Origin: Paenibacillus senegalimassiliensis
Lineage (GTDB): Bacteria > Bacillota > Bacilli > Paenibacillales > Paenibacillaceae
Direction of reading: 5' to 3'
DNA length: 64,000 nt
Assembly (NCBI RefSeq): GCF_001486585.1
Contig: NZ_LN909046.1
Location: forward strand, 186,001 to 250,000
Part shown: positions 1-64,000 of the stretch, in pieces
How positions within the stretch are numbered: position 1 is the stretch's first letter
Layout of the letters: every line of letters starts with the position of its first letter
Notes under the pieces: model-generated
Seen by the model: the letters and a program-made list of their open reading frames with translations, nothing else
Databases searched by the model: none
What the model was told of the DNA's origin: nothing
Translations under genes and position numbers: made by a program

Positions 1-1
1 C

Positions 2-2800
2 TATGAAGTGAATCCCGATCTGAACATTAAGCAATTCAACACGATTGCCAAAATTACGGACTATACGCTAAGTCGGCTGGAGGCGGCGCCAGCGGCTGAA
101 ACAGCCGAGACCGCTCAGGTAGACAGCCAGGAGGCGCAGGACGAGCGGCTTCGCCAGTGGCTGGACAATTACGATCAAGCACATGTGGCGGAGCGATACA
201 TCCCGGTCACGGTGGAGCGGCAATATGACCAAGCTGCTGGTCGAGCATTTTCCTTCAAGGGCAAGGGTTTTATCGTGGTTGAGGATCGGCTGGGCGGAGA
301 GATTACGGCCAAGCTGACGAAGCGGCTTGCCCTAGAGGGGGCGGAGCTTAGCGTGCTGTCCCCTGCGCCAGAGAAGTACGGTGCATCAGGGGTTCAGACC
401 GATTTTAACCAGATTGAGCTGTTCGCGAGGTCGCTTGAGGTAGCTAAAGCTCGCCTGGATCAGATTCACGGCTTTATTTACCTTTATCCCCTGGCGCCGG
501 AGTTATCGTATTTTGAACTGGAGGAAGAATCCTGGCGCCGCGAGGTTGATAACCACTTCAATCTGCTGTTCCACACCGCCAAGGCTGTTTATGAAGAGGT
601 GGAGCAACAGGGCAGTGAAGCTGGCTGCTTTGCAGCGACAAGCATCGGTGGGGTGTTTGGTATGGAGCGGGAGACCACCTATAACCCGCTTGGAGCCCTG
701 ACAGCGGGATTCTTCAAGAGCATGGAGAAGGAACTGGATGCCTTTAACGGGAAGGTAGTCGACTTTACGGAAGTCTCCGATAGTGAAATGCTGGCAGATA
801 CGCTATTTCGCGAATTTGGTCTAATTGAGAAGCTGATTGAAATAGGTTATGTACGTGGACGGAGAAAAACCATTCAGGTGCTTCCGGCTCCGATTGATCC
901 TCAACAGGTGGCTCAGCCACTTCGATTAGGTACGGAGGACGTTATTCTCGTATCTGGTGGAGGCAGAGGCATCATCTATGAATGTGTGAAGGGGTTAGCA
1001 GAGCTCTATAACCCTACCGTTATCGTAACGGGTCGGACAGAGCTCCCTCAAGGGAACGAGGTATGGCTGAATTATTCCGAAGAAGAATTTGAGCAGTACA
1101 GCACGACTTTCTTCAAACAAAGAAAGCAGGAAGCCCCACATCTTACGCCGATTCAAATCAAGCAGGAGCTCGAGAAGCTGAAGGGAGCCGCGGCATTGTA
1201 TCGCAATCTGCAAGAGGCTAATGCGGCAGGCCATCGCTTCCATTATTACCGCTGCGATATATCGGATGGTCCGTCCATTCGTCGCTTGACCGAAGATATT
1301 CGCGGTAAGTTCGGCAAGGTTACGGGGATTATTCATGGCGCTGGCTTGCCTTCTTTCGGCAAGGTTCCGAAGAAGCCGGAAGCCCATTCGCTGAATGTGG
1401 TCCGCGTTAAAGCTAACGGGTTCTTCCACTTGTATCATGAATTTGCCAATGATCCGCTTAAATTCTTCGCCTGCATTGGCTCCATCTCTGGTCGCTTTGG
1501 CATGGATGGGCAAGTGGATTATGCGGGAGGCGCTGATCTGATCGTCCGAATGGCGTTCCAGTTATTCCGTAACCGCCCGGAACTCAAGACCTTCGTCATG
1601 GGCTGGACCGCTTGGGATGAAGTCGGGATGGCAACCGATCCACAGGTACAGAAGGTACAGAAGGAGCAACGTGGCCTTGAATTCATCGGAAGCAAGGAGG
1701 GGACCCGCCGGTTTTTGGAGGAGATGGTATACGGGGGAGACTATCCGGAGGTGTTGTATTTCGGGAGCCTGGGCACCAATCAGCCATTAGGCCAGATGGA
1801 TGCTCTGGATGAATCGGGCCGCAGCTTGCGGATTCAATCCGGTCTCCACGGTGAGGTGCATGATCGTATTCGCTTTCCGCTCCTGCAACGGGTGACACGA
1901 TTTGAAGGCGAGACGCTTGAAGTGCAGAAGGAATTAACGATTGATGAAGATATCTATCTGAAGGATCATTTAGTGGAGGGCAAATATGTTTATGCCGGGG
2001 TCATGCATGTAGAGGCCTTTGGCGAATTGGGCTTGCTGATGAATCGGCTACGCGCCGAAGATACGGATTGGGTGGGCACTCGCATTCATAGCGTGGAATT
2101 CAACAAATTCGTCAAATATTTTCCCGGTAGCCAGCTTACGCTGGACATGAAGGCGGAACTGGTTACTCGAAATGACACCTACAAGGAGATCAAGACGGAG
2201 ATTCGTTCAGATTTTTACAATCGCCAAGGCCAGTTATTGGAGAAGGAGCGCCTGCATTCCACAGGATATGCTGTGTTTGAGCGCAAGCGTCCGGTGCCTC
2301 GCGTAGTTGATGTGGATGTGGTGCAGATGGTTCGGGAATCTACGCCGATGAACATTGAGAAGTTCTACGAGCTGACCGATCATTACATTTCCTTCGGCCC
2401 GGCCTTCCGTTGCCTTGATTATGTCGGCTACGTCAATGAGGAGGAAGTGGTCGGACAAGTGACGGTGCCTGACGACCGGCATATCTTCTCTTATACCAGC
2501 AGTGCAGAGACGTTGATCTCGCCGATTACGATCGATAATGTAGGCCGCTGCATGTTGTTCAATGACTTCCACAAGAACGGCAACATCATTGTGCCTAGAG
2601 GTATTGGCAGCGCTGTGCTGTATCGGCCTTTCAAGAAAGGGGAAACGGTCTATGTCCATTGCCGCTTGCTGAAGGATGAAGGGGAGACTCTTGATTTCCA
2701 TGCTCAAGTGGTAGATGAATACAATCGCCCGATCTTCGATATGATCGATATCAAGCTGATTCGGATCGCCAAGGAAGATGGAGCTCACGATTTGTTCTAA
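2..2800 (+). CDS. Iterative type I polyketide synthase, C-terminal part (ACP end, KR, dehydratase), 5'-truncated by window
   Basis: The reading frame is open to the window edge, so the gene begins upstream. The first ~25 residues resemble the last helix of an acyl-carrier domain. A split ketoreductase follows: a structural Rossmann half near residues 83-118, then the catalytic half with glycine-rich SGGGRG near 317 and catalytic Ser492/Tyr505 (GSISG..VDYAGG). The C-terminal third is a polyketide dehydratase-like double hotdog with DHLVEG (His654) and TIDN (Asp843). This ACP-KR-DH order is that of iterative PKSs of the PUFA/enediyne type, which build polyene chains; that comparison is from family knowledge. 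KS and AT domains would lie upstream. A PPTase and a desaturase-like enzyme follow directly, which suggests one biosynthetic operon. The product is unknown. Confidence 0.75.
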   Translation, partial: YEVNPDLNIKQFNTIAKITDYTLSRLEAAPAAETAETAQVDSQEAQDERLRQWLDNYDQAHVAERYIPVTVERQYDQAAGRAFSFKGKGFIVVEDRLGGEITAKLTKRLALEGAELSVLSPAPEKYGASGVQTDFNQIELFARSLEVAKARLDQIHGFIYLYPLAPELSYFELEEESWRREVDNHFNLLFHTAKAVYEEVEQQGSEAGCFAATSIGGVFGMERETTYNPLGALTAGFFKSMEKELDAFNGKVVDFTEVSDSEMLADTLFREFGLIEKLIEIGYVRGRRKTIQVLPAPIDPQQVAQPLRLGTEDVILVSGGGRGIIYECVKGLAELYNPTVIVTGRTELPQGNEVWLNYSEEEFEQYSTTFFKQRKQEAPHLTPIQIKQELEKLKGAAALYRNLQEANAAGHRFHYYRCDISDGPSIRRLTEDIRGKFGKVTGIIHGAGLPSFGKVPKKPEAHSLNVVRVKANGFFHLYHEFANDPLKFFACIGSISGRFGMDGQVDYAGGADLIVRMAFQLFRNRPELKTFVMGWTAWDEVGMATDPQVQKVQKEQRGLEFIGSKEGTRRFLEEMVYGGDYPEVLYFGSLGTNQPLGQMDALDESGRSLRIQSGLHGEVHDRIRFPLLQRVTRFEGETLEVQKELTIDEDIYLKDHLVEGKYVYAGVMHVEAFGELGLLMNRLRAEDTDWVGTRIHSVEFNKFVKYFPGSQLTLDMKAELVTRNDTYKEIKTEIRSDFYNRQGQLLEKERLHSTGYAVFERKRPVPRVVDVDVVQMVRESTPMNIEKFYELTDHYISFGPAFRCLDYVGYVNEEEVVGQVTVPDDRHIFSYTSSAETLISPITIDNVGRCMLFNDFHKNGNIIVPRGIGSAVLYRPFKKGETVYVHCRLLKDEGETLDFHAQVVDEYNRPIFDMIDIKLIRIAKEDGAHDLF

Positions 2801-2867
2801 GCCGCTATTCGCCAAGCCAACGACGGATGGGCTGGGGAAGGGGAGTCAGAAGGCTATTTTTCGCTGG

Positions 2868-3599
2868 ATGCCGGTTCCCCAGGCGATTAGCGTTCCACCT
2901 GAAAGGGAATCCTTGGATTATACGCTGGCTCGGCAATCCCTGGCTCCTGCACAACTGCGGAGATATCTTGCCCTTTATCGTAATCCGGCCCGGCAGAAGG
3001 AGTTGCTTCATACGCGCCTGCTGGCCAAGCGCTTGCTGTACGATTATTTGCACGAATCCGCGGGAATGGCGGATATTGATGAAGAGGAAATTCTCTTGCT
3101 TCAAGTGGAAGAGGGCCTGCGCCAAGGGATGCCGTACCTTGCGCCAGGTCCGGCCTGGAGCCATCTCAATCTATCCGTTTCGTTAGCTCACGGAGGTGGG
3201 CTGCTGGGAGCGGCGGTAGGAGAGAACTGCTTGGTGGGAATTGACGTAGAGCAGGCCAGGTTAAGAGGCAAGGGGTTTGCCGACTTGTTCCTGACTACGG
3301 AGGAGCAACAACTGATGCCGTTATTGTTCGCAGGATTGGCTCCTGATAAATGCGATTCATTGATGTGGTCTGTGAAGGAAGCGGTGGGAAAGGCCCTGGG
3401 AACGGGCTTTTCCCGCGGCTTTTCCTCCTTGCGGCTGCAGGCGGCCACACGGACAGAAGAAGCAGGAGCAAGCTGCTGGCTTGAATTGGATCAGGAGCTT
3501 GAGATCTATGCGCCGGGGCCTTATCCCCGAGGAATGGTGTACTACGATTACGATATTGAGCATTCGGTATGCGGCGTGGTCTGCTTGTTATTTTCGTAA
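2868..3599 (+). CDS. Sfp-type 4'-phosphopantetheinyl transferase
   Basis: It transfers phosphopantetheine from CoA to the serine of carrier domains, presumably those of the PKS just upstream. The two family signatures are present: VGIDVEQ (Mg/CoA-binding acidic pair) and WSVKEAVGKALGTGF (catalytic Glu/Lys). The start is uncertain. An ATG at 2778 overlaps the PKS end by 23 bp but has AAGGAAG directly against it. The ATG at 2868 gives 243 residues, the usual family length, with the conserved N-terminal stretch beginning about 20 residues in, but its ribosome-binding site is poor. Either way the gene is translationally close to the PKS, and its stop abuts the next gene. Confidence 0.85.
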   Translation: MPVPQAISVPPERESLDYTLARQSLAPAQLRRYLALYRNPARQKELLHTRLLAKRLLYDYLHESAGMADIDEEEILLLQVEEGLRQGMPYLAPGPAWSHLNLSVSLAHGGGLLGAAVGENCLVGIDVEQARLRGKGFADLFLTTEEQQLMPLLFAGLAPDKCDSLMWSVKEAVGKALGTGFSRGFSSLRLQAATRTEEAGASCWLELDQELEIYAPGPYPRGMVYYDYDIEHSVCGVVCLLFS

Positions 3600-3617
3600 A
3601 TGAGAGGGAGATTAGCG

Positions 3618-5765
3618 GTGAACAATTCTAAATCGTCTGTGGGCGGATATCCGGGAATGTTGGATTTTCTCGTTTCGTTGGTCCCGTGGGTTGTATTTTG
3701 GTGGGTGCAAGCGGGCTTTGAGTCGGTGGTCAGCTTTATTCCGCTGGCGCTTTCGTTAGTGCTGCTGCTCTATAAATGGAGGCTTCGTCGCTTTGCTGCC
3801 ATGTGGCTGGATGTGGCTTCCCTGGTCTATTTCGTCACCTTCGGATGGGCCACCATGGTGGGTGAGCCGACTATATGGCTGGAGAATTCAGCGGCATGGG
3901 GCCATTTGTATCTGGCAGCGGTAACGGGACTTTCATTATTGTTGGGACGTCCGATTACAGCGGGTTTCACAGCGAAGAATTTCACGGATGCGGGGCATCA
4001 TCAATCGACGTTTAAAGCGATGAACCGCTGTTTGACCACCGCCTGGATGTTTATTTTCGTCGGTCAGGCGCTACTATTTGCGTGTCTTTCCTCGCCTGCC
4101 GCACCGATCATTATGCTGGCTGTCTTGGTATTGCTTATATTTCTGTCTATCGCCTTTACCTATATGGCTCCCGTCCTGCTCGATTTATGGGCATTTAGCA
4201 AAAATGACTGGCGTGTAAAGGTGGATCGGGAGCGTTCGCTTGCTCCAGGAGAATATGACGTCATCATAGCTGGAGCCGGTATTGGCGGTTTGACTTGTGC
4301 TGCTTTGCTGGCCAAACGGGGCTACCGGGTAGCTGTATTCGAGCACCAGCAACATGTGGGCGGTTACTGCTCCTCCTTCACCCGCAAGGGCTTTACCTTT
4401 AACACGGGGGTTCAGGATATCAGCGGACTTGGCGAGCATGGTTCCATCCATGTGTTGCTAAGAGAGCTTGGCTTAAGCCGCGCTGAATTGTTTGCGCGCA
4501 ACAGCACCCGATTTCTGTTCAAGGGACAGAGCATCGATCTCCCATCTAATCTGAATGAGCTCATTGTAATGCTATCTCGGATGTATCCGGAGGAGAGCGG
4601 AAATTTGACCCGTTTCTTTGCCGAATCCAAGGCGGCGTATGAAGAGAGCTACCAGGAAGCAGGCAGAAGTGGAATCGTGTTCTCCCCGGAACTGCTGGCC
4701 AAGCGGTTCGGGATGAAGGAATTACTCTCTTACCCACAGAAGCGCAAGCATGCCTACGAATGGATTCAGGTCACGTACAGACAGAAGCTGGACGAATTTT
4801 TTGAGGATGAGGATTTGAAGGCGCTGCTATCGGCCTGGATGGTGTACATGGGTACGGAGGCCAATACGACTTCGGCCATTAGCGCACTTGCGGCATGTCT
4901 TACGTTCCCTATGTTTGGGGGCTACGCCGTGAAGGGAGGAGCACAGGCTTTTGCTGAAGCCTTGCGGGCCAGTGTCGAGAAGCATGGGGGAACCTTGTTT
5001 TTGCGAACCAAAGTGGAGGAGATTCTTGCGGAGCAGGGCCGGGTGAAGGGAGTTAAGACCGCCAAAGGGCGCTACTTCAGCCCTGTCGTTGTATCCAACA
5101 TCGATGCAAAATCGACGTTTAATGAGTTGCTGCCCCAAGGAGAGGTGTCCCCGGAATTTTTGGCCGATCTCAACGAACAGAAGATGTCGACCTCCTTCTT
5201 CTTGCTGTATCTGGGCGTGAAGATGGATCTTACCGCTTATCCAACCCTGATCAAGAACCTGGAGGAAGGCTGGGAAGTAACGATCAACTCCAATACGGAT
5301 GCCCAATTGGCGCCTCCGGGTTATGCGAGTGTGACGGTGCTGCTGGATAAGGATATTCGATATGCGGATTTCCCGGACAGAAAAATGCCGGAGTATGCCA
5401 TGCTGAAGGCTGAACTGGCGCAGTCGCTTATCGAGAAGGTCAATCGACATATCCCGGGCATCAAGGATCAAATTGTGCTGCAGGAGACAGCGACCCCTAG
5501 AACCTTTGAACGTTACAATCTGATGCCCGAGGGAGCCGTCTATTCTCTGGATCAATCGATAGCTACGAAGCGACCTTTCTTCAAATCACCGATTCAAGGA
5601 CTCTATTTGGTAGGGGCCTCTGTCTTCCCGGGTGCGGGCGTGGAGCCGGCCATTATATCGGGTAAAATATGTGCAGCGGATATCGGTAACTGGCGAATGG
5701 AACAGGTCAGGAATCGGCCGAGAAAAGAAGGCGTACGGGATGAATCTGTCGTATTCGGCCCGTGA
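3618..5765 (+). CDS. Membrane-anchored phytoene-desaturase/carotenoid-isomerase-like FAD oxidoreductase
   Basis: The first ~200 residues are a polytopic membrane region with about five or six hydrophobic segments. A full CrtI/CrtISO-type FAD enzyme follows: dinucleotide-binding motif DVIIAGAGIGGL near residue 215, then a GGYCSSF stretch, and the C-terminal signature LYLVGASVFPGAGVEPA typical of phytoene desaturases. I chose the GTG at 3618 because GAGGGAG lies 7-8 bases upstream; the ATG at 3600 has no such site and shares the TAAATG junction with the PPTase stop. CrtI-type enzymes desaturate or isomerise polyenes. Beside a PKS, the likely substrate is the PKS-derived chain, held at the membrane. 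The fusion partner is unassigned. Confidence 0.7.
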   Translation: MNNSKSSVGGYPGMLDFLVSLVPWVVFWWVQAGFESVVSFIPLALSLVLLLYKWRLRRFAAMWLDVASLVYFVTFGWATMVGEPTIWLENSAAWGHLYLAAVTGLSLLLGRPITAGFTAKNFTDAGHHQSTFKAMNRCLTTAWMFIFVGQALLFACLSSPAAPIIMLAVLVLLIFLSIAFTYMAPVLLDLWAFSKNDWRVKVDRERSLAPGEYDVIIAGAGIGGLTCAALLAKRGYRVAVFEHQQHVGGYCSSFTRKGFTFNTGVQDISGLGEHGSIHVLLRELGLSRAELFARNSTRFLFKGQSIDLPSNLNELIVMLSRMYPEESGNLTRFFAESKAAYEESYQEAGRSGIVFSPELLAKRFGMKELLSYPQKRKHAYEWIQVTYRQKLDEFFEDEDLKALLSAWMVYMGTEANTTSAISALAACLTFPMFGGYAVKGGAQAFAEALRASVEKHGGTLFLRTKVEEILAEQGRVKGVKTAKGRYFSPVVVSNIDAKSTFNELLPQGEVSPEFLADLNEQKMSTSFFLLYLGVKMDLTAYPTLIKNLEEGWEVTINSNTDAQLAPPGYASVTVLLDKDIRYADFPDRKMPEYAMLKAELAQSLIEKVNRHIPGIKDQIVLQETATPRTFERYNLMPEGAVYSLDQSIATKRPFFKSPIQGLYLVGASVFPGAGVEPAIISGKICAADIGNWRMEQVRNRPRKEGVRDESVVFGP

Positions 5766-5851
5766 GGGCTTGTAGAACATATTTTGTGCATATAGGGAAT
5801 ACACTCTTCATGGAATGATCAGGATGGATCAGGAAAGAGGAGTGGTCAGGA

Positions 5852-7045
5852 ATGCCGGAAAAGCGAAAATTCTCGATTCCCGAGCCGATTCGGGATGATG
5901 GCAGCGGGGCCACAGACCCGGGGCCGCGGGATATTTGGCGTGACCTGGAGAACCCTGATATGCTGGTTCCCCCGGTAACGGATAACGGATTGGTGCCGAA
6001 TTTGAAATTCTCCTTCTCTGATACGCATATGCAGCTTAATCATGGAGGCTGGTCCCGGGAAATCACGGCCAGAGAGCTCCCCATTGCAACCACTCTGGCG
6101 GGGGTAAACATGCGCTTGACACCCGGAGGGGTTCGGGAACTGCATTGGCATCAGCAGGCGGAATGGTCGTTTATGATCCAGGGAAAAGCGCGAATAACCG
6201 CGGTAGATCAGCTAGGGCGAAATTTTATTGCCGATGTGGGTGTAGGAGATTTATGGTATTTCCCGCCGGGACTTCCGCACTCCATACAGGGATTAGAGAA
6301 AGGCTGCGAATTCCTGCTGGTATTTGATGACGGTAACTTCTCGGACTTGAACACACTGTCCATTTCGGACTGGTTCGCCCATACCCCGAAGGAGGTCTTA
6401 TCCGCCAATTTCGGAGTTCCGGAGCGGGCGTTTGACCATATCCCCTCCAAGCAGGTCTATATCTATCAGGATGCCGTTCCCGGATCGGTCGACAGCCAGC
6501 GGGTGACCTCTCCTTACGGAGAAATCCCCCTTAGCTTCAAATATAATCTACTTGCACAGAAGCCCATCATTACACCTGGCGGTAGTGTTCGCATTGCCGA
6601 TTCGTCTAATTTCCCGATCTCCCGAACGATTGCGGCTGCTCTGGTGGAAATCAAACCCGGTGCCATGCGCGAGTTGCACTGGCATCCTAACAATGATGAG
6701 TGGCAATATTACTTGTCGGGTCAAGGCCGCATGACTGTATTTGCCGGGGGCGGCGCGGCGCGCACCTTCAATGTTCGGGCCGGGGATGTGGGTTATGTAC
6801 CGTTTGCTTATGGACATTACATCCAGAATACCGGAGAGCAGAGCATCTGGTTCCTGGAGATGTTCAAGAGCGACCGCTTTGCTGATGTCTCTCTGAACCA
6901 ATGGATGGCGTTAACGCCACGGGAGTTGGTTCAGGACAATCTGCATGTAGGACCGCTGCTGATGAATGCCTTGCGCAAGGAAAAGTGGCCTGTGGTGAAA
7001 TATGATATACCTGATGTTGCTCAGCCTAACGACGGCGATAATTGA
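5852..7045 (+). CDS. oxdC: Bicupin oxalate decarboxylase (OxdC family)
   Basis: It converts oxalate to formate and CO2 in the cytoplasm using manganese. Each cupin half carries its metal site: HWHQQAEW (His98, His100, Glu104) with His143 in the N-terminal half, and HWHPNNDEW in the C-terminal half. The length (397) is slightly longer than Bacillus OxdC. There is no signal peptide. AGGAAAGAGGAG precedes the ATG. The flexible lid, which I recall as FSENST in Bacillus subtilis OxdC, reads FSDLNT here (Ser164-Asn167), so the lid glutamate proposed to act in decarboxylation is replaced. Decarboxylase versus oxidase activity is therefore open. The 3' end overlaps the convergent gene at 7026 by 20 bp. 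Confidence 0.9.
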
Positions 7046-7412
7046 GTACCTCTTCGACATCGTCCATCTGAACGGCCAAGAACCGGATGTCTTCGGAATT
7101 GGCACAACGTGCTGCAATCTGTGGCAAATCAATGCCGATATAAACCTCGGCGTTGCTATGACTCATACTCAGTTCCGCTGAACCGTCGGTGTACTCTGGC
7201 GGTTCTTCGTATTCGCAAATAAGCAAATCCTCCAGCAAGACGGAGACGCCGTACAAATCCCCAAAGTCCTCGGCAGTGAAGGGCTCAAAGGGAGCTGCAA
7301 CCGGAATATACACGGGCTTTGACCAATCCATCTCCCCTGCGGCGCCCCGAATGATTAATTGCAGCGGACGTGAGGCTTCCCCATAAAAATCGCAAAATGC
7401 TGCAATGCGCAT
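7026..7412 (-). CDS. Uncharacterised 128-residue protein in the tailocin repressor operon
   Basis: I do not recognise a family. The ATG at 7412 is supported by AAAGGAGGG eight bases upstream, lying inside the end of the ImmA-like gene, so the two are translated as one unit (repressor, ImmA, this protein). It is an acidic soluble protein without membrane segments or a signal peptide; segments such as [15 protein letters not shown] and [12 protein letters not shown] suggest a small alpha/beta fold. Its end overlaps the convergent oxalate decarboxylase gene by 20 bp. Its place suggests a role tied to tailocin control or self-protection, but that is inference from position only. Confidence 0.65.
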
Positions 7413-7414
7413 CC

Positions 7415-8008
7415 TTAAAGCCCTCCTTTGCCACCTAACTGGCGCTCCAATTGGGACAGCACCCGCTGGGTCTCGGGTGACCACTGATGTTCGAATTCTC
7501 TTCGCTTCGTATCCTGTGCAGCCGCCAACAGACTGCCATGCAGCACTCGGCGCTGAATTTGATCCAGCCGCTGTTCAGCCAATCCTTCGGGAACATCAAA
7601 TTGCTCCGCGATATAGGCCACGGCTTCATTCCGGTAATCTGGAACGGGGAGCTTGGCGAACATGTAAAAGGGAATGGCTGCGTAAAGCACAAATTGTTCG
7701 GCTTCCGTTTCCTGTGCATTTTTGAACAAAGCATGCATTCTCCGCTGGTCTCCCGCATGTCTCAGCACATGGCATAATTCATGGAAGAAGATGACCCTGG
7801 CTTCGGCGGGATCGGCGTGCTTGTTCAGGAAAATAACTTTCTCCTCATTGTCAGAGAACGATGGATACTCCCCTGTAAGCACCTCAACGCCAAAGGCTTC
7901 AGCAATGCGCGAAATATCCAGATCAGACGGCTTTAAGATTCCCTGGCTTAGACATTTGTTGTTAATCCATTGCTCCAGAAGGGTCTCACGATAATAGGTA
8001 TATAACAA
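7415..8008 (-). CDS. ImmA/IrrE-family metallopeptidase
   Basis: The zinc-protease motif HELCH lies near residues 76-80, followed by a conserved Glu region (ETEAEQF), the usual layout of ImmA/IrrE proteins that cleave or inactivate XRE repressors of phages and ICEs. The best start is TTG at 8008, five bases after GAGGTGG; the upstream GTG at 8017 would lie inside that ribosome-binding site. It is downstream of the XRE repressor on the same strand, the standard ImmR/ImmA pairing. By analogy it would relieve repression of the tail genes under stress. About 85 bases separate it from the repressor gene. Confidence 0.85.
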   Translation of the reverse strand: MLYTYYRETLLEQWINNKCLSQGILKPSDLDISRIAEAFGVEVLTGEYPSFSDNEEKVIFLNKHADPAEARVIFFHELCHVLRHAGDQRRMHALFKNAQETEAEQFVLYAAIPFYMFAKLPVPDYRNEAVAYIAEQFDVPEGLAEQRLDQIQRRVLHGSLLAAAQDTKRREFEHQWSPETQRVLSQLERQLGGKGGL

Positions 8009-8093
8009 TCCAACCACCTCGAATAAGAATGTATGTTCGGTTTAATGGCCGAAATAAAAGCCCCTGGCCGGGGCCGTAATGACGACTTGAAGA

Positions 8094-8447
8094 TTAATTC
8101 GAACTGTCCTCGTTAAGCAGCTTTTTTTTCTGCTCCCGATAGGCCTTGAGCGCGGCTTCCATCATGGCGATTTCATCTGCGGTGTAGGCTTCAGGTCCAC
8201 CAAAAAAGGATAAACTCATAGCCTTGTCCGATGCAGGCGCGGGATCGGCGGTCCGTCCAAGCAAATAGTCGGCGCTTGTATCCAGAGCGTCTACAATTTT
8301 GCGCAGCACTTCGGGATCGGGTTTGCGGTCATTGGTCTCGTATCTGGACAACTGTACGATAGAAATATCCGCTTTGGCGGCCAAATCCTTTTGCGTAAGG
8401 TTATTTTGTTCTCGGAGGTGTTTGATCCGATCGCCTAACGTATGCAT
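8094..8447 (-). CDS. XRE-family repressor of the tailocin
   Basis: A classic N-terminal XRE helix-turn-helix (LTQKDLAAKADISIVQLSRYE, broken here at LTQKDLAAKADIS and IVQLSRYE) covers residues ~17-45, with a linker and an Asp/Glu-rich C-terminus typical of dimerising phage repressors. AGGAG sits five bases before the ATG. The gene faces away from the tail genes across a 300-bp control region that holds four TTACC-N5-GGTAA palindromes, the expected operators. It heads an operon with the ImmA-like peptidase. It is 117 residues long, in the usual range for PBSX-Xre/ImmR repressors. Confidence 0.88.
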   Translation of the reverse strand: MHTLGDRIKHLREQNNLTQKDLAAKADISIVQLSRYETNDRKPDPEVLRKIVDALDTSADYLLGRTADPAPASDKAMSLSFFGGPEAYTADEIAMMEAALKAYREQKKKLLNEDSSN

Positions 8448-8509
8448 AGCTACTCCTCTTCTCTTCTGATACCACCAGAACGATGACCACGAAATGAAGC
8501 ATGGCCTCT

Positions 8510-8538
8510 CTTATAACTAGTTTATCACATGTTACCAA
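8510..8538 (-). promoter_or_regulatory. Putative promoter of the repressor operon
   Basis: Reading the minus strand, TTGGTA (8538-8533), a 17-base spacer and TATAAG (8515-8510) form a reasonable sigma-A promoter about 60 bases upstream of the repressor ATG. The -35 hexamer lies inside operator O1 (8532-8546), so the repressor should regulate itself. Confidence 0.6.
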
Positions 8539-8651
8539 ATTGGTAAAGAGAGAATGATAAGTTTCATGATTAATTGTCGAATTGGTAATAAATTGGGTTG
8601 ACATTACCAAAATGGTAATTTATAATGAGGATAAGGTTACCGAATCGGTAA
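8532..8651. promoter_or_regulatory. Operator array of the tailocin repressor (four palindromes)
   Basis: Four 15-base sites share the pattern TTACC-N5-GGTAA: O1 8532-8546, O2 8574-8588 (left arm degenerate, TTGTC), O3 8604-8618 and O4 8637-8651. Their centres are 42, 30 and 33 bases apart. O1 overlaps the repressor -35, O3 fills the spacer of the rightward promoter, and O4 covers its start point. A more degenerate look-alike (TTGCC-N5-GACAA) lies at 8711-8725. This is the arrangement expected for a lysogeny-type switch. Confidence 0.8.
8598..8626 (+). promoter_or_regulatory. Consensus sigma-A promoter for the tailocin regulator gene
   Basis: TTGACA (8598-8603), exactly 17 bases, then TATAAT (8621-8626): a perfect match to the consensus. 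The spacer is almost entirely operator O3, so repressor bound there would exclude RNA polymerase. It drives the ArpU-like gene at 8750 through a leader of roughly 115 bases. Confidence 0.85.
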
Positions 8652-8749
8652 TAAATAAGAAAATTAATGCAGACAAGCTATGTTTTATGGGACAAACAGA
8701 CACACGGCTATTGCCGAATTGACAATAGTATAATGAAGGAGGAGTTCAG

Positions 8750-9253
8750 ATGGGAAGAAGACGTATACATGTATATCATGCCTTGTTCAGTCCACTGCCA
8801 GTTGACGAGACAGCCACCCGGGCAGCCGTAGAACGGCGCTTGGAAGAGGTGCGGCAATACCGGCAAATCGGGCTGATTCGCCAAGAGGCTTTTGTTACCG
8901 CCAAGTACGAGCCGCGATATCAAGGTGGAGGGGGAGTCAGCAACCCTACAGAGCGATTGGCTATTATGAATGCGGACAAGGAAGCGGAACTGATTCGCAA
9001 GTCCGAACTGCTTGAGCTGGCGATGGAGCGACTATCGGAGGATCAGCAGGAGGTTATTGGGCGGAGCTATCTCAGCCGGGAGGGCGAATATGATTTTATC
9101 AGTTGCGGGGAGATGGGTATTAGCGACCGGACCTATCGCCGAATCAAAGCCAGTGCCATCCGACTCTTGGCGGCAGCAATGGGCCTTGAAGTCTATGAGA
9201 AAGAAGAACGTTCACGTACTGAGCATAGGAAAACAAAGCATGAAGTCGGCTGA
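8750..9253 (+). CDS. ArpU/sigma-like phage late-gene regulator
   Basis: A 167-residue basic protein whose second half (about residues 85-145) looks like sigma-70 region 4 or the ArpU/RinA-type late activators: LSEDQQEVIGRSYL, then a recognition-helix-like MGISDRTYRRIKASAIRLLA. AAGGAGGAG precedes the ATG. It is the first gene under the repressed promoter and is followed at once by a terminator, so it is a stand-alone early gene. By analogy with Xpf of PBSX it would switch on the tail genes. The triple 11-bp repeat downstream at 9340 is a plausible target; that link is inference. Confidence 0.75.
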   Translation: MGRRRIHVYHALFSPLPVDETATRAAVERRLEEVRQYRQIGLIRQEAFVTAKYEPRYQGGGGVSNPTERLAIMNADKEAELIRKSELLELAMERLSEDQQEVIGRSYLSREGEYDFISCGEMGISDRTYRRIKASAIRLLAAAMGLEVYEKEERSRTEHRKTKHEVG

Positions 9254-9267
9254 GGCCGGCTTTTTTT
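9244..9267 (+). terminator. Intrinsic terminator after the ArpU-like gene
   Basis: A 7-bp stem (AGTCGGC/GCCGGCT, one G-U pair) with a short loop is followed by seven T residues. The stem begins inside the last codons of the regulator gene. It separates the early gene from the structural operon. Confidence 0.8.
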
Positions 9268-9339
9268 GTGCGCTGAAAAGGAGATCGGGTGAAGGGAAAT
9301 CGCTATTCTTCCTATTAATATAAGCAGTTGGAGCCACTT

Positions 9340-9372
9340 GTCCGGTTGCTGTCCGATAGCTGTCCGCTGGAT
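9340..9372 (+). repeat. Three tandem 11-bp direct repeats, candidate activator site
   Basis: GTCCGGTTGCT, GTCCGATAGCT and GTCCGCTGGAT lie head to tail without spacing. Eleven bases is about one helical turn, so the GTCCG cores face the same side of the DNA. The block sits between the early-gene terminator and the tail operon, where the late promoter should be. No consensus sigma-A promoter is evident downstream, which fits activator- or alternative-sigma-dependent transcription. Confidence 0.5.
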
Positions 9373-9483
9373 GGCCCTCCGCTTCGTTTCCAGGGTGTTA
9401 AATTGGTAGTGTGGGAAGCGGAGGCACAGATGATTCAGTTAACCATCTGATCCATCGCTCCCGGCAATAGAGAATAAGGAAAG

Positions 9484-9517
9484 CCGCTGCAATTCTTCCA
9501 AAGAATCGGCGGTTTTT
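9484..9517 (+). terminator. Terminator/attenuator in front of the structural operon
   Basis: Stems CCGC/GCGG and ATTCTT/AAGAAT enclose a three-base loop and are followed by TTTTT. It lies only 20 bases before the first structural-operon gene, so it either insulates the operon or must be read through, which would permit antitermination control. Confidence 0.6.
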
Positions 9518-9537
9518 GATTTGGGAGGCCTTGCAGG

Positions 9538-9696
9538 ATGCGAAATAAGAATAAAACGCCGCCACCGGAGTCCACGGATGAATGGATTCAGCCCTTAAAG
9601 TGCCAGGGCTGTATTTGGGGCCGGCTGGAAGGAACCAAGCAGTTTTGTGGCTTGCCGCGTTGCGTGCTTGATTTGGATGAGCTGGAAAGGAGGTGA
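9538..9696 (+). CDS. Small four-cysteine protein at the head of the tail operon
   Basis: A 52-residue ORF starting with ATG nine bases after GGGAGG. It has four cysteines in the pattern CQGC...FCGLPRC, which suggests a small zinc knuckle. I do not recognise a named family. Small Cys-rich proteins often lie at the left edge of phage structural operons. The stop overlaps the following gene's start region, and its last codons contain that gene's ribosome-binding site. Confidence 0.6.
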   Translation: MRNKNKTPPPESTDEWIQPLKCQGCIWGRLEGTKQFCGLPRCVLDLDELERR

Positions 9697-10199
9697 TCAT
9701 CATTGGCGAAGCGATAAATGGAGCCGCCGCCTCAAATTTAACTTTGGGGGATTCCTGGCTGACCGCGCTTGCGGCCTGGTCAATGGGTGCGCTTGGACCG
9801 GAGTGGAAGGTCTATACGATTCTTTGGCCTGAAGACATGGCTCGTCCGGCGATTCTATGGAAGCTCATGGGGATGGAGGTCAACCCTGTTGGCCCGGCGT
9901 CCTTTGAGGTGCGCAGCCAAATGTCGGCCTGGGTGCGGGGACAGGATGCCGAGCAAGAGCAAACGGCTTTGACCGGATTGCTCGAGGCTCTGGGGGTGGC
10001 GATTAAAGTTCCGCTGGATGAAGCGGCCCGTACTTATATGCGGGTGGTGGAGCCAAGGCTGGCGTTGCCGCTGGACGAGACCTCAGAAGGGGCGGCTGCA
10101 CTCGGCAGGCTTACCGTTACGCTGGTGCGGCGAATGTCCGGGCCTGTGCAGGAAGCCCCGCTTATGCAATATGTACAATATCAATCGAAGATGAGGTGA
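9693..10199 (+). CDS. Putative tail terminator/completion protein (XkdJ position)
   Basis: It precedes the sheath gene, where contractile-tail clusters encode the protein that caps the tube. It has about 166 residues with no signal or membrane segment; segments such as VYTILWPEDM and RLTVTLVRRM fit a compact alpha/beta fold, but I cannot assign a family firmly. The start is odd. The in-frame GTG at 9693 lies within the strong AAAGGAGG, whereas an in-frame ATT at 9702 is eight bases after it, the ideal distance. No ATG or TTG sits at that distance in frame, so a rare AUU start is possible. Confidence 0.6.
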   Translation: MIIIGEAINGAAASNLTLGDSWLTALAAWSMGALGPEWKVYTILWPEDMARPAILWKLMGMEVNPVGPASFEVRSQMSAWVRGQDAEQEQTALTGLLEALGVAIKVPLDEAARTYMRVVEPRLALPLDETSEGAAALGRLTVTLVRRMSGPVQEAPLMQYVQYQSKMR

Positions 10200-10459
10200 A
10201 GAGGTTGGCAACTCAGAAGGTGAAATTAGCGGCATCCCGCAATAAGGCGCCGGTTAACTCCGCAGCACCAGGGAAGCTCAGAAGCACAAGCCCGCTGCCA
10301 AGTTATACGTATAGCGAGCTGCTCGCTGCATCGGAGATGCTGCTTGGCGTTAAGCCGGAGGTATTTGCGGGAGCGGCGATAGGTTTGGAAGAGGAAAAGT
10401 TGCGTGTGGATGTAGCCAAACGTTTGGTCAAACAATTTTTGGGAAGGAAGGTGCGGTAA
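10196..10459 (+). CDS. Small hypothetical tail-operon protein
   Basis: An ORF of up to 87 residues overlapping the previous stop (GTGA-type junction). A basic, Pro/Ser-rich N-terminal half is followed by a predicted helical half with SELLAASEMLLGV and KLRVDVAKRLVKQFLG. The start could be GTG at 10196 or TTG at 10205; neither has an ideal ribosome-binding site, so coupled translation is likely. It lies directly before the sheath gene and may be an assembly factor. No family recognised. Confidence 0.55.
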   Translation: MKRLATQKVKLAASRNKAPVNSAAPGKLRSTSPLPSYTYSELLAASEMLLGVKPEVFAGAAIGLEEEKLRVDVAKRLVKQFLGRKVR

Positions 10460-10461
10460 GT

Positions 10462-11919
10462 ATGGCAGGAGGAACTTGGAGTTTAACGGATCAGCCGGTG
10501 TTGCCGGGACTGTATATGAATTTTGTGAGTGCGGCAGGAAATGCGATTCAAGCGGGGGCGCGTGGGGTTGTAGTGGCTCCGGTCAAGGCCCATTGGGGTC
10601 CGGTGGGACAATTCGTGGAGGTGTCTAGTGAAGCGGCGATTCGCGAGTTGTTCTCGGAGGATGCTTCCGAAGGAGCAACCGCGTTCACTACATTATATTT
10701 GGCCTTGCTTAGCGGGCCGCAGAAGCTGCTGGCTTATCGACTGGCCGACAGTACAGCCGCCGCCGCGTCTGTGACGCTTGAGGATGAAGCTACTGCGGGC
10801 GTATTGGTGCTCAAAGCCAAATATCCTGGTCAACGGGGGAACGACTTCCGCGTGACGTTACAGCCTAGCTTGACGGTTCCGGGTAGCAAGGAATTGAAGC
10901 TGTATGAAGGAACCACATTGCTGCGTACGTTTGTGGCAGGAGACAGCTCGACTGTAGCGGTGGCCGCGGCCATCAACGGAGATCCGGCCAATCTGTGGAT
11001 CACGGCTGAGGAGATGGGTGACGGTGTGCTGGTGGATGTATCCGGAGCAGCTTTGAGCGGCGGGGAGAGCGGTATTTCCGGCATTACTCATGCCGAATAC
11101 ACAAGCGCTCTGTCCGCTTTTGAAACTCAAGATTTCCATGTCTTGACACTTGATGGAGTTGCGGAGGCTGCATTGCACACTAGTGTTGTGGCATGGGTCA
11201 AGCGTGTTCGCGAGGAAGGCAAGGGTATTATTGCCGTACTTGGCGGCTCTGATACGGATGACGCGGCTGCCGATGCTGTTAGCAAAGCGGTGACGCGTAG
11301 CGCTTTGATCGATTATGAAGGCATCATCAATGTGGGGACAGGTGCTGTATTGAATGGAACCTCGTATTCATCTGCCCAGGTGGCAGCTTGGGTGGCAGGT
11401 CTCATCGCAGGTCAGCCGCTCAAGGCATCGACAACGTATGCGGCTTCTCCATTTGATGATGTGACCCGGCGTTGGACGCGTTCCGAGCAGGAGCAGGCCG
11501 TGAAGGGAGGAGTATTCCTGCTGGTGCATGACGGACGCCGAGTGAAGGTGTTGCGAGGTGTGAACAGCTTAATTTCCCCGCGTGAGGGTCAGAACAAAGG
11601 CTGGAAGAAGATTCGCAAAATTCGTGTCATCGACCAGATTAATGCAGACCTGCAACGTACGGCTGAGGATGCCTATATCGGTAAGGTTAACAACACCGAG
11701 GAAGGTCGACTCGCGCTGATTGGCGCAGGCAAGCAGTATTTGCAAACACTGGCCGCAGAAAATGTTATTGAAGGCACCGGCTTTGATGTGACGCTGGACC
11801 CGCGCTTTTACGGCACAGCACCACAATTTACGCCGGAAGATGATCAGGTCTTCTTGTCCTGGACGGCGGACGACACCGATGTGATGGAACAAATTTTCGG
11901 CACGTTCTACGTGCAATAA
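10462..11919 (+). CDS. xkdK: Contractile tail sheath protein (XkdK-like)
   Basis: At 485 residues it is the length of PBSX-type sheaths. It polymerises around the tube and contracts to drive it through the target envelope. Supporting features are the N-terminal APVKAHWGPVGQ segment (handshake-arm region), a variable alanine-rich middle, and the conserved C-terminal domain with FLLVHDGRRVKVLRGVNSL, a VIDQINADLQR segment, and the final strand that links subunits. GGAAGG precedes the ATG. The tube gene follows 22 bases later, the invariant sheath-tube order of contractile injection systems. Confidence 0.9.
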   Translation: MAGGTWSLTDQPVLPGLYMNFVSAAGNAIQAGARGVVVAPVKAHWGPVGQFVEVSSEAAIRELFSEDASEGATAFTTLYLALLSGPQKLLAYRLADSTAAAASVTLEDEATAGVLVLKAKYPGQRGNDFRVTLQPSLTVPGSKELKLYEGTTLLRTFVAGDSSTVAVAAAINGDPANLWITAEEMGDGVLVDVSGAALSGGESGISGITHAEYTSALSAFETQDFHVLTLDGVAEAALHTSVVAWVKRVREEGKGIIAVLGGSDTDDAAADAVSKAVTRSALIDYEGIINVGTGAVLNGTSYSSAQVAAWVAGLIAGQPLKASTTYAASPFDDVTRRWTRSEQEQAVKGGVFLLVHDGRRVKVLRGVNSLISPREGQNKGWKKIRKIRVIDQINADLQRTAEDAYIGKVNNTEEGRLALIGAGKQYLQTLAAENVIEGTGFDVTLDPRFYGTAPQFTPEDDQVFLSWTADDTDVMEQIFGTFYVQ

Positions 11920-11941
11920 AGAATAGGGGAGGAACAAAACA

Positions 11942-12358
11942 ATGGCACAATTTCTTGATCCCGGCCGCGTAGTTATGGGTACGTTCGGCCAGATTTTTAT
12001 CGAAGGGGCTTGGCAGTCCAATTTGAACCACCTGGAAGCCAATGTGGAAGCGGAGAAGAAGGAGCTTAATCTCGTTGGCACGGAATACACGGTATTCAAG
12101 CTGGGACGCAAAAAAGGCACCGGCACGATGAGCGGCTATAAGGTGACCTCGGATATGATCGTCCGTGGCTTCCAGAAGTTCTCGATCATTCATAAGCTGG
12201 ATGATCCCGAAGCCTACGGCTTTGAGCGCATTCAATTGAACAATTGCATGGTGGACCGCATTCAACTCGCGAACTGGACCGCAGGCGAAGAGATCGTGGA
12301 GGAAACGCCGTTTACATTTGAATCCTACGAACTGCTTGATCCAATTGTTGCTTCTTAA
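11942..12358 (+). CDS. xkdM: Tail tube protein (XkdM-like)
   Basis: A 138-residue protein of the size and position of the PBSX tube subunit, which stacks as hexameric rings inside the sheath. Typical elements are the N-terminal GTFGQIFIEG strand pair, the charged VEAEKKELNLVG loop and the C-terminal VEETPFTFESYELLDPI strand. AGGGGAGG precedes the ATG. It is followed by an unusual non-coding stretch instead of the next gene. Confidence 0.88.
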   Translation: MAQFLDPGRVVMGTFGQIFIEGAWQSNLNHLEANVEAEKKELNLVGTEYTVFKLGRKKGTGTMSGYKVTSDMIVRGFQKFSIIHKLDDPEAYGFERIQLNNCMVDRIQLANWTAGEEIVEETPFTFESYELLDPIVAS

Positions 12359-12820
12359 TGGGAAGAAGATGGGGTAACTGTGAGCGTGGTTTAACAGGAT
12401 AGGCGACGGATGGAGCGGGGGAGACAGCAGGATGGTCTGATGGCTTGGTGGCTATGAAGTGGGCGCAAGTGATGATGCCTGAAGAGTAGGGCTAGGCACG
12501 AGGGATGGCGTGTTTGAGGAAGAGACGGGAGTAGCTCGTCATGGCTAGGAAGTTGTGGTGGCCTAAGGTAGAACGGTGTGCGTTTGGTGTCAATCAAGAA
12601 AGCACCAAGTCCTGGGGCGGTGCAAGGAATCCGAAGTTCCTAACTCCTAAACTCTGAAGCTCCCAAGCTCCCAAGCTCCCCCTGCTGTCTTGCTCCGTCT
12701 TTATTTAGCGAGCTTTCTGTCTGCCTGGGCCATACGTCTTAATAGATGGATTGGTTATGGTATGGAAGAGGCTTGAATTTAAAATTTATAATTTCTGAAG
12801 TGAAGAAGGAGGAACTGATC
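12359..12820 (+). other. 462-base non-coding island between tube and chaperone genes
   Basis: No supported ORF on either strand. The first ~250 bases are G-rich and C-poor on the plus strand. Near 12657-12682 an eight-base unit (AGCTCCCA) repeats almost three times. The only gene signal is the ribosome-binding site for the chaperone at the right end. Such a gap is out of character with the tightly packed genes around it; it may be a decayed gene or carry RNA structure. Confidence 0.5.
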
Positions 12821-13294
12821 TTGAGTGAACATACACCTTATGATCCTGTGAATGAGCAGGAGATTCTGGACGGGCTGTTTGAGACAGCCGCTAATTTGCC
12901 CGAGGAGACGGTCTTCATCGGCCGCTTGGGTTTGCGCGTGACTTTACGGGGGTTGACTTCAAGCAAGGTGGACGCTATTCGTGAGCGTTGCACCATTCGC
13001 AAGACAACGAAAGGCCATATTACTGAAAAAATTGACAGCGAGCTGTTTAATGCAGTGTTGATTAAGGAAGCAACCTCTGCGCTTGAAGTGGTGAAGAAGG
13101 ATTCCACCGGGGAGACGGCTAGTGGCGTGAAGCTGAGTGGTTGGGGCGACGATCGTCTGGTCAGCCGCTTGAAGTTGTCGGGTGGCGAAGAGGCCGTGCG
13201 TCGTTTGCTGCTAGCTGGGGAACTGGACGCTGTGGGCGACAAGGTGCTGGAAATTTCCGGCTTTGGCGTGGATATTGAAGACGTAAAAAACTAA
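12821..13294 (+). CDS. xkdN: Tail assembly chaperone, short form (XkdN-like)
   Basis: A 157-residue acidic protein of the XkdN/gpG class that coats the tape measure during assembly. The start is TTG at 12821, eight bases after AAGGAGG; the open frame extends to 12746 but has no translation signal there. It begins SEHTPYDPVNEQEILDGLF, includes LRGLTSSKVDAIRERC and ends VDIEDVKN. The last codons contain the heptamer A-AAA-AAC, so part of the ribosomes should shift and make a longer form. Confidence 0.8.
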   Translation: MSEHTPYDPVNEQEILDGLFETAANLPEETVFIGRLGLRVTLRGLTSSKVDAIRERCTIRKTTKGHITEKIDSELFNAVLIKEATSALEVVKKDSTGETASGVKLSGWGDDRLVSRLKLSGGEEAVRRLLLAGELDAVGDKVLEISGFGVDIEDVKN

Positions 13295-13434
13295 TCAGCT
13301 CCGGTGGCCAGACCACGCTGCTATTCCACATGTGGACCCGGCATCATCTGCGCCCCGGAGAATATTGGTCACTGCCCAAGGGAGAGCGCCTGCTGCTGCG
13401 GGCCTTCACAGAGCGGGAATTGGAACTGATGTGA
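12821..13434 (+). CDS. Tail assembly chaperone, -1 frameshifted long form
   Basis: Slippage on A-AAA-AAC (13285-13291), immediately before the TAA, moves the ribosome into the -1 frame starting at base 13291. That frame is open for 47 codons to the TGA at 13432-13434, giving about 204 residues. The extension looks like real protein: it reads LLFHMWTRHHLRPGEYW and then LPKGERLLLRAFTERELELM, which matches the small second chaperone domain (gpT-like) expected upstream of the tape measure. The same arrangement is known for gpG/gpGT of lambda and for many myophages. No start codon or ribosome-binding site serves the extension alone. Confidence 0.75.
13285..13320 (+). promoter_or_regulatory. Programmed -1 frameshift signal
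   Basis: The canonical slippery heptamer A-AAA-AAC is in the right phase (GTA AAA AAC TAA). Four bases downstream of it, CAGC pairs with GCTG and GTGG with CCAC around the loop CCAGA, forming a two-part stem with a 4-base bulge. Slippery site, adjacent stop and a stimulatory stem together make the standard signal. Confidence 0.75.
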
Positions 13435-13552
13435 ATAACGGAGAGGCGTTATGCGCTTCCACATGGCGGCTGGCGTTGCGTTGTGTGGCGGCAAACCTGG
13501 TGGCTGACGTTACTTTGTGGATTTAAGTGACGAGGAGCAGCTTGCTGAATGA

Positions 13553-13742
13553 ATTATAGGGAAATACTCCTGTTAATTCACCGAATTTGGTGGATTATGG
13601 GTAATTAACTGGAATTCCTCCTGTTAATATTTTGGAAATCGTTGTTTTTGGCCTGAATGGTCAAAATTAGCTGGAGCTTTTCCAGTTAAGTTGCTCTACG
13701 GCTGGAAATACACGGAATTAACATGAGTTTTTCCAGCTAAAT
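13553..13742. repeat. Four imperfect palindromic repeats in a non-coding island before the tape measure gene
   Basis: About 24-base units at 13553-13578, 13605-13630, 13667-13690 and 13718-13742 share the pattern TTAaCTGGA...TCCtGTTAA, with period roughly 45-65. The third is a clear hairpin (CTGGA/TCCAG). The whole stretch 13435-13852 is AT-rich and holds no supported gene; it ends with AAAGGAGG of the tape measure gene. They may be dispersed palindromes rather than phage sequence. Confidence 0.5.
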
Positions 13743-13852
13743 CAACGTATGAGGCAGCTTCATCGGTCAACTTGGACTACCTGCATTTAATTATAGATCA
13801 TGTAGAAGCTACTGCAATCCATTTAAGTAGAGAAAGGAGGTAATCGCAACTT

Positions 13853-15406
13853 ATGGCAGAAAATCAGAGCAATGAGCTTGATATACAGATCAATAGCACG
13901 GATATCGACCGGACGGAGAAGAAGCTTCGCGGGTTGGATCGGCTGTTGGAGCAAACGCGTCGACGAGCCGTATTATTGGGCAAAACTCGAATGAATCCGA
14001 CCATTACCCTGGTTGATCGTTTCAGTTCAGCCGCTGGCAAAATCAGTGACTCTTTAAAAAGACTAAATCAAACTCAGGCTATGCCTGTAGTCCGACTAGG
14101 TGCAAATCAAGCGATAAATTCCGTTCGCGAGCTTCGTGGATCGCTGGCTTCCCTGACAGGTACGCCTTGGCGCGTTTCCGTGGCAGGAGTCGATTGGGAA
14201 GTAGCGGTGGGAGACTCCTTCACAGCATGGATGAGCTCTGACGGAAAAGCGACGCTCCAGCGCATCTCATCTTCTATTAGTCAAGCGCTGGGGGATGGTA
14301 TGAGAGAGTTTGCAAAACAAGCTTTTGAGTGGGAAAGCAAACCTAATAAGAAAAGTTTGAATGCTAGTGATAGTATTCTAAACAAAAAACGGATACCTGA
14401 ATTTGGCAAGGACGGAAACTATACAGGGGAAGACTTCTTAAAAGAGGTACTATCACCAACTGAGATGTATTCCAGTGAAAACAGGCTATATAGTCCAAGT
14501 AGTTCGAGAGGAAGTTTTGGATCGACTTCTCCCGAGGAAATAACTCCTTTATCTTTCATTGGAGACGTTGGCGAAGAATATCTGAAAGATCGATCTAAAG
14601 ATTATTCTAATGATAAGTTTTCAGAATGGGGAGGAAAACTGAAGGAGTTGTGGCATAAGAAGTGGCCTGAAATAAGTGCGCGGTTTGAACCAAAATCAGG
14701 TGAATCTGTAATGGATTCTCTTACAAAATGGGGATCAAAGGGTGGGAAATTACTGGGGAAAGCTAAACCTGTGTTGAGTAAAGTAGGTGGACCTGCAGGT
14801 TTGCTTTTTGATGCTATTGATTTCGCTTCTGCTGATACACCAAGAGAGAAGACACAAAAAGTAACTTCTGCTGTTTTTTCTGCCGTAGCTGGTAGCTATC
14901 TTGGGCTGGGATTAGCAACGGTGCTTTCAGCAACAGGGCCTCAAGGTACTGCCTTGGGTGCTGTTATTGGTGGAACTGTCGGCGGAGTCCTAGGTGGGTA
15001 TGCAGGTGACTATTTTGGGGGACTGCTATATGACCTTGTAAATGGTGAATTAGATATAGCACCTAATAAAAAAACTCGAGAATTTTCTACCCGAGTTATT
15101 CCATCCAGCGTGCAAGGAATTACGGCTCCATCAGAGCCGCCTGTTCCTAAGGTTATGGGGACACCGATTTCGGATTATTACGAGTTGCCTGAGTCCGTGA
15201 GGGAGAAGATCCCTGGATATGGAGGGACAACAACGTATAAACCGGCCCCCACTTTTCCTCCTCCAAACCCAATCAACGTCACTATCTCCCCCGGCGCACT
15301 CAGTCTGACGGTGAACAAGGACGAGATTAACTATAAGGAACTGGCGGAAAAGATGGGGATAAAACTGGCCGACGCCATGCGGATGGCCATGCAAAATGTG
15401 AAGTAG
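13853..15406 (+). CDS. Tape measure protein (short)
   Basis: It sets tail length and is threaded through the tube. It follows the frameshifted chaperone, has a coiled-coil N-terminus (DIDRTEKKLRGLDRLLEQT), an internal glycine-zipper/hydrophobic region near residues 345-400 (ALGAVIGGTVGGVLGGYAG) and a C-terminal helix (ELAEKMGIKLADAMRMAM). At 517 residues it is far shorter than PBSX XkdO (over 1,300 from memory). At about 0.15 nm per residue it predicts a tail of about 80 nm. Bases ~14320-15110, encoding the middle, are clearly more AT-rich than the flanks, which suggests a replaced segment. AAAGGAGG precedes the ATG. Confidence 0.75.
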   Translation: MAENQSNELDIQINSTDIDRTEKKLRGLDRLLEQTRRRAVLLGKTRMNPTITLVDRFSSAAGKISDSLKRLNQTQAMPVVRLGANQAINSVRELRGSLASLTGTPWRVSVAGVDWEVAVGDSFTAWMSSDGKATLQRISSSISQALGDGMREFAKQAFEWESKPNKKSLNASDSILNKKRIPEFGKDGNYTGEDFLKEVLSPTEMYSSENRLYSPSSSRGSFGSTSPEEITPLSFIGDVGEEYLKDRSKDYSNDKFSEWGGKLKELWHKKWPEISARFEPKSGESVMDSLTKWGSKGGKLLGKAKPVLSKVGGPAGLLFDAIDFASADTPREKTQKVTSAVFSAVAGSYLGLGLATVLSATGPQGTALGAVIGGTVGGVLGGYAGDYFGGLLYDLVNGELDIAPNKKTREFSTRVIPSSVQGITAPSEPPVPKVMGTPISDYYELPESVREKIPGYGGTTTYKPAPTFPPPNPINVTISPGALSLTVNKDEINYKELAEKMGIKLADAMRMAMQNVK

Positions 15407-15421
15407 GAGGGAGGTCTGGCG

Positions 15422-16075
15422 ATGAGTACAACAGAGATACATTTGATCGACGGGGCGGGCAATGATTTTTATTTTCCCGTTAATCCGGATGAGATCACGA
15501 TCTCCCGCAGCAAGGGGCTGGAGACTGTAAGCATTTTGTCGCTTGGCGAGTACGATGTTTCGGGTGGAGAGAAGGTGAAGGAAATTGCCTTCTCTTCTTT
15601 TTTTCCTGTGGCGTATGATCCGGGCTACTGCAACTATGAAAATCTCCCCGATCCCCAGGAGGCGATGAACCACCTAACGACGCTGATGAACAGCAAATCC
15701 CCGGTGCGGCTGATTATTTCGGGCACGGCAGTGAATGTGCTGGTGACGCTGGCTGCACATGGCAGCAGCTTTAGGGGCGGTGAGCCAGGGGAGGTTTATT
15801 TTGATTTGACCGCGCGAAGCTGGCGGGAGATGAAGGTGCATACAAGTGCAGCAGCATCAGCATCCGGAGCGGCGGCGGGCAAGCCCAACCGACCTGATAC
15901 GAAGCAGCCTTCCAAGACCTATGTGGTCAAAGCGGGAGATTCGTTATCGAAAATTGCCAAGCTGGAGCTTGGGGATAGCGCAAAATGGCGGCAAATCTAC
16001 AGCGCCAATCAGCAGACCATCGGGAAGGACCCGAACCGCATTAAGCCAGGTCAGAAGCTGGTGATGCCGCAATGA
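15422..16075 (+). CDS. xkdP: LysM-domain tail hub protein (XkdP-like)
   Basis: 217 residues. The N-terminal ~140 form the conserved hub domain, which links tube and baseplate. After a Pro/Ala linker comes a LysM domain at about residues 160-216 (TYVVKAGDSLSKIAK, then IKPGQKLVMP) that binds glycan strands. It follows the tape measure, as XkdP does in PBSX. AGGAGGGAGG precedes the ATG and the stop overlaps the next ATG (ATGA). Confidence 0.88.
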   Translation: MSTTEIHLIDGAGNDFYFPVNPDEITISRSKGLETVSILSLGEYDVSGGEKVKEIAFSSFFPVAYDPGYCNYENLPDPQEAMNHLTTLMNSKSPVRLIISGTAVNVLVTLAAHGSSFRGGEPGEVYFDLTARSWREMKVHTSAAASASGAAAGKPNRPDTKQPSKTYVVKAGDSLSKIAKLELGDSAKWRQIYSANQQTIGKDPNRIKPGQKLVMPQ

Positions 16076-17073
16076 GTTATGAAGTGGTGCTGCAAAATAA
16101 ATATTATTTGCGAGAGCTGGTAGAGAGCATTTCGCTGAAGGATTCACTGGACCAGATTTCGTATCAAGGCACGATTCAATTGACAATTCCGGCTTCTTTT
16201 CCGGGGATTGAGCCTGGACAGGAGATTCGGATAAGCGGAGTTCCTTATGCTGCAAATGGAGGGGAACCCAGCGGTACTAGCAAGGGAATGGTTCCGCTGC
16301 TCCATCCGGGCGTGGTATGGGAATGCTCCAGTACAGTCAAGCAGGCCAAGCATATGACGGTGACCGTTTACGACCGTACCATTTACCTCGCCAAGTCGGA
16401 GGATGAGCGTCTTTTTCCGGCGGGTGGAACGGCCTCGGAACGCTTGCGAAAGTATGCTGCCGATTGGAATATCAAGCTGGACAAGGTACCTGATACGAAA
16501 ACCAAGCTGAAGAAGTCCATCTACCGTCCGCAAACCATTTATAACATGATGATGTCGGACTTGAAGGAGACGGTGAAGGCTGGGGGCGAGATGTATATTC
16601 CGCGGATGACACCGTCGGGCTTGACCCTTGCTCCCGTAGGGGGCAATGAGGTGGTTTGGCGGCTGGAAGCACTGGAGGAAGCCACGCAAAACCGCACTCT
16701 GGAGGGGGCCGTGACACAGGTGAAGGTCATCGGCACGGAGGCGCGAAGCGAACAGGCGCTGTCCAAGGTACTGGCCGTTGCCAGTGGCGAGACCGGCAAA
16801 TACGGGGTGCTGCAACGGATTATGCAGGATGAGAACGTCAAGACGGCTGCGGCGGCGAAGAAATACGCCGAGTCCATGCTGAATGGACAGGGGCATAGCT
16901 ATAGCGTCACTTGCCTGGACCTGAATACGGTGCGGGCAGGGGATCGGGTTTCTTTTAACGGAATGAATCTGATTGCGACCTCGGTGTCTCATGAATTGGG
17001 CGAGCCGGGGCATATGATGCTGGAACTGGCCACGGCAGAGGATTTAAAAAGGAGGTATTTCCTTGAGTATTGA
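16072..17073 (+). CDS. xkdQ: Tail hub/spike protein (XkdQ-like)
   Basis: 333 residues, in the XkdQ/gpD class of contractile baseplate hubs. An early segment reads IQLTIPASFPGIEPGQEIRI and the C-terminal part GHSYSVTCLDLNTVRAGDRV, the usual fold of these trimeric hub proteins under the tube. It overlaps the LysM gene by four bases and the next gene by 11, so translation is coupled. No peptidoglycan hydrolase domain is visible in it. Confidence 0.82.
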   Translation: MSYEVVLQNKYYLRELVESISLKDSLDQISYQGTIQLTIPASFPGIEPGQEIRISGVPYAANGGEPSGTSKGMVPLLHPGVVWECSSTVKQAKHMTVTVYDRTIYLAKSEDERLFPAGGTASERLRKYAADWNIKLDKVPDTKTKLKKSIYRPQTIYNMMMSDLKETVKAGGEMYIPRMTPSGLTLAPVGGNEVVWRLEALEEATQNRTLEGAVTQVKVIGTEARSEQALSKVLAVASGETGKYGVLQRIMQDENVKTAAAAKKYAESMLNGQGHSYSVTCLDLNTVRAGDRVSFNGMNLIATSVSHELGEPGHMMLELATAEDLKRRYFLEY

Positions 17074-17464
17074 TCCATTTGCGGCGTTGGCCGTATCGCT
17101 GCGAGAGAACGCGGCAAAAAAAGCGGCAGAGGTGTTAAGCGGAGTATCGGCAGAATTGGGACGGATTACGTCCACAGGCCTGAAGCTGGATGGCTTCAAG
17201 CATGAGATTCCGGACTATTTTGTGGCTGAATTACCGGGAACGTTGAGACTTCCGCAGCTTGCGCTCCACGGCAGCGTGAGCGGACTTAAGGATAGCGACG
17301 GGGGCAGCGTCACAGGTCAAGGGAGCTTCTCCTATGAAGCATCTGAAACCAAGGATGCGGTGCTGGCGCTGGCCTATAAGCCGGGAGACCGCGTGCTCGC
17401 GCTGCCGTTAAACGGTGGGAACGACGCGATCGTATTATGCAGGGTGGTGAGTGGAAATGGCTAA
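17063..17464 (+). CDS. xkdR: DUF2577-type baseplate protein (XkdR-like)
   Basis: 133 residues starting with TTG at 17063, seven bases after AGGAGG, inside the end of the hub gene. The C-terminal half (a short beta-rich stretch ending YKPGDRVLALPLNGGNDAIV) is the hallmark of the DUF2577/XkdR group, small OB-like baseplate proteins. The gene lies between xkdQ- and xkdS-like genes exactly as in PBSX. The start codon has the best translation signal in the cluster. Confidence 0.8.
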   Translation: MSIDPFAALAVSLRENAAKKAAEVLSGVSAELGRITSTGLKLDGFKHEIPDYFVAELPGTLRLPQLALHGSVSGLKDSDGGSVTGQGSFSYEASETKDAVLALAYKPGDRVLALPLNGGNDAIVLCRVVSGNG

Positions 17465-17918
17465 TCTTTTTCCAGAGTCTGTAGCTGATGCCTGGGAAAA
17501 TACGGAGCAAAACATCTCAGAAGCTACCCTTGATGAAGTCAAGTTTGGACGGAGCTGGCGTTATGATTTTACGGCTGGTGAGTTTGTGGTGACTCCCACC
17601 GGAAAAATAGCCATAGCGGATGAGATCGCCGCATGGAAAATGTGGTGCGAGAAGGCTATTCGTACACCGCGTTATCGGCATGTCATTTACTCTCGCACGT
17701 ATGGGCAGGAGTTCGAGGACCTGATTGGTCAAGGCTATAGCCGGGCCGTACAGGAAAGTGAAATACGCCGGATGACCGAGGAAACGCTGCTGACAGACCC
17801 TCGCACCTTGAGTGTGGACGGGTTTACTTTTGTCTGGCAGGAGGATGGTTGTAGGTTCACCTGCCGGGTGAAAAATAGTCGTGACGAAGAAATCAGGCTG
17901 GAAGGGAGTGCAGGATGA
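17457..17918 (+). CDS. xkdS: gp25-like baseplate wedge protein (XkdS/DUF2634-like)
   Basis: About 153 residues from the ATG at 17457 (GTG at 17451 is the alternative). Features include GRSWRYDFTAGEFVVTPTGK near the start, an AAWKMWCEKAIRTPRYRH segment and the conserved YGQEFEDLIGQGYSR. This family occupies the T4 gp25 position, joining sheath and baseplate. It overlaps both neighbours by a few bases. Confidence 0.82.
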   Translation: MANLFPESVADAWENTEQNISEATLDEVKFGRSWRYDFTAGEFVVTPTGKIAIADEIAAWKMWCEKAIRTPRYRHVIYSRTYGQEFEDLIGQGYSRAVQESEIRRMTEETLLTDPRTLSVDGFTFVWQEDGCRFTCRVKNSRDEEIRLEGSAG

Positions 17919-19036
17919 TGGCGGAAATCCCGCTTTATTTACAGGACCAGACGGAAGCGCGAATCATGCAGCGGATGCTGGACCGAGTGCCTTCGGACAT
18001 TGATAAATCCGAGGGTTCTTTTATTTGGGATGCAGAGGCGCCGACGGCCTTTATGCTGGCGGAAGCAGCGATATGGGCGCAGCAGGTGCTGGAGCGCGGC
18101 TTTGCCGGGACAACCTTCGGGGAATATCTCGATCTAAGGGTTGCTGAGCATGGGGTGACTCGGCGTGAGGCCGTAGCAGCTACCGGAGTTGTACGATTCA
18201 TCGGTGAGCCGGGCAAGTTGATTCCGGCAGGCACGTTAGTCGCCACTCCGGCGGATGAATTTTCCGCAGAAGCGTCCGTGGAATTTGTGACGACGGCTGC
18301 GATTACGCTGGATGAGCAAGGAGAAGGCCAGGTTTCAATTCGGGCCATGGTGCCCGGGCGGGCTGGTGTAGTTCCTGCAGGGGTCATCACGGTGTTGGCT
18401 GAGCCCGTTAGCGGGGTGAGAGCCGTAATGAACCCCGAAGAAACGCGGGGCGGATCGGATACAGAGTCCGATGAACTGCTGGTGGAACGCTTTTATTCCC
18501 AGGTAAGGAATCAGGGCACCAGTGGCAATAAAGCCCATTATCTGAAATGGGCGGGTGAAGTGCCTGGGGTAGGCGGAGCGCAAGTAGAGCCTTTATGGCA
18601 AGGCCCCGGAACTGTGGGCATTTATCTACTGGATGTCGATAAGCGTGCGGCCAGTGAGGAGATTGTGGATTCGGCTCAGGCTTACATTGATCCAACGATG
18701 GACGGGCAAGGGGAAGGCATGGCTCCGGCTGGGGCGATTGTTACGGTTATGCCTGCCGAAGAGGTGCCTATTGAAATTCGTGTGAGGCTGACGCTGGCGA
18801 GTGGGGTCACGATGGCTGAAGTGAAGGCGAGAATAGAGAATGGGGTGCGTGCTTATTTGAAGCAGCTTGCTTTTGCCGATCCCTTGGTACGCTTCACTCG
18901 CATCGCAGCCATCCTGCTCGATATTCCGCCGATCATCGACTATTCGGACCTGACCGTGAACGGCAATGCCGATACAAATCTGGAGATCTACACAGGCCAA
19001 GTGGCTGTGCTAGGTTCGGTAGATGCTTATGAATGA
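17915..19036 (+). CDS. xkdT: Baseplate J-like wedge protein (XkdT-like)
   Basis: 373 residues with the baseplate-J signatures: the EGSFIWDAEAPTAFMLAEAA segment near residue 30, AATGVVRFIGEPGKLIPAGT near 90 and the GTSGNKAHYLKWAGEVPGVG region near 205. It corresponds to T4 gp6 and forms the iris of the baseplate that triggers sheath contraction. GGGAG precedes the ATG at 17915, which overlaps the previous stop. Neighbours keep the xkdS-T-U order. Confidence 0.9.
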   Translation: MMAEIPLYLQDQTEARIMQRMLDRVPSDIDKSEGSFIWDAEAPTAFMLAEAAIWAQQVLERGFAGTTFGEYLDLRVAEHGVTRREAVAATGVVRFIGEPGKLIPAGTLVATPADEFSAEASVEFVTTAAITLDEQGEGQVSIRAMVPGRAGVVPAGVITVLAEPVSGVRAVMNPEETRGGSDTESDELLVERFYSQVRNQGTSGNKAHYLKWAGEVPGVGGAQVEPLWQGPGTVGIYLLDVDKRAASEEIVDSAQAYIDPTMDGQGEGMAPAGAIVTVMPAEEVPIEIRVRLTLASGVTMAEVKARIENGVRAYLKQLAFADPLVRFTRIAAILLDIPPIIDYSDLTVNGNADTNLEIYTGQVAVLGSVDAYE

Positions 19037-19604
19037 AGCGGGAATGACCAGTCCGAGAGGCCGTGAAATGTTGACCTACCTGCCGGCCTATTATGAAGGC
19101 TCGCGAGTGATGCGGGCGGACATGAATGCCAAGGGAGCGGAGCTTGACCTGTTGTTTACGGCGCTTGATGAGACGTTGCAGCAGTTTTTTGTCCGAACAG
19201 CGACCTGGGGGCTGGACCGCTGGGAAAGCGAGCTCGGTATTGAGACCGACCTGAGCAAACCTTTGGAGCAAAGGCGGGCGGTGGTAGAATCCCGGCTACG
19301 CGGCAGCGGAAAGTTCTCGGGGCAACTGGTGAAGAGTGTGGCGGAGGCTTATGACGGAGGGAAGGTTGAAGTTACTTTTCAGCCTCAGGAGTGGAGTTTT
19401 ACCGTTAAGTTTATCGACACCTTGGGCACGCCACCTAATCTGGAGGATCTGAAGGCAGCCATTGAAGAAGTGAAGCCAGCGCACTTGAAGGCTAACTTTG
19501 AATTTAACTATATGCTTATTCGAGATATTCATGAAGTATTGACGATTCAGGAGTTGGAACAAATTCCATTAAACAAATTTGCAGGAGGTGATCCGGTTGG
19601 CTAG
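19023..19604 (+). CDS. xkdU: Baseplate protein of the YmfQ/DUF2313 family (XkdU-like)
   Basis: 193 residues (or a few fewer if the ATG at 19029 is used). The family pattern is clear: an N-terminal REMLTYLPAYYEGSRVM, the central WGLDRWESELGIETDLSK block and a C-terminal KPAHLKANFEFNY strand. It corresponds to T4 gp7-type wedge tips that carry the fibres. It overlaps the end of xkdT by 14 bases and contains the ribosome-binding site for the fibre gene at its end. Confidence 0.85.
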   Translation: MLMNEAGMTSPRGREMLTYLPAYYEGSRVMRADMNAKGAELDLLFTALDETLQQFFVRTATWGLDRWESELGIETDLSKPLEQRRAVVESRLRGSGKFSGQLVKSVAEAYDGGKVEVTFQPQEWSFTVKFIDTLGTPPNLEDLKAAIEEVKPAHLKANFEFNYMLIRDIHEVLTIQELEQIPLNKFAGGDPVG

Positions 19605-20886
19605 TCAAACTCCCAATCTTAATTTGCATAAGAAAGACCCTGTAACCGATGGAAATGACACATTTAATATCCAAACGATGATGAACGACAACTGGGATAA
19701 GATTGATGAAGCCATGGGGGGAATCGATATTCCTGATGCCTCCCTGGATGTGAAGGGGAAGGTACAGCTTTCCAGTGCTGTAAATAGTGAGGCTGAGGAC
19801 AGGGCGGCTACGCCGAAGGCGGTTAAAGAAGTAGCACTTCAGGCAAAGTCCTACACTGATCAGCAAATTAATCTCGTTACTGAAACCGGTATTCCAAAAT
19901 TGGTCAGCTATCCGTTATTAGTGACGGCTACAACGGACGGGCAAAGCGTTTTTGAGATTCCGCTGGATGTGTTTGATGCAGATACGGACACATTATTAGT
20001 TTCTATTAACCGGGCCACCCTTGATCCAACTCGCTACACCGTAACAAACACCGTTCGTAATGGAGCGGGACAAGTCACTCAACGGGCTAGGCTAAATCTG
20101 TTAGCTGGTATTAAAACAGGTTCAAAAGTTACAATGGTCGTTCTCAAAAATGTACCCATCGGTTCTGACGGAGCAATTAACGGAGCCGTATTGGCAGTGG
20201 ACAGCGTGCCAGTTAACCGTGTGAGTGGATTGCAAACACAGCTTGACGAGGTTTTTCAAGCTGGCAATGAGCGTAAGCAAGAAGTCGTGGACGCCCTCAT
20301 TGCCTTGGGAGTAACGGCGTCCATGGCTGATAGCTGGGATACACTGATTAGCAAGATGTCCACGGTCATCCGGGCCACGGGGAATGCCACACCGGCTGAT
20401 GTGCTGGCGGGTAAGACGGCATCGAATGCGGGCGGGCCATTCACGGGTACAATGCCCAGCCGTGGAGCAGGTGGCACAGTAACACCGGGTCCGTCCAACC
20501 AGACCAAGGCAGCGGGGTATTATAGCAGCCCGATTACGGTGCTGGGGGATGCGGATTTGGTTCCTCAGAATATCCGGAGTGGGGTGGATTTGTTTGGGGT
20601 GATGGGGGCGCTTGAAGCTAGACAAATTACGTATAAATCTTTCGGCACGGTACCCACAAACTCTTCCTTATCCTTAAACTTAGGTTACGAGCCTTCCGCC
20701 GTCATTACTTTTTACACGCTGGGAACGGAAACTAATGAACCTATATATGTTATTGCAAGTTGCAAAGATACACAAGGGACATGGCAGCGAAGCTATGGTA
20801 GCATCTGGTACAAACCTGATACACAGACTTTGGAAAATAATTCGGTAGGCTATAAGTACCAAGTCGTGGTATATGCTTATAAATAG
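19597..20886 (+). CDS. Tail fibre / receptor-binding protein 1
   Basis: The start is TTG at 19597, eight bases after AGGAGG. The N-terminus (TPNLNLHKKDPVTDGNDTFN) is the conserved baseplate-attachment region of Gram-positive fibre proteins, followed by a collar-type repeat (DVKGKVQLSSA, then DRAATPKAVKEV). Residues ~235-275 hold a helical module (NERKQEVVDALIALGV, then SWDTLISKM) that recurs in the next gene, then Gly/Thr-rich spacers and a C-terminal beta domain presumably for receptor binding. This protein would set the killing spectrum. Confidence 0.82.
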   Translation: MASQTPNLNLHKKDPVTDGNDTFNIQTMMNDNWDKIDEAMGGIDIPDASLDVKGKVQLSSAVNSEAEDRAATPKAVKEVALQAKSYTDQQINLVTETGIPKLVSYPLLVTATTDGQSVFEIPLDVFDADTDTLLVSINRATLDPTRYTVTNTVRNGAGQVTQRARLNLLAGIKTGSKVTMVVLKNVPIGSDGAINGAVLAVDSVPVNRVSGLQTQLDEVFQAGNERKQEVVDALIALGVTASMADSWDTLISKMSTVIRATGNATPADVLAGKTASNAGGPFTGTMPSRGAGGTVTPGPSNQTKAAGYYSSPITVLGDADLVPQNIRSGVDLFGVMGALEARQITYKSFGTVPTNSSLSLNLGYEPSAVITFYTLGTETNEPIYVIASCKDTQGTWQRSYGSIWYKPDTQTLENNSVGYKYQVVVYAYK

Positions 20887-20963
20887 AAGGGTTGACAATG
20901 ATATTAATGCTCCCTAAGTGTTGTTGGTTTACGGACTACACATAATAAAATGAGGTGGAAAAT

Positions 20964-21716
20964 ATGGCTGACGGAATTACGCTGCAAGAAATGGATTCGG
21001 CAGAAGCTGCCAAATTGGCTATGAAAAGTGAAGTGGGGACACTGTCCAATTTACAAACAACAGCTAAATCTAATCTGGTTGCCGCTATTAACGAGGCTTT
21101 TACGTCTGGCAATGAGCGAAAAGCGGATATGGTTGCCGCGCTTGTTGCCAAGGGGGTTCCGGCAACCACTTCGGAAAATTGGGAAGCCTTGATAGGTAAG
21201 ATGGATGCTTTAAAAACAGGGTTAGATAGATATATACCGAGATGGTATAAAGGTTATAATAACGTTGTTGACATCTATAAATTTATTCCTGGTGTCCTAG
21301 GTGGCGGCGCTGTTAATACAAATTCGCCTGACACCTTGATTTTCACTTGGGGGCAGGGAGATATCCATGCATCGGTTGTGACTGATCTGACCATCAATTT
21401 TGATAATATTAAATACATTATAGTTTTGCTTAATATTTCCAGACTAGTTGCAAATTATAATAGGGTTGGCACAGCAGAATTGTATGTCGGTACATGCACA
21501 CCCCAACAAAAATTAGTAACTTCGTTTACTGGTGTAACTGGAACCCTTAGGTATAGTGGCGTTTCCGATGATGGTAAGGATGTTGGTCACGAATATTTAA
21601 TTTTAGATACGTCATCTTTATCTGGGCAATATCATATAAAGATGTTGGGAAATTCAACCAATGATCTAAATTTCGCAGTTGGTTTAACCATGATTGTTAT
21701 GTTACCAGGTGATTAA
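20964..21716 (+). CDS. Tail fibre / receptor-binding protein 2
   Basis: 250 residues starting at ATG 20964 after GAGGTGG. Residues ~35-75 repeat the helical module of the upstream fibre (NERKADMVAALVAKGV, then NWEALIGKM) and the rest is an unrelated beta-rich domain ending in a hydrophobic strand (VGLTMIVMLPGD). The base composition is clearly more AT-rich than the baseplate genes, which is typical of exchanged host-range cassettes. It may be a second receptor-binding protein or a fibre accessory. Confidence 0.65.
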   Translation: MADGITLQEMDSAEAAKLAMKSEVGTLSNLQTTAKSNLVAAINEAFTSGNERKADMVAALVAKGVPATTSENWEALIGKMDALKTGLDRYIPRWYKGYNNVVDIYKFIPGVLGGGAVNTNSPDTLIFTWGQGDIHASVVTDLTINFDNIKYIIVLLNISRLVANYNRVGTAELYVGTCTPQQKLVTSFTGVTGTLRYSGVSDDGKDVGHEYLILDTSSLSGQYHIKMLGNSTNDLNFAVGLTMIVMLPGD

Positions 21717-21728
21717 AGGAGGAAGAAA

Positions 21729-22049
21729 ATGAACTATGCATTAATTAATGAAAATGGCGAAGTAATGCAAGTGTCATCCACAGAAATAATTGATTACAAT
21801 CCCGCTTTTAAAGTGATCAAAAATGTCGGAAAGTTTACTGAAGGTGATGAGCTTAAGCACTATATTGTCGTCAACAAAGTGGATGAGGATGACGAATGTA
21901 TATCATATTCTGCGGTTAGGCAAACCCCGCTAGTTGCTAATATGTTGCGCGAAAATGCTGAACTACGTCAGGCTGATGCCGAGAATAAGCAGGCCATAGC
22001 CGACCTGACAATGACAATTGCCGCCGTTATGAGCGGAGGAGCGCAATGA
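21729..22049 (+). CDS. Small tail-fibre-associated protein (XkdW-like position)
   Basis: 106 residues with AAAGGAGG before the ATG. The N-terminus (MNYALINENGEVMQVS) and the C-terminal helix (LRENAELRQADAENKQAIAD, coiled coil) resemble short proteins encoded after tail fibres, ending in VMSGG as many XkdW/gp-tail-assembly proteins do. The stop overlaps the next ATG (ATGA). It probably acts as fibre chaperone or adaptor; the function is inferred from position. Confidence 0.6.
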   Translation: MNYALINENGEVMQVSSTEIIDYNPAFKVIKNVGKFTEGDELKHYIVVNKVDEDDECISYSAVRQTPLVANMLRENAELRQADAENKQAIADLTMTIAAVMSGGAQ

Positions 22050-22189
22050 CGTACACCAAAGACAGTGGACTGGTCAAGGTATGGTTTAGCCTGGTCAAAG
22101 CAGGGGCATACACGCTGGAGCAAGTTCCGGAACTCTTCAATCTCAAGGTAGTAATCACTGAAATTATCAACGATACATCAGAATATTAA
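22046..22189 (+). CDS. xkdX: XkdX-family small protein
   Basis: 47 residues. The sequence (VKVWFSLVKAGAYTLEQVP, then VVITEIIND) is that of the short XkdX family found just after tail-fibre genes in PBSX-type clusters. It overlaps the preceding stop by four bases. The function is unknown. Confidence 0.75.
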   Translation: MTYTKDSGLVKVWFSLVKAGAYTLEQVPELFNLKVVITEIINDTSEY

Positions 22190-22218
22190 CAGACAGCGCC
22201 GCAAGGCGTATTTTTTAC

Positions 22219-22235
22219 GCCCCGGCTTCCGGGGC
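22219..22235 (+). terminator. Hairpin after the structural genes, weak terminator
   Basis: GCCCCGG/CCGGGGC with a three-base loop, followed by TATTTATTT. A smaller GGCGTA/TACGCC hairpin lies just before it. The imperfect T-tract suggests partial termination between tail and lysis genes. Confidence 0.5.
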
Positions 22236-22264
22236 TATTTATTTCCCCGAAAGCAGGTGAACAG

Positions 22265-22552
22265 ATGGACATAACGATCATTACGGCGGCGACGTCGGTG
22301 GTGGCGGCGATTAGCGGTGTGGCGTTGGGGTGGGCGGGGCGCGCCAAGGCGGTGCGGCAGGAGGCCGAGGAGACGGCCGAAGCCGAAGCTGTGCAACGCG
22401 CAGACGTCGAATATATCAAGCGTGGCGTGGATGATATGAAGGTCGAACAGAAGCTGCAAGGTCAGCGGTTCGAAGCGTTCTCCGAGCGGCTCACACGGGT
22501 GGAGGAATCCACCAAGCAAGCGCACAAGCGAATTGATCGATTGGAAGAATAA
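22265..22552 (+). CDS. XhlA-like membrane/coiled-coil lysis protein
   Basis: 95 residues. One N-terminal hydrophobic segment (VVAAISGVALGWAG) is followed by a long charged coiled coil (KRGVDDMKVEQKLQGQRFEA and beyond, ending RIDRLEE). XhlA normally carries its membrane segment at the C-terminus, so the topology here is reversed and the assignment rests on size and position before amidase and holin. AGGTG precedes the ATG. It would help release the particles by lysis. Confidence 0.55.
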   Translation: MDITIITAATSVVAAISGVALGWAGRAKAVRQEAEETAEAEAVQRADVEYIKRGVDDMKVEQKLQGQRFEAFSERLTRVEESTKQAHKRIDRLEE

Positions 22553-22578
22553 TATAGATGAAAGGGGTGAGCATACAG

Positions 22579-23514
22579 ATGGATATCAAAAAGTATCAGA
22601 TTGAACGGCGGTATATCAACAAGAGGTCTAATGTGCGGCCGGGCACTCGGCTATCGACGGGGACACCCGCTTTCTTTGTAGCCCATGACACCGGCAATCC
22701 CGGAGCTACCGCGGATAATCATTACAACTACTTCAATACACAGCGGGACCGGGCGGCCTCCGCTCATGTTTTTATTGATGGAACTCGTATTCTGGAGATT
22801 ATCCCGACGGGAACGGGGGCTGACGCAGCCGAAAAGGCCTGGCATGTACGGTATGACGTGAGAACGGATAACGAGCGGTTTGGCTACGATGCCAACGATG
22901 TGGCGCTGGGTGTGGAATTATGTTACGGCGGGCGCATAAACTTTACGGAGGCGTACAAGCGGTATGTCTGGTATTTGGCCTATTGCTGCCACAAATGGAG
23001 CAAGAATCCCTATACTTTCATTCCCTCGCATCGTCAGTTAGACCCTGCGCGAAGAAGTGATCCCGATCAGGCCTTGGCCACCGAAGGGAAGACGCTAAAA
23101 AATCTGCTGGATGATGTTGCTGCGGAAATGCGTGCCACCGAGCGGCCTTCCGTACCGCTTCCCGGGGCGGGGACTTCGCAAGCACCTCTACCGGCCTCCA
23201 TCGCACAAGCACTGATTGATAACTATGTATCTCCGGCCTGGTTTGTTTCGCAGAAGAAAAATGACCGCGTGGGGATGACGCATTTTCACAATTTGGCTAA
23301 TAATCTGCGGGTGGCTGCCGGGATTCCCCTCTCTTCCGCATCTTCAGCGGGTCCGCTTATCCCTCTTCCAAAGAGTAATGCCCAGGAGATTATCTTTCGC
23401 TGGTTATCTCCCGCGTGGTTTAAGGCGAGGGACGAGGGCAATCGGGAGCGGGCGCAGCATTTTAATAATCTGGCCAATTATTTGCGCCGCGCGGCAGGCA
23501 TTCCCGAGGAGTAA
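22579..23514 (+). CDS. N-acetylmuramoyl-L-alanine amidase (endolysin)
   Basis: An Amidase_2 domain (residues ~1-170) with zinc ligands His36 (FVAHDTGN) and His151 and acidic Asp161 in IPSHRQLDPARRSDP, plus Glu113; it cuts between glycan and stem peptide. The C-terminus has two copies of a ~44-residue repeat (207-250 and 266-309, each ...SPAWF...HFxNLANxLRxAAGIP), probably wall-binding. I chose ATG 22579, eight bases after AAAGGGGTGA, over 22558. There is no signal peptide, so it needs the holin at 23532. Part of the lysis cassette. Confidence 0.88.
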   Translation: MDIKKYQIERRYINKRSNVRPGTRLSTGTPAFFVAHDTGNPGATADNHYNYFNTQRDRAASAHVFIDGTRILEIIPTGTGADAAEKAWHVRYDVRTDNERFGYDANDVALGVELCYGGRINFTEAYKRYVWYLAYCCHKWSKNPYTFIPSHRQLDPARRSDPDQALATEGKTLKNLLDDVAAEMRATERPSVPLPGAGTSQAPLPASIAQALIDNYVSPAWFVSQKKNDRVGMTHFHNLANNLRVAAGIPLSSASSAGPLIPLPKSNAQEIIFRWLSPAWFKARDEGNRERAQHFNNLANYLRRAAGIPEE

Positions 23515-23531
23515 GAAAGGAGGAACACCTG

Positions 23532-23810
23532 ATGCAAAATGAGATTTTAACCAATGTACTGGCCTTTGCCTCGGTCTTATCGGTCTTTGTATTGGCTTTG
23601 GTTCAACTCGTCAAGACGACGGTCAATCTGCCGAAGAACTGGATTCCGTTTATTGGTGTACTCATCGGCGTGCTGGTGGGTGCGGCGGCTTATCCGTTTA
23701 CAGAAATGGAACTCGTTCTGCGCTTGTGGGCGGGGGGCTTAGCGGGGTTATCCGCTACGGGGCTGTTTGAATTAGGCAACAATCGCAATGGAACGACGAA
23801 GCAGAAATAA
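23532..23810 (+). CDS. Phage holin
   Basis: 92 residues with two or three membrane segments (VLAFASVLSVFVLALVQLV; WIPFIGVLIGVLVGAAAYPF; LRLWAGGLAGLSATGLFEL) and a short basic C-terminus, the layout of small holins of Bacillota prophages. AAAGGAGG precedes the ATG. It is the last gene of the tailocin; the IS element begins 30 bases later. Confidence 0.8.
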   Translation: MQNEILTNVLAFASVLSVFVLALVQLVKTTVNLPKNWIPFIGVLIGVLVGAAAYPFTEMELVLRLWAGGLAGLSATGLFELGNNRNGTTKQK

Positions 23811-23833
23811 AGGGGAACTATGAAGTGTGACGC

Positions 23834-25654
23834 TTAGAAGGGGCTGTCCAATAAGTCCCCAAACAAAAAAATGGTGAACGAGGAAAAAGATATTTTCTCG
23901 TTCACCATTTTTTTTGCAGTCTTATTCAAAAAAGCAGCGAGGCGGATGCTCGCCACTTTCAGCAGGTTGTGAGCCATTGCCACAATCCCGAACTCGGTAT
24001 GTACTTTGTCTAACCCCCGTAGCGAGAACCGACGGAACGACCGATTGCCCTTGATGTGACCAAATACGCTCTCTACCTCGACTTTTCGCCGAGCATAAAT
24101 TACGGATTTCTCGTCATCCTCAAGGGCTCGTTTGGCTTTGGCTTTCAATTCTTCCCAAATCGTGTTCCAGTGCACCTGGCGGTTTCCCTTTGCTTTCGTA
24201 CAGCTAGGCTTCAACGGGCAGTTGCTGCAATCTTCACACTCATAAATCTTGAAGCTTTGCTCCAAACCGGATTTGTTTTTCTTCGTCTGGTATTTCTTAA
24301 AGCATACATAGCGGCCATTCGGGCAGATGAAACGATCATCCCGTTCCTCGTATGGCCAGTTGGAAGCATGCCGAATGTCCTTTTGGTAACGTCTTGTTTT
24401 CTCTTTCAAGTAACTTCCATACGGGATGAGGAAATCAAAACGCGGTGCTTTTTCTTCCCCTAAGGCGTACAAGTAGTTTTCTTCACTGCCATAGCCTGCA
24501 TCGGCTACGACCGTTTTAGGCATCGGTAAGCCCGTCGCCGCTAATTGCTTCAGGTGTGGGGTGAAGCAGCGCGTGTCGGTGGGACGCTGATGTAAGCTGT
24601 AAAATAGGATAAATTGGTTCTCCGTGGCCATTTGCACATTGTAACCAGGCTTTAACTGGCCATTTTTCATATGATCTTCCTTCATCCGCATGAACGTAGC
24701 GTCGGGATCAGTTTTGGAGTAGCTATTGCGATCGCCAAAGAGAACCTTCTGCTGCGCATACTTGGCGAGGCGAGGCAGAAAGTCTTCCCGGATTTGCTTC
24801 AGCGGCTGCTTCCAGCGGCTGCGCTCTTTTCGCAAGGCTTTTCGGGTTTGGGCATCACGGGTTTGGGCCAACTGCTCCGTAAAAGCTTCTACCTTTTCTT
24901 CCAGTACGGCCGCTGTTTCCTCCAGCCTGGCAGGCAGTTCTTCGGCTTCGGCTGGCCTATATTCGTTGGCCTCCTGAGCGGTCAGCTCATGGATATGCGC
25001 CAAGGTCGCCTGTACCTTTTCCTGGAGCTTTTCCTCGAAGCGCAGGGTGGATTTTTTCCACACAAACGAATACTTGTTGGCATCGGCTTCAATCTTGGTC
25101 CCATCCAGAAAGTAGTTGTCCATCGTGATGTAGTTCTCGGCCATTAGCCGGTGAATCATCGATTCAAACAACTCATCCATCAGGGCCTTCATCCGTACAC
25201 CGCGAAATTCATTGAGCGTACGGAAGTCCGGCTGCTGCATGGCGGTGAGCCACATGGCCGGAAGGTTTTCACGCAGTAGCTTTTCAATGCCGCGGCAAGA
25301 GTAAACTTTTTGCGAATAGCCATACAAAATCGCCTTGAGCATCATTTTGGGATGGTAGGCACTGCGGCCACCACCAGTGTAATGTGCAAACAGCTGTGAA
25401 TCGGGAATGGCCTCGATCATTTCATCAAAGACTCGGGCAATATGATGCGGGGGAATGAACATTTCCAGATCCAGAATCATGTGAGCTTGCTTATTGTCGT
25501 AGGGTTTGAAGGTAGGAGCAAGTTGGCGCTTGGCAGCCTGTGTTTCTTCAATTCCCTCTAGTGGAAGGAGCTCCTGCATGATATACTCTTCAGTAGTAGT
25601 CGTTAGATTACGCAAAAAATCGCCCTTTCTAAATGGTTGTTGTGGTGACTCCAT
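23834..25654 (-). CDS. IS1182-family transposase
   Basis: The N-terminal DUF772-type region (GGRSAYHPKMMLKAILYGYS near residue 95) and a DDE nuclease core are intact: FLDGTKIEADANKY (first Asp), TVVADAGYGSEENY (second Asp) and RRKVEVESVFGHIKGNR (Glu), so it may be active. The start is ATG 25654 or the downstream ATG at 25579; neither has a strong ribosome-binding site. The reading frame runs through the left inverted repeat (encoding ...LLDSPF) and ends at a TAA at 23834-23836 in flanking DNA, so the insertion site supplies the stop. Confidence 0.9.
   Translation of the reverse strand: MESPQQPFRKGDFLRNLTTTTEEYIMQELLPLEGIEETQAAKRQLAPTFKPYDNKQAHMILDLEMFIPPHHIARVFDEMIEAIPDSQLFAHYTGGGRSAYHPKMMLKAILYGYSQKVYSCRGIEKLLRENLPAMWLTAMQQPDFRTLNEFRGVRMKALMDELFESMIHRLMAENYITMDNYFLDGTKIEADANKYSFVWKKSTLRFEEKLQEKVQATLAHIHELTAQEANEYRPAEAEELPARLEETAAVLEEKVEAFTEQLAQTRDAQTRKALRKERSRWKQPLKQIREDFLPRLAKYAQQKVLFGDRNSYSKTDPDATFMRMKEDHMKNGQLKPGYNVQMATENQFILFYSLHQRPTDTRCFTPHLKQLAATGLPMPKTVVADAGYGSEENYLYALGEEKAPRFDFLIPYGSYLKEKTRRYQKDIRHASNWPYEERDDRFICPNGRYVCFKKYQTKKNKSGLEQSFKIYECEDCSNCPLKPSCTKAKGNRQVHWNTIWEELKAKAKRALEDDEKSVIYARRKVEVESVFGHIKGNRSFRRFSLRGLDKVHTEFGIVAMAHNLLKVASIRLAAFLNKTAKKMVNEKISFSSFTIFLFGDLLDSPF
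23865..23914. terminator. Bidirectional hairpin terminator at the IS 3' end
   Basis: An 18-base inverted repeat around AATGGTGAACGAG/CTCGTTCACCATT with A/T tracts on both sides. It lies within the last transposase codons and would stop transcription from either direction. Confidence 0.7.
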
Positions 25655-25678
25655 TTTACCAAGAAAAGGCGATTTTTT
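25614..25678. repeat. Inverted repeat over the transposase start
   Basis: AAAAAATCGCC (25614-25624) pairs with GGCGATTTTTT (25668-25678), extended by TTTCT/AGAAA. The first ATG (25654) lies in the loop. It would shut off translation of transcripts entering from outside, a known IS self-restraint device, and may terminate them. Confidence 0.6.
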
Positions 25679-25841
25679 TGTATGCTTTTTAACAAAACTT
25701 CCAACTCATGAAAAATGGGGCAGCCTGAGGGTCAATGCTTACTGACTTTTCGGACAGCCCCTTTTTTTGTTGTAACTTGATATTGCCTTAATTCTTCCAC
25801 TGGATTTTTTGGAAATTACCCCTAAAATATTACCAAGAGAG

Positions 25842-26189
25842 CTATTCGACTCTATTTGTAAAAACCTCTTTCAAAATATGAAAAGCTTTTTGCTGGTTAT
25901 ACTCAGATTGCTCAGACAACAGTCCAATGATTTTTTGAATCCATGGATATTCTTGCAGTGGCTCTATATCTTGGTTCAATAGGACAAAGACATTCAGGTC
26001 TAATGCCGTTGCAATTTTTTCAATAGTTGCTAACTTAACGTTTTGTTCACCACGTTCAATTCGGCCAATGTAAGAACCGGTACTGCCAATTCTCTCTGCT
26101 AACTCATCTTGAGTCAGGTTGCGTAGGGTGCGGTAGTAACGAATTTTTTTACCTATAATCGTTGTCGTTTCTAGCTTTAAACTCTTCAT
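25842..26189 (-). CDS. XRE-family transcriptional regulator
   Basis: 115 residues. The helix-turn-helix spans about residues 12-66 with LTQDELAERIGSTGSYIGRI and ERGEQNVKLATIEKIATALD, a SinR/RapGH-like type. The C-terminal 45 residues are helical (IQKIIGLLSEQSEYNQQKAF) and may dimerise. GGAGG lies four bases before the ATG. An 18-base palindrome upstream is a likely operator. It is divergent from the Spo0E-like gene and close to the IS element. Confidence 0.8.
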   Translation of the reverse strand: MKSLKLETTTIIGKKIRYYRTLRNLTQDELAERIGSTGSYIGRIERGEQNVKLATIEKIATALDLNVFVLLNQDIEPLQEYPWIQKIIGLLSEQSEYNQQKAFHILKEVFTNRVE

Positions 26190-26271
26190 TTTGACCTCCA
26201 GGCGCCTTCTAATATTTAAGTGTAGACAAAGGTTGCAAAGGGGTGGAGGTGTTTATAACATCTCTTTTTCA

Positions 26272-26296
26272 ATTATAATAGTCCTTTTAAGGACTA
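26272..26296 (-). promoter_or_regulatory. Putative operator/promoter of the XRE gene
   Basis: A TATAAT (minus strand, 26277-26272) is followed on its upstream side by the palindrome TAGTCCTT-TT-AAGGACTA (26279-26296), where the promoter spacer should be. No good -35 is seen. Autoregulation is likely. Confidence 0.5.
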
Positions 26297-26360
26297 TTTC
26301 GGCATGCTTCTGGTCTTTATAAAGAGCCAAGAGGCGATTACATAAGAGGGGACGAAGACT

Positions 26361-26522
26361 TTGAGAAGGCAAAAAGTAATACAACAAAAGATTGAACTAG
26401 TGCGGACCGAATTAAACAAACTGGCTCAGTTGTATGGATTGCAGGATAAAAGAGTGCTTGAAAAATCTCGTGAACTGGATCAATTGTTAAATGTACTTGC
26501 CGATGCGAGGAATTGTCCCTAA
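26361..26522 (+). CDS. Spo0E-like aspartyl-phosphate phosphatase
   Basis: A 53-residue protein starting with TTG about nine bases after AGAGGGG. It is a helical hairpin with the family signature SRELDQLLN near residues 36-44 (consensus S-x-E-L-D-x-L-I) and an upstream helix QQKIELVRTELNKLA. Such proteins dephosphorylate Spo0A~P and delay sporulation. It is divergent from the XRE gene at 25842, which might control it. Too short for many gene finders. Confidence 0.75.
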   Translation: MRRQKVIQQKIELVRTELNKLAQLYGLQDKRVLEKSRELDQLLNVLADARNCP

Positions 26523-26581
26523 TGCATTACACAATTTCAAAGCATTCGTGCAATAATGCACGTAATCTGTCTTTTTAAGAA

Positions 26582-26609
26582 TTGAATCCTTTCCCGCCCG
26601 GTATACAAT
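26582..26609 (+). promoter_or_regulatory. Putative promoter of the SDR gene
   Basis: TTGAAT (26582-26587), 16 bases, TACAAT (26604-26609), about 44 bases before the gene start. A small stem (CGTGCA/TGCACG, 26547-26562) followed by a T-run just upstream may end the Spo0E-like transcript. Confidence 0.45.
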
Positions 26610-26652
26610 TGTACATAACTTAAATTCATTAAATTTGAATAAGGAGAAGATT

Positions 26653-27561
26653 ATGGGGAAGAGAACATGGACATATGATCACATTCCCGGCCAAAACGGG
26701 CGGGTCGTTCTGATTACGGGAGCCAATTCCGGGCTGGGATATCAGGAAGCGCTTATGATGGCCCAAAAGGGAGCAGAGGTCATCCTGGCAGGTCGTGACA
26801 GCAAAAAGATGAATGCGGCTTTGAAAGCGATCGCCCAGCAAGCTCCTGGCGCAAAGCTATCTTTGGTTATGCTGGATTTAGCTGATCTGAATTCTGTAGC
26901 CAAATGTGCACAAGAAGTTCAACGGAATTTTAAGCGTCTTGATTTGCTTATCAATAACGCCGGTGTAATGATTCCCCCATTTTCCCACACCAAACAGGGT
27001 TTTGAGCTTCAGTTTGGAACAAACCATTTGGGTCATTTTGCCCTAACAGGTCAACTGCTCCCACTCTTATTGCAAACGCCCGGCTCACGCATTGCCTCCA
27101 TGTCGAGCTTGGCTGGCGTGGCAGGATCAATTAACTTGAACGATCTTAATTATGAACGTCGACGTTATATCAAAATGCTCGCCTATGGACAGAGCAAGCT
27201 TGCCAACCTGATGTTTACCCACGGGCTCGCTAATCGGTTAAAGGTTATGGGTTCCGGTACGATCGCGGTTGCTGCACACCCTGGCGGCTCTCCGACAAAT
27301 TTGCAGCAGAATGGAGGCTTCTTCTTCCGGCGGATATTAACTCCCTTAACCTCCCATCCCCCATCCCAAGGCGCTCTCCCCATTCTTCGCGCAGCTTGTG
27401 ATCCTGAGGCGGCCAACGGCTCTTTTTGGGCACCCTCCGGGTTGTTTGGCTTAACTGGAGCGCCTGCGGAAGTAAAAATGCCATCCAGAGCAGTGAATAA
27501 AGCTCAATGTGATCGGCTATGGGAAATCAGTGAAGAGGCGACGGGGATCTTCTATCCATAA
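26653..27561 (+). CDS. Short-chain dehydrogenase/reductase
   Basis: 302 residues of the classical SDR fold: cofactor motif TGANSGLG near residue 21, NNAGV in the beta4 region, a catalytic Ser in SMSSLAG and the YxxxK pair in AYGQSKLANLMFTHGLA. It resembles retinol-dehydrogenase/oxidoreductase-type members, which act on diverse alcohols; the substrate cannot be told. ATG 26653 follows AAGGAGA by five bases. It stands alone, with its own promoter and a strong terminator. Confidence 0.85.
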   Translation: MGKRTWTYDHIPGQNGRVVLITGANSGLGYQEALMMAQKGAEVILAGRDSKKMNAALKAIAQQAPGAKLSLVMLDLADLNSVAKCAQEVQRNFKRLDLLINNAGVMIPPFSHTKQGFELQFGTNHLGHFALTGQLLPLLLQTPGSRIASMSSLAGVAGSINLNDLNYERRRYIKMLAYGQSKLANLMFTHGLANRLKVMGSGTIAVAAHPGGSPTNLQQNGGFFFRRILTPLTSHPPSQGALPILRAACDPEAANGSFWAPSGLFGLTGAPAEVKMPSRAVNKAQCDRLWEISEEATGIFYP

Positions 27562-27581
27562 AGGGGACAAGGGGAATACGT

Positions 27582-27618
27582 AACCAGCTAATGCCTATCA
27601 GGCGTTAGCTGGTTTTTG
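27582..27618 (+). terminator. Intrinsic terminator of the SDR gene
   Basis: CCAGCTAA/TTAGCTGG extended by GCC/GGC around a short loop, followed by TTTTT. A strong, textbook terminator. Confidence 0.9.
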
Positions 27619-27670
27619 CGCGTGGCTCCTATTGATCTCTGTTCAGTGCAAATTTTTACCCCTAAAACAT

Positions 27671-27711
27671 TATAACGTTATATTTACTCTGGCGTTTAAT
27701 CATGTTATGCT
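27671..27711 (+). promoter_or_regulatory. Putative promoter and operator of the amidohydrolase operon
   Basis: The perfect 12-base palindrome TATAACGTTATA (27671-27682) abuts a TTTACT -35 (27683-27688), with 17 bases to TATGCT (27706-27711). The palindrome is a candidate site for the GntR regulator encoded at the operon end. Confidence 0.5.
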
Positions 27712-27763
27712 GAACTCGATTCAACAAATACAGCTTTATATCCAAAAAAGAGGCGAACCTAAA

Positions 27764-28882
27764 ATGGAAGAAAGATACGTTCTTCGTCGGCTCCAGCGGG
27801 TAAGCGGAGAAGAAATCGACATTGTGGTGGAAGACGGCAAAATTGTGCAGATTACCGGTGCCGGGCAAGCGCAAGGGGAAGTGAAGTGGGATGGAAATGC
27901 TCAGCCTGCTTACGTGTCCAGCGGGTGGATCGATATGCATGTCCATGCCTTTCCGGAGTTTGATCCCTATGGCGATGAAATTGATGAAATCGGTGTCAAG
28001 CAAGGCGTAGCTACCATTGTGGATGCGGGAAGCTGCGGCGCGGACCGGATCGGTGATCTGGTAGCCAGCGGGAAGCAAGCAGATACGAATTTGCTGGCCT
28101 TTTTGAATATCTCCCGTATTGGTCTTAAACGTATCGATGAACTGTCCGAGCTGTCGTGGATTGACCGGGAAGAAGTGAAGCGTGCGATCTCAAATCACCG
28201 TGATTCCATCATTGGACTGAAGGCAAGAATTAGCCAAAGCGTGGTGAAGGGGAACGGAACAGAGCCGCTCAGAATAGCACGGGGACTTTCGGAAGAGACG
28301 GGGCTGCCCTTAATGGTTCATATTGGTTCGGCGCCGCCGGATATTCGGGACGTCATTCCGCTATTAGAGCGCAAGGACGTAATCACCCATTATCTCAACG
28401 GAAAAGTTAATAATCTGTTCGACGGTTCAGGTGAGCCGCTGCAAGTGTTGACCGAAGCCATAAGCCGGGGCGTTCATCTGGATGTGGGCCACGGAACGGC
28501 GAGCTTTTCCTTCCGCGTGGCAGAGGCTGCCAAGGGGCATGGGATACACCCCGATACGATCAGCACTGATATTTATCGGGGCAACCGGATGAACGGTCCG
28601 GTATACAGCATGTCAAGCGTACTCAGCAAGTTCCTGTATCTTGGCTATTCGCTGGAAGAGGTGATCGCTGCGGTGACCTCGCGTGCGGCAAGCTGGCTGG
28701 GCAAGGAAGAATTAGGCCGGATTCAGATCGGTGACCCTGCGAATTTGACACTGTTTGCCGTCAAGGAGCAGGCCACCGAGCTAGTGGATTCCGAAGGAGA
28801 GAAGCGGACTGCAGACCGCTGCATAGAAGCCAAAGGAGTGATTGTTCATGGGAAATTCATTGAATGCGAAGTACGGGCTTAA
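27764..28882 (+). CDS. Amidohydrolase/dihydroorotase-like metalloenzyme
   Basis: 372 residues with the amidohydrolase metal-site motifs: WIDMHVHAFPEF (HxH), a lysine in GLKARIS that may be carboxylated, MVHIGS, ITHYLNGK, VGHGTASFSF and the DTISTDIYRGN aspartate. Its C-terminal beta domain ends GDPANLTLF. The ATG at 27764 is chosen because the family starts there; GAGG is weak. Enzymes of this group occur beside the SelA-like/KDGP-aldolase pair and are thought to deacylate an amino-sugar acid. It overlaps the next gene by 35 bases. Confidence 0.8.
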   Translation: MEERYVLRRLQRVSGEEIDIVVEDGKIVQITGAGQAQGEVKWDGNAQPAYVSSGWIDMHVHAFPEFDPYGDEIDEIGVKQGVATIVDAGSCGADRIGDLVASGKQADTNLLAFLNISRIGLKRIDELSELSWIDREEVKRAISNHRDSIIGLKARISQSVVKGNGTEPLRIARGLSEETGLPLMVHIGSAPPDIRDVIPLLERKDVITHYLNGKVNNLFDGSGEPLQVLTEAISRGVHLDVGHGTASFSFRVAEAAKGHGIHPDTISTDIYRGNRMNGPVYSMSSVLSKFLYLGYSLEEVIAAVTSRAASWLGKEELGRIQIGDPANLTLFAVKEQATELVDSEGEKRTADRCIEAKGVIVHGKFIECEVRA

Positions 28883-29954
28883 GCGGGTCATCAATGCCAG
28901 TGGGCGAATGAGCATCTTGGGAGTGTCCGCACCAAGCGACAGCGTCATGGATGCGATGAAGCAAGGTGGACAGAGCTATGTGGAAATCGCTGACCTGGTC
29001 GATAAGGCCGGGGATTATGTGGCCAAGCATACCGGCTCGGAAGCGGCAGTGATTGTGAACTCGGCTTCCAGCGGTATCGCCCTGTCGGTTGCGGCCATCG
29101 TGACCAAGGGGGAGCGTAGAAGAAGTCTGCGCCTTCATCAGGAAGTCATAGAGCAGAATGAAATTATTATCTTGAAGGGTCATAATGTGCAATATGGTGC
29201 ACCGATTGAGACAATGGTCTATCTTGGCGGCGGGAAGTTGGTTGAAGTCGGGTATGCCAATGAAGGTCGAGCCGAGCATATTGAGGATGCAATCGGAAGT
29301 AAAACAGCAGCGATCTTGTACGTTAAGTCTCATCATGCCGTACAGAAGAACATGATTTCTGTGGAAGAAGCTTGGGAGGTAGCACAGCGCAATCAGATTC
29401 CGATGATTGTGGATGCTGCCGCCGAAGAGGACTTGCAGAAGTATGTCAAATATTCCGATCTGGCCATTTACAGCGGCTCGAAGGCGATTGAAGGTCCGAC
29501 CTCGGGGATCGTGGCCGGGAAGCGCGAGCAGGTCGAATGGGTGAAGGTACAGCTTCATGGGATCGGACGCAGTATGAAGGTCGGGAAGGAGACCTCCTTC
29601 GGTCTGCTGCAGGCCTTAGACGAGTACGCTGTGAAGCAGGATAACAGCGCAAGGGAGAAGGCAGCGCTGCAGGATGTTCTGGTGCCGCTGGGCGAGCTTC
29701 CGGGCATCAAGGTATCCATCGTGCAGGATGAAGCGGGCCGCGCCATTTACCGGGCACGGATACAGGTGAATGCCGAGCAGGCGGGCATGAATGCCAAGGA
29801 GATGGTCCATGCGCTGCAAAATGGGGACATTGCTATTTATACACGTGATTATGGTGTGAGACAGGGCTTCTTCGATATCGATCCGCGTCCACTGCTGGGC
29901 GATGATATCGAGGTTATTGCTGCAAAAATACGAGAACTCGCAGGAGGAAACTAA
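28848..29954 (+). CDS. SelA-fold PLP enzyme, D-glucosaminate-6-phosphate ammonia-lyase-like (DgaE family)
   Basis: 368 residues of PLP fold type I. The PLP lysine is in YSGSKAIEGPTSGIVAG and the cofactor Asp in PMIVDAAAEED. The N-terminus VINASGRMSILGVS is characteristic of the DgaE/YhfS group rather than true selenocysteine synthase. It would convert a 2-amino-2-deoxy sugar acid phosphate to 2-keto-3-deoxy acid phosphate plus ammonia. AGGAG precedes ATG 28848, inside the end of the amidohydrolase gene. The aldolase gene follows directly, completing the step. Confidence 0.78.
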   Translation: MGNSLNAKYGLKRVINASGRMSILGVSAPSDSVMDAMKQGGQSYVEIADLVDKAGDYVAKHTGSEAAVIVNSASSGIALSVAAIVTKGERRRSLRLHQEVIEQNEIIILKGHNVQYGAPIETMVYLGGGKLVEVGYANEGRAEHIEDAIGSKTAAILYVKSHHAVQKNMISVEEAWEVAQRNQIPMIVDAAAEEDLQKYVKYSDLAIYSGSKAIEGPTSGIVAGKREQVEWVKVQLHGIGRSMKVGKETSFGLLQALDEYAVKQDNSAREKAALQDVLVPLGELPGIKVSIVQDEAGRAIYRARIQVNAEQAGMNAKEMVHALQNGDIAIYTRDYGVRQGFFDIDPRPLLGDDIEVIAAKIRELAGGN

Positions 29955-29955
29955 T

Positions 29956-30711
29956 ATGTCGCAAATCGCAAAGAGATTTTACAAGAAACGGGTTGCCCTG
30001 AATGTATTGGCCAAGGATATTGCCAATGCCAAGGAAGTCTTTGAAGCAGCAGAAGGATATGTACTGGTCGGCGTGCTGTCCAAGGACTATGCTACCGTTG
30101 AAGAAGCGGTAACAGCAATGAAGGCTTATGGTCAGGAGATTGATGATGCGGTATCCATCGGACTGGGTGCGGGAGATAACCGTCAAGCAGCCGTGGTGGC
30201 GGAGATTGCCAAGCACTATCCAGGCAGCCACATTAACCAGGTCTTCCCGGCTGTGGGTGCGACCCGCGCCAACCTTGGAGCGAAGGATAGCTGGATTAAC
30301 AGCTTGGTGTCCCCGACTGGACAGGTTGGTTATGTAAATATCTCGACAGGCCCTGTAAGTGCGGCAGAAGAGCAGAAAGCCATCGTTCCTGTTGAAGCAG
30401 CGATTGCGCTTGTTCGCGACATGGGCGGGAATGCCTTGAAGTATTTCCCGATGAAAGGCCTTAGCCGTGAAGATGAGTTGCGTGCCGTAGCAGCCGCTTG
30501 TGCCAAAGCTGATTTTGCCCTGGAGCCAACCGGTGGCATTGATCTCGATAATTTCGAAGCTGTGCTGCGCATTGCCTTGGAAGCGGGAGTTCCGCAAGTG
30601 ATTCCACATGTGTACACTTCGATTATTGATTCGAGTACAGGCAAAACCCGTACCGAGGATGTAGTGTTGCTGACCAAAATTATGAAGAAGCTGGCGGATT
30701 ATTATGCCTAA
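29956..30711 (+). CDS. 2-keto-3-deoxy-6-phosphogluconate aldolase-like (DgaF family)
   Basis: 251 residues with AGGAGG eight bases before the ATG. The TIM-barrel signatures are GNALKYFPMKGLSRE (Schiff-base lysine region) and FALEPTGGIDLDNF, typical of DgaF-type KDGP aldolases that yield pyruvate and glyceraldehyde-3-phosphate. It follows the ammonia-lyase gene as in dga operons. It overlaps the kinase gene by eight bases. Confidence 0.82.
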   Translation: MSQIAKRFYKKRVALNVLAKDIANAKEVFEAAEGYVLVGVLSKDYATVEEAVTAMKAYGQEIDDAVSIGLGAGDNRQAAVVAEIAKHYPGSHINQVFPAVGATRANLGAKDSWINSLVSPTGQVGYVNISTGPVSAAEEQKAIVPVEAAIALVRDMGGNALKYFPMKGLSREDELRAVAAACAKADFALEPTGGIDLDNFEAVLRIALEAGVPQVIPHVYTSIIDSSTGKTRTEDVVLLTKIMKKLADYYA

Positions 30712-31723
30712 GCAGATTGCGGCATTTGGCGAAGTGATGATGCGGATGCAGGTGCCGGGATATGAAACGCTGGCACAGGCGGATACGCTAAAATATTCCT
30801 TTTCCGGCTCGGGGGTCAACGTCGTGTCAGCCTTGTCGCGTTATGGACATGCGGCGGCATTGATTACCCGCTTGCCGGATACCCCGCTCGGGGCCGCGGC
30901 CGCAACCTACTTGCGCAAGCTGGGCATTGCTACGGACCGTATTGCCAGCGGTGGCAAATATCTGGGCATGTATTTCCTGGAGAACGGCTTTGGAGTACGG
31001 GCCAGCCGCGTCACTTATACCAACCGCCTGGAGAGCAGCTTTAATACAGCACCGGCGGAGGCTTACAATTTCGAGCAAATAGCCTCTGGGCTGGCGGCTG
31101 TTCACTTCTGCGGTATTACACTGGCGATGAATGACAGTGTGCGCGCACAGATGAAGGCTCTTGCGAAGCAGGTCAAGCAGCAGGGCGGGAAAGTCATCTT
31201 TGATTGCAATTACCGTCCGTCTCTGTGGGGAGAGGGCGGGTATACGAAGGCCAGACCTCATATGGAAGAAATGCTCCATTTGGCCGACATTGTACTGATG
31301 AACGAGAAGGATGCGTTATTTACCCTGGGCATGCCTACGGAGCATCATGAACGTGAGCAGCAGCTTAAGGAACTGATTCCTGCGGTTGCCAAGAAATATA
31401 ATATTACTGCGATTGCCGGAACACACCGTGAAATTAATGGAGACAACACTCATTCACTGCGCGGATTTCTTTACAAGGACGGATTGTGGGCCTTCTCGGA
31501 ACGCTTAACCTTTTCTGTCTATGATAGAATAGGGGCAGGAGACGCTTTTGCTAGCGGAATTATCCATGGAGAGTTGGAGGGCTTTGCACCGGAACGGACG
31601 GTGCGGTTTGCGGCTGCTGCGGGGATGCTCGCACATACGGTGCCTGGGGATACGCCTATGGCAACGGAGGCTGAAATCGTACGGACGATGGAGCAGACCT
31701 CTGCCGGTGATGTGGAAAGGTAG
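30704..31723 (+). CDS. PfkB-family sugar kinase, probably 2-keto-3-deoxygluconate kinase
   Basis: 339 residues of ribokinase fold with the C-terminal signature RIGAGDAFASGI (catalytic Asp) and the N-terminal FSGSGVNVVSALSRYG substrate-lid region. GEVMMRM at the N-terminus is usual for KDG kinases. In this operon it would phosphorylate the keto-deoxy acid or its amino precursor so that the aldolase can act. The ATG overlaps the aldolase stop and lacks a strong ribosome-binding site, implying coupling. Confidence 0.8.
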   Translation: MPKQIAAFGEVMMRMQVPGYETLAQADTLKYSFSGSGVNVVSALSRYGHAAALITRLPDTPLGAAAATYLRKLGIATDRIASGGKYLGMYFLENGFGVRASRVTYTNRLESSFNTAPAEAYNFEQIASGLAAVHFCGITLAMNDSVRAQMKALAKQVKQQGGKVIFDCNYRPSLWGEGGYTKARPHMEEMLHLADIVLMNEKDALFTLGMPTEHHEREQQLKELIPAVAKKYNITAIAGTHREINGDNTHSLRGFLYKDGLWAFSERLTFSVYDRIGAGDAFASGIIHGELEGFAPERTVRFAAAAGMLAHTVPGDTPMATEAEIVRTMEQTSAGDVER

Positions 31724-31734
31724 GGAGCAGGATC

Positions 31735-32448
31735 GTGAGTTTATCCCGCAAAGATAGACCGTTGTATTTGCAGATTAAGAGCATTTTGAAGGAACGGATT
31801 TTGTACGGCGTGTACCCGTTAGGTACCAACATTCCTTCGGAGCCCCAACTGGAGCAGGAGTTCAAGGTGAGCAAGATTACGGTTCGCGGCGCGATTCAGG
31901 AGCTCGTTCAAGAGGGGCTTCTGGAGAAGGGCAGCGGTAAGGGAACCAAGGTCATCCGCAATAAAGCCGCCTCCAAATGGTCCAAGTGGAAGCATTTTAC
32001 CGAAATTCTGGTTGAGGATGGCCACCGTATTCGGAAGGAATGGCTAAGTGCCACGGTCGTTTGGACGGAAGAAGGCTCCGAGGCCCATCAGCTATTTGGA
32101 GATCGCTGTATGAAGCTGGAACGGGTTTATTATCTTGGCGATGCCCCATACATTTATTATGATCATTACGTGATCCTGGCTGGAAAAGAGTGGGAGCTGA
32201 GCGATGTGCGCGAGTCGTCGTTATATGAGCTGCTGGAGGAGCAGGGAATTTCTCCGGAGAAGCTGCGCGATGAATTTGCTGTATCCATACCGCCTGATAA
32301 GGTGAAGCAGATTTTATGCCTTTCAGATGCAACTCCTGTTCTGAAGAGGTCCCGCTACTCTCGGGATGCGCAAGGGCAGGTCGTCGAATACAGCATTGGT
32401 TACTACAACACGGAACTGCAAAATTATGTCGTCGACTATGATGCGTAA
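31735..32448 (+). CDS. GntR/HutC-family regulator of the sugar-acid operon
   Basis: 237 residues. A GntR winged helix (RPLYLQIKSILKERILYGVY, IPSEPQLEQEF, ITVRGAIQELVQEG) is followed by a UTRA ligand domain (from about residue 85; RVYYLGDAPYIYYDHYVI). GTG start after GGGAGCAGG. It lies last in the operon, so it likely senses an intermediate and controls the operon through the palindrome at 27671. A terminator follows. Confidence 0.85.
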   Translation: MSLSRKDRPLYLQIKSILKERILYGVYPLGTNIPSEPQLEQEFKVSKITVRGAIQELVQEGLLEKGSGKGTKVIRNKAASKWSKWKHFTEILVEDGHRIRKEWLSATVVWTEEGSEAHQLFGDRCMKLERVYYLGDAPYIYYDHYVILAGKEWELSDVRESSLYELLEEQGISPEKLRDEFAVSIPPDKVKQILCLSDATPVLKRSRYSRDAQGQVVEYSIGYYNTELQNYVVDYDA

Positions 32449-32474
32449 GGGGTACTTTTTTTGAGTAAAAAGTG

Positions 32475-32520
32475 AAGGCTGTTCGGGCAGGGATAATCCT
32501 GCTTCCGAAGAGCCTTTTTA
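32475..32520 (+). terminator. Intrinsic terminator of the sugar-acid operon
   Basis: AGGCT..TTCGG..GCAGG pairs with CCTGC..CCGAA..AGCCT around the loop GATAAT, followed by TTTT. Confidence 0.85.
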
Positions 32521-32713
32521 ATGGTAAGTTTCTTTGAATTTACGCGTCGTGTCAGGCTTTTCGCTTCTTATGGCTCAGGATTATGGGGGGGGCGAAAAAC
32601 CATCAGCAATATTCAGATGTTTTCTAAACTTTAAGGGATATTTCATCCTGGAAGTCAAGGCTATAATAACATTAATAGAAGGAATAAAGGGCTTACATGA
32701 GGAGGCAGAAGAG

Positions 32714-33730
32714 ATGAAAATTACAAGACATCCGGAGAACCCCATTGTAGTACCCGGTGGATATGAGTGGAGAATGGTGACCGTATTTAACCCGGCCGTC
32801 ATTCTGGATAATGATAAATTCTATATGATCGAGCGGACGGCGGGTTCACTAACCCCTTGCAAGAACTATCTGGGCTTGCTGGAGAGCGAGGACGGAGTAC
32901 ACTTCACGCATGTGAAGGACGAGCCGATCGTGACCCCGGACATGCTGGGCTTCCCGTATGGCAGCGTACAGGACCCGCGTATCGTCAAGATTGATGATAC
33001 GTATTACCTGAACTACGCGCTGCGTCCTTGCGCGATGAGCTATTACCCGACCGGCCGGGGCGTACCGGAGCGTTCGATCCCGGAATATCCGGACGGCTGG
33101 GGAGAAGAGGAAGGGCACTGGCTGACCCGCTCGTCGATTTTGTCCTCGAAGAACCTGATTGATTGGGAATTTGTCGCCGATACGACGCCGCTGGACATCA
33201 ACGACCGGGACAACATCCTGTTCCCGGAGAAGATCAACGGGAAGTTCGTGCTGCTGCGCCGTCCAGAGGAATACATCGGCGAGGAGTATGGCACGGAGAA
33301 GGCCGCGATGTGGATCACGTACTCGGAAGACCTGATTCACTGGGAAGAGCCGAAGCTGCTGGCGAAGGCAGAGAATATGACGTGGGAATCGCGGAAGATC
33401 GGGGGATCCACCCCGCCGATTAAGACGGACCGGGGCTGGCTGGTGTTGTACCACGGGGTGGATGATGAGATCGTGTACCGGGTAGGGGCGATGCTGCTGG
33501 ATTTGGAGAATCCGGAGAAAGTGATTGCACGAACGCATAACTTCATCATGGAGCCGGAGACGTACTATGAGAAGTTTGGCTATCAAATTCCCAACGTCGT
33601 GTTCCCGACAGGGAATGTAGTGAAGGACGGTCTGCTCTATATCTACTACGGGGTGACTGATACCGCGATTGCGTTGGCCACTGTACCGGTGGAAGAATTG
33701 GTCGACCACATTCTGAAAGATTCGAACTAA
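32714..33730 (+). CDS. Glycoside hydrolase family 130 phosphorylase
   Basis: 338 residues of the five-bladed GH130 propeller. Key motifs are FNPAV near the start, SVQDPRIV (catalytic Asp87) and phosphate-binding basic residues in LLRRPEE and IGGSTPPI. GH130 enzymes phosphorolyse beta-mannosides in the cytoplasm, releasing mannose 1-phosphate. ATG 32714 follows GAGGAGG by eight bases. Bases ~32880-33500 are markedly GC-rich compared with the surroundings, which suggests transfer or strong codon bias. It is monocistronic, with terminators on both sides. Confidence 0.82.
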   Translation: MKITRHPENPIVVPGGYEWRMVTVFNPAVILDNDKFYMIERTAGSLTPCKNYLGLLESEDGVHFTHVKDEPIVTPDMLGFPYGSVQDPRIVKIDDTYYLNYALRPCAMSYYPTGRGVPERSIPEYPDGWGEEEGHWLTRSSILSSKNLIDWEFVADTTPLDINDRDNILFPEKINGKFVLLRRPEEYIGEEYGTEKAAMWITYSEDLIHWEEPKLLAKAENMTWESRKIGGSTPPIKTDRGWLVLYHGVDDEIVYRVGAMLLDLENPEKVIARTHNFIMEPETYYEKFGYQIPNVVFPTGNVVKDGLLYIYYGVTDTAIALATVPVEELVDHILKDSN

Positions 33731-33743
33731 TCCCTGATCATCT

Positions 33744-33795
33744 AAAACGTGATGAACAAGCTACAGTAGATTTCTGATTGTTCATCACGTTTTTG
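33744..33795 (+). terminator. Intrinsic terminator of the GH130 gene
   Basis: AACGTGATGAACAA pairs with TTGTTCATCACGTT across an 18-base loop, followed by TTT. Confidence 0.85.
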
Positions 33796-33807
33796 TACAG
33801 AGCATTT

Positions 33808-33821
33808 AGGAAGCGCTTACT
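33808..33821. promoter_or_regulatory. Candidate CcpA cre site upstream of the first ABC importer
   Basis: AGGAAGCGCTTACT matches the cre core (AAGCGCTT). It lies in a 353-base gene-free stretch (33731-34083) that holds this, the GH130 terminator and otherwise only AT-rich DNA with TATAAT-like boxes but no convincing complete promoter. Confidence 0.5.
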
Positions 33822-34083
33822 AATAAACCGAAGCGATAGCAGTTGACTAGATCAATCAGCCTACTGAATTATTGTGTTATAATATATAACATTTAAAGTA
33901 TTGTTTTTGACTAAAAACATTAAAATTACCTATATTTTTTGGACAAAATCGTAGGAAATTGGGATATGGGGGAAGATGACGACCATTTATAATAAGTAAT
34001 ATGACAGATGAAGATATATAAACAATCATATTCTGTTATTTAATTGAAGAGGAATGAAAAAACAAAAGAAAGAGGGTTGTACA

Positions 34084-35400
34084 ATGAAAACAAGAAACAG
34101 AAGTAGAAAAACGTTAATGCTTGGTTTGCTTGCTGCGTTAACCTTGTTTGTTGCGGCATGTGGCAGCAACAACACCGATAGTACCAGCGGTGCTGGTGAT
34201 TCCGGTGCGAGTCAAACCATTACATTAAATATGATGCACCCTTGGACTACACCGAATGTTGATAACGAGATATACAAGGAGCGGATTGCCGAATTTGAGA
34301 AGCAGCATCCGAACATTGTTATCAAGCAGGACGGAGTGCCGTCTGCGCAATACAAGACGAAGTTACGTACGCTGGCAGCAGCTAACAATCTCGCCGATAT
34401 CAATGTCATTTGGCCTGGTGCGGATCTGGAACCGCTCGTAGCCGGAGATTTACTTCAGCCAATCAATAATTTAATGGACAATTGGGGAACTATTTTGCCG
34501 GAATATGCTTTAAGCGGATTCAATGTGGATGGTCAACAGTACGCCATTCCAACAAAGCAAAATTTTGTTGATATCATTTATTACAATAAAGAGATGTTTG
34601 CTCAGGTTGGTTATGACAAGTTCCCGGAGACCTATGATGAATTTATTGATGTAATCACTAAATTGAAAGAAGCGGGAATTACCCCTATCTCCTTAGGGAA
34701 CAAGGAGCAGTGGCCTCTCCAATCGACCTACGTTTCGGGTATCGGAGATCGGTTTACAGGAAGCGACTTTTTGCCGGCTGTCCTCGAGGGCAAGGCTAAG
34801 TTTACAGATCCTGAGTTTGTGAAGGCGCTGGCTGTAATTGATGAACTGACAAAGCTTGGAGCCTTTAATACAGATGCTAATAATATGGATTCGGTACAAA
34901 GTCAGGATTATCTGATTCAAGGTAAGGCAGCTATGCATATTTCCTCGGCCACAGTAGACGGACGCATTCGTATGAACAATGAAGAAGGAGATAAGTATGG
35001 CATCGCTCTCTTCCCGAGCGTAGAAGGTGGGAAGGGCGATCCGAAGAAGAGCTCGGGTATTATGCAGTTTGGGATTGGCATTAAGAGTGGGCTCGATGAG
35101 CAGAAATTGCAGGCAGCCGAAGAATTCCTTAAGTTCTTTGTAAGTGAGGACCTGTACAAGGAACTTGCCCGTAATGGTGTGGTTGTACCGGCAAAAATTG
35201 AAGTTCCTGAGGATGCTAGCCCATACCTGAAGGAAATGTTAGCCCTCACCAGTGGTGGCATGTCTCCTGTATTTGATGCTTTGATTCCAACTCAGGTGGT
35301 CGACGTACTGCAAAATGGTTTGCAGGCGATGATGATGGGACGTACAACTCCTGAAAAACTGGCTGAGGATGTGCAAAAAGCATTGGACGATATGAACTAA
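34084..35400 (+). CDS. Sugar ABC importer, substrate-binding lipoprotein
   Basis: 438 residues with a lipoprotein signal: basic N-terminus, hydrophobic core and lipobox LFVAAC, so it is anchored outside the membrane. It belongs to the CUT1 SBP_bac_1 fold (LNMMHPWTTPNVDNEIYKE early; the hinge region later). AGAGGG precedes ATG 34084; an ATG at 34054 is in frame but would add a short leader. It is followed by a terminator-like hairpin and then two permeases. The sugar is not evident. Confidence 0.85.
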   Translation: MKTRNRSRKTLMLGLLAALTLFVAACGSNNTDSTSGAGDSGASQTITLNMMHPWTTPNVDNEIYKERIAEFEKQHPNIVIKQDGVPSAQYKTKLRTLAAANNLADINVIWPGADLEPLVAGDLLQPINNLMDNWGTILPEYALSGFNVDGQQYAIPTKQNFVDIIYYNKEMFAQVGYDKFPETYDEFIDVITKLKEAGITPISLGNKEQWPLQSTYVSGIGDRFTGSDFLPAVLEGKAKFTDPEFVKALAVIDELTKLGAFNTDANNMDSVQSQDYLIQGKAAMHISSATVDGRIRMNNEEGDKYGIALFPSVEGGKGDPKKSSGIMQFGIGIKSGLDEQKLQAAEEFLKFFVSEDLYKELARNGVVVPAKIEVPEDASPYLKEMLALTSGGMSPVFDALIPTQVVDVLQNGLQAMMMGRTTPEKLAEDVQKALDDMN

Positions 35401-35449
35401 ATAGCAACAAAACGAAAGAACAGCACGGCTTCAAAATCGATGTTGGATA

Positions 35450-35480
35450 GAAAACCCGAGCCTCGGGTTTTCTTCTTTCA
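35450..35480 (+). terminator. Attenuating terminator between binding protein and permease genes
   Basis: GAAAACCCGA/TCGGGTTTTC with a three-base loop and a T-rich tail. Partial termination here would give more binding protein than permease, as is usual for such importers. Confidence 0.75.
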
Positions 35481-35521
35481 TCGGGTGTGAAGCAAGAACT
35501 GACATGAAGGAGGCCCCTGAT

Positions 35522-36397
35522 ATGCATACGCTGCGTGGAGCGAAGCTGGCGATTTTTATCGGTTTACTGCCAGCCTTGATCATTTACCTGGGGATCGCAA
35601 TCGTTCCCATCGGCTTGTCAATCTATTACTCTCTGATGGACTGGAGCGGCATCGGAGCGATGGAGTTTATAGGATTTAGAAATTATTCACGAATTTTAAC
35701 GGATGATATCTTTTGGCTGTCCGTCAAGAATAACGTCATTATTATGATTACGGGTCTGGTGGGGCAAATCCCGCTGGGTCTGCTGCTGGCGCTTTTGCTG
35801 AATCGCGGGCTTAAAGGCTCCGGATTTTTCCGTACCGTTGGATTTATGCCGGTCGTTATCTCTTCCGTCATGGTGTCGTTGATTTGGGGGATGATTTATA
35901 ATACCGAATACGGCATGCTAAATAACTTGCTGGGTGTTTTCGGGCTTGAGAGCTGGCAGCAAAATTGGCTTGGTGATTATCGTTTTTCCATGCTATCCAT
36001 AAGTATCGCCTACATTTGGCAAAACTGCGGTTTGTATATGGTCATCTTTCTGGCTGCTCTCCAGAACATACCGGGAGAAGTGAACGAGGCCGCTGAACTG
36101 GATGGGGCTACGGGGTTAAAACGAACCCTCTACATTACAATTCCGATGATTCGCAGCACTTTAATGGTCGGCATTGTATACAGCATTAGTAACTCATTCC
36201 GGGTGTTTGACCTCATTCAAATTTTGACAGGCGGAGGTCCGGCTCATCAGTCCGAGGTAATGACCATCTATATGTACAATGGTGCCTTTATGAATATGCG
36301 CTTCGGCTATGGTAGTGCGGTATCTGTACTAATTCTGTTGTTTAGTCTGGTTGTCATTTCATTGATCAATCGTTTGGGGAGAGAAAAAGATGCTTAA
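35522..36397 (+). CDS. Sugar ABC importer permease 1 (MalF type)
   Basis: 291 residues with six membrane helices and the EAA loop EAAELDGATGLKRTLYITI, which docks to the ATPase. AAGGAGG lies eight bases before ATG 35522. It belongs to the CUT1 family. No ATPase gene is present nearby, so a shared MsmX-like ATPase must serve it. The second permease follows 17 bases later. Confidence 0.88.
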   Translation: MHTLRGAKLAIFIGLLPALIIYLGIAIVPIGLSIYYSLMDWSGIGAMEFIGFRNYSRILTDDIFWLSVKNNVIIMITGLVGQIPLGLLLALLLNRGLKGSGFFRTVGFMPVVISSVMVSLIWGMIYNTEYGMLNNLLGVFGLESWQQNWLGDYRFSMLSISIAYIWQNCGLYMVIFLAALQNIPGEVNEAAELDGATGLKRTLYITIPMIRSTLMVGIVYSISNSFRVFDLIQILTGGGPAHQSEVMTIYMYNGAFMNMRFGYGSAVSVLILLFSLVVISLINRLGREKDA

Positions 36398-36414
36398 GGA
36401 GGTGGGATTACATC

Positions 36415-37245
36415 ATGAATAATAAGTCGCTTGGTTTTCGCGTATTTGCCTATGTATTTTTGAGTTTGTTGGCTATCTTGAATATAGTTCCACTATTCTG
36501 GATGGTAGTTAATTCCTTCAAAACCGAGCAGGAATATGCCCGTAACCCCTTCTCTTTCCCTGAAACCCTACAATTCTCCAATTACGCAGAGGCGTGGAAA
36601 ATTGCCAATATGAATGTTTACTTTCTGAACAGCTTATTAGTTACCTTTGCAGCTTTGATTATTACTGTTCTGCTCGGGGCGTTGTCTTCCTACTTTCTAT
36701 CACGGTTTCAGTTCAAGCTTCGAGGACTGACCTACGGCCTGTTTCTACTCGGGATGCTGGTACCCATTCATGCTACCCTGATTCCTATTTTCTTAATTAT
36801 GCAAAAGCTAGGTTTCCTTGATACCCACTTAGCTCTCATTCTTCCCTACACTGCCTTCCACCTGTCCTTGACAATCATCATCCTGGAAGGATTTATGCGA
36901 GGTTTTCCCAAGGATCTTGAAGAATCGGGTGTGATGGATGGTGCGGGAATTTACCGAATTTTCTGGTCGATTATATTGCCGATAACAAGACCGGCCATGG
37001 CCACCGTCATCATTCTAAATTTCATATATAATTGGAATGAGTACCTGTTTGCATTAGTGCTGGTAAGTTCATCGGATCTCAAGACATTACCGCTGGGCTT
37101 GGCGAACTTTGTCGGCATCGAAACGGCGAATCTGACTTTGCAAATGTCGGCGTTAACAATGGCTCTTATTCCTATCATTATCTTCTATTTACTCCTGCAA
37201 AAGCAGCTTGTAACAGGTATGACAGCAGGAGCGGTAAAAGGGTAA
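36415..37245 (+). CDS. Sugar ABC importer permease 2 (MalG type)
   Basis: 276 residues, six membrane helices, EAA loop LEESGVMDGAGIYRIFWSII, and the typical MalG C-terminus LVTGMTAGAVKG. AAGGAGGTGGG precedes the ATG. It pairs with the upstream permease. A GCCATCCTC/GAGGGTGGC hairpin without a T-tract (37269-37294) separates it from the kinase gene and may stabilise the upstream mRNA. Confidence 0.88.
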   Translation: MNNKSLGFRVFAYVFLSLLAILNIVPLFWMVVNSFKTEQEYARNPFSFPETLQFSNYAEAWKIANMNVYFLNSLLVTFAALIITVLLGALSSYFLSRFQFKLRGLTYGLFLLGMLVPIHATLIPIFLIMQKLGFLDTHLALILPYTAFHLSLTIIILEGFMRGFPKDLEESGVMDGAGIYRIFWSIILPITRPAMATVIILNFIYNWNEYLFALVLVSSSDLKTLPLGLANFVGIETANLTLQMSALTMALIPIIIFYLLLQKQLVTGMTAGAVKG

Positions 37246-37350
37246 AATTTAATCTGCGCCGTCTGTAAGCCATCCTCAAGAATAAGAGGGTGGCACACAG
37301 GCGGTCCATTTGCATTAGAGAGGTAGACGTACGACGGAGGAGATGGCAGG

Positions 37351-39153
37351 ATGACCTATTACAGAAAGGCGTTTGGTGGAATTGGCTTGAAGCGTAAGGC
37401 GCTTATCATCTTTCTGTTGTTTGTCATTTTGCCAACGATTGGCGTTGGAGTGGTGGTGCAACATCAATTTAATGTCATTTTCAGAGATCAATTCATTAAC
37501 TCTACCAAGCGTAATCTGGATAATGTGGCAAATCAACTTGGCGAGCAAAACAAGATGGTGGAGGATATGGCCAATTATTTGATTCTCAGTCCGGATATGC
37601 GTAATTTTCTGAGGCCCTCTCCACCGCTTACCAGCGAGCACAGAGCGAATTATAAAAATAATATCGAGGGTTTTCTGAGCTTTCATTTGATGTCCAAGGG
37701 ATATATTCGTTCCATTGAGGTGGTGGGGTATAACGGCAGCTATATTCAAATGGGTGAGCCGTTTAACGGAGATGAGCTGAAATGGCAACAGGCTGCCAAG
37801 GAGCGGAAGGGCGGGATCGTCTGGACCAATAGCTATTCTTTGCACAGTGACTGGAATGGCGATGTGCGTGTATTGTCGATGTTTCGAGTCCTTAACTCTT
37901 ATAGTCAGGTCACGACACCGCTGGGACAGTTAATTATTCGCCTGGATGAAGCAAGCATTGTGAAGCTGCTGGAGAAGGGGATTTTCAAAGAAGGCACAGG
38001 GAATGTGTTCATTGTAGGCTCGGGAGGACAAATCATACTGGGATCGGCAGGACCCTTAGTGGAGGGGACTTTACAATCCGATGAGTTCAGGAACCACTTG
38101 CTATCTCTTGGAGGAAGCTTCACCTATAAGGCGAATCAAACTCCGCAGCTCATCGTATATCAGCAAGTGGAGAATTCGGATTGGAAGATCATCGCTGCTA
38201 TTCCGGAGTCGGAGGTGGCTGCGGAATTTCGCGGGGTCAAGCTGACGATGCTCTTCATCCTGATCGCCATTCTGTTACTTGGGCTCACTGCCTTGATCGG
38301 CTTTCACTATACTATTATTCGTCCGATTTTACGATTGAAGAAGGAGACGAATCGAGTGGCCAATGGGGATTTCAATGCCTATGTCCCCGTTGGATCAAGC
38401 GACGAGATTGCCGAGTTGAACCGGAAATTTAATGAGATGGTCCAGACCATTCGGGAATTGATCGAGCACAAATATAAGCTGGAGCTTCGTGAACGGGAAT
38501 CGGAATTGAAGCTGATGCAAAATCAGATGGACCCTCATTTTCTCTATAATACGCTAGATATGATTCGCTGGACCGCTCGTCTGGAGAAGGCAGAACGAAC
38601 AAGTCAGTTAATTGAGATGTTGTCGAAATTTTTCCGTTCCAGCCTGGGTACGGGCAGTTACGAAACGACATTACGCAAGGAATTGGAATTCGCTCGTTCC
38701 TACCTGTACTTGCAGCAGCATCGGCTTGGAGTGAAGCGGTTCAGATATGCGCTTTATGTGGAGTCGGGTCTGGAGGAAGCCGCGATGCTCAAGGCGACGA
38801 TTCAGCCGCTGGTGGAGAATTTCGTCAAGCACGGACTGCACCAAAAAAATGTGCAAAATGAAGTGGTAGTACGTTGCTATAGTACGGGGGATGAGGTTTG
38901 GGTTGATGTAATTGACAACGGTCACGGTATGGCCCCGGAGCGGGTGAAGAAGATTCGTATGGCGATGGAGCAGCGGCGAACGAATCTGGTCAGACAAGGG
39001 GCCATGCTTAACATTCATGACAGGTTGTCCATATTTTTTGGAGCAGATTATGGATTGCAAGTGGTGGAGACTACGAACAAGGGAACCTGGATACGTCTTC
39101 GCATTCCCTTCAGAGAGGCCAATCATTTGGGAGGTGAACGCAATGCGAATTAA
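37351..39153 (+). CDS. YesM-type sensor histidine kinase
   Basis: 600 residues: an N-terminal membrane helix, an extracellular sensing domain (about 40-290), a second membrane helix (TMLFILIAILLLGLTALIG), a HAMP domain, then the His_kinase domain with QMDPHFLYNTLDMIRW (His396) and a C-terminal ATPase domain (VIDNGHGM). YesM-like kinases usually sense sugars, often through the binding protein. GGAGGAG precedes the ATG. The response regulator gene overlaps its end by 11 bases. Confidence 0.88.
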   Translation: MTYYRKAFGGIGLKRKALIIFLLFVILPTIGVGVVVQHQFNVIFRDQFINSTKRNLDNVANQLGEQNKMVEDMANYLILSPDMRNFLRPSPPLTSEHRANYKNNIEGFLSFHLMSKGYIRSIEVVGYNGSYIQMGEPFNGDELKWQQAAKERKGGIVWTNSYSLHSDWNGDVRVLSMFRVLNSYSQVTTPLGQLIIRLDEASIVKLLEKGIFKEGTGNVFIVGSGGQIILGSAGPLVEGTLQSDEFRNHLLSLGGSFTYKANQTPQLIVYQQVENSDWKIIAAIPESEVAAEFRGVKLTMLFILIAILLLGLTALIGFHYTIIRPILRLKKETNRVANGDFNAYVPVGSSDEIAELNRKFNEMVQTIRELIEHKYKLELRERESELKLMQNQMDPHFLYNTLDMIRWTARLEKAERTSQLIEMLSKFFRSSLGTGSYETTLRKELEFARSYLYLQQHRLGVKRFRYALYVESGLEEAAMLKATIQPLVENFVKHGLHQKNVQNEVVVRCYSTGDEVWVDVIDNGHGMAPERVKKIRMAMEQRRTNLVRQGAMLNIHDRLSIFFGADYGLQVVETTNKGTWIRLRIPFREANHLGGERNAN

Positions 39154-40759
39154 AATGCTCATTGTTGATGATGAAGCTGTGATTCGTGAGGGGTTGCGCT
39201 ATACTATTAATTGGGCCGAGTGTGGGGTCGAAGTGGTTGGCGAGGCTTCTGATGGCAGAGAGGCGTTGTTGCTGGTCGAGAAGTATGATGTCGACCTGGT
39301 ACTGTCCGATATTCGAATGGACGGAATGGGCGGACTGGAGCTTGCCGAACAGCTTCAATTGCATCATCCTCATGTGAAGGTTGTCATGATCAGTGGTTAT
39401 GAGGATTTTGGCTATGCCCGTCAGGCCATCCGTTTGGGGGTCAATGATTACCTGCTCAAGCCGGTAGATATCGAAGAGCTTACTACTGTTGTAAGTGGAA
39501 TTGTAACGGGAATCCGGGAAAAGGTTAGGCAAAAAGCTGAGCGTGAAATTCTATCATGGCTATCTGGTGTTGCTCGTCATGGTTCTGCTTATGGACAGGA
39601 GCCGCCAACTTCGCTGGCCGGCGTTCAATATAGAATTCTAGCTACCCAAATTGCCGATTTCCGCGAACGCTTCGCTGGCATGGATGCTGAGTCCTATGAG
39701 GATCTGCAACAGGCTTGGGTTGATGGCTTGCAACGTCGCTTGAAGCAGCGCCTCTCTCAGGCCATCTCTGTCTTCGATCATGAAAACCTCTTGATTACCT
39801 TAATGGTTGCGGATGAACCGCTGGATTCTTCATTATGGGATAGCTTGATGGGTCAATCCATAGAGGCTCTGGCTCCAGCAGAAGCAGGCCTTATCTTTGG
39901 CGGTGCCTCGGCGATTTACAGTCACCTGGAGGACACTGCGCAGCGATGTGCAGAGGCTGGGAAATTGCTTGAACTACAAGTGCTGGGCAAGTGTCAGGTC
40001 ATTACATTACGGGATTACACAGAGGTTATGACTGAACGCAAGCTTGCAGGACTGGATGTAGCTTCCATTATGAAAAAGCTCGTCTCAGCCTTATTCAAGC
40101 AGGATCGCCAGGAGGTACAGACCATCGTTGCTGAGATGTTCCGTTTCTTCCGTGACTCAGGTTATCTACTGCCGGAAATATGGAAGATTTATGAGGAGGC
40201 CTTCGCCCTGCTTCGCCAACGCTTGCGTCAAAGTGGGATGACAGGGCTTGATTACGGTCATCCCGGACAGCCGGACCCGAATATTTATAATTCCTATGCC
40301 GGCCTGGAGGCTGTGGTCATGGAGGACATGCAGGCCTTGCAGCAGTTGATTGACAAGACGGGGATGGACAAATCCTACTGGGTCGTAGAGAAGGCCAAGA
40401 AATTTATCGTCGATCACTACCGTACCGACCTGAAGGCTTCTGAAGTTGCTGCCTGGTTGAAGATTACGCCGAGTTATTTTAGTTATATTTTCAAGCAAAG
40501 TACTGGCAGAGGGTTTACGGAATATATGAACGAAATGAGAATTGAACAGGCTAAAGACCTGCTGGCCACGACCCATGACAAGGTGTTCGAGATTGCTGAT
40601 AAAGTCGGCTATAAGGAATACAAGTATTTCGTCTCTGTCTTCAAGCTGCACACAGGCATGACCCCGAAGGAGTATCGGGGGCTGCGTGTCGGTAAGGATA
40701 CGGCTCCGGAGGGCACGGAAATGCAAGAACGTCATTATCATCAGAAGACAAATGAATAA
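39143..40759 (+). CDS. YesN-type response regulator with AraC DNA-binding domain
   Basis: 538 residues. The receiver domain has the acidic pair VDD and phospho-acceptor Asp56 (LVLSDIRMDG) and Lys in YLLKP; after a long linker, two AraC helix-turn-helix motifs (KASEVAAWLKITPSYFSYIF and KVFEIADKVGYKEYKYFVSVF). GGGAGG precedes ATG 39143, inside the kinase gene. It would activate the importer and GH3 genes around it on sensing substrate. Confidence 0.9.
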   Translation: MRIKMLIVDDEAVIREGLRYTINWAECGVEVVGEASDGREALLLVEKYDVDLVLSDIRMDGMGGLELAEQLQLHHPHVKVVMISGYEDFGYARQAIRLGVNDYLLKPVDIEELTTVVSGIVTGIREKVRQKAEREILSWLSGVARHGSAYGQEPPTSLAGVQYRILATQIADFRERFAGMDAESYEDLQQAWVDGLQRRLKQRLSQAISVFDHENLLITLMVADEPLDSSLWDSLMGQSIEALAPAEAGLIFGGASAIYSHLEDTAQRCAEAGKLLELQVLGKCQVITLRDYTEVMTERKLAGLDVASIMKKLVSALFKQDRQEVQTIVAEMFRFFRDSGYLLPEIWKIYEEAFALLRQRLRQSGMTGLDYGHPGQPDPNIYNSYAGLEAVVMEDMQALQQLIDKTGMDKSYWVVEKAKKFIVDHYRTDLKASEVAAWLKITPSYFSYIFKQSTGRGFTEYMNEMRIEQAKDLLATTHDKVFEIADKVGYKEYKYFVSVFKLHTGMTPKEYRGLRVGKDTAPEGTEMQERHYHQKTNE

Positions 40760-40795
40760 TCACGTAAAGTATCGACATACGGGAGGAAACAGCAC

Positions 40796-43099
40796 ATGGA
40801 GAAATACAAACAATCATCTGCTCCTTTGGAGGAGCGGATTGCAGATTTGCTGGAACGCATGACGATTGCAGAAAAGGTAGGACAGCTTAACCAACGGATG
40901 TATGGTTGGGATGCCTACGTTCGTCAAGGTGAACACTTCGAATTGACTGACGCATTCAAGGACGAGGTGGCCCGTGGGGGCGGGATGGGAGCCTTGTACG
41001 GCTTGTTCCGCAGTGATCCCTGGTCCGGAGTCAACTATACCAACGGTTTTACGGCCAAGGAGAGTGCCAAGGCGTCAAATGAAGTGCAGCGCTATGTGCT
41101 TGAACATACAAGGCTGGGTATTCCTGTGCTGTTAACCGAGGAGTGTCCGCATGGACACCAGGCGCTGGATGGCACCTTGCTGCCCGTCAATCTGGGCGCA
41201 GGCGCAACCTGGAATCCGGAATTGATGAAGCAGGCCTACGGCATGATGGCCGCAGAAATTCGCAGCCGCGGTGCACATATCGGTCTGGTATCTGCGCTTG
41301 ATATGCTGCAAGAGCCACGTTGGGGCCGTTCAGAGGAATGCTTTAGCGAAGACCCATATCTGGCCTCGCAGTTTGCCGAAGCTGCGGTGCGCGGTATGCA
41401 AGGAGACGATCCACAGCATTTGGCCGGGACGGATAAGCTGGCAGTCGTCCTGAAGCATCTATGTGCTCAAGGGGCTGCCCAGGGAGGCCGTAATGCGGGT
41501 CCGGCTGCCATTGGACAGCGTGAGCTGCGGGAGATCCATCTGCCTGCTGCAAGGGCCGGGGCTTTGGCTGGTGCTGCGGGCTTTATGGCCGCCTACAACG
41601 AGATTGATGGCGTGCCATGCCACGCTAACCCGGATTTGCTGACGGGCATTCTGCGTGAAGAATGGGGATTTGATGGCATTGTCATGGCCGATGGGCAGGC
41701 TGTGGATCGCCTATTAACGTTGACTGGCAGCTATGAGGCTGCGGCGGCGCTGGCCTTGAAGTCCGGCGTGGACCTCAGCCTGTGGGATACGGCCTTCTCA
41801 ACGCTGGAAGAGGCGGTGAAGCAGGGCTTAGTCAAGGAAGCGGATCTGGACCGTGCCGTGGCACGTGTCTTGCGCCTTAAATTCCGGTTGGGCTTATTCG
41901 ACCAGCCGTATGTTTCCGAGTCTGGCTCAGCGGCCAGAAGACCGGAATATCAAGCGGTTAATCTGCAAATTGCCAGAGAATCGCTGGTATTGCTCAAGAA
42001 TGAAGCAAGCTTGCTGCCGCTCGCATCTTCACCTCGCCGTATTGCGGTTATAGGTCCAAATGCGGATCGTCTATACAATCAATTGGGCGATTATACCAGC
42101 GTACAGCCGGAGGGGAGTGGGACGACGGTGCTGCAAGGCATTCGCTCATTAGCTCCGCAAGGCACGGAAATCGTACACGCGCTTGGCTGCGGCATTCGCG
42201 ATCTGTCTACATCGGGCATCGCGGAAGCGGTGGAAGCCGCGAAGGGAGCCGATGTTGCAGTCCTGGTATTGGGCGGAAGCAGTGCGCGCCAGTTCGGCGG
42301 CGACTTCGACAGCAACGGTGCAGCGATTCTCTCCGAAGGGAGTCCTTCGGAGATGGATTGTGGCGAAGGCGTGGACCTGGCCGACTTATCGCTTGGCGGC
42401 GTTCAACGCGAGTTGGCCGCAGCGGTAGCCGCTACCGGCACGCCGGTTGTCGCTGTCATTATTCAGGGTCGGCCGCATGCGCTAACCGACATTGAGGAGC
42501 TTTGTGGTGCTATCCTCTGTGCCTGGTATCCAGGTACGGAGGGGGGACGGGCAGTGGCTGAAGTTCTGTTCGGACAAGAGCAGCCAAGTGGCAAGCTGCC
42601 AGTCTCGTTGCCACGTTCTTCGGCACAATTGCCGGTTTACTACAACCAGAAGACGCCATCGCGGCCACGTGTATACGTCGATATGCCGTCGGCGGCATTG
42701 TATCCATTTGGCTTCGGCTTGAGCTACACGGATTTCGCCTATACGAACCTGTCCTTGTCGCGTACCGCGATATCTGCGGGAGAGCTGGAAGGCGATGAAG
42801 CAGTAACCGTTCGCGTAGAAGTGCAGAATACCGGTGCTGTGATCGGTACGGAAACGGCCCAGTTGTATATTCAGGCTACCGAGTCCGGAATTACCCGGCG
42901 CTTTGCTGAATTGAAGGGTTTTGCCAAAGTGACGCTTGAGCCAGGGGAACGGCGGACAGTCGAGTTTACCTTGGGCCGGGAGGAACTGGGGATTTGGAAC
43001 CGGGAGATGAACTTTAAGGCTGAGCCATGCAAGGTAAGCGTGCAGGTCGGCGGGAACAGCCGGGATACAATATCTGTAGAGTTGAACGTAACAGCTTAA
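40796..43099 (+). CDS. Glycoside hydrolase family 3 (beta-glucosidase/beta-xylosidase), cytoplasmic
   Basis: 767 residues without signal peptide. The GH3 barrel (to ~345) has the nucleophile Asp299 in FDGIVMADGQAV and the substrate-binding LTEECPHGHQAL and EPRWGRSEECF segments; the alpha/beta C-domain follows (VLVLGGSSARQFGGDF), then a fibronectin-III domain (ALYPFGFGLSYTDF near the junction). It probably hydrolyses oligosaccharides brought in by the adjacent importer. GGGAGGA precedes the ATG. Last gene of the YesMN unit. Confidence 0.88.
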   Translation: MEKYKQSSAPLEERIADLLERMTIAEKVGQLNQRMYGWDAYVRQGEHFELTDAFKDEVARGGGMGALYGLFRSDPWSGVNYTNGFTAKESAKASNEVQRYVLEHTRLGIPVLLTEECPHGHQALDGTLLPVNLGAGATWNPELMKQAYGMMAAEIRSRGAHIGLVSALDMLQEPRWGRSEECFSEDPYLASQFAEAAVRGMQGDDPQHLAGTDKLAVVLKHLCAQGAAQGGRNAGPAAIGQRELREIHLPAARAGALAGAAGFMAAYNEIDGVPCHANPDLLTGILREEWGFDGIVMADGQAVDRLLTLTGSYEAAAALALKSGVDLSLWDTAFSTLEEAVKQGLVKEADLDRAVARVLRLKFRLGLFDQPYVSESGSAARRPEYQAVNLQIARESLVLLKNEASLLPLASSPRRIAVIGPNADRLYNQLGDYTSVQPEGSGTTVLQGIRSLAPQGTEIVHALGCGIRDLSTSGIAEAVEAAKGADVAVLVLGGSSARQFGGDFDSNGAAILSEGSPSEMDCGEGVDLADLSLGGVQRELAAAVAATGTPVVAVIIQGRPHALTDIEELCGAILCAWYPGTEGGRAVAEVLFGQEQPSGKLPVSLPRSSAQLPVYYNQKTPSRPRVYVDMPSAALYPFGFGLSYTDFAYTNLSLSRTAISAGELEGDEAVTVRVEVQNTGAVIGTETAQLYIQATESGITRRFAELKGFAKVTLEPGERRTVEFTLGREELGIWNREMNFKAEPCKVSVQVGGNSRDTISVELNVTA

Positions 43100-43106
43100 G
43101 ACATAG

Positions 43107-43152
43107 ACAAACGCGAGAACCTGGAGCAGGCTGCTTCAAGTCTCGCGTTTGT
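43107..43152. terminator. Bidirectional terminator between GH3 and ATPase genes
   Basis: ACAAACGCGAGA pairs perfectly with TCTCGCGTTTGT across a 22-base loop. It serves the converging GH3 and P-type ATPase genes; the ATPase stop codon lies within it. Confidence 0.85.
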
Positions 43153-45001
43153 TCGTTATTCGACCATATCGGGATAACCGCATGGCATTCAGGATGACGA
43201 GAAGCACTGAACCCTCATGAATTAGCATGCCTATCGACATATCCACGGTCTGGAGCAGGACGCCTGTGAGGAGCAGGCCAACTACCAGCAGGGCGAAGGA
43301 GATATTTTGCTTGATATTGCGTGCCGCAGCACGGCTTAGACCTACGGCATAGGATAACTTGTCAATATCTCCGCCCATCAGCACCACATCCGCAGTCTCC
43401 ATCGCAACATCCTTCCCTGCGCCACCGATGGCGATGCCTAAATCGGCTGAAGCTAGCGCGGGGGCATCATTTACCCCATCACCCACCATGGCTATGGAAC
43501 CGTGTCGGTGAGCCAAGCGCTTGAGGATATGTACCTTATCCTCCGGGAGTAGCTCGCTATAGCAGGCGTCAAGTCCTGTCGTCCCCGCTATGGCTTGAGC
43601 TGCCCGACCATTATCCCCGGTAAGCATGGTCATATTGGAGATTCCCTGTGCCCTCAGCCTGGTAACCAGCTTGGCTGCCCCGGATCGAACCGTATCTGCT
43701 ATTGAGATCATCCCCAGTATTCCGGCCTCCGTGCCTACCATGATTACGGTCTGGCCTTGCTGCTCTTCGCTTTGCAAATAAGCTTCGTATTCTTCCGTGT
43801 TCCAGCCCTTATGGGCAAAGAGCTTGCGGTTGCCTACGTAATAAGCGCGTCCTTGATAGAGAAAAGAAATTCCTTGACCTGTAATTATACGAACTTGCTC
43901 GGCCATCCCCTGAATTGGCCCGCCATTCCTAAGTCTGGCTTCGGCCACGATGGCCGCAGCAAGCGGATGCTCCGAATAGGCCTCGCCAATAGCTGTATGA
44001 CGTAGCAAGGTGAGCTCGTCGATGCCGTAAGTGGTAACTTTGGTGACTGTGGGCTTACCCTCGGTGAGGGTTCCTGTCTTGTCAAAGGCAATGGCACGCA
44101 CGGCGCCCAGCTTCTCCATGACTTCTCCACCCTTGAACAAAATCCCGTGCTTCGCCCCGTTTCCAATACCAGCGACGATAGAGATTGGAGTTGAGATAAC
44201 CAAGGCTCCGGGACAAGAAATGACCAGAATGGTGAGCGCCAAGTGAACATCTCTGGTTACGATGAGAAGCAGGGCGGCAAGCAGCATGATAGCAGGGGTG
44301 TAGTAGCGGGCAAAGGATTCGAGAAATTTTTGCGCTTTGGCCTTATTGTCCTGTGCTTCCTCTACCAGGTGCATAATCCGGGCAAAGGTTGTATTGTTCC
44401 CGACACGCTCTGCTGAGACCAGCAGATATCCCGATTCGATAATTGTTCCAGAGAATACCATCTCCCCGGCCTTGCGGCTAAGCGGAAGTGCTTCTCCAGT
44501 AACGGCAGCTTGATTTACATAGGCGTTTCCTTCTATCACGGTGCCGTCCACCGGAATTTTCTCTCCAGGCTTGACGATGACCACCTCGCCCAAGCGGACT
44601 TCTTCGGGAGAGACTACGGTCTCACCTCCATCCCGCCGGACTCTTGCAATATCAGGAGCCAAGTCCATCAAGGCGCGAATGGAAGAGCGTGTTCTCTCCA
44701 ATGTGCGGGCTTCCAGATAATTGCCCAGCGTGAACAAGAAGGTGACGGCAGCCGCCTCCCAATACTCTCCGATGGCTATTGCCCCAATGACAGCGAGGGT
44801 GACGAGAGTATCGATGCCTATGATGCGATAGCGAAGAGCGGCTATAGCTTTTTTGAAAATGGAGACCCCGGCTACAGCGCTTGTTGTCAACATCAAGGCA
44901 ATGGTGACAGGTTCATTTCCCAACCATTTCATCAGAACGAAGGAGACGGCAATAAGTAAGGCGGAAATTTGCACAGTCTGCTTCTGGTTCCACTTCAACA
45001 C
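43136..45001 (-). CDS. Heavy-metal P1B-type ATPase (CPG motif, no own metal-binding domain)
   Basis: 622 residues from the GTG at 45001, seven bases after AAAGGGGGG (TTG 44998 is the alternative). P-type hallmarks are present: DKTGTLTEGKP (phosphorylated Asp307), VTGEAL, AYSEHPLAAAIV (P1B-specific HP) and MVGDGVNDAPALA. The metal-site motif of transmembrane helix 6 is VISCPGALVIS (263-265, CPG), not the usual CPC, CPH or SPC. No N-terminal metal-binding domain is fused; it is encoded separately just upstream. Zinc, cadmium or iron efflux is possible. Confidence 0.88.
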   Translation of the reverse strand: MLKWNQKQTVQISALLIAVSFVLMKWLGNEPVTIALMLTTSAVAGVSIFKKAIAALRYRIIGIDTLVTLAVIGAIAIGEYWEAAAVTFLFTLGNYLEARTLERTRSSIRALMDLAPDIARVRRDGGETVVSPEEVRLGEVVIVKPGEKIPVDGTVIEGNAYVNQAAVTGEALPLSRKAGEMVFSGTIIESGYLLVSAERVGNNTTFARIMHLVEEAQDNKAKAQKFLESFARYYTPAIMLLAALLLIVTRDVHLALTILVISCPGALVISTPISIVAGIGNGAKHGILFKGGEVMEKLGAVRAIAFDKTGTLTEGKPTVTKVTTYGIDELTLLRHTAIGEAYSEHPLAAAIVAEARLRNGGPIQGMAEQVRIITGQGISFLYQGRAYYVGNRKLFAHKGWNTEEYEAYLQSEEQQGQTVIMVGTEAGILGMISIADTVRSGAAKLVTRLRAQGISNMTMLTGDNGRAAQAIAGTTGLDACYSELLPEDKVHILKRLAHRHGSIAMVGDGVNDAPALASADLGIAIGGAGKDVAMETADVVLMGGDIDKLSYAVGLSRAAARNIKQNISFALLVVGLLLTGVLLQTVDMSIGMLIHEGSVLLVILNAMRLSRYGRITNKRET

Positions 45002-45020
45002 CGAAATTCCCCCCTTTCCT

Positions 45021-45236
45021 TTACATTCCGGACAAGACACGATAGCCCAGCTTTTCGATCTTCGCTCCAATTCCGCTAGAGGATACGATGTTCCCATCAA
45101 ATTCAACCCGGACCCTCGAAGTATTGAATCTTACCTCTGCCCTTTGAATACCCTTTGTCTTGCTCAGCATGCCTTCGATTTTGTTGATGCAGCTTGGGCA
45201 AGATACCGTTTCTAATTGAAAAGTCATATGACTCAT
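45021..45236 (-). CDS. Free HMA-domain metal-binding protein
   Basis: 71 residues, a single heavy-metal-associated ferredoxin-like domain with CxxC as VSCPSCINKIE. AGGGAGGG lies seven bases before the ATG. It is encoded 19 bases upstream of the ATPase that lacks this domain, so the two were split or never fused. It would chaperone the metal to the pump. ATOX1/CopZ-like in fold, but the CPSC loop does not settle the metal. Confidence 0.85.
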   Translation of the reverse strand: MSHMTFQLETVSCPSCINKIEGMLSKTKGIQRAEVRFNTSRVRVEFDGNIVSSSGIGAKIEKLGYRVLSGM

Positions 45237-45307
45237 TGTGAAACCCTCCCTATGTGGTTTATGGGTTCAGTTTACCGCTGGACGCGGAGAACGGCTTTGA
45301 TCTAAAT

Positions 45308-45365
45308 CAATAAAAAAGAAGCCCTTCATAACCACTTATAGAAGTGGAAACGAAGAACTTCTTTA
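45308..45365 (-). terminator. Putative terminator of the ArsR-fold regulator gene
   Basis: On the minus strand an interrupted stem (AAGAAG..TTC..CCACTT with AAGTGG..GAA..CTTCTT) is followed by TTTTTTA. Confidence 0.65.
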
Positions 45366-45388
45366 TGCAGGTGAAAAACATCTTACGA

Positions 45389-46306
45389 TTACGTCTGATG
45401 CACGTCATACAGAACCCGTGCCAGCAAATCCTGGCTATAGTTGCCGAAGTTGCGGCCGAAGATCGTTAGCCCACGCTTGTTGGTCGGCTTATCGGTCACG
45501 GCAATTCGGAAGGTAAGCTCACTCTTGTAATCCAGATTGATCTGGTCAAGGGTGACATCGGAAATGCGACAACCATCGATAAAGCTTCCATCCCGATTGA
45601 TCCGGATCAGCTTCAGCATTCCGTATTGGTTCAGATGAGGTGGCCACCACTCTGGATTAAAGGTGCCTCGAATGTCTCCGAAGTCGCCCGGACTGGTCCA
45701 GAAACCGATCTCTACTCCATTTAGATAAAAGTAAATATCGGAGGGATAATTATCGCAAAATCCGGGGGCTTCTGAGCCTAGCTCCATCGAGAACTGGATT
45801 TCACGGAATGATTGGTTGGGCTTAAGGTAATTAGGGATACGGTATTCCAGGAAACCCTCGGATAACCAGATAATGTCCGAATCAATGCGCTGCGGGTCGG
45901 CAAAATACCTTGGATCGTCGAAATCGCCGATAATACTATCTTTGGTTGCCAGACCACAGGTAGGGACAACCTGATAGTTGCTATAATGACCAACTTGAAT
46001 CTCCACCTCGTAAAGATTTTCCACATCCTTGCTGCGCAGATCAACCATCAGTTTATCTTTGTTGAGGTAGCAGATTTTTTGGATACCATGCTTGCCAACT
46101 GAAGTGTTGATTTCAATTAATCCGCTTTCCTCCAGCTTGCGAATATGCATCGTAATGGCTCCGTTGCTCAAATTTAGCCGGGTTGCCAGATCGTTCAGGT
46201 TCAGAGACTGGTTGTCCGCAAGTAATTGGAGAATTTGAATTCTGATTTCGGAACTTAATGCCTTGAAAATATCAATGCCGCTCATAAGATCTTTAATATA
46301 AATCAT
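45389..46306 (-). CDS. ArsR-fold regulator with large C-terminal domain, probably arabinoside-responsive
   Basis: 305 residues. The N-terminal ~85 residues are a winged helix (IFKALSSEIRIQILQLLAD, NDLATRLNLSNGAITMHIRK). The C-terminal ~215 residues form an unassigned, beta-rich domain with many aromatics (NPEWWPPHLNQYGMLKLIRI). There is no metal-site cysteine motif, so it is unlikely to regulate the neighbouring ATPase. It is divergent from the GH51 arabinofuranosidase, so it likely represses that locus and senses a sugar. The first ATG is used; its ribosome-binding site is poor. Confidence 0.7.
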   Translation of the reverse strand: MIYIKDLMSGIDIFKALSSEIRIQILQLLADNQSLNLNDLATRLNLSNGAITMHIRKLEESGLIEINTSVGKHGIQKICYLNKDKLMVDLRSKDVENLYEVEIQVGHYSNYQVVPTCGLATKDSIIGDFDDPRYFADPQRIDSDIIWLSEGFLEYRIPNYLKPNQSFREIQFSMELGSEAPGFCDNYPSDIYFYLNGVEIGFWTSPGDFGDIRGTFNPEWWPPHLNQYGMLKLIRINRDGSFIDGCRISDVTLDQINLDYKSELTFRIAVTDKPTNKRGLTIFGRNFGNYSQDLLARVLYDVHQT

Positions 46307-48136
<1,830 letters not shown>

Positions 48137-48265
48137 TGCTGAAAACCTAACCTTTTGAACAGACACTATCAGACAAAGCTGCACGGGCTTATCACAAACA
48201 GGCGGACGTGAGGGAAACCAACTGTAGATAGAAGTGTGGAATTTCAAATGTCAGGGAGGGTCTTT

Positions 48266-49597
48266 ATGAAAAGTAAAGGTTTGGTGTTGCTCATTATCTT
48301 GTCCATGGTCACCTTCCTATGGGGCTGCGGTAAATCAACGCCAGCGTCGGGAGGGGAGACCTCGGTGCTGGACGGCGGGGCCGGTGAGAGTGCAACCGAG
48401 TTGTCCTATTGGACCTTTGTTGAACTACATGGCCAGCACTTCGAGAAAATGCTTGAGAAATGGAATGAGGCCAATCCGGATCGCCAGATTAAGCTGAATG
48501 TGACGGTAATGCCGTATGACGACATGCATAACAAGCTGTCCATCGCGGTGCAGACGGGCGTGGGAGCTCCGGATATCGCCGATATCGAGCTTGGGAAATA
48601 CCCTGACTTCATGCAGGGCACACCGCAGCTAGAGTCGCTGAATGATGTGGCGGAGCCTTATCAAGGAACCGTGGTCCAGTCGCAGTTGGACCTTTACAGC
48701 AAGGAAGGGACTCTCTATGGACTTTCCACCCATGTTGGGGCAACCGTCGCCTTTTACAATACGGAAGTTCTGGAAGAGGCCGGAGTAGATTACAAGACCA
48801 TCGTTACGTGGGAGGACTTCAAGCAGGCCGGCATTCAGGTTTACGAGAAGACAGGCAAGACCATGGGGACGGCGGATACCAGCGCGACCTGGCAATCCTC
48901 CATGCTGCTGGCGCAGCAAGGGGCCGACTTTACGGATGATGCCGGTAACCCTCAGGTGAACTCGGAGGCTCTGGTCAAAGGTCTCTCGATGCTAAAGGAT
49001 TTGCAGGACAATAACGTAATTACGACGATTGCCGGTGGGCAGCCGGATACCGAGGAAGCTTACGGGGAGTACAATTCGGGTAATTTCGTTAGCGCGTTCA
49101 TGCCATTATGGCAAATGTCTCGCTATACCAACTACATGAAGGACCTATCCGGGAAAATTGCGATTGCTCCCTTGCCTGTGATGGAAGAAGGCATGCCTCG
49201 CTCTTACGGTGGGGGCGGGACGGCGACCGTCGTGTCCAAGACCGCCAAGGATGTGCAGTTAGCGAAGGAGTTCATCGCTTATGCCAAGCTATCCCTGGAT
49301 GCCAATATCGAGATCTGGAATACGCTCGGCTTCGATCCCATCAATATGGATGTGTGGGATATGAAGGATGTCACGCATAATGAAGACAATCAGTTCGTGC
49401 AATATTTCGTTAACAATCCATTTGACGTGCTCAATGAGATTAAGGATGAGATTCAATTAATCAAATCGGTCTCGGCTTCGCCAACGATTAATAATGTCTT
49501 ATGTACGGTGACGCTGAACGAAATTTTTGAGGATGGCAAGGATGTCAAGCAGGCTTTGGAGGATGCTCAGGCCCAGATCGAGCAGGAGTTGAAATAA
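48266..49597 (+). CDS. Arabino-oligosaccharide ABC importer, binding lipoprotein 1
   Basis: 443 residues. Signal with lipobox FLWGC, so it is lipid-anchored outside. The SBP_bac_1 domain follows (LSYWTFVELHGQHFEKM at its start). AGGGAGGG precedes ATG 48266. Its stop overlaps the permease ATG by one base. Its location after the GH51 gene suggests arabinose-containing oligosaccharides as substrate; this is inference from context. Confidence 0.86.
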   Translation: MKSKGLVLLIILSMVTFLWGCGKSTPASGGETSVLDGGAGESATELSYWTFVELHGQHFEKMLEKWNEANPDRQIKLNVTVMPYDDMHNKLSIAVQTGVGAPDIADIELGKYPDFMQGTPQLESLNDVAEPYQGTVVQSQLDLYSKEGTLYGLSTHVGATVAFYNTEVLEEAGVDYKTIVTWEDFKQAGIQVYEKTGKTMGTADTSATWQSSMLLAQQGADFTDDAGNPQVNSEALVKGLSMLKDLQDNNVITTIAGGQPDTEEAYGEYNSGNFVSAFMPLWQMSRYTNYMKDLSGKIAIAPLPVMEEGMPRSYGGGGTATVVSKTAKDVQLAKEFIAYAKLSLDANIEIWNTLGFDPINMDVWDMKDVTHNEDNQFVQYFVNNPFDVLNEIKDEIQLIKSVSASPTINNVLCTVTLNEIFEDGKDVKQALEDAQAQIEQELK

Positions 49598-50490
49598 TGG
49601 TTAAGAGATTCCTGTACTCACAGAAGGTTGCCCCTTATGTGTTCGTCGTTCCGTTCGTGCTGGTCTTTCTGGTATTCTGGGTCTACCCGCTGGGCAGCTC
49701 CGCCCTGATGAGCTTCCAGAAGGTAACGTTGGGTCAGGAAGCAGCTTGGGTGGGCCTGGACAACTACGATAAGTTAATGGGCGATGGTATTTTCCTCAAG
49801 GCTGTCATCAATAGTGCAATTTATATGATATTGACTTTAGCAATCCTCATTCCGTTCCCCATGTTATTCGCCGTTCTGATCAATCATAAGTTTATGTGGG
49901 CCAGGGAGTTTTTTAAATCCTCGTTTTTCTTTCCTGCCCTGACCTCAGTCGTTGTTGCCGGGACGATCTTCCGGTTGATGTTTGGTGAAATGGAGGGCTC
50001 GCTGATCAACAGTGTCTTAGGTTGGTTCGGCATCGAGCCCCTTAAATTCTTGAAAGGGCAAGTGATGGGATTTATTGCCTTGATAGCCTTGGCAACCTGG
50101 AGATGGACCGGGGTTAACATGCTGTATTTCCTGGCGGGTCTGAAGAACATCCCTGACGAGTATTATGAAGCCGCTTCCATAGATGGAGCTTCCCCCTTTC
50201 AGCGTTTTGCCAGAATTACGATGCCTCTGCTTAAGCCAACAACGATTTATGTGCTTACCATTAGTATTTATGCCGGGCTGGCCATGTTCATTGAGAGCAT
50301 GATGTTATGGAACGGCAACAACTCACCCAAAAATATCGGCCTGACCATCGTGGGCTACTTATATCGGCAAGGGATTGAGAAGAACAATCTTGGTTACGCG
50401 GCAGCCGTTGGTATTGTTCTACTCGTGATTACTATGGTCATTAATCTGACTCAATTGGCCTTTACCGGCATGTTCAAGAAGGAGGATTAG
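49597..50490 (+). CDS. Arabino-oligosaccharide ABC importer, permease 1a
   Basis: 297 residues, six membrane helices, EAA loop EYYEAASIDGASPFQRF. MalF-type CUT1 permease like AraP. CAGGAG precedes the ATG, which shares one base with the binding-protein stop. The partner permease follows after two bases. Confidence 0.88.
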   Translation: MVKRFLYSQKVAPYVFVVPFVLVFLVFWVYPLGSSALMSFQKVTLGQEAAWVGLDNYDKLMGDGIFLKAVINSAIYMILTLAILIPFPMLFAVLINHKFMWAREFFKSSFFFPALTSVVVAGTIFRLMFGEMEGSLINSVLGWFGIEPLKFLKGQVMGFIALIALATWRWTGVNMLYFLAGLKNIPDEYYEAASIDGASPFQRFARITMPLLKPTTIYVLTISIYAGLAMFIESMMLWNGNNSPKNIGLTIVGYLYRQGIEKNNLGYAAAVGIVLLVITMVINLTQLAFTGMFKKED

Positions 50491-50492
50491 TC

Positions 50493-51326
50493 ATGAGAAA
50501 AGGACTGCCACTTCGCATTTTGTTGTTTCTGTTCTTTGCCGTGTTGTGCATCTTGATCTTGATTCCTTTCTATGCTGTTGCATTGGCCTCCTTCAAGCCC
50601 GGAGAGGATCTGATTCGCTATGGCTTGAACCTGCGTCTCGACTGGTCGGTCATGAGCCTTGATAATTTTGTCTACTTGTTCACTGGTAGTCATTCTTATT
50701 TCGTCTGGTTCTTTAACTCACTGCTGCTAACGGTAGTGCAGGTCGTACTGACGCTCCTCGTTAGTGCCACCGTAGCTTATGGATTTTCGGCTTATGAATT
50801 TCGAGGGAAAAATGCTCTCTTCGTTTGCGTACTGCTCATTATGATGGTTCCCTTCGAAATTTTGCTGCTGCCCTTATACACGCTAACCCATAACCTGGGG
50901 CTTATGAATTCCTATTCCGCCATTGTGTTGCCGGGAATAGCCAGCGCAGCTACGATATTTTTCTTCCGCCAGTATTTGCGGGGAGTTCCCAAGGAGATCA
51001 TTGCGGCGGGGCGAGTGGATGGTGCCCATGAATACGCCATTTATGTGCGGCTGATTCTGCCGATTATGAAGCCTTCTTTTGCAGCAATGGCTATTCTCAA
51101 CGGGATGAATAGCTGGAATAATTTCCTCTGGCCCTTCATGGTACTGAGTGATGCCAATAAATACACATTGCCTATCGGCTTGAAAACCTTGCTTACGCCT
51201 TACGGAAATAACTACGATTTGCTGATTGTCGGTTCCTTTTTTTCCATCATTCCTATCTTCCTGTTATTTGTAGCTTTTCAGAAATACTTTATCGACGGGA
51301 TGACGGCCGGAGCAGTCAAAGGCTAG
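50493..51326 (+). CDS. Arabino-oligosaccharide ABC importer, permease 1b
   Basis: 277 residues, MalG type, AraQ-like. Six membrane helices, EAA loop EIIAAGRVDGAHEYAIY and the conserved end FIDGMTAGAVKG. AAGGAGG precedes the ATG. It completes importer 1 of the arabinan locus; no ATPase gene accompanies it. Confidence 0.88.
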   Translation: MRKGLPLRILLFLFFAVLCILILIPFYAVALASFKPGEDLIRYGLNLRLDWSVMSLDNFVYLFTGSHSYFVWFFNSLLLTVVQVVLTLLVSATVAYGFSAYEFRGKNALFVCVLLIMMVPFEILLLPLYTLTHNLGLMNSYSAIVLPGIASAATIFFFRQYLRGVPKEIIAAGRVDGAHEYAIYVRLILPIMKPSFAAMAILNGMNSWNNFLWPFMVLSDANKYTLPIGLKTLLTPYGNNYDLLIVGSFFSIIPIFLLFVAFQKYFIDGMTAGAVKG

Positions 51327-51391
51327 TGTACAGGCAGGACCTGCTCCGCCTATGCATGGATCATTCCTAAATTGCAATAGGGGGTAAGACG

Positions 51392-52645
51392 ATGAAAGCA
51401 AAGAAAATGGCACTGATTATGGTTGTACTTATACTTGGCAGCATGACAATATTGGCAGGCTGCGGAAGCGGATCGGACAAGAATACCATCACCTTCTGGA
51501 CACCTCTAACTGGTGATGATGGTGCTTATATGGATCAATTGGTCAAGGATTACAATGCGACCGAACCGGAGTTTAAGATCAAACATGTCATTACCGCAGA
51601 TATGTATACCAAAATCTCCACCGTGCTCAACTCGGGCAAGGGCGTTCCTGATCTGGCCATCATTCATGCGGACCGCGTCCCTGGCTTCGTCAAGCAAGGG
51701 GTATTGGAGCCTATGGGCGCAGCCATCTCTGGACAGCCGGAGATCACGGAGGCGAATTATTTGCCGCAGGCCTGGGCCACAGGGAATATTGAAGGTACGC
51801 AATATACCGTTCCCCTCGATATTCACAGCAACACCATGTACTACAACAAGGACCTGCTCAAGCAGTACGGAGTGGAGTCTTTTCTGGACGATGATGTAGT
51901 TACCATTGAGGAAATGCTGTCTCTTCAAGGCAAGATGGAGCCGGATCAGTACGTGGTGAACGATGCCCTGCTTGGCTGGGTCATCATGGCGCAGATTCAG
52001 AACCTGGGCGGGGATATTCAGGAGAACGGCAAGCCTGCGGTCAATACTCCGGTCATGAAGCAGGCCTTCGAGGAAGTCAAGAAAATTGCCGACGCGGGGT
52101 TAATGACTCCTTTCGGTGAAGATGGATATTTAATGTTCCAGGCTGGCAATGTGTTGTTTTCCACGGATGGGACATGGAGCTCGACGGCTCATGCTGCGGT
52201 AGAAGGCTTGAACTTTGGCGTAACTAACATTTATTCGGCAACCCCGGATAAGTTCACGAACCGGGCTTCATCCCATTTATTTGCGATGTTGAAGAACGAT
52301 CAACGTACGGATGAGAAAGAGGCCGGGGTTGGTGCTTTCCTGGAATTTATCCGTGAGAATTCGCTGGAATGGGCCAAGGCAGGGCAGATCGTTGCCAGCA
52401 AGCAGGTGATTGAGAGTCCTGAATATGATCAATTCATGCAATCGTTTTTTACCTCGAATGAGAAGGAAGTAGAATCGCTCTACATCTATACCTATGAATA
52501 TTACCCTTACGTGGCGGAAGCAGTGGATACGTATTGTGCCGATATCGTGCGTGGTAATGTGGATCTGGATGAGACACTGGCAACGATGCAGAAATTTGTG
52601 GAAGACAAAATTGCAGAGAGCAGTGGCGCGGCAGGAACCCCGTGA
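51392..52645 (+). CDS. ABC importer, binding lipoprotein 2
   Basis: 417 residues. Lipoprotein signal with lipobox ILAGC and an SBP_bac_1 domain (NTITFWTPLTGDDGAYMDQL near the start). AGGGGG precedes the ATG. It starts the second importer of the locus, following the first by only 65 bases without a clear terminator, so both are probably cotranscribed. It differs clearly from binding protein 1, so the two importers may prefer different arabino-oligosaccharides. Confidence 0.86.
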   Translation: MKAKKMALIMVVLILGSMTILAGCGSGSDKNTITFWTPLTGDDGAYMDQLVKDYNATEPEFKIKHVITADMYTKISTVLNSGKGVPDLAIIHADRVPGFVKQGVLEPMGAAISGQPEITEANYLPQAWATGNIEGTQYTVPLDIHSNTMYYNKDLLKQYGVESFLDDDVVTIEEMLSLQGKMEPDQYVVNDALLGWVIMAQIQNLGGDIQENGKPAVNTPVMKQAFEEVKKIADAGLMTPFGEDGYLMFQAGNVLFSTDGTWSSTAHAAVEGLNFGVTNIYSATPDKFTNRASSHLFAMLKNDQRTDEKEAGVGAFLEFIRENSLEWAKAGQIVASKQVIESPEYDQFMQSFFTSNEKEVESLYIYTYEYYPYVAEAVDTYCADIVRGNVDLDETLATMQKFVEDKIAESSGAAGTP

Positions 52646-53523
52646 TGATGAACAAGAAATCCATTGCACCTTTTGTCTTTGTCGGCCCTCATCTGATCTT
52701 GTTCCTGATCTTTATTCTCATTCCAACTCTCTATGGGATTTATGCTTCATTCACACAATGGAATCTGATGAATGATCCTGTCTGGGTAGGCATGGCCAAC
52801 TACAAAGCGATTTTGTTCGATGAAAGCTCCACCTTCCACAACCAATTCGTGAACGGATTAAGCAACACCTTGATTTTTGTTGGCATCAGCGTTCCCCTGC
52901 TCATCGTCATCCCGCTCTCCGTAGCGGTTGCGCTCGAGCATAAGAAGGTTCGCATGAAGGGATTCATCCAGGCCCTTCTATATATTCCCGGTTTAATCTC
53001 CATTTCGGCTGCGGCTTTAATCTGGCTGTTGATCTTCAACAAGCAACTGGGGATTACGGGCAATCTGTTCCACTCTCAAGCCGCTTGGCCGGCGACACAG
53101 CCTTATGCCTGGATCATCATTTTTGTCATCACGGTGTGGGGAGGCGTCGGCGGGAATATGATCATCTACCGGGCTTCCATTGCCGGGGTGTCGAGAGATT
53201 TATATGAAGCTGCGGAGATGGATGGAGCAGGGGCAGGTCGGAAATTTATAAGCATCACGCTACCGTCCATTCGCTTCCCGTTGATCTTCACCTTTGTCAT
53301 GACGACGGCGGGAGCATTTAACGTATTTGGCCAACCTCTGATGATGACGGATGGAGGCCCAAGGCAAACCACCCATGTCTTGATGATGTATATTCGCCAG
53401 TTGGCATTTGGGCACGGAGAATCTATTGCCGGGATGGCTTCCGCGATGGCGGTGCTGCTGGGATTAGTCATTTTGGTCATATCGGCATTGCAATATTATG
53501 TGATGAACCGGAATGCCCATTGA
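52645..53523 (+). CDS. ABC importer, permease 2a
   Basis: 292 residues, MalF type. Six membrane helices, EAA loop DLYEAAEMDGAGAGRKF. The start overlaps the binding-protein stop (GTGATG); AGGA lies nine bases before ATG 52645. It acts with the permease at 53572. Confidence 0.87.
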   Translation: MMNKKSIAPFVFVGPHLILFLIFILIPTLYGIYASFTQWNLMNDPVWVGMANYKAILFDESSTFHNQFVNGLSNTLIFVGISVPLLIVIPLSVAVALEHKKVRMKGFIQALLYIPGLISISAAALIWLLIFNKQLGITGNLFHSQAAWPATQPYAWIIIFVITVWGGVGGNMIIYRASIAGVSRDLYEAAEMDGAGAGRKFISITLPSIRFPLIFTFVMTTAGAFNVFGQPLMMTDGGPRQTTHVLMMYIRQLAFGHGESIAGMASAMAVLLGLVILVISALQYYVMNRNAH

Positions 53524-53571
53524 ATGGGAGAATGCTGTGGGATTATGGAGACCGAGAGGTAGGGTAGGCAG

Positions 53572-54417
53572 ATGTTGAAAAAAATAAGCATTTCCAAATA
53601 TATCGCGTATTTATATCTGATTATGCTGTGCGTCATATGGGTTATCCCCGTGCTGTTCGGAATTTCGACCTCGTTCCGCTCTCAAGCAGAGGTGGTATCC
53701 ACAGGCTTCCGACTATTTCCGGTGAATTGGATTCTGGATAATTACGTAACGATTTTGGAGAACACCTCGACAGCCCCGATCTTGCGGTGGCTCAGTAATT
53801 CTGTGTTTATTGCGGTGATGCACACCTTCCTGGTGCTCGTCATCATCTCCGTGACCGGGTATGGTTATTCGCGGATGAAATTTAAAGGGAGAGACACCTT
53901 GTTTTTTACGCTGCTTGGCATTTCCTTTTTCCCAGGGGTCGTCAACATCATTCCCTCCTACAAAATCATTGATGTTCTCGGCTGGGTGAACACGGCTTGG
54001 GCGATGATTATTCCTGGCTTGGCCGGTATGGGCAACATCTTCCTGGTCAGACAATTCCTGAGGGGAATTCCGACAGAACTGGATGAATCGGCCCGGGTTG
54101 ACGGGGCAGGAGATTTTCGCATTTATTTCTGGGTCATCTTGCCCCTGATCAAGCCGATTCTTATCGTATGCGGGCTGTTCTCGTTCGTGGGCTCGTGGAA
54201 TGATTTTCTCTGGCCTGTCATTGTGTATACGGACGTGGACAAAATGCCGATTACGGCAGGGCTGTTGCTGCTCCAGGATATTTACGGGAATTACCGTATG
54301 ATTGGACAACTGATGGGGTCGGCCATGCTGGCGATCATTCCTACACTTTTACTGTTTGTTTTTGCACAGAAATACTTCATCCAATCCATCAACCTGAATT
54401 CAGGAATCAAGGGATAA
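53572..54417 (+). CDS. ABC importer, permease 2b
   Basis: 281 residues, MalG type. Six membrane helices, EAA loop ELDESARVDGAGDFRIYFW. The C-terminus FIQSINLNSGIKG differs from the usual GAVKG end. GGTAGGG precedes the ATG. It completes importer 2 and is followed 27 bases later by the second GH51 gene. Confidence 0.87.
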   Translation: MLKKISISKYIAYLYLIMLCVIWVIPVLFGISTSFRSQAEVVSTGFRLFPVNWILDNYVTILENTSTAPILRWLSNSVFIAVMHTFLVLVIISVTGYGYSRMKFKGRDTLFFTLLGISFFPGVVNIIPSYKIIDVLGWVNTAWAMIIPGLAGMGNIFLVRQFLRGIPTELDESARVDGAGDFRIYFWVILPLIKPILIVCGLFSFVGSWNDFLWPVIVYTDVDKMPITAGLLLLQDIYGNYRMIGQLMGSAMLAIIPTLLLFVFAQKYFIQSINLNSGIKG

Positions 54418-54444
54418 GTGAACTTGCACTTGGAGGAGGAAATT

Positions 54445-55929
54445 ATGAACCAGGTAATCATTCAAACGGACGTAACCAGGGGAGTTATTAGCAAAAATAT
54501 ATATGGTCACTTTGCCGAGCATCTGGGGAGATGCATCTATGAGGGAATCTGGGTGGGGGAGGACTCACCCATTCCCAATATCCAAGGAATTCGCAATGAC
54601 GTGCTGGATGCGCTCAGACAAATTAAAGTGCCGGTGCTTCGTTGGCCAGGGGGCTGCTTTGCCGACGAATATCACTGGAAGGACGGCATCGGCCCGCGGG
54701 AGAATCGTAAGCGTATGGTCAATACCCACTGGGGTGAGGTCGTTGAGAACAATCACTTCGGAACCCATGAATTTATGCTGCTTTGCGAGCTACTGGAATG
54801 CGAGCCTTATATTTGCGGGAACGTAGGTAGCGGGACGGTGCAGGAGATGTCAGAGTGGGTGGAATACATGACCTTTGACGGCGAGTCGCCGATGGCGGCT
54901 TGGCGCAAGGAGAACGGCCGGACGGAGCCATGGAAGCTGACTTATTTCGGTGTAGGCAATGAGAGCTGGGGCTGCGGCGGCCATATGCGACCGGAATATT
55001 ATGCCGACCTTTATCGCCGCTATCAAACCTTTGTTCGCCATTATGGAGAGCAACGTATTTATAAAATAGCTGGCGGGGCCAATGTCGACGATTACCGCTG
55101 GACCGAGGTATTGATGCAGGAAGCCGGGGGGCTGATGGACGGATTAAGCCTGCACTATTACACAATTCCCGGAGATTTCTGGCTTGGCAAAGGCTCGGCG
55201 CTGAAGTTCGAGGAGCAGGAGTGGCTTATCACCATGCAGAAAGCGCTGCACATGGATGAATTGATTACCAAGCACAGCACCATCATGGATCGCTATGACC
55301 CTGACAAGCGGGTAGGCTTGATCATTGACGAGTGGGGTACATGGTACGACGTTGAGCCGGGCACCAATCCGGGTTTTCTTTATCAGCAGAATACGATTCG
55401 TGATGCCATTGTGGCGGGGCTCCACTTCAATATCTTCCATCAGCATGCCGACAGGGTGCATATGGCGAACATTGCCCAGACTGTGAATGTGCTGCAAGCC
55501 ATGATATTGACTGAGGGGGAAAACATGCTCCTGACGCCGACCTATCATGCTTTTGATATGTTCAAAGTCCATCAGGGTGCAGAGCGGCTGGAGATGGCAT
55601 TGTCCTCGCAGGTTTATATGGAAGAGGGCGGGAAGTTACCGCAAATTTCTGTTTCTGCATCCCGAAGCGAGGCAGGCGCTATTCAAATCAGTCTGGTCAA
55701 TATGGACCCTCGGCATGAAGCGTCTATCAGTCTGGAGCTTCGTGGTCATCAAGCAGAGCCGTCGTCAATCACCGGAACCATGCTGACCGCTACCGCAATG
55801 AACGCCCACAACACGTTTGATCAGCCTAATACGGTCGTTCCTGTTCCGTTCCGTGATATCCGAACCGAGAAAGGTTTGCTGCGGGCCAAGCTGCCCCCGA
55901 TGTCGCTGGTGACTTTAGTCATTCAATGA
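54445..55929 (+). CDS. Alpha-L-arabinofuranosidase, GH51 (second copy)
   Basis: 494 residues, no signal peptide. ATG 54445 follows GGAGGAGG by five bases. Acid/base Glu173 ([10 protein letters not shown]) and nucleophile Glu296 ([11 protein letters not shown]) are intact. It is only distantly similar to the first GH51, and loops around the active site differ (WGCGG against MDGPWQ), so the pair probably splits work between linkages or chain lengths. It lies between importer 2 and the secreted GH43. Confidence 0.92.
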
Positions 55930-55967
55930 ACGGCAGAATGTCTTAATTCAAGAAGGAGGGATGAAGG

Positions 55968-58520
55968 ATGAGAAGTCTTAGCAGATGCCTGGCTGTGCTT
56001 GTGTTGCTTATACTGCTTCTACCTGCTGAAGGCTGGGCCAGTGATGGTGCGTCTGGCGAATCGCAGGAAGCAGATGAAGTGAAGAACGGAGGGATGTGGC
56101 TGGAGACGCTGTCGCCTGAATTCCGCAACGTATCGGTTCATGACCCGAACATTGTCAAGGCAGGAGACTCTTATTATGCCTTTGGCTCACATATCGAGGC
56201 GGCCAAGTCTGCGGATCTTCTACAGTGGACCTCTTTTACGAATGGCTATCAAACGCCGGGGAATCAGCTCTTTGACGATTTGTCGGCCAATTTATCGGAA
56301 TCGTTCTTATGGGCGGGGGAAAATGATGCTGACAGTAAAGGGGGATTTGCCGTATGGGCCCCGGCTGTCATGTGGAACGAACATTACGTCAATAAGGACG
56401 GCACACGGGGAGCGTACATGATGTATTATAGCGTGTCGTCCACCTACATCCGCTCGGCCATCGGTTATGCCGTATCCTCAAATCTTGAAGGGCCATATAC
56501 GTACGTAGATACGGTGCTGTATTCCGGGTTTACGCAGGATACGGCGTACGATCCTGATAGTCAGGTTGATAAGAAATGGACGAATACCAATATTAAAGAA
56601 CTGATGGAGGAAGGTGAACTGGCAGAGGCTAATCCGGGTTGGTTCAATGGTGACGGTTCTTACAATAATGCCCTGTATCCGAATGCCATCGATGCTGCCC
56701 TGTTCTTTGATGCTGATGGCAAGCTGTGGATGACCTACGGTTCCTGGTCAGGTGGAATCTTCATTGTAGAGTTGGACCCGGCTACAGGGCAGGTAATCTA
56801 CCCTGGTCAGGATGGAGTAACGCCTGATGGACGATTAGTGGATCGGTATTTTGGTACAAAGATTGCCGGAGGACACACGAAGTCCGGCGAAGGTCCCTAT
56901 ATTCTGTACGATGCCCAAACGGGTTACTACTATTTAAACGTATCGTACGGTTGGCTGGGGGCTGGTGGCGGTTATAACATCCGCCAGTTCCGGGCGGAAC
57001 AGCCGGATGGCCCTTATCTTGATGCTGCGGGGCAGGATGCGGTACTGCCTGCGAATACCGACAATACCCATTACGGCATCAAAATGGTTGGTAATTTCTT
57101 GTTTGACCGTAAAGCGGGCGCTCCCGGCACGGGAATCGGTTACGGCTATGCATCCCCGGGTCACAACTCGCTGTATAAGGATGAGGAGTCGGGCAAATAT
57201 TTCTCCGTCTTCCATACCAGATTTCCGCAGCAAGGAGAACGGCATGAACTCAGAATCCACCAGTTGTTCATGACCAAGAATGACTGGCTGGTGATGGCCC
57301 CGCTGCGCTATGCCGGGGAAACACTTCGGCCTATCAAGGAGTCAGAGATCGTCGGAGATTATGAATTGGTGCGCCATGGCCTTGACTATTCCGGAGAAAT
57401 CCCGACATCGGTGTATGTCTCGCTGAATAAAGACCATACCCTCTCGGGTACCCATACCGGGACATGGGCCTTGAACGATGCTTATGAAGCGGTGCTTACA
57501 ATCGATGGAATTGTATATGATGGAGTATTCGCCATTGGCTGGGATGCCGATAGGGGCGGGACTACGCTGACTTTTACAACGATGACGGAGCAAGGTCAGA
57601 CCTTATGGGGCATCAAGCAGCCGGTACGGAGTGACTGGCAAGTTGTGAAGGCTGTGGAGAAGGATTTGAGTCTTGGTGATACCAGTCAAGTGATGAGTAA
57701 CTTAAACCTGCCGACGCAAGGGACTCATGGGTCCACAATTTCATGGGCAACGTCCAACCTGGCTGTCATTTCCCATACAGGCATCATTTATCCGCCAGAT
57801 CCTGGTGACGGAGAGGCCAAGGCGGTACTGACGGCTACGATTACCAAGGGGCAGGCATGCTTGACGAAATCCTTCTCTATTGTGGTAGCTCCAATTGATA
57901 TCAACTACGGATTAGTAGCACATTATGGACTAAATGGGGATTTGTCTGAATCGACAGGGAGCTTTACTGCGGGGCAGATCATTGGAGAGAAGCTGGATGT
58001 AGAAGGGGGAACGCTGACTTATACGGATGGAGTGCGAGGACGGGCTGCACAATTCGACGGAACTTCAGGTGTTCGCCTTGCAGATGGCTTAATCATGGGT
58101 CATCAATACTCCGTTTCATTATGGTTGAACCCCGCGCAGTTCACTCCATTTACAACGAGCTTCTTTGGTGCCGAATCCATTGCCAGTTGGATTAGTCTTG
58201 TTCCGGAATCCTGGGACAACAATACCATGCTTTGGTCAGGAGAAGCTTGGTATGACGGCAGTACGGGCTCGCGGCTGGCTGCTAATCAATGGCATCATGT
58301 CGTCTTTACGGTAGACGCCGGTGCAGTGAAGGTATATGTGAACGGAGCACTTGCGTTTAGCGGGAACGGGTTCCCGGACGTCTTCACGGAAGGAACAGGC
58401 ATATTCAGCTTGGGCGTAAACTGGTGGGACCCTCCTTATCAGGGCTTAATAGATGAGCTTCGTGTTTATGATCTGCCCATAACCGAGTCGGTTGTTCAGA
58501 AGCTGTTCGAGGAAGGATAA
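55968..58520 (+). CDS. Secreted GH43 endo-alpha-1,5-L-arabinanase with Ig-like and LamG domains
   Basis: 850 residues with an N-terminal signal peptide (to about residue 25). GH43 propeller from ~50 to 435 with Asp59 (VHDPNIVKAG) and acid Glu308 (KSGEGPYILYD), followed by the GH43 C-terminal beta domain (~450-545), an atrophied Ig-like domain (~555-640, LPTQGTHGSTISWATSN) and a LamG/concanavalin-like domain (~645-850, HYGLNGDLSESTGSF). It cuts arabinan backbones outside the cell, feeding the importers. AAGGAGGG precedes the ATG. A terminator ends the operon. Confidence 0.88.
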   Translation: MRSLSRCLAVLVLLILLLPAEGWASDGASGESQEADEVKNGGMWLETLSPEFRNVSVHDPNIVKAGDSYYAFGSHIEAAKSADLLQWTSFTNGYQTPGNQLFDDLSANLSESFLWAGENDADSKGGFAVWAPAVMWNEHYVNKDGTRGAYMMYYSVSSTYIRSAIGYAVSSNLEGPYTYVDTVLYSGFTQDTAYDPDSQVDKKWTNTNIKELMEEGELAEANPGWFNGDGSYNNALYPNAIDAALFFDADGKLWMTYGSWSGGIFIVELDPATGQVIYPGQDGVTPDGRLVDRYFGTKIAGGHTKSGEGPYILYDAQTGYYYLNVSYGWLGAGGGYNIRQFRAEQPDGPYLDAAGQDAVLPANTDNTHYGIKMVGNFLFDRKAGAPGTGIGYGYASPGHNSLYKDEESGKYFSVFHTRFPQQGERHELRIHQLFMTKNDWLVMAPLRYAGETLRPIKESEIVGDYELVRHGLDYSGEIPTSVYVSLNKDHTLSGTHTGTWALNDAYEAVLTIDGIVYDGVFAIGWDADRGGTTLTFTTMTEQGQTLWGIKQPVRSDWQVVKAVEKDLSLGDTSQVMSNLNLPTQGTHGSTISWATSNLAVISHTGIIYPPDPGDGEAKAVLTATITKGQACLTKSFSIVVAPIDINYGLVAHYGLNGDLSESTGSFTAGQIIGEKLDVEGGTLTYTDGVRGRAAQFDGTSGVRLADGLIMGHQYSVSLWLNPAQFTPFTTSFFGAESIASWISLVPESWDNNTMLWSGEAWYDGSTGSRLAANQWHHVVFTVDAGAVKVYVNGALAFSGNGFPDVFTEGTGIFSLGVNWWDPPYQGLIDELRVYDLPITESVVQKLFEEG

Positions 58521-58530
58521 TAATAAATAC

Positions 58531-58575
58531 ACAAGGCTGCTCTAATCGCTAATGGCGAGGGCAGCCTTGTTTGTT
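58531..58575 (+). terminator. Intrinsic terminator of the arabinan operon
   Basis: ACAAGGCTGC pairs with GCAGCCTTGT across a 20-base loop, followed by TTGTT. Confidence 0.85.
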
Positions 58576-58666
58576 ATGTCTGATTTGAGTTAGCATTCAT
58601 CAAAATAGTGCTACAAATGAACATGATAATGTTTGTTGTAAATTGCAAAATTATCTTATAATTGAA

Positions 58667-58680
58667 TGTAAACGCTTTAT
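58667..58680. promoter_or_regulatory. Candidate cre site before the orphan YesN gene
   Basis: TGTAAACGCTTTAT resembles the CcpA cre consensus; it lies 50 bases before the start codon. The fit is weaker at the right end. Confidence 0.4.
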
Positions 58681-58729
58681 GTCGCTTGCTGGAAGGTCCA
58701 ATATTATTTTCCGGCTGGAGGAATGTAGG

Positions 58730-60286
58730 ATGATTAAAGTGCTCATTGTTGATGATGAACCCAAGCTTCGTGAAGGCTTGCGAACTTTCATTGATTGGGA
58801 AGCCGAAGGGTATCAGGTTGTTGATACGGCGGTTAACGGGAAAGATGCGCTGGATAAATATAAAATACATGATCCGGATTTGGTGTTAGCTGACATACGC
58901 ATGCCTGGTATGGATGGACTTCAATTGATTCAACGATTGCGTATGCAGGACCCGCTCCTGCATATTTTAATTCTTAGTGGTTACGCTGACTTCAATTATG
59001 CCAAGACCGCCATGACACAACGCGCCGATGGCTATTTGCTCAAGCCAGTTGATGAGGATGAACTGCTGGATTATTTGCGTAACATCAAACGGGTCATCGA
59101 GGAAGAGAAGGCTTCCGAGCAGTGGAAGCGCGTGACCTCTGACTGGAACCGCGAAGCGCTGATTCAGTCGATCGTCATGGACGAGGGTCTTGGGGAAGAG
59201 CAGTCGGCTCAATTGTATGAGCGAGCCGGGCAAGTAGGCATCCAAGGTAAGGCATTTCAAATTATGTTGCTCTCGCTCCAAGCCGGGGAGGAAGCGGAGG
59301 CACGTACGGATGCAGCCGCACGTAAGGCTCTAATCCATTTATTTGAACAATCCGAACGAGGTTGGGTGTTCTCCATCCATGCCAAGCTGGGCGTACTGCT
59401 TAAGGAGCCGTTGTTGTCGGTGGAGACGGAAGGAATCTATCGCAGCATTAGCCAGGCGCTTAGCGGATGTGGTGCGTATTTCTCCATAGCTTTGGGCGAC
59501 AAAGTGACCAATCTGGCCGAAGCGCGCCATTCTTATCGCACCGCATATGAGCTGATTCGGCAGCAGTTTGTACTGGATCACGGAGAGGTATTAATGCCAG
59601 GTATGCTGCAAGCCAGTGCTGCTGCCAGACAAGGAGAGGCACGAACGGCTGAAGAACTGGGCGACCAGCTATATTTTGCCGTGGATATCGGTAATCGTAC
59701 AGCAGTGAAGACACTGTTGCCAGAATTGGGACAGTTGTATATGGATGAGGCATTGTCCGAGATAGATATCAAAGACAGGTTCGCTGAACTGCTCACAACG
59801 ATTATGCACAAGGTACTTGATCAGTCTTCGGGTCAGCCAGGTCGGCAAAAGGAATTTACCGGAGCCTTTGCAGAAATGCAGAAGGCACGCACCATTCTTG
59901 ATTTGTATGATAAGGCGGAAAGCTTGCTGGAGCAGCTTATGAGCCAGCTTGGCGAAGATAGCAAGCATCGCGAGGTCAAGATTATGCTAGATCTGATTCA
60001 TCGCAACTACAATGAAAGCTTGAAGCTTGAGACATTATCAAGCATCTTCAATTATAATAGTGCCTATTTAGGCAAGCTGTTCAAAAATACGACGGGAGAA
60101 TACTTCAATACGTATATTGATAAGGTTCGGATCGAGAAGGCCAAGACGTATTTGGAGGAAGGACTCAAGGTCTATCAGGTAGCTGAAAAGGTTGGTTATA
60201 CGAACGTGGACTATTTTCATAGCAAATTCCGCAAGTATGTCGGGACCAGTCCATCTGCTTACCGCAAGCAGTCCAACCATGCATAA
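58730..60286 (+). CDS. YesN-type response regulator (orphan)
   Basis: 518 residues. Receiver domain with VDDE and phospho-acceptor Asp55 (LVLADIRMPGMDG), Lys in YLLKPVDEDE; two C-terminal AraC helix-turn-helix motifs (LKLETLSSIFNYNSAYLGKLF and the VYQVAEKVGYTNVDYF region). GGAGG precedes ATG 58730. No YesM-like kinase is next to it; the kinase is elsewhere or the YesM at 37351 serves both. It likely controls the arabinan operon before it or the GH3 gene after it. Confidence 0.88.
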   Translation: MIKVLIVDDEPKLREGLRTFIDWEAEGYQVVDTAVNGKDALDKYKIHDPDLVLADIRMPGMDGLQLIQRLRMQDPLLHILILSGYADFNYAKTAMTQRADGYLLKPVDEDELLDYLRNIKRVIEEEKASEQWKRVTSDWNREALIQSIVMDEGLGEEQSAQLYERAGQVGIQGKAFQIMLLSLQAGEEAEARTDAAARKALIHLFEQSERGWVFSIHAKLGVLLKEPLLSVETEGIYRSISQALSGCGAYFSIALGDKVTNLAEARHSYRTAYELIRQQFVLDHGEVLMPGMLQASAAARQGEARTAEELGDQLYFAVDIGNRTAVKTLLPELGQLYMDEALSEIDIKDRFAELLTTIMHKVLDQSSGQPGRQKEFTGAFAEMQKARTILDLYDKAESLLEQLMSQLGEDSKHREVKIMLDLIHRNYNESLKLETLSSIFNYNSAYLGKLFKNTTGEYFNTYIDKVRIEKAKTYLEEGLKVYQVAEKVGYTNVDYFHSKFRKYVGTSPSAYRKQSNHA

Positions 60287-60379
60287 GACGAGATTATCCT
60301 ATAAGTCATTCCAATTCGTTTAATATATAAACTATACAAAGAAGCAGACGAGAAAATGTTCTTCCGATCGCTGCCCCTC

Positions 60380-60424
60380 ATGGATTTCTCTTATTTAATT
60401 AATTATTATGAGGTAGAAATCCAT
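60380..60424. repeat. Inverted repeat in gene-free region
   Basis: ATGGATTTCT pairs perfectly with AGAAATCCAT across 25 AT-rich bases. It lies in the 623-base stretch 60287-60909, which has no supported gene but several hairpins. A short ORF overlaps it but shows no coding signs. Confidence 0.45.
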
Positions 60425-60583
60425 TCACAAAGGCGAACGCTTCGCTTCTTCCAGAATCATTTTCTCTTTTGCTTGTTATGCATATGTATTATTTCAACGA
60501 ATCAGATCATTCAAGCATGCCTTATCTTTAAATCGTAAAGCAAAAAAAGAAGCCATTCCTTGGTAAATGGAAGTGTCAAAAAT

Positions 60584-60656
60584 GCACCCCTTAGAATAAA
60601 CATTGGAGAACCCAGAACCCTTGGGTATTTCAATGAAATATAAGGGGTGCCTTTTT
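60584..60656. other. Nested stem structure, possible bidirectional terminator or structured RNA
   Basis: Three stems fit inside each other: GCACCCCTTA/TAAGGGGTGC, CATTG/CAATG and ACCC/GGGT. CTTTTT follows on the plus strand and ATTTTT on the minus strand. It is 300 bases from either gene, so the role is unclear; a decayed small mobile element is an alternative. Confidence 0.5.
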
Positions 60657-60792
60657 ATGAAAATTTTGACGAGAAGAAGGTTTGATTGAGAAATGGCGCC
60701 AACTTGTAGCCCCAGGCTCATTTCAATGCCTACAAAATTTAGGGCTTGACCAATGCGATATTTTCACATGAAAACATATCTAATCTGCCGTG

Positions 60793-60875
60793 TATAAAGC
60801 GCTTTAATGGCAAGTTATGATAGGGTGGAGTAAAAGAATATGCCTGTGAGGACGTTATTTTGTTAAGCGCTTACA
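60793..60875. promoter_or_regulatory. Two candidate cre sites upstream of the large GH3 gene
   Basis: ATAAAGCGCTTTAA near 60795-60807 and TTAAGCGCTTACA at 60863-60875 both contain the palindromic AAGCGCTT core of CcpA sites. The second is about 35 bases before the GH3 start, suitable for blocking transcription when glucose is plentiful. Confidence 0.6.
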
Positions 60876-60909
60876 GTAAAATTATAGTGTAGGAGAGTGA
60901 GGTAACTCT

Positions 60910-63756
60910 ATGACAGCAGCCAATACGAATCAGTATCCTTTTCAGAATCCGGATTTGCCATTAGATGAGCGGGTAAATGACTTGGTGTCACGCTTTACGG
61001 TAGAGGAGAAAATCCAACTGATGTGCCAGCATCAGGTAGCCGTTCCGCGCCTTGGGGTGAAGGGACATAAGCAAGGTACGGAAGGAGCGCATGGCGTGGC
61101 CTGGCTGGGCGAAGCGACGGTGTTCCCGCAAAATACGGGACTCGCTTGTACCTGGAATGCCGAATTGCTGCATCAGATCGGTTCGGTCATCGGGGATGAG
61201 GCACGGGTGTATTTTGACCGGGACCCAGTGGTTAACGGATTAACGATTTGGGCGCCAACAGTTGATATGGAACGGGACCCGCGTTGGGGTCGTACGGAAG
61301 AGGCCTATGGCGAGGACCCTCATTTAACAGGAACCTTAGCTACGGAATTGGTTAAGGGGCTGCAGGGGGATGATCCCTTCTACTATAAGGCAGTTGCTTC
61401 CCTGAAGCATTTCTATGGCAATAATAACGAGATAGATCGGGGTAGTGCTTCGGTCAGCATCGACCCGAGAAACAAGCGGGAATATTATTTGAAGGTATTT
61501 GAGCAAGTCTTCCGCGAGGGGCGAGCCGGGTCAATGATGACGGCTTACAATGGCATTAACGGCATCCCGTGCAATTTCAACACGGAAGTGAATGAGATCG
61601 TCAAGGGCGAATGGGGCATGGACGGATTTGTCGTAGGCGATGCTGGTGATGTAATGGGGACCGTGCTGGAGCATGGATATGTAGATTCCTATGCTCAGGC
61701 CGTAGCTGGCTCGATCAAGGCAGGACTGGATAGCCTGACCGATGACGAGCCCATCATGTTCCAGGCTCTGCATGACGCATTGGAGCAAGGCTTGCTGGAC
61801 GAAGCTGATTTGGATCGTGCGTTGCGCAATGCCTTCCGCGTCCGGTTCCGCTTGGGAGATTTCGATCCTGTGGAACGCAATCCCTATGGACAGACCCCAA
61901 CAGAGAAATTATGCGCACCGGAGCATGCGAAATTGGCTTTAACCGCAGCTCGTGAGTCTATCGTATTGCTTAAGAATGATGGCATTTTGCCACTGGAGAA
62001 GGAAGGCTCCTCCTCTGTTGCTTTGATCGGCCCGCTTGCGGGTGAAGTGTTCACCGACTGGTACAGTGGAACGCCGGTTTACCGAGTTACGCCACTGCAA
62101 GGGGTACAGGAGAAGGTGAGCAGTGGGCAGGTCCACTTCGGGACCGGGCTGGAACGGATTCGTCTGCGCTGCGCAGCTACTGGCAAGTACATTGCCGTAG
62201 CTTCCGGAGAAGGCGGGGAAGCTGTGCTAACAGCCAATGTGGAGGATGCATCTCAAGCGGCTGTCTTTGAGCGTAATGATTGGGGCTGGGGACAATTCAC
62301 TTTGTATGATTTAGCCAGCAAGAAGTTTGTGACTTTGACCGATGACAGTGTGTTGACATCCACCTCAGTGGATGTGAGCGGGTGGTTCGTCAAGGAAGTA
62401 TTCGGATTTGATGCAGAAGAGTCGGGCAAGGTAGCCATGAAATCATGGGATGGCAAACCAATCATACTGGACGGGCAAGCTCGTTTGACGGTTGCCCAAG
62501 ATGAACAACGGCTGGAAGACGAAGCGGGACGACTGTTCGTCGAGATTGTGGAGAATGGTCTTGACCAGGCAGTGGCCGCGGCCAAGGCGGCAGAGACGGC
62601 CGTTGTATTCGTGGGCAACAGCCCGTTCATCAACGCCAAGGAGACCATCGATCGCCAGGATATTGTGCTGCCTCCGGCGCAGCAGGCTTTGATTCAAGCC
62701 GTGTATGCAGCCAATCCCCGAACGGTGGTTGTCATCGTTGGCAGCTATCCATTTGCAGTGAATTGGGAAGAGGAGCATGTACCAGCGATGCTGTTCATGT
62801 CCCATGGCGGGCAAGAGCATGGCCGGGCGCTAGCTGATGTGCTGTTCGGAGATTACAATCCAGCGGGGCGCTTGAACATGACCTGGTACCAATCGGTGGA
62901 CCAACTGCCGGACCTGATGGATTATGACATTATTAAAGGAAAACGGACGTATCAATATTTTGATGGATCGGTGCTGTATCCGTTCGGGCATGGACTTAGC
63001 TATACAACGTTCGAGTATAGTGGACTATCGCTGGATCAAGCTGAAGTGACAGCGGACGGTCAGATTGCAGTGAGTGTGCAAATTCGGAATACAGGCCATC
63101 GGGCCGGTGATGAAGTGGTGCAGTGGTACGCTCGAGCTGAACAATCCAGAGTTATTCGTCCTCTGAAGACACTGAAGGGCTTTACACGGGTGCATCTGCT
63201 CCCAGGAGAAACAAAGCTTGTGTCCTTCACTCTGAAGGCTGAAGACCTGGCATTTTGGGATGTTACTCGGGATCGTTATTGTGTTGAGACGGGGAACTAC
63301 ACCGTTATGGTTGGACCCTCTTCCGGGCTTATAGCGGAGTCAGCTACGTTCCAGGTTCAGGGCGAGACCGTTCCATCTCGTTCGCTCTGTGAGCAGGTAA
63401 GAGCAGCCAACTATGATGATTACAGCGGCGTCTTTCTGGATGAATGCCGCGAGGGTGGGGACAGCGTAAGACTTGCGCAGGAGAGTGGCTGGATTGCCTT
63501 TCATGATGTGGAGTTTGGTGAAGGGGCCTCTCGCTTTACTGCCCGGGTTACGGGAAATAAGGGCGGAGGCCAGATCGTGCTGACACTGGATAAGCCGGAG
63601 GGTGAGCAAGTGCTTGACTGCAAAGTGCTCCCAACGGGTGGCCGCCAAGGCTGGACGACAGTAGCAGGGCAGGCAGAATCCGGCTGGTCCGGTCGACGCA
63701 GTCTATACTTACATCTTCAAGGAGAGGTGCAAATCAGTTGGTTCCAGGTAGAGTAG
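60910..63756 (+). CDS. Multidomain glycoside hydrolase family 3 enzyme with beta-trefoil-like insert and CBM
   Basis: 948 residues without signal peptide. GH3 barrel (1-~330) with nucleophile Asp244 in DGFVVGDAGDV and KHFYGNNNE; the alpha/beta domain is interrupted at about 411-530 by a fascin-like beta-trefoil segment (IRLRCAATGKYIAVASGEGG, KFVTLTDDS), then resumes (TAVVFVGNSPFINAKET), followed by a fibronectin-III domain (near 700-810) and a C-terminal CBM6-like domain (~826-948). Probably an exo-acting beta-glycosidase on plant oligosaccharides. The ATG follows GGAGAGTGAGG. cre-like sites precede it. Confidence 0.82.
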   Translation: MTAANTNQYPFQNPDLPLDERVNDLVSRFTVEEKIQLMCQHQVAVPRLGVKGHKQGTEGAHGVAWLGEATVFPQNTGLACTWNAELLHQIGSVIGDEARVYFDRDPVVNGLTIWAPTVDMERDPRWGRTEEAYGEDPHLTGTLATELVKGLQGDDPFYYKAVASLKHFYGNNNEIDRGSASVSIDPRNKREYYLKVFEQVFREGRAGSMMTAYNGINGIPCNFNTEVNEIVKGEWGMDGFVVGDAGDVMGTVLEHGYVDSYAQAVAGSIKAGLDSLTDDEPIMFQALHDALEQGLLDEADLDRALRNAFRVRFRLGDFDPVERNPYGQTPTEKLCAPEHAKLALTAARESIVLLKNDGILPLEKEGSSSVALIGPLAGEVFTDWYSGTPVYRVTPLQGVQEKVSSGQVHFGTGLERIRLRCAATGKYIAVASGEGGEAVLTANVEDASQAAVFERNDWGWGQFTLYDLASKKFVTLTDDSVLTSTSVDVSGWFVKEVFGFDAEESGKVAMKSWDGKPIILDGQARLTVAQDEQRLEDEAGRLFVEIVENGLDQAVAAAKAAETAVVFVGNSPFINAKETIDRQDIVLPPAQQALIQAVYAANPRTVVVIVGSYPFAVNWEEEHVPAMLFMSHGGQEHGRALADVLFGDYNPAGRLNMTWYQSVDQLPDLMDYDIIKGKRTYQYFDGSVLYPFGHGLSYTTFEYSGLSLDQAEVTADGQIAVSVQIRNTGHRAGDEVVQWYARAEQSRVIRPLKTLKGFTRVHLLPGETKLVSFTLKAEDLAFWDVTRDRYCVETGNYTVMVGPSSGLIAESATFQVQGETVPSRSLCEQVRAANYDDYSGVFLDECREGGDSVRLAQESGWIAFHDVEFGEGASRFTARVTGNKGGGQIVLTLDKPEGEQVLDCKVLPTGGRQGWTTVAGQAESGWSGRRSLYLHLQGEVQISWFQVE

Positions 63757-63771
63757 GATGGGGAACCTTAA

Positions 63772-64000
63772 TCATGAGTTCAGCTTCTTGCGGAATTCAG
63801 AGGGTGCGCAATTCATCGCCTTGCGGAACACACGGATAAAATAACTGATATTATCAAATCCGACCTCCAGCGCCACATCCGAAATTTTACGCTCCGGATT
63901 ACGCAGCATTTCGGCTGCTTGCCGGATACGGTAGGAATTGATGTAATCCACCGGCGTTTGCCGGGTCATTGATTTGAAGAAGCGGCAGAACTGGCCTTCG
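63772..64000 (-). CDS. AraC-family regulator, C-terminal end (gene continues beyond window)
   Basis: The frame is open to the window edge. What is visible is the second half of an AraC DNA-binding domain: the FCRFFKSMTRQTPVDYINSYR recognition region (split here: FCRFFKSMTRQT, PVDYINSYR), ISDVALEVGFDNISYFIRVF and the end APSEFRKK. It faces the GH3 gene and may regulate it. The ligand domain lies outside the window. Confidence 0.85.
   Translation of the reverse strand, partial: EGQFCRFFKSMTRQTPVDYINSYRIRQAAEMLRNPERKISDVALEVGFDNISYFIRVFRKAMNCAPSEFRKKLNS

Follow-up and report, generated by a model that had tools for sequence, protein, structure and literature searches.

In phage lambda, the end of the tail assembly chaperone gene is read in two frames through a -1 shift, giving the short gpG and a minor long form, gpGT, and both forms act with the tape measure protein; the same account ranks A6C as a weak slippery site in E. 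coli (PMC5009743). Two-part tail genes were reported for 28 phage genomes in the survey of Xu, Hendrix and Duda (2004, as described in PMC10885494), and conserved tail-gene frameshifts of long-tailed dsDNA phages are also covered in PMC3398947. The zero-frame protein considered here is related to XkdN of PBSX and YqbN of the skin element in Bacillus subtilis (PF08890, PDB 3KLU). B. subtilis was the sole control genome with a PF08890 match, and 3KLU is a 157-residue chain named 'Uncharacterized protein yqbN', which presumably lacks any extension. As far as the text of the sources was available, the literature searched contained no report of a frameshift in XkdN, an earlier mention in Xu et al. 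(2004) being possible, and the available text of one phage paper (PMC12671070) does not connect XkdN with a frameshift. In phage phiCD508, the XkdN-like gp57 and the small gp58 were undetected in virions (PMC11948020); gp58 may be a candidate -1 extension.

The locus lies in a 64,000-nucleotide stretch of the Paenibacillus senegalimassiliensis genome (contig NZ_LN909046.1, positions 186,001 to 250,000), referred to here as the window, within a tail cassette of PBSX type at approximately 7 to 24 kb. Around the chaperone gene the cassette comprises the following features.

Minus strand of the cassette: IrrE-like peptidase and repressor (Pfam/PHROG scan)
8750-9253: ArpU-type regulator (TIGR01637, 54.6 bits)
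10462-11919, plus strand: contractile tail sheath protein, XkdK-like (PF04984, PF17482, PF17481)
11942-12358, plus strand: tail tube protein, XkdM-like (PF09393, 143.2 bits)
13853-15406, plus strand: short tape measure-like protein of 517 aa, the next gene 3' of the chaperone (partial PHROG matches, position)
3' of the tape measure-like gene: LysM protein and YqbQ-like protein (profile matches)
17451-19604: baseplate genes (Pfam/PHROG scan)
19579-21716: tail fibre-like genes (Pfam/PHROG scan)
22558-23514: amidase (Pfam/PHROG scan)
23532-23810: A118-like holin (Pfam/PHROG scan)

No terminase, portal or capsid gene was found among the 22 main ORFs of 7026-23810, each scanned against Pfam, PHROGs or both. 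Since sheath, tube and baseplate genes are present without these three, the cassette, judged from the genes of 7026-23810, looks like a tailocin, a headless contractile particle. The ORF at 19023-19604 had a tail protein as its best match (E 4.8e-55) and a weaker match to phrog_21322, a 'virion structural protein' of the head and packaging class (E 4.9e-19). A transposase of 606 aa with DDE domains (PF13751, PF05598) is encoded on the minus strand at 23834-25654, directly behind the holin end of the cassette.

The original prediction had placed the frameshift site before a tape measure gene, and profile matches and position agree with this: the chaperone gene lies between the tube gene and a gene called tape measure-like from its position and from partial matches to phrog_1047 (tail associated lysin, E 1.1e-12) and phrog_167 (tape measure, E 4.4e-6), its product having no match in Pfam. 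Uncut tape measure-like genes of close relatives encode 465-845 aa, and the 517 aa of the window would suit a short tail. In 22 of 23 loci, the window included, the extension is followed by an ORF of at least 200 aa (the ORF of L028 is truncated where the locus ends, and L001 has too little flank). The distance from the extension to the next gene ranges in relatives from a 17-nt overlap to 443 nt; in the window, the 418 nt between the two (13435-13852) contain three degenerate 26-nt direct repeats.

The chaperone gene and the elements at its end are given below; the short motifs and the stop codon were read directly from the letters.

12806-12812, plus strand: Shine-Dalgarno-like AAGGAGG, 8 nt before the TTG at 12821
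12821-13294, plus strand: xkdN-like tail assembly chaperone, zero frame, 157 aa, PF08890 (Phage_TAC_5), from profile matches and with a putative TTG start
13285-13291, plus strand: slippery heptamer A_AAA_AAC, in phase and ending directly before the zero-frame stop
13292-13294, plus strand: zero-frame stop codon TAA
13291-13434, plus strand: -1 frame extension, 47 codons plus TGA (13432-13434), with a pN/pS of 0.271 and a predicted helical domain

The chaperone matched PF08890 with 73.2 bits (cut-off 27; E 2.6e-20), which places it in this family, and among PHROGs it matched phrog_389, 'tail protein XkdN-like' (E 2.1e-25). Against YqbN (PDB 3KLU) the whole-sequence E value was 8.9e-6, the best stretch covering positions 34-83 of the profile and no single stretch being significant alone. 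The closest named match was in P. sanguinis (98%). The start of the chaperone in the window is most likely, from the position of AAGGAGG, the TTG at 12821 and not the ATG at 12746 of the ORF list; counted by hand from this TTG, the products are 157 aa in the zero frame and 204 aa for the fusion. The structure predicted for the zero-frame protein was of poor quality (pLDDT 62). The gap of about 460 nt between the tube and chaperone genes (12359-12820) is free of repeats of at least 12 nt. The same genome carries a second, distant PF08890 chaperone (L043, G000:C13:633805-634209) with its own A_AAA_AAC and -1 extension.

The zero-frame codons at 13283-13294 are GTA AAA AAC TAA, so that the window contains a heptamer of the canonical form X_XXY_YYZ, in phase and 5' of the zero-frame stop. 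It had been predicted that A-AAA-AAC is in phase just before the stop and that the -1 frame stays open for 47 codons; both were confirmed, the heptamer occupying 13285-13291 and the -1 frame continuing to the TGA at 13432-13434. Translation from 13291 in this frame gives LISSGGQTTLLFHMWTRHHLRPGEYWSLPKGERLLLRAFTERELELM, from which the extension peptide HHLRPGEYWSLPK and a junction peptide between chaperone and extension, NLISSGGQTTLLFHMWTR, are predicted.

The -1 frame is under purifying selection, in line with the earlier description of its translation as convincing protein. In 28 sequences of close relatives, hand-picked with near-identical copies excluded, pN/pS was 0.271 in this frame as compared to 1.107 and 1.953 in the two other frames of the same stretch; that of the upstream chaperone frame was 0.407. 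Chance counts were made on 195 distinct sequences among the first 208 loci. The -1 frame was open for at least 47 codons at 9.6% of 17,550 interior positions, as against 193 of the 195 heptamers, and an in-phase A_AAA_AAC occurred elsewhere in the same ORFs at only 2 of 26,340 codon positions. Codon use elsewhere in these ORFs is mixed, with AAA for 54% of Lys and AAC for 48% of Asn, and with 8-26% of Val, Ala, Leu and Ile codons ending in A at other positions. The three-codon site shows no drift despite the free use of synonymous alternatives elsewhere.

Relatives were collected by a PF08890 profile search of three overlapping sets of genomes, which gave matches in 100 of 148 genomes from the family, in 68 of 299 from the class and in 36 of 299 from the phylum. 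The 303 loci examined, in a first set of 209 and a second of 94, consist of the window, 33 close loci, the PF08890 matches listed and ten phage loci; left out were the row L034, which is the window again, three places at contig edges (G015:C22, G635:C34 and G635:C38) and one that scored below the cut-off (G586:C8). Some loci are one place met twice through different collections, and 277 of the 297 loci with A_AAA_AA(C/G) are distinct in the last 100 zero-frame residues plus the extension. The PF08890 searches are independent of the heptamer nucleotides, and one of the six patterns used for close relatives spans the VKN end. By a hand count, more than 30 family codes are represented among the host genomes.

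Homologues with a lost heptamer or a broken -1 frame had been named as the observation that would speak against a frameshift. When these were sought, an in-phase canonical heptamer was found in 299 of the 303 loci: 296 with A_AAA_AAC, one with A_AAA_AAG (L108) and two with G_GGA_AAG (L303 and L306, with identical extensions). The 33 close loci, which came from searching genome and viral contigs with the zero-frame protein and include some duplicates, all carry A_AAA_AAC directly 5' of the stop and a -1 ORF of 47-70 codons. Among the 297 A_AAA_AA(C/G) loci, the -1 ORF has 47-72 codons in 295, the two short ones being at a contig end (L107) and in a broken frame (L096). The run is exactly six A in all 297, preceded by T or C and followed by C (296) or G (1), and the zero-frame stop comes immediately in 259, one codon later in 30 and further on in 8. 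In two of the four exceptions, EJ-1 and L260, the frames are fused by a one-base difference. The Streptococcus phage EJ-1 (L208, NC_005294.1) has one extra base upstream as compared to its near relative MismyG and is deposited as a single 199-aa protein, either a natural fusion or an old sequencing error; in L260, seven A join the frames and there is an internal TAA. The other two have an altered site, with five A in L242, and with A_AAA_AGT and an internal TAG in L308. The other nine phage records (phiCD27, phiCD418, phiC2, BalMu-1, Osiris, Abouo, PBP180, MismyG and Lietuvens) all have an in-phase A_AAA_AAC and a -1 extension.

Downstream of the heptamer, folding, alignment counts and z-scores indicate a two-part stem.

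13299-13360, plus strand: two-part stem
13299-13304 with 13355-13360 and 13306-13308 with 13352-13354, plus strand: lower part (folding)
13309-13312 with 13347-13350, 13317-13320 with 13339-13342, and 13325-13328 with 13333-13336, plus strand: upper part (folding)

The outermost pairing joins CTCCGG (13299-13304) with CCGGAG (13355-13360). The four bases of the original prediction are counted from the stop codon, the stem starting 4 nt past it and therefore 7 nt past the heptamer, inside the range of about 5-9 nt expected for a frameshift stimulator. The 100 nt from 13285 fold with -35.6 kcal/mol (z -2.68), equally good folds being found in 2 of 200 shuffles, and in this fold the outer helix also pairs the final two heptamer bases. 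Across relatives, in the 194 of the 195 distinct sequences where the stretch was long enough, the 75 nt 3' of the heptamer had a mean folding z of -2.85, with 67% below -2; at eight control offsets the means lay between -0.02 and -0.49, and only 4-14% of the values fell below -2. The folding excess was present in the group of the window (z -3.39, n=40), in the sequences with a GD motif at the start of the extension (z -3.08, n=79) and in the remaining ones (z -2.33, n=75). The spacer varies in the family: of the 193 folds with such a stem, 123 have a spacer of 5-9 nt, 59 one of 0-4 nt and 11 a longer one, the commonest value being 7 nt (52 folds).

When 40 rows (39 of them distinct) were aligned, the cells of the two-part stem were 86.7% paired versus 41-49% after sliding by 1-3 columns. 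Covariation in the stem is modest, its bases being also constrained by the conserved SGG and RPG residues that they encode. In the lower stem both sides change in one of nine pairs, a value matched by 253 of 500 shuffles. The upper stem does better, but there two pairing registers occur in different relatives, and RNAalifold gave only 12 pairs with a covariation term of -0.39. The claim of a stem is based on the z-scores and the slid controls. A Shine-Dalgarno-like stimulator 5' of the heptamer was also considered and rejected: 9-mers ending 3-15 nt upstream paired with the 16S tail at means of -2.28 to -3.05 kcal/mol, while control offsets reached -2.86 (75 nt) and -2.35 (45 nt).

AlphaFold prediction for 13 extension sequences gave three helices with a mean pLDDT of 90. 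The extension had been described as a gpGT-like second domain, and this stands with regard to position, architecture and the compact predicted fold, but not as homology to lambda gpT: the extension of the window had no match in Pfam, and in the PDB neither a sequence match nor a fold match below E 4.6, so that neither search linked it to known gpT domains. Among viral folds, the six best matches (E 0.022 to 1.1) were to phage proteins of 40-59 aa, all of them uncharacterised; the top one, a 50-aa protein of Clostridium phage phiMMP02 (E 0.022, TM 0.85/0.80), is suggestive only.

Extensions match PHROG families of unknown function, namely phrog_4503, phrog_10943, phrog_2722 and phrog_20560. Five phage records were searched, with frames assigned by comparing positions. 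Two of them matched phrog_4503, in frame with the extension in both phiCD27 and Lietuvens; three matched phrog_10943, at the extension in Osiris and Abouo and, weakly, in Lietuvens. PBP180 matched neither. In Osiris and Abouo a separate hypothetical ORF is annotated in the same frame as the phrog_10943 match, and Osiris has a second weak, partial match to this family elsewhere (17217-17273, E 8.3e-5). From these in-frame matches, the best interpretation of phrog_4503 and phrog_10943 is that they represent the chaperone's second half. The expectation that annotators would miss the extension was right in the main, since five of the nine phage records list nothing there (phiCD27, phiCD418, BalMu-1, MismyG and phiC2), but three list a separate short hypothetical ORF in its frame (PBP180 ORF21, Osiris gp024 and Abouo gp18). 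The annotated ORF17 of Lietuvens overlaps the extension in a different frame, which rules it out as the extension.

With the heptamer, its phase, the stem, the selection on the -1 frame and the retention across the family all read from sequence, a programmed -1 ribosomal frameshift that makes a longer second form of the chaperone is highly probable. In the proposed model, which covers the slippage itself, how often it happens and what the long form does, most ribosomes would end at the TAA at 13292 and produce the 157-aa, G-like chaperone. A minority would pause at the stem 7 nt 3' with the Lys and Asn tRNAs on A_AAA_AAC, and both tRNAs would slip one base back, from AAA AAC to AAA AAA. Translation would then run for 47 codons to the TGA at 13432, yielding a minor, GT-like protein of 204 aa that ends in a small helical domain. 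If lambda is taken as the model, the short form would coat the tape measure protein and the long form would recruit tube subunits, and the ratio of short to long form would matter for building the tail, here that of a headless, tailocin-type particle.

An identical product would also be made by transcriptional slippage, with RNA polymerase adding an A on the A6 run and normal translation giving the long form, and the constant tract is indeed a run of A. A run of six A is short for polymerase slippage, and this length never varies in the 297 A_AAA_AA(C/G) loci, and the only longer run seen, the seven A of L260, belongs to a copy with an internal stop and fused frames. Polymerase slippage needs neither a fixed codon phase nor a C at the seventh base, yet the phase is fixed and the C is present in 296 of 297. 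Other canonical heptamers are also found in place, A_AAA_AAG in L108 and G_GGA_AAG in L303 and L306, and the retention of the -1 frame behind G_GGA_AAG suits tRNA re-pairing. The conserved folded element directly downstream likewise argues for the ribosome, though a stem in the transcript could also act on the polymerase. On this evidence transcriptional slippage is very unlikely, and programmed ribosomal frameshifting remains the preferred reading.

The -1 frame could instead be a separate small gene, translated by re-initiation after the chaperone stop. The ORFs annotated in this frame in PBP180, Osiris and Abouo agree with such a gene, as do the PHROG families of such pieces and the presence of ATG, GTG or TTG within the first 12 codons in 89 of the 195 distinct sequences. 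Re-initiation is nevertheless even less likely than slippage of the polymerase, because the other 106 have no start codon in these 12 codons, though the stretch is conserved; in addition, the window has no ATG before codon 14, and the heptamer would be needless. A decayed fusion gene or a sequencing artefact, which the homopolymer run at the site and the broken or altered copies L096, L242, L260 and L308 might suggest, is extremely improbable in view of an arrangement common to 299 of 303 loci, named phage records included, and of purifying selection in both frames.

For the family as a whole, we consider it likely that XkdN/Phage_TAC_5 of Bacillota phages and tailocins is obligately two-frame. 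With the site kept at exactly A6C, which is weak in E. coli, tight selection would probably act on a gpG:gpGT-like ratio. The zero-frame family as now curated, together with the one solved structure that matches it in sequence, would then be half of a pair, with PHROG families 4503 and 10943, and perhaps 2722 and 20560, as the other half. The nine phage records point to incomplete annotation of a common tail module, their gene lists either lacking the chaperone's second half or giving it as a seemingly unrelated small hypothetical ORF. A single near-invariant heptamer in one protein family also offers a clean test bed for the chaperone ratio in Gram-positive contractile tails, and the C at the seventh base is worth testing because A6C is weak in E. 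coli. That the extension is kept next to a headless tail points to a role of the long form in building the tail and not in joining a head.

What is shared with lambda is a chaperone gene with two reading frames at its end, for a short form and a predicted minor long form. The lambda heptamer differs from A_AAA_AAC, PDB searches with the extension matched no solved gpT-like domain in either sequence or fold, and in the Paenibacillus gene the stop directly follows the heptamer and is followed by a strong stem. The nine XkdN-like phage records share the in-phase heptamer and the -1 extension; they differ in being deposited as phages (PBP180 as a defective one) and in having a longer tape measure where it is seen whole, e.g., phiCD27 12252-16541. 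Possibly new are one near-invariant site across the family, kept in a headless tailocin, and the assignment of two PHROG families, listed as being of unknown function, to the chaperone's second half. On sequence grounds, the Paenibacillus chaperone site is very probably a case of an already known kind of phage event that is unusually constant in the XkdN family: it falls in the same class as the tail-gene frameshifts of long-tailed dsDNA phages, from which the XkdN family differs by its one nearly invariant heptamer.
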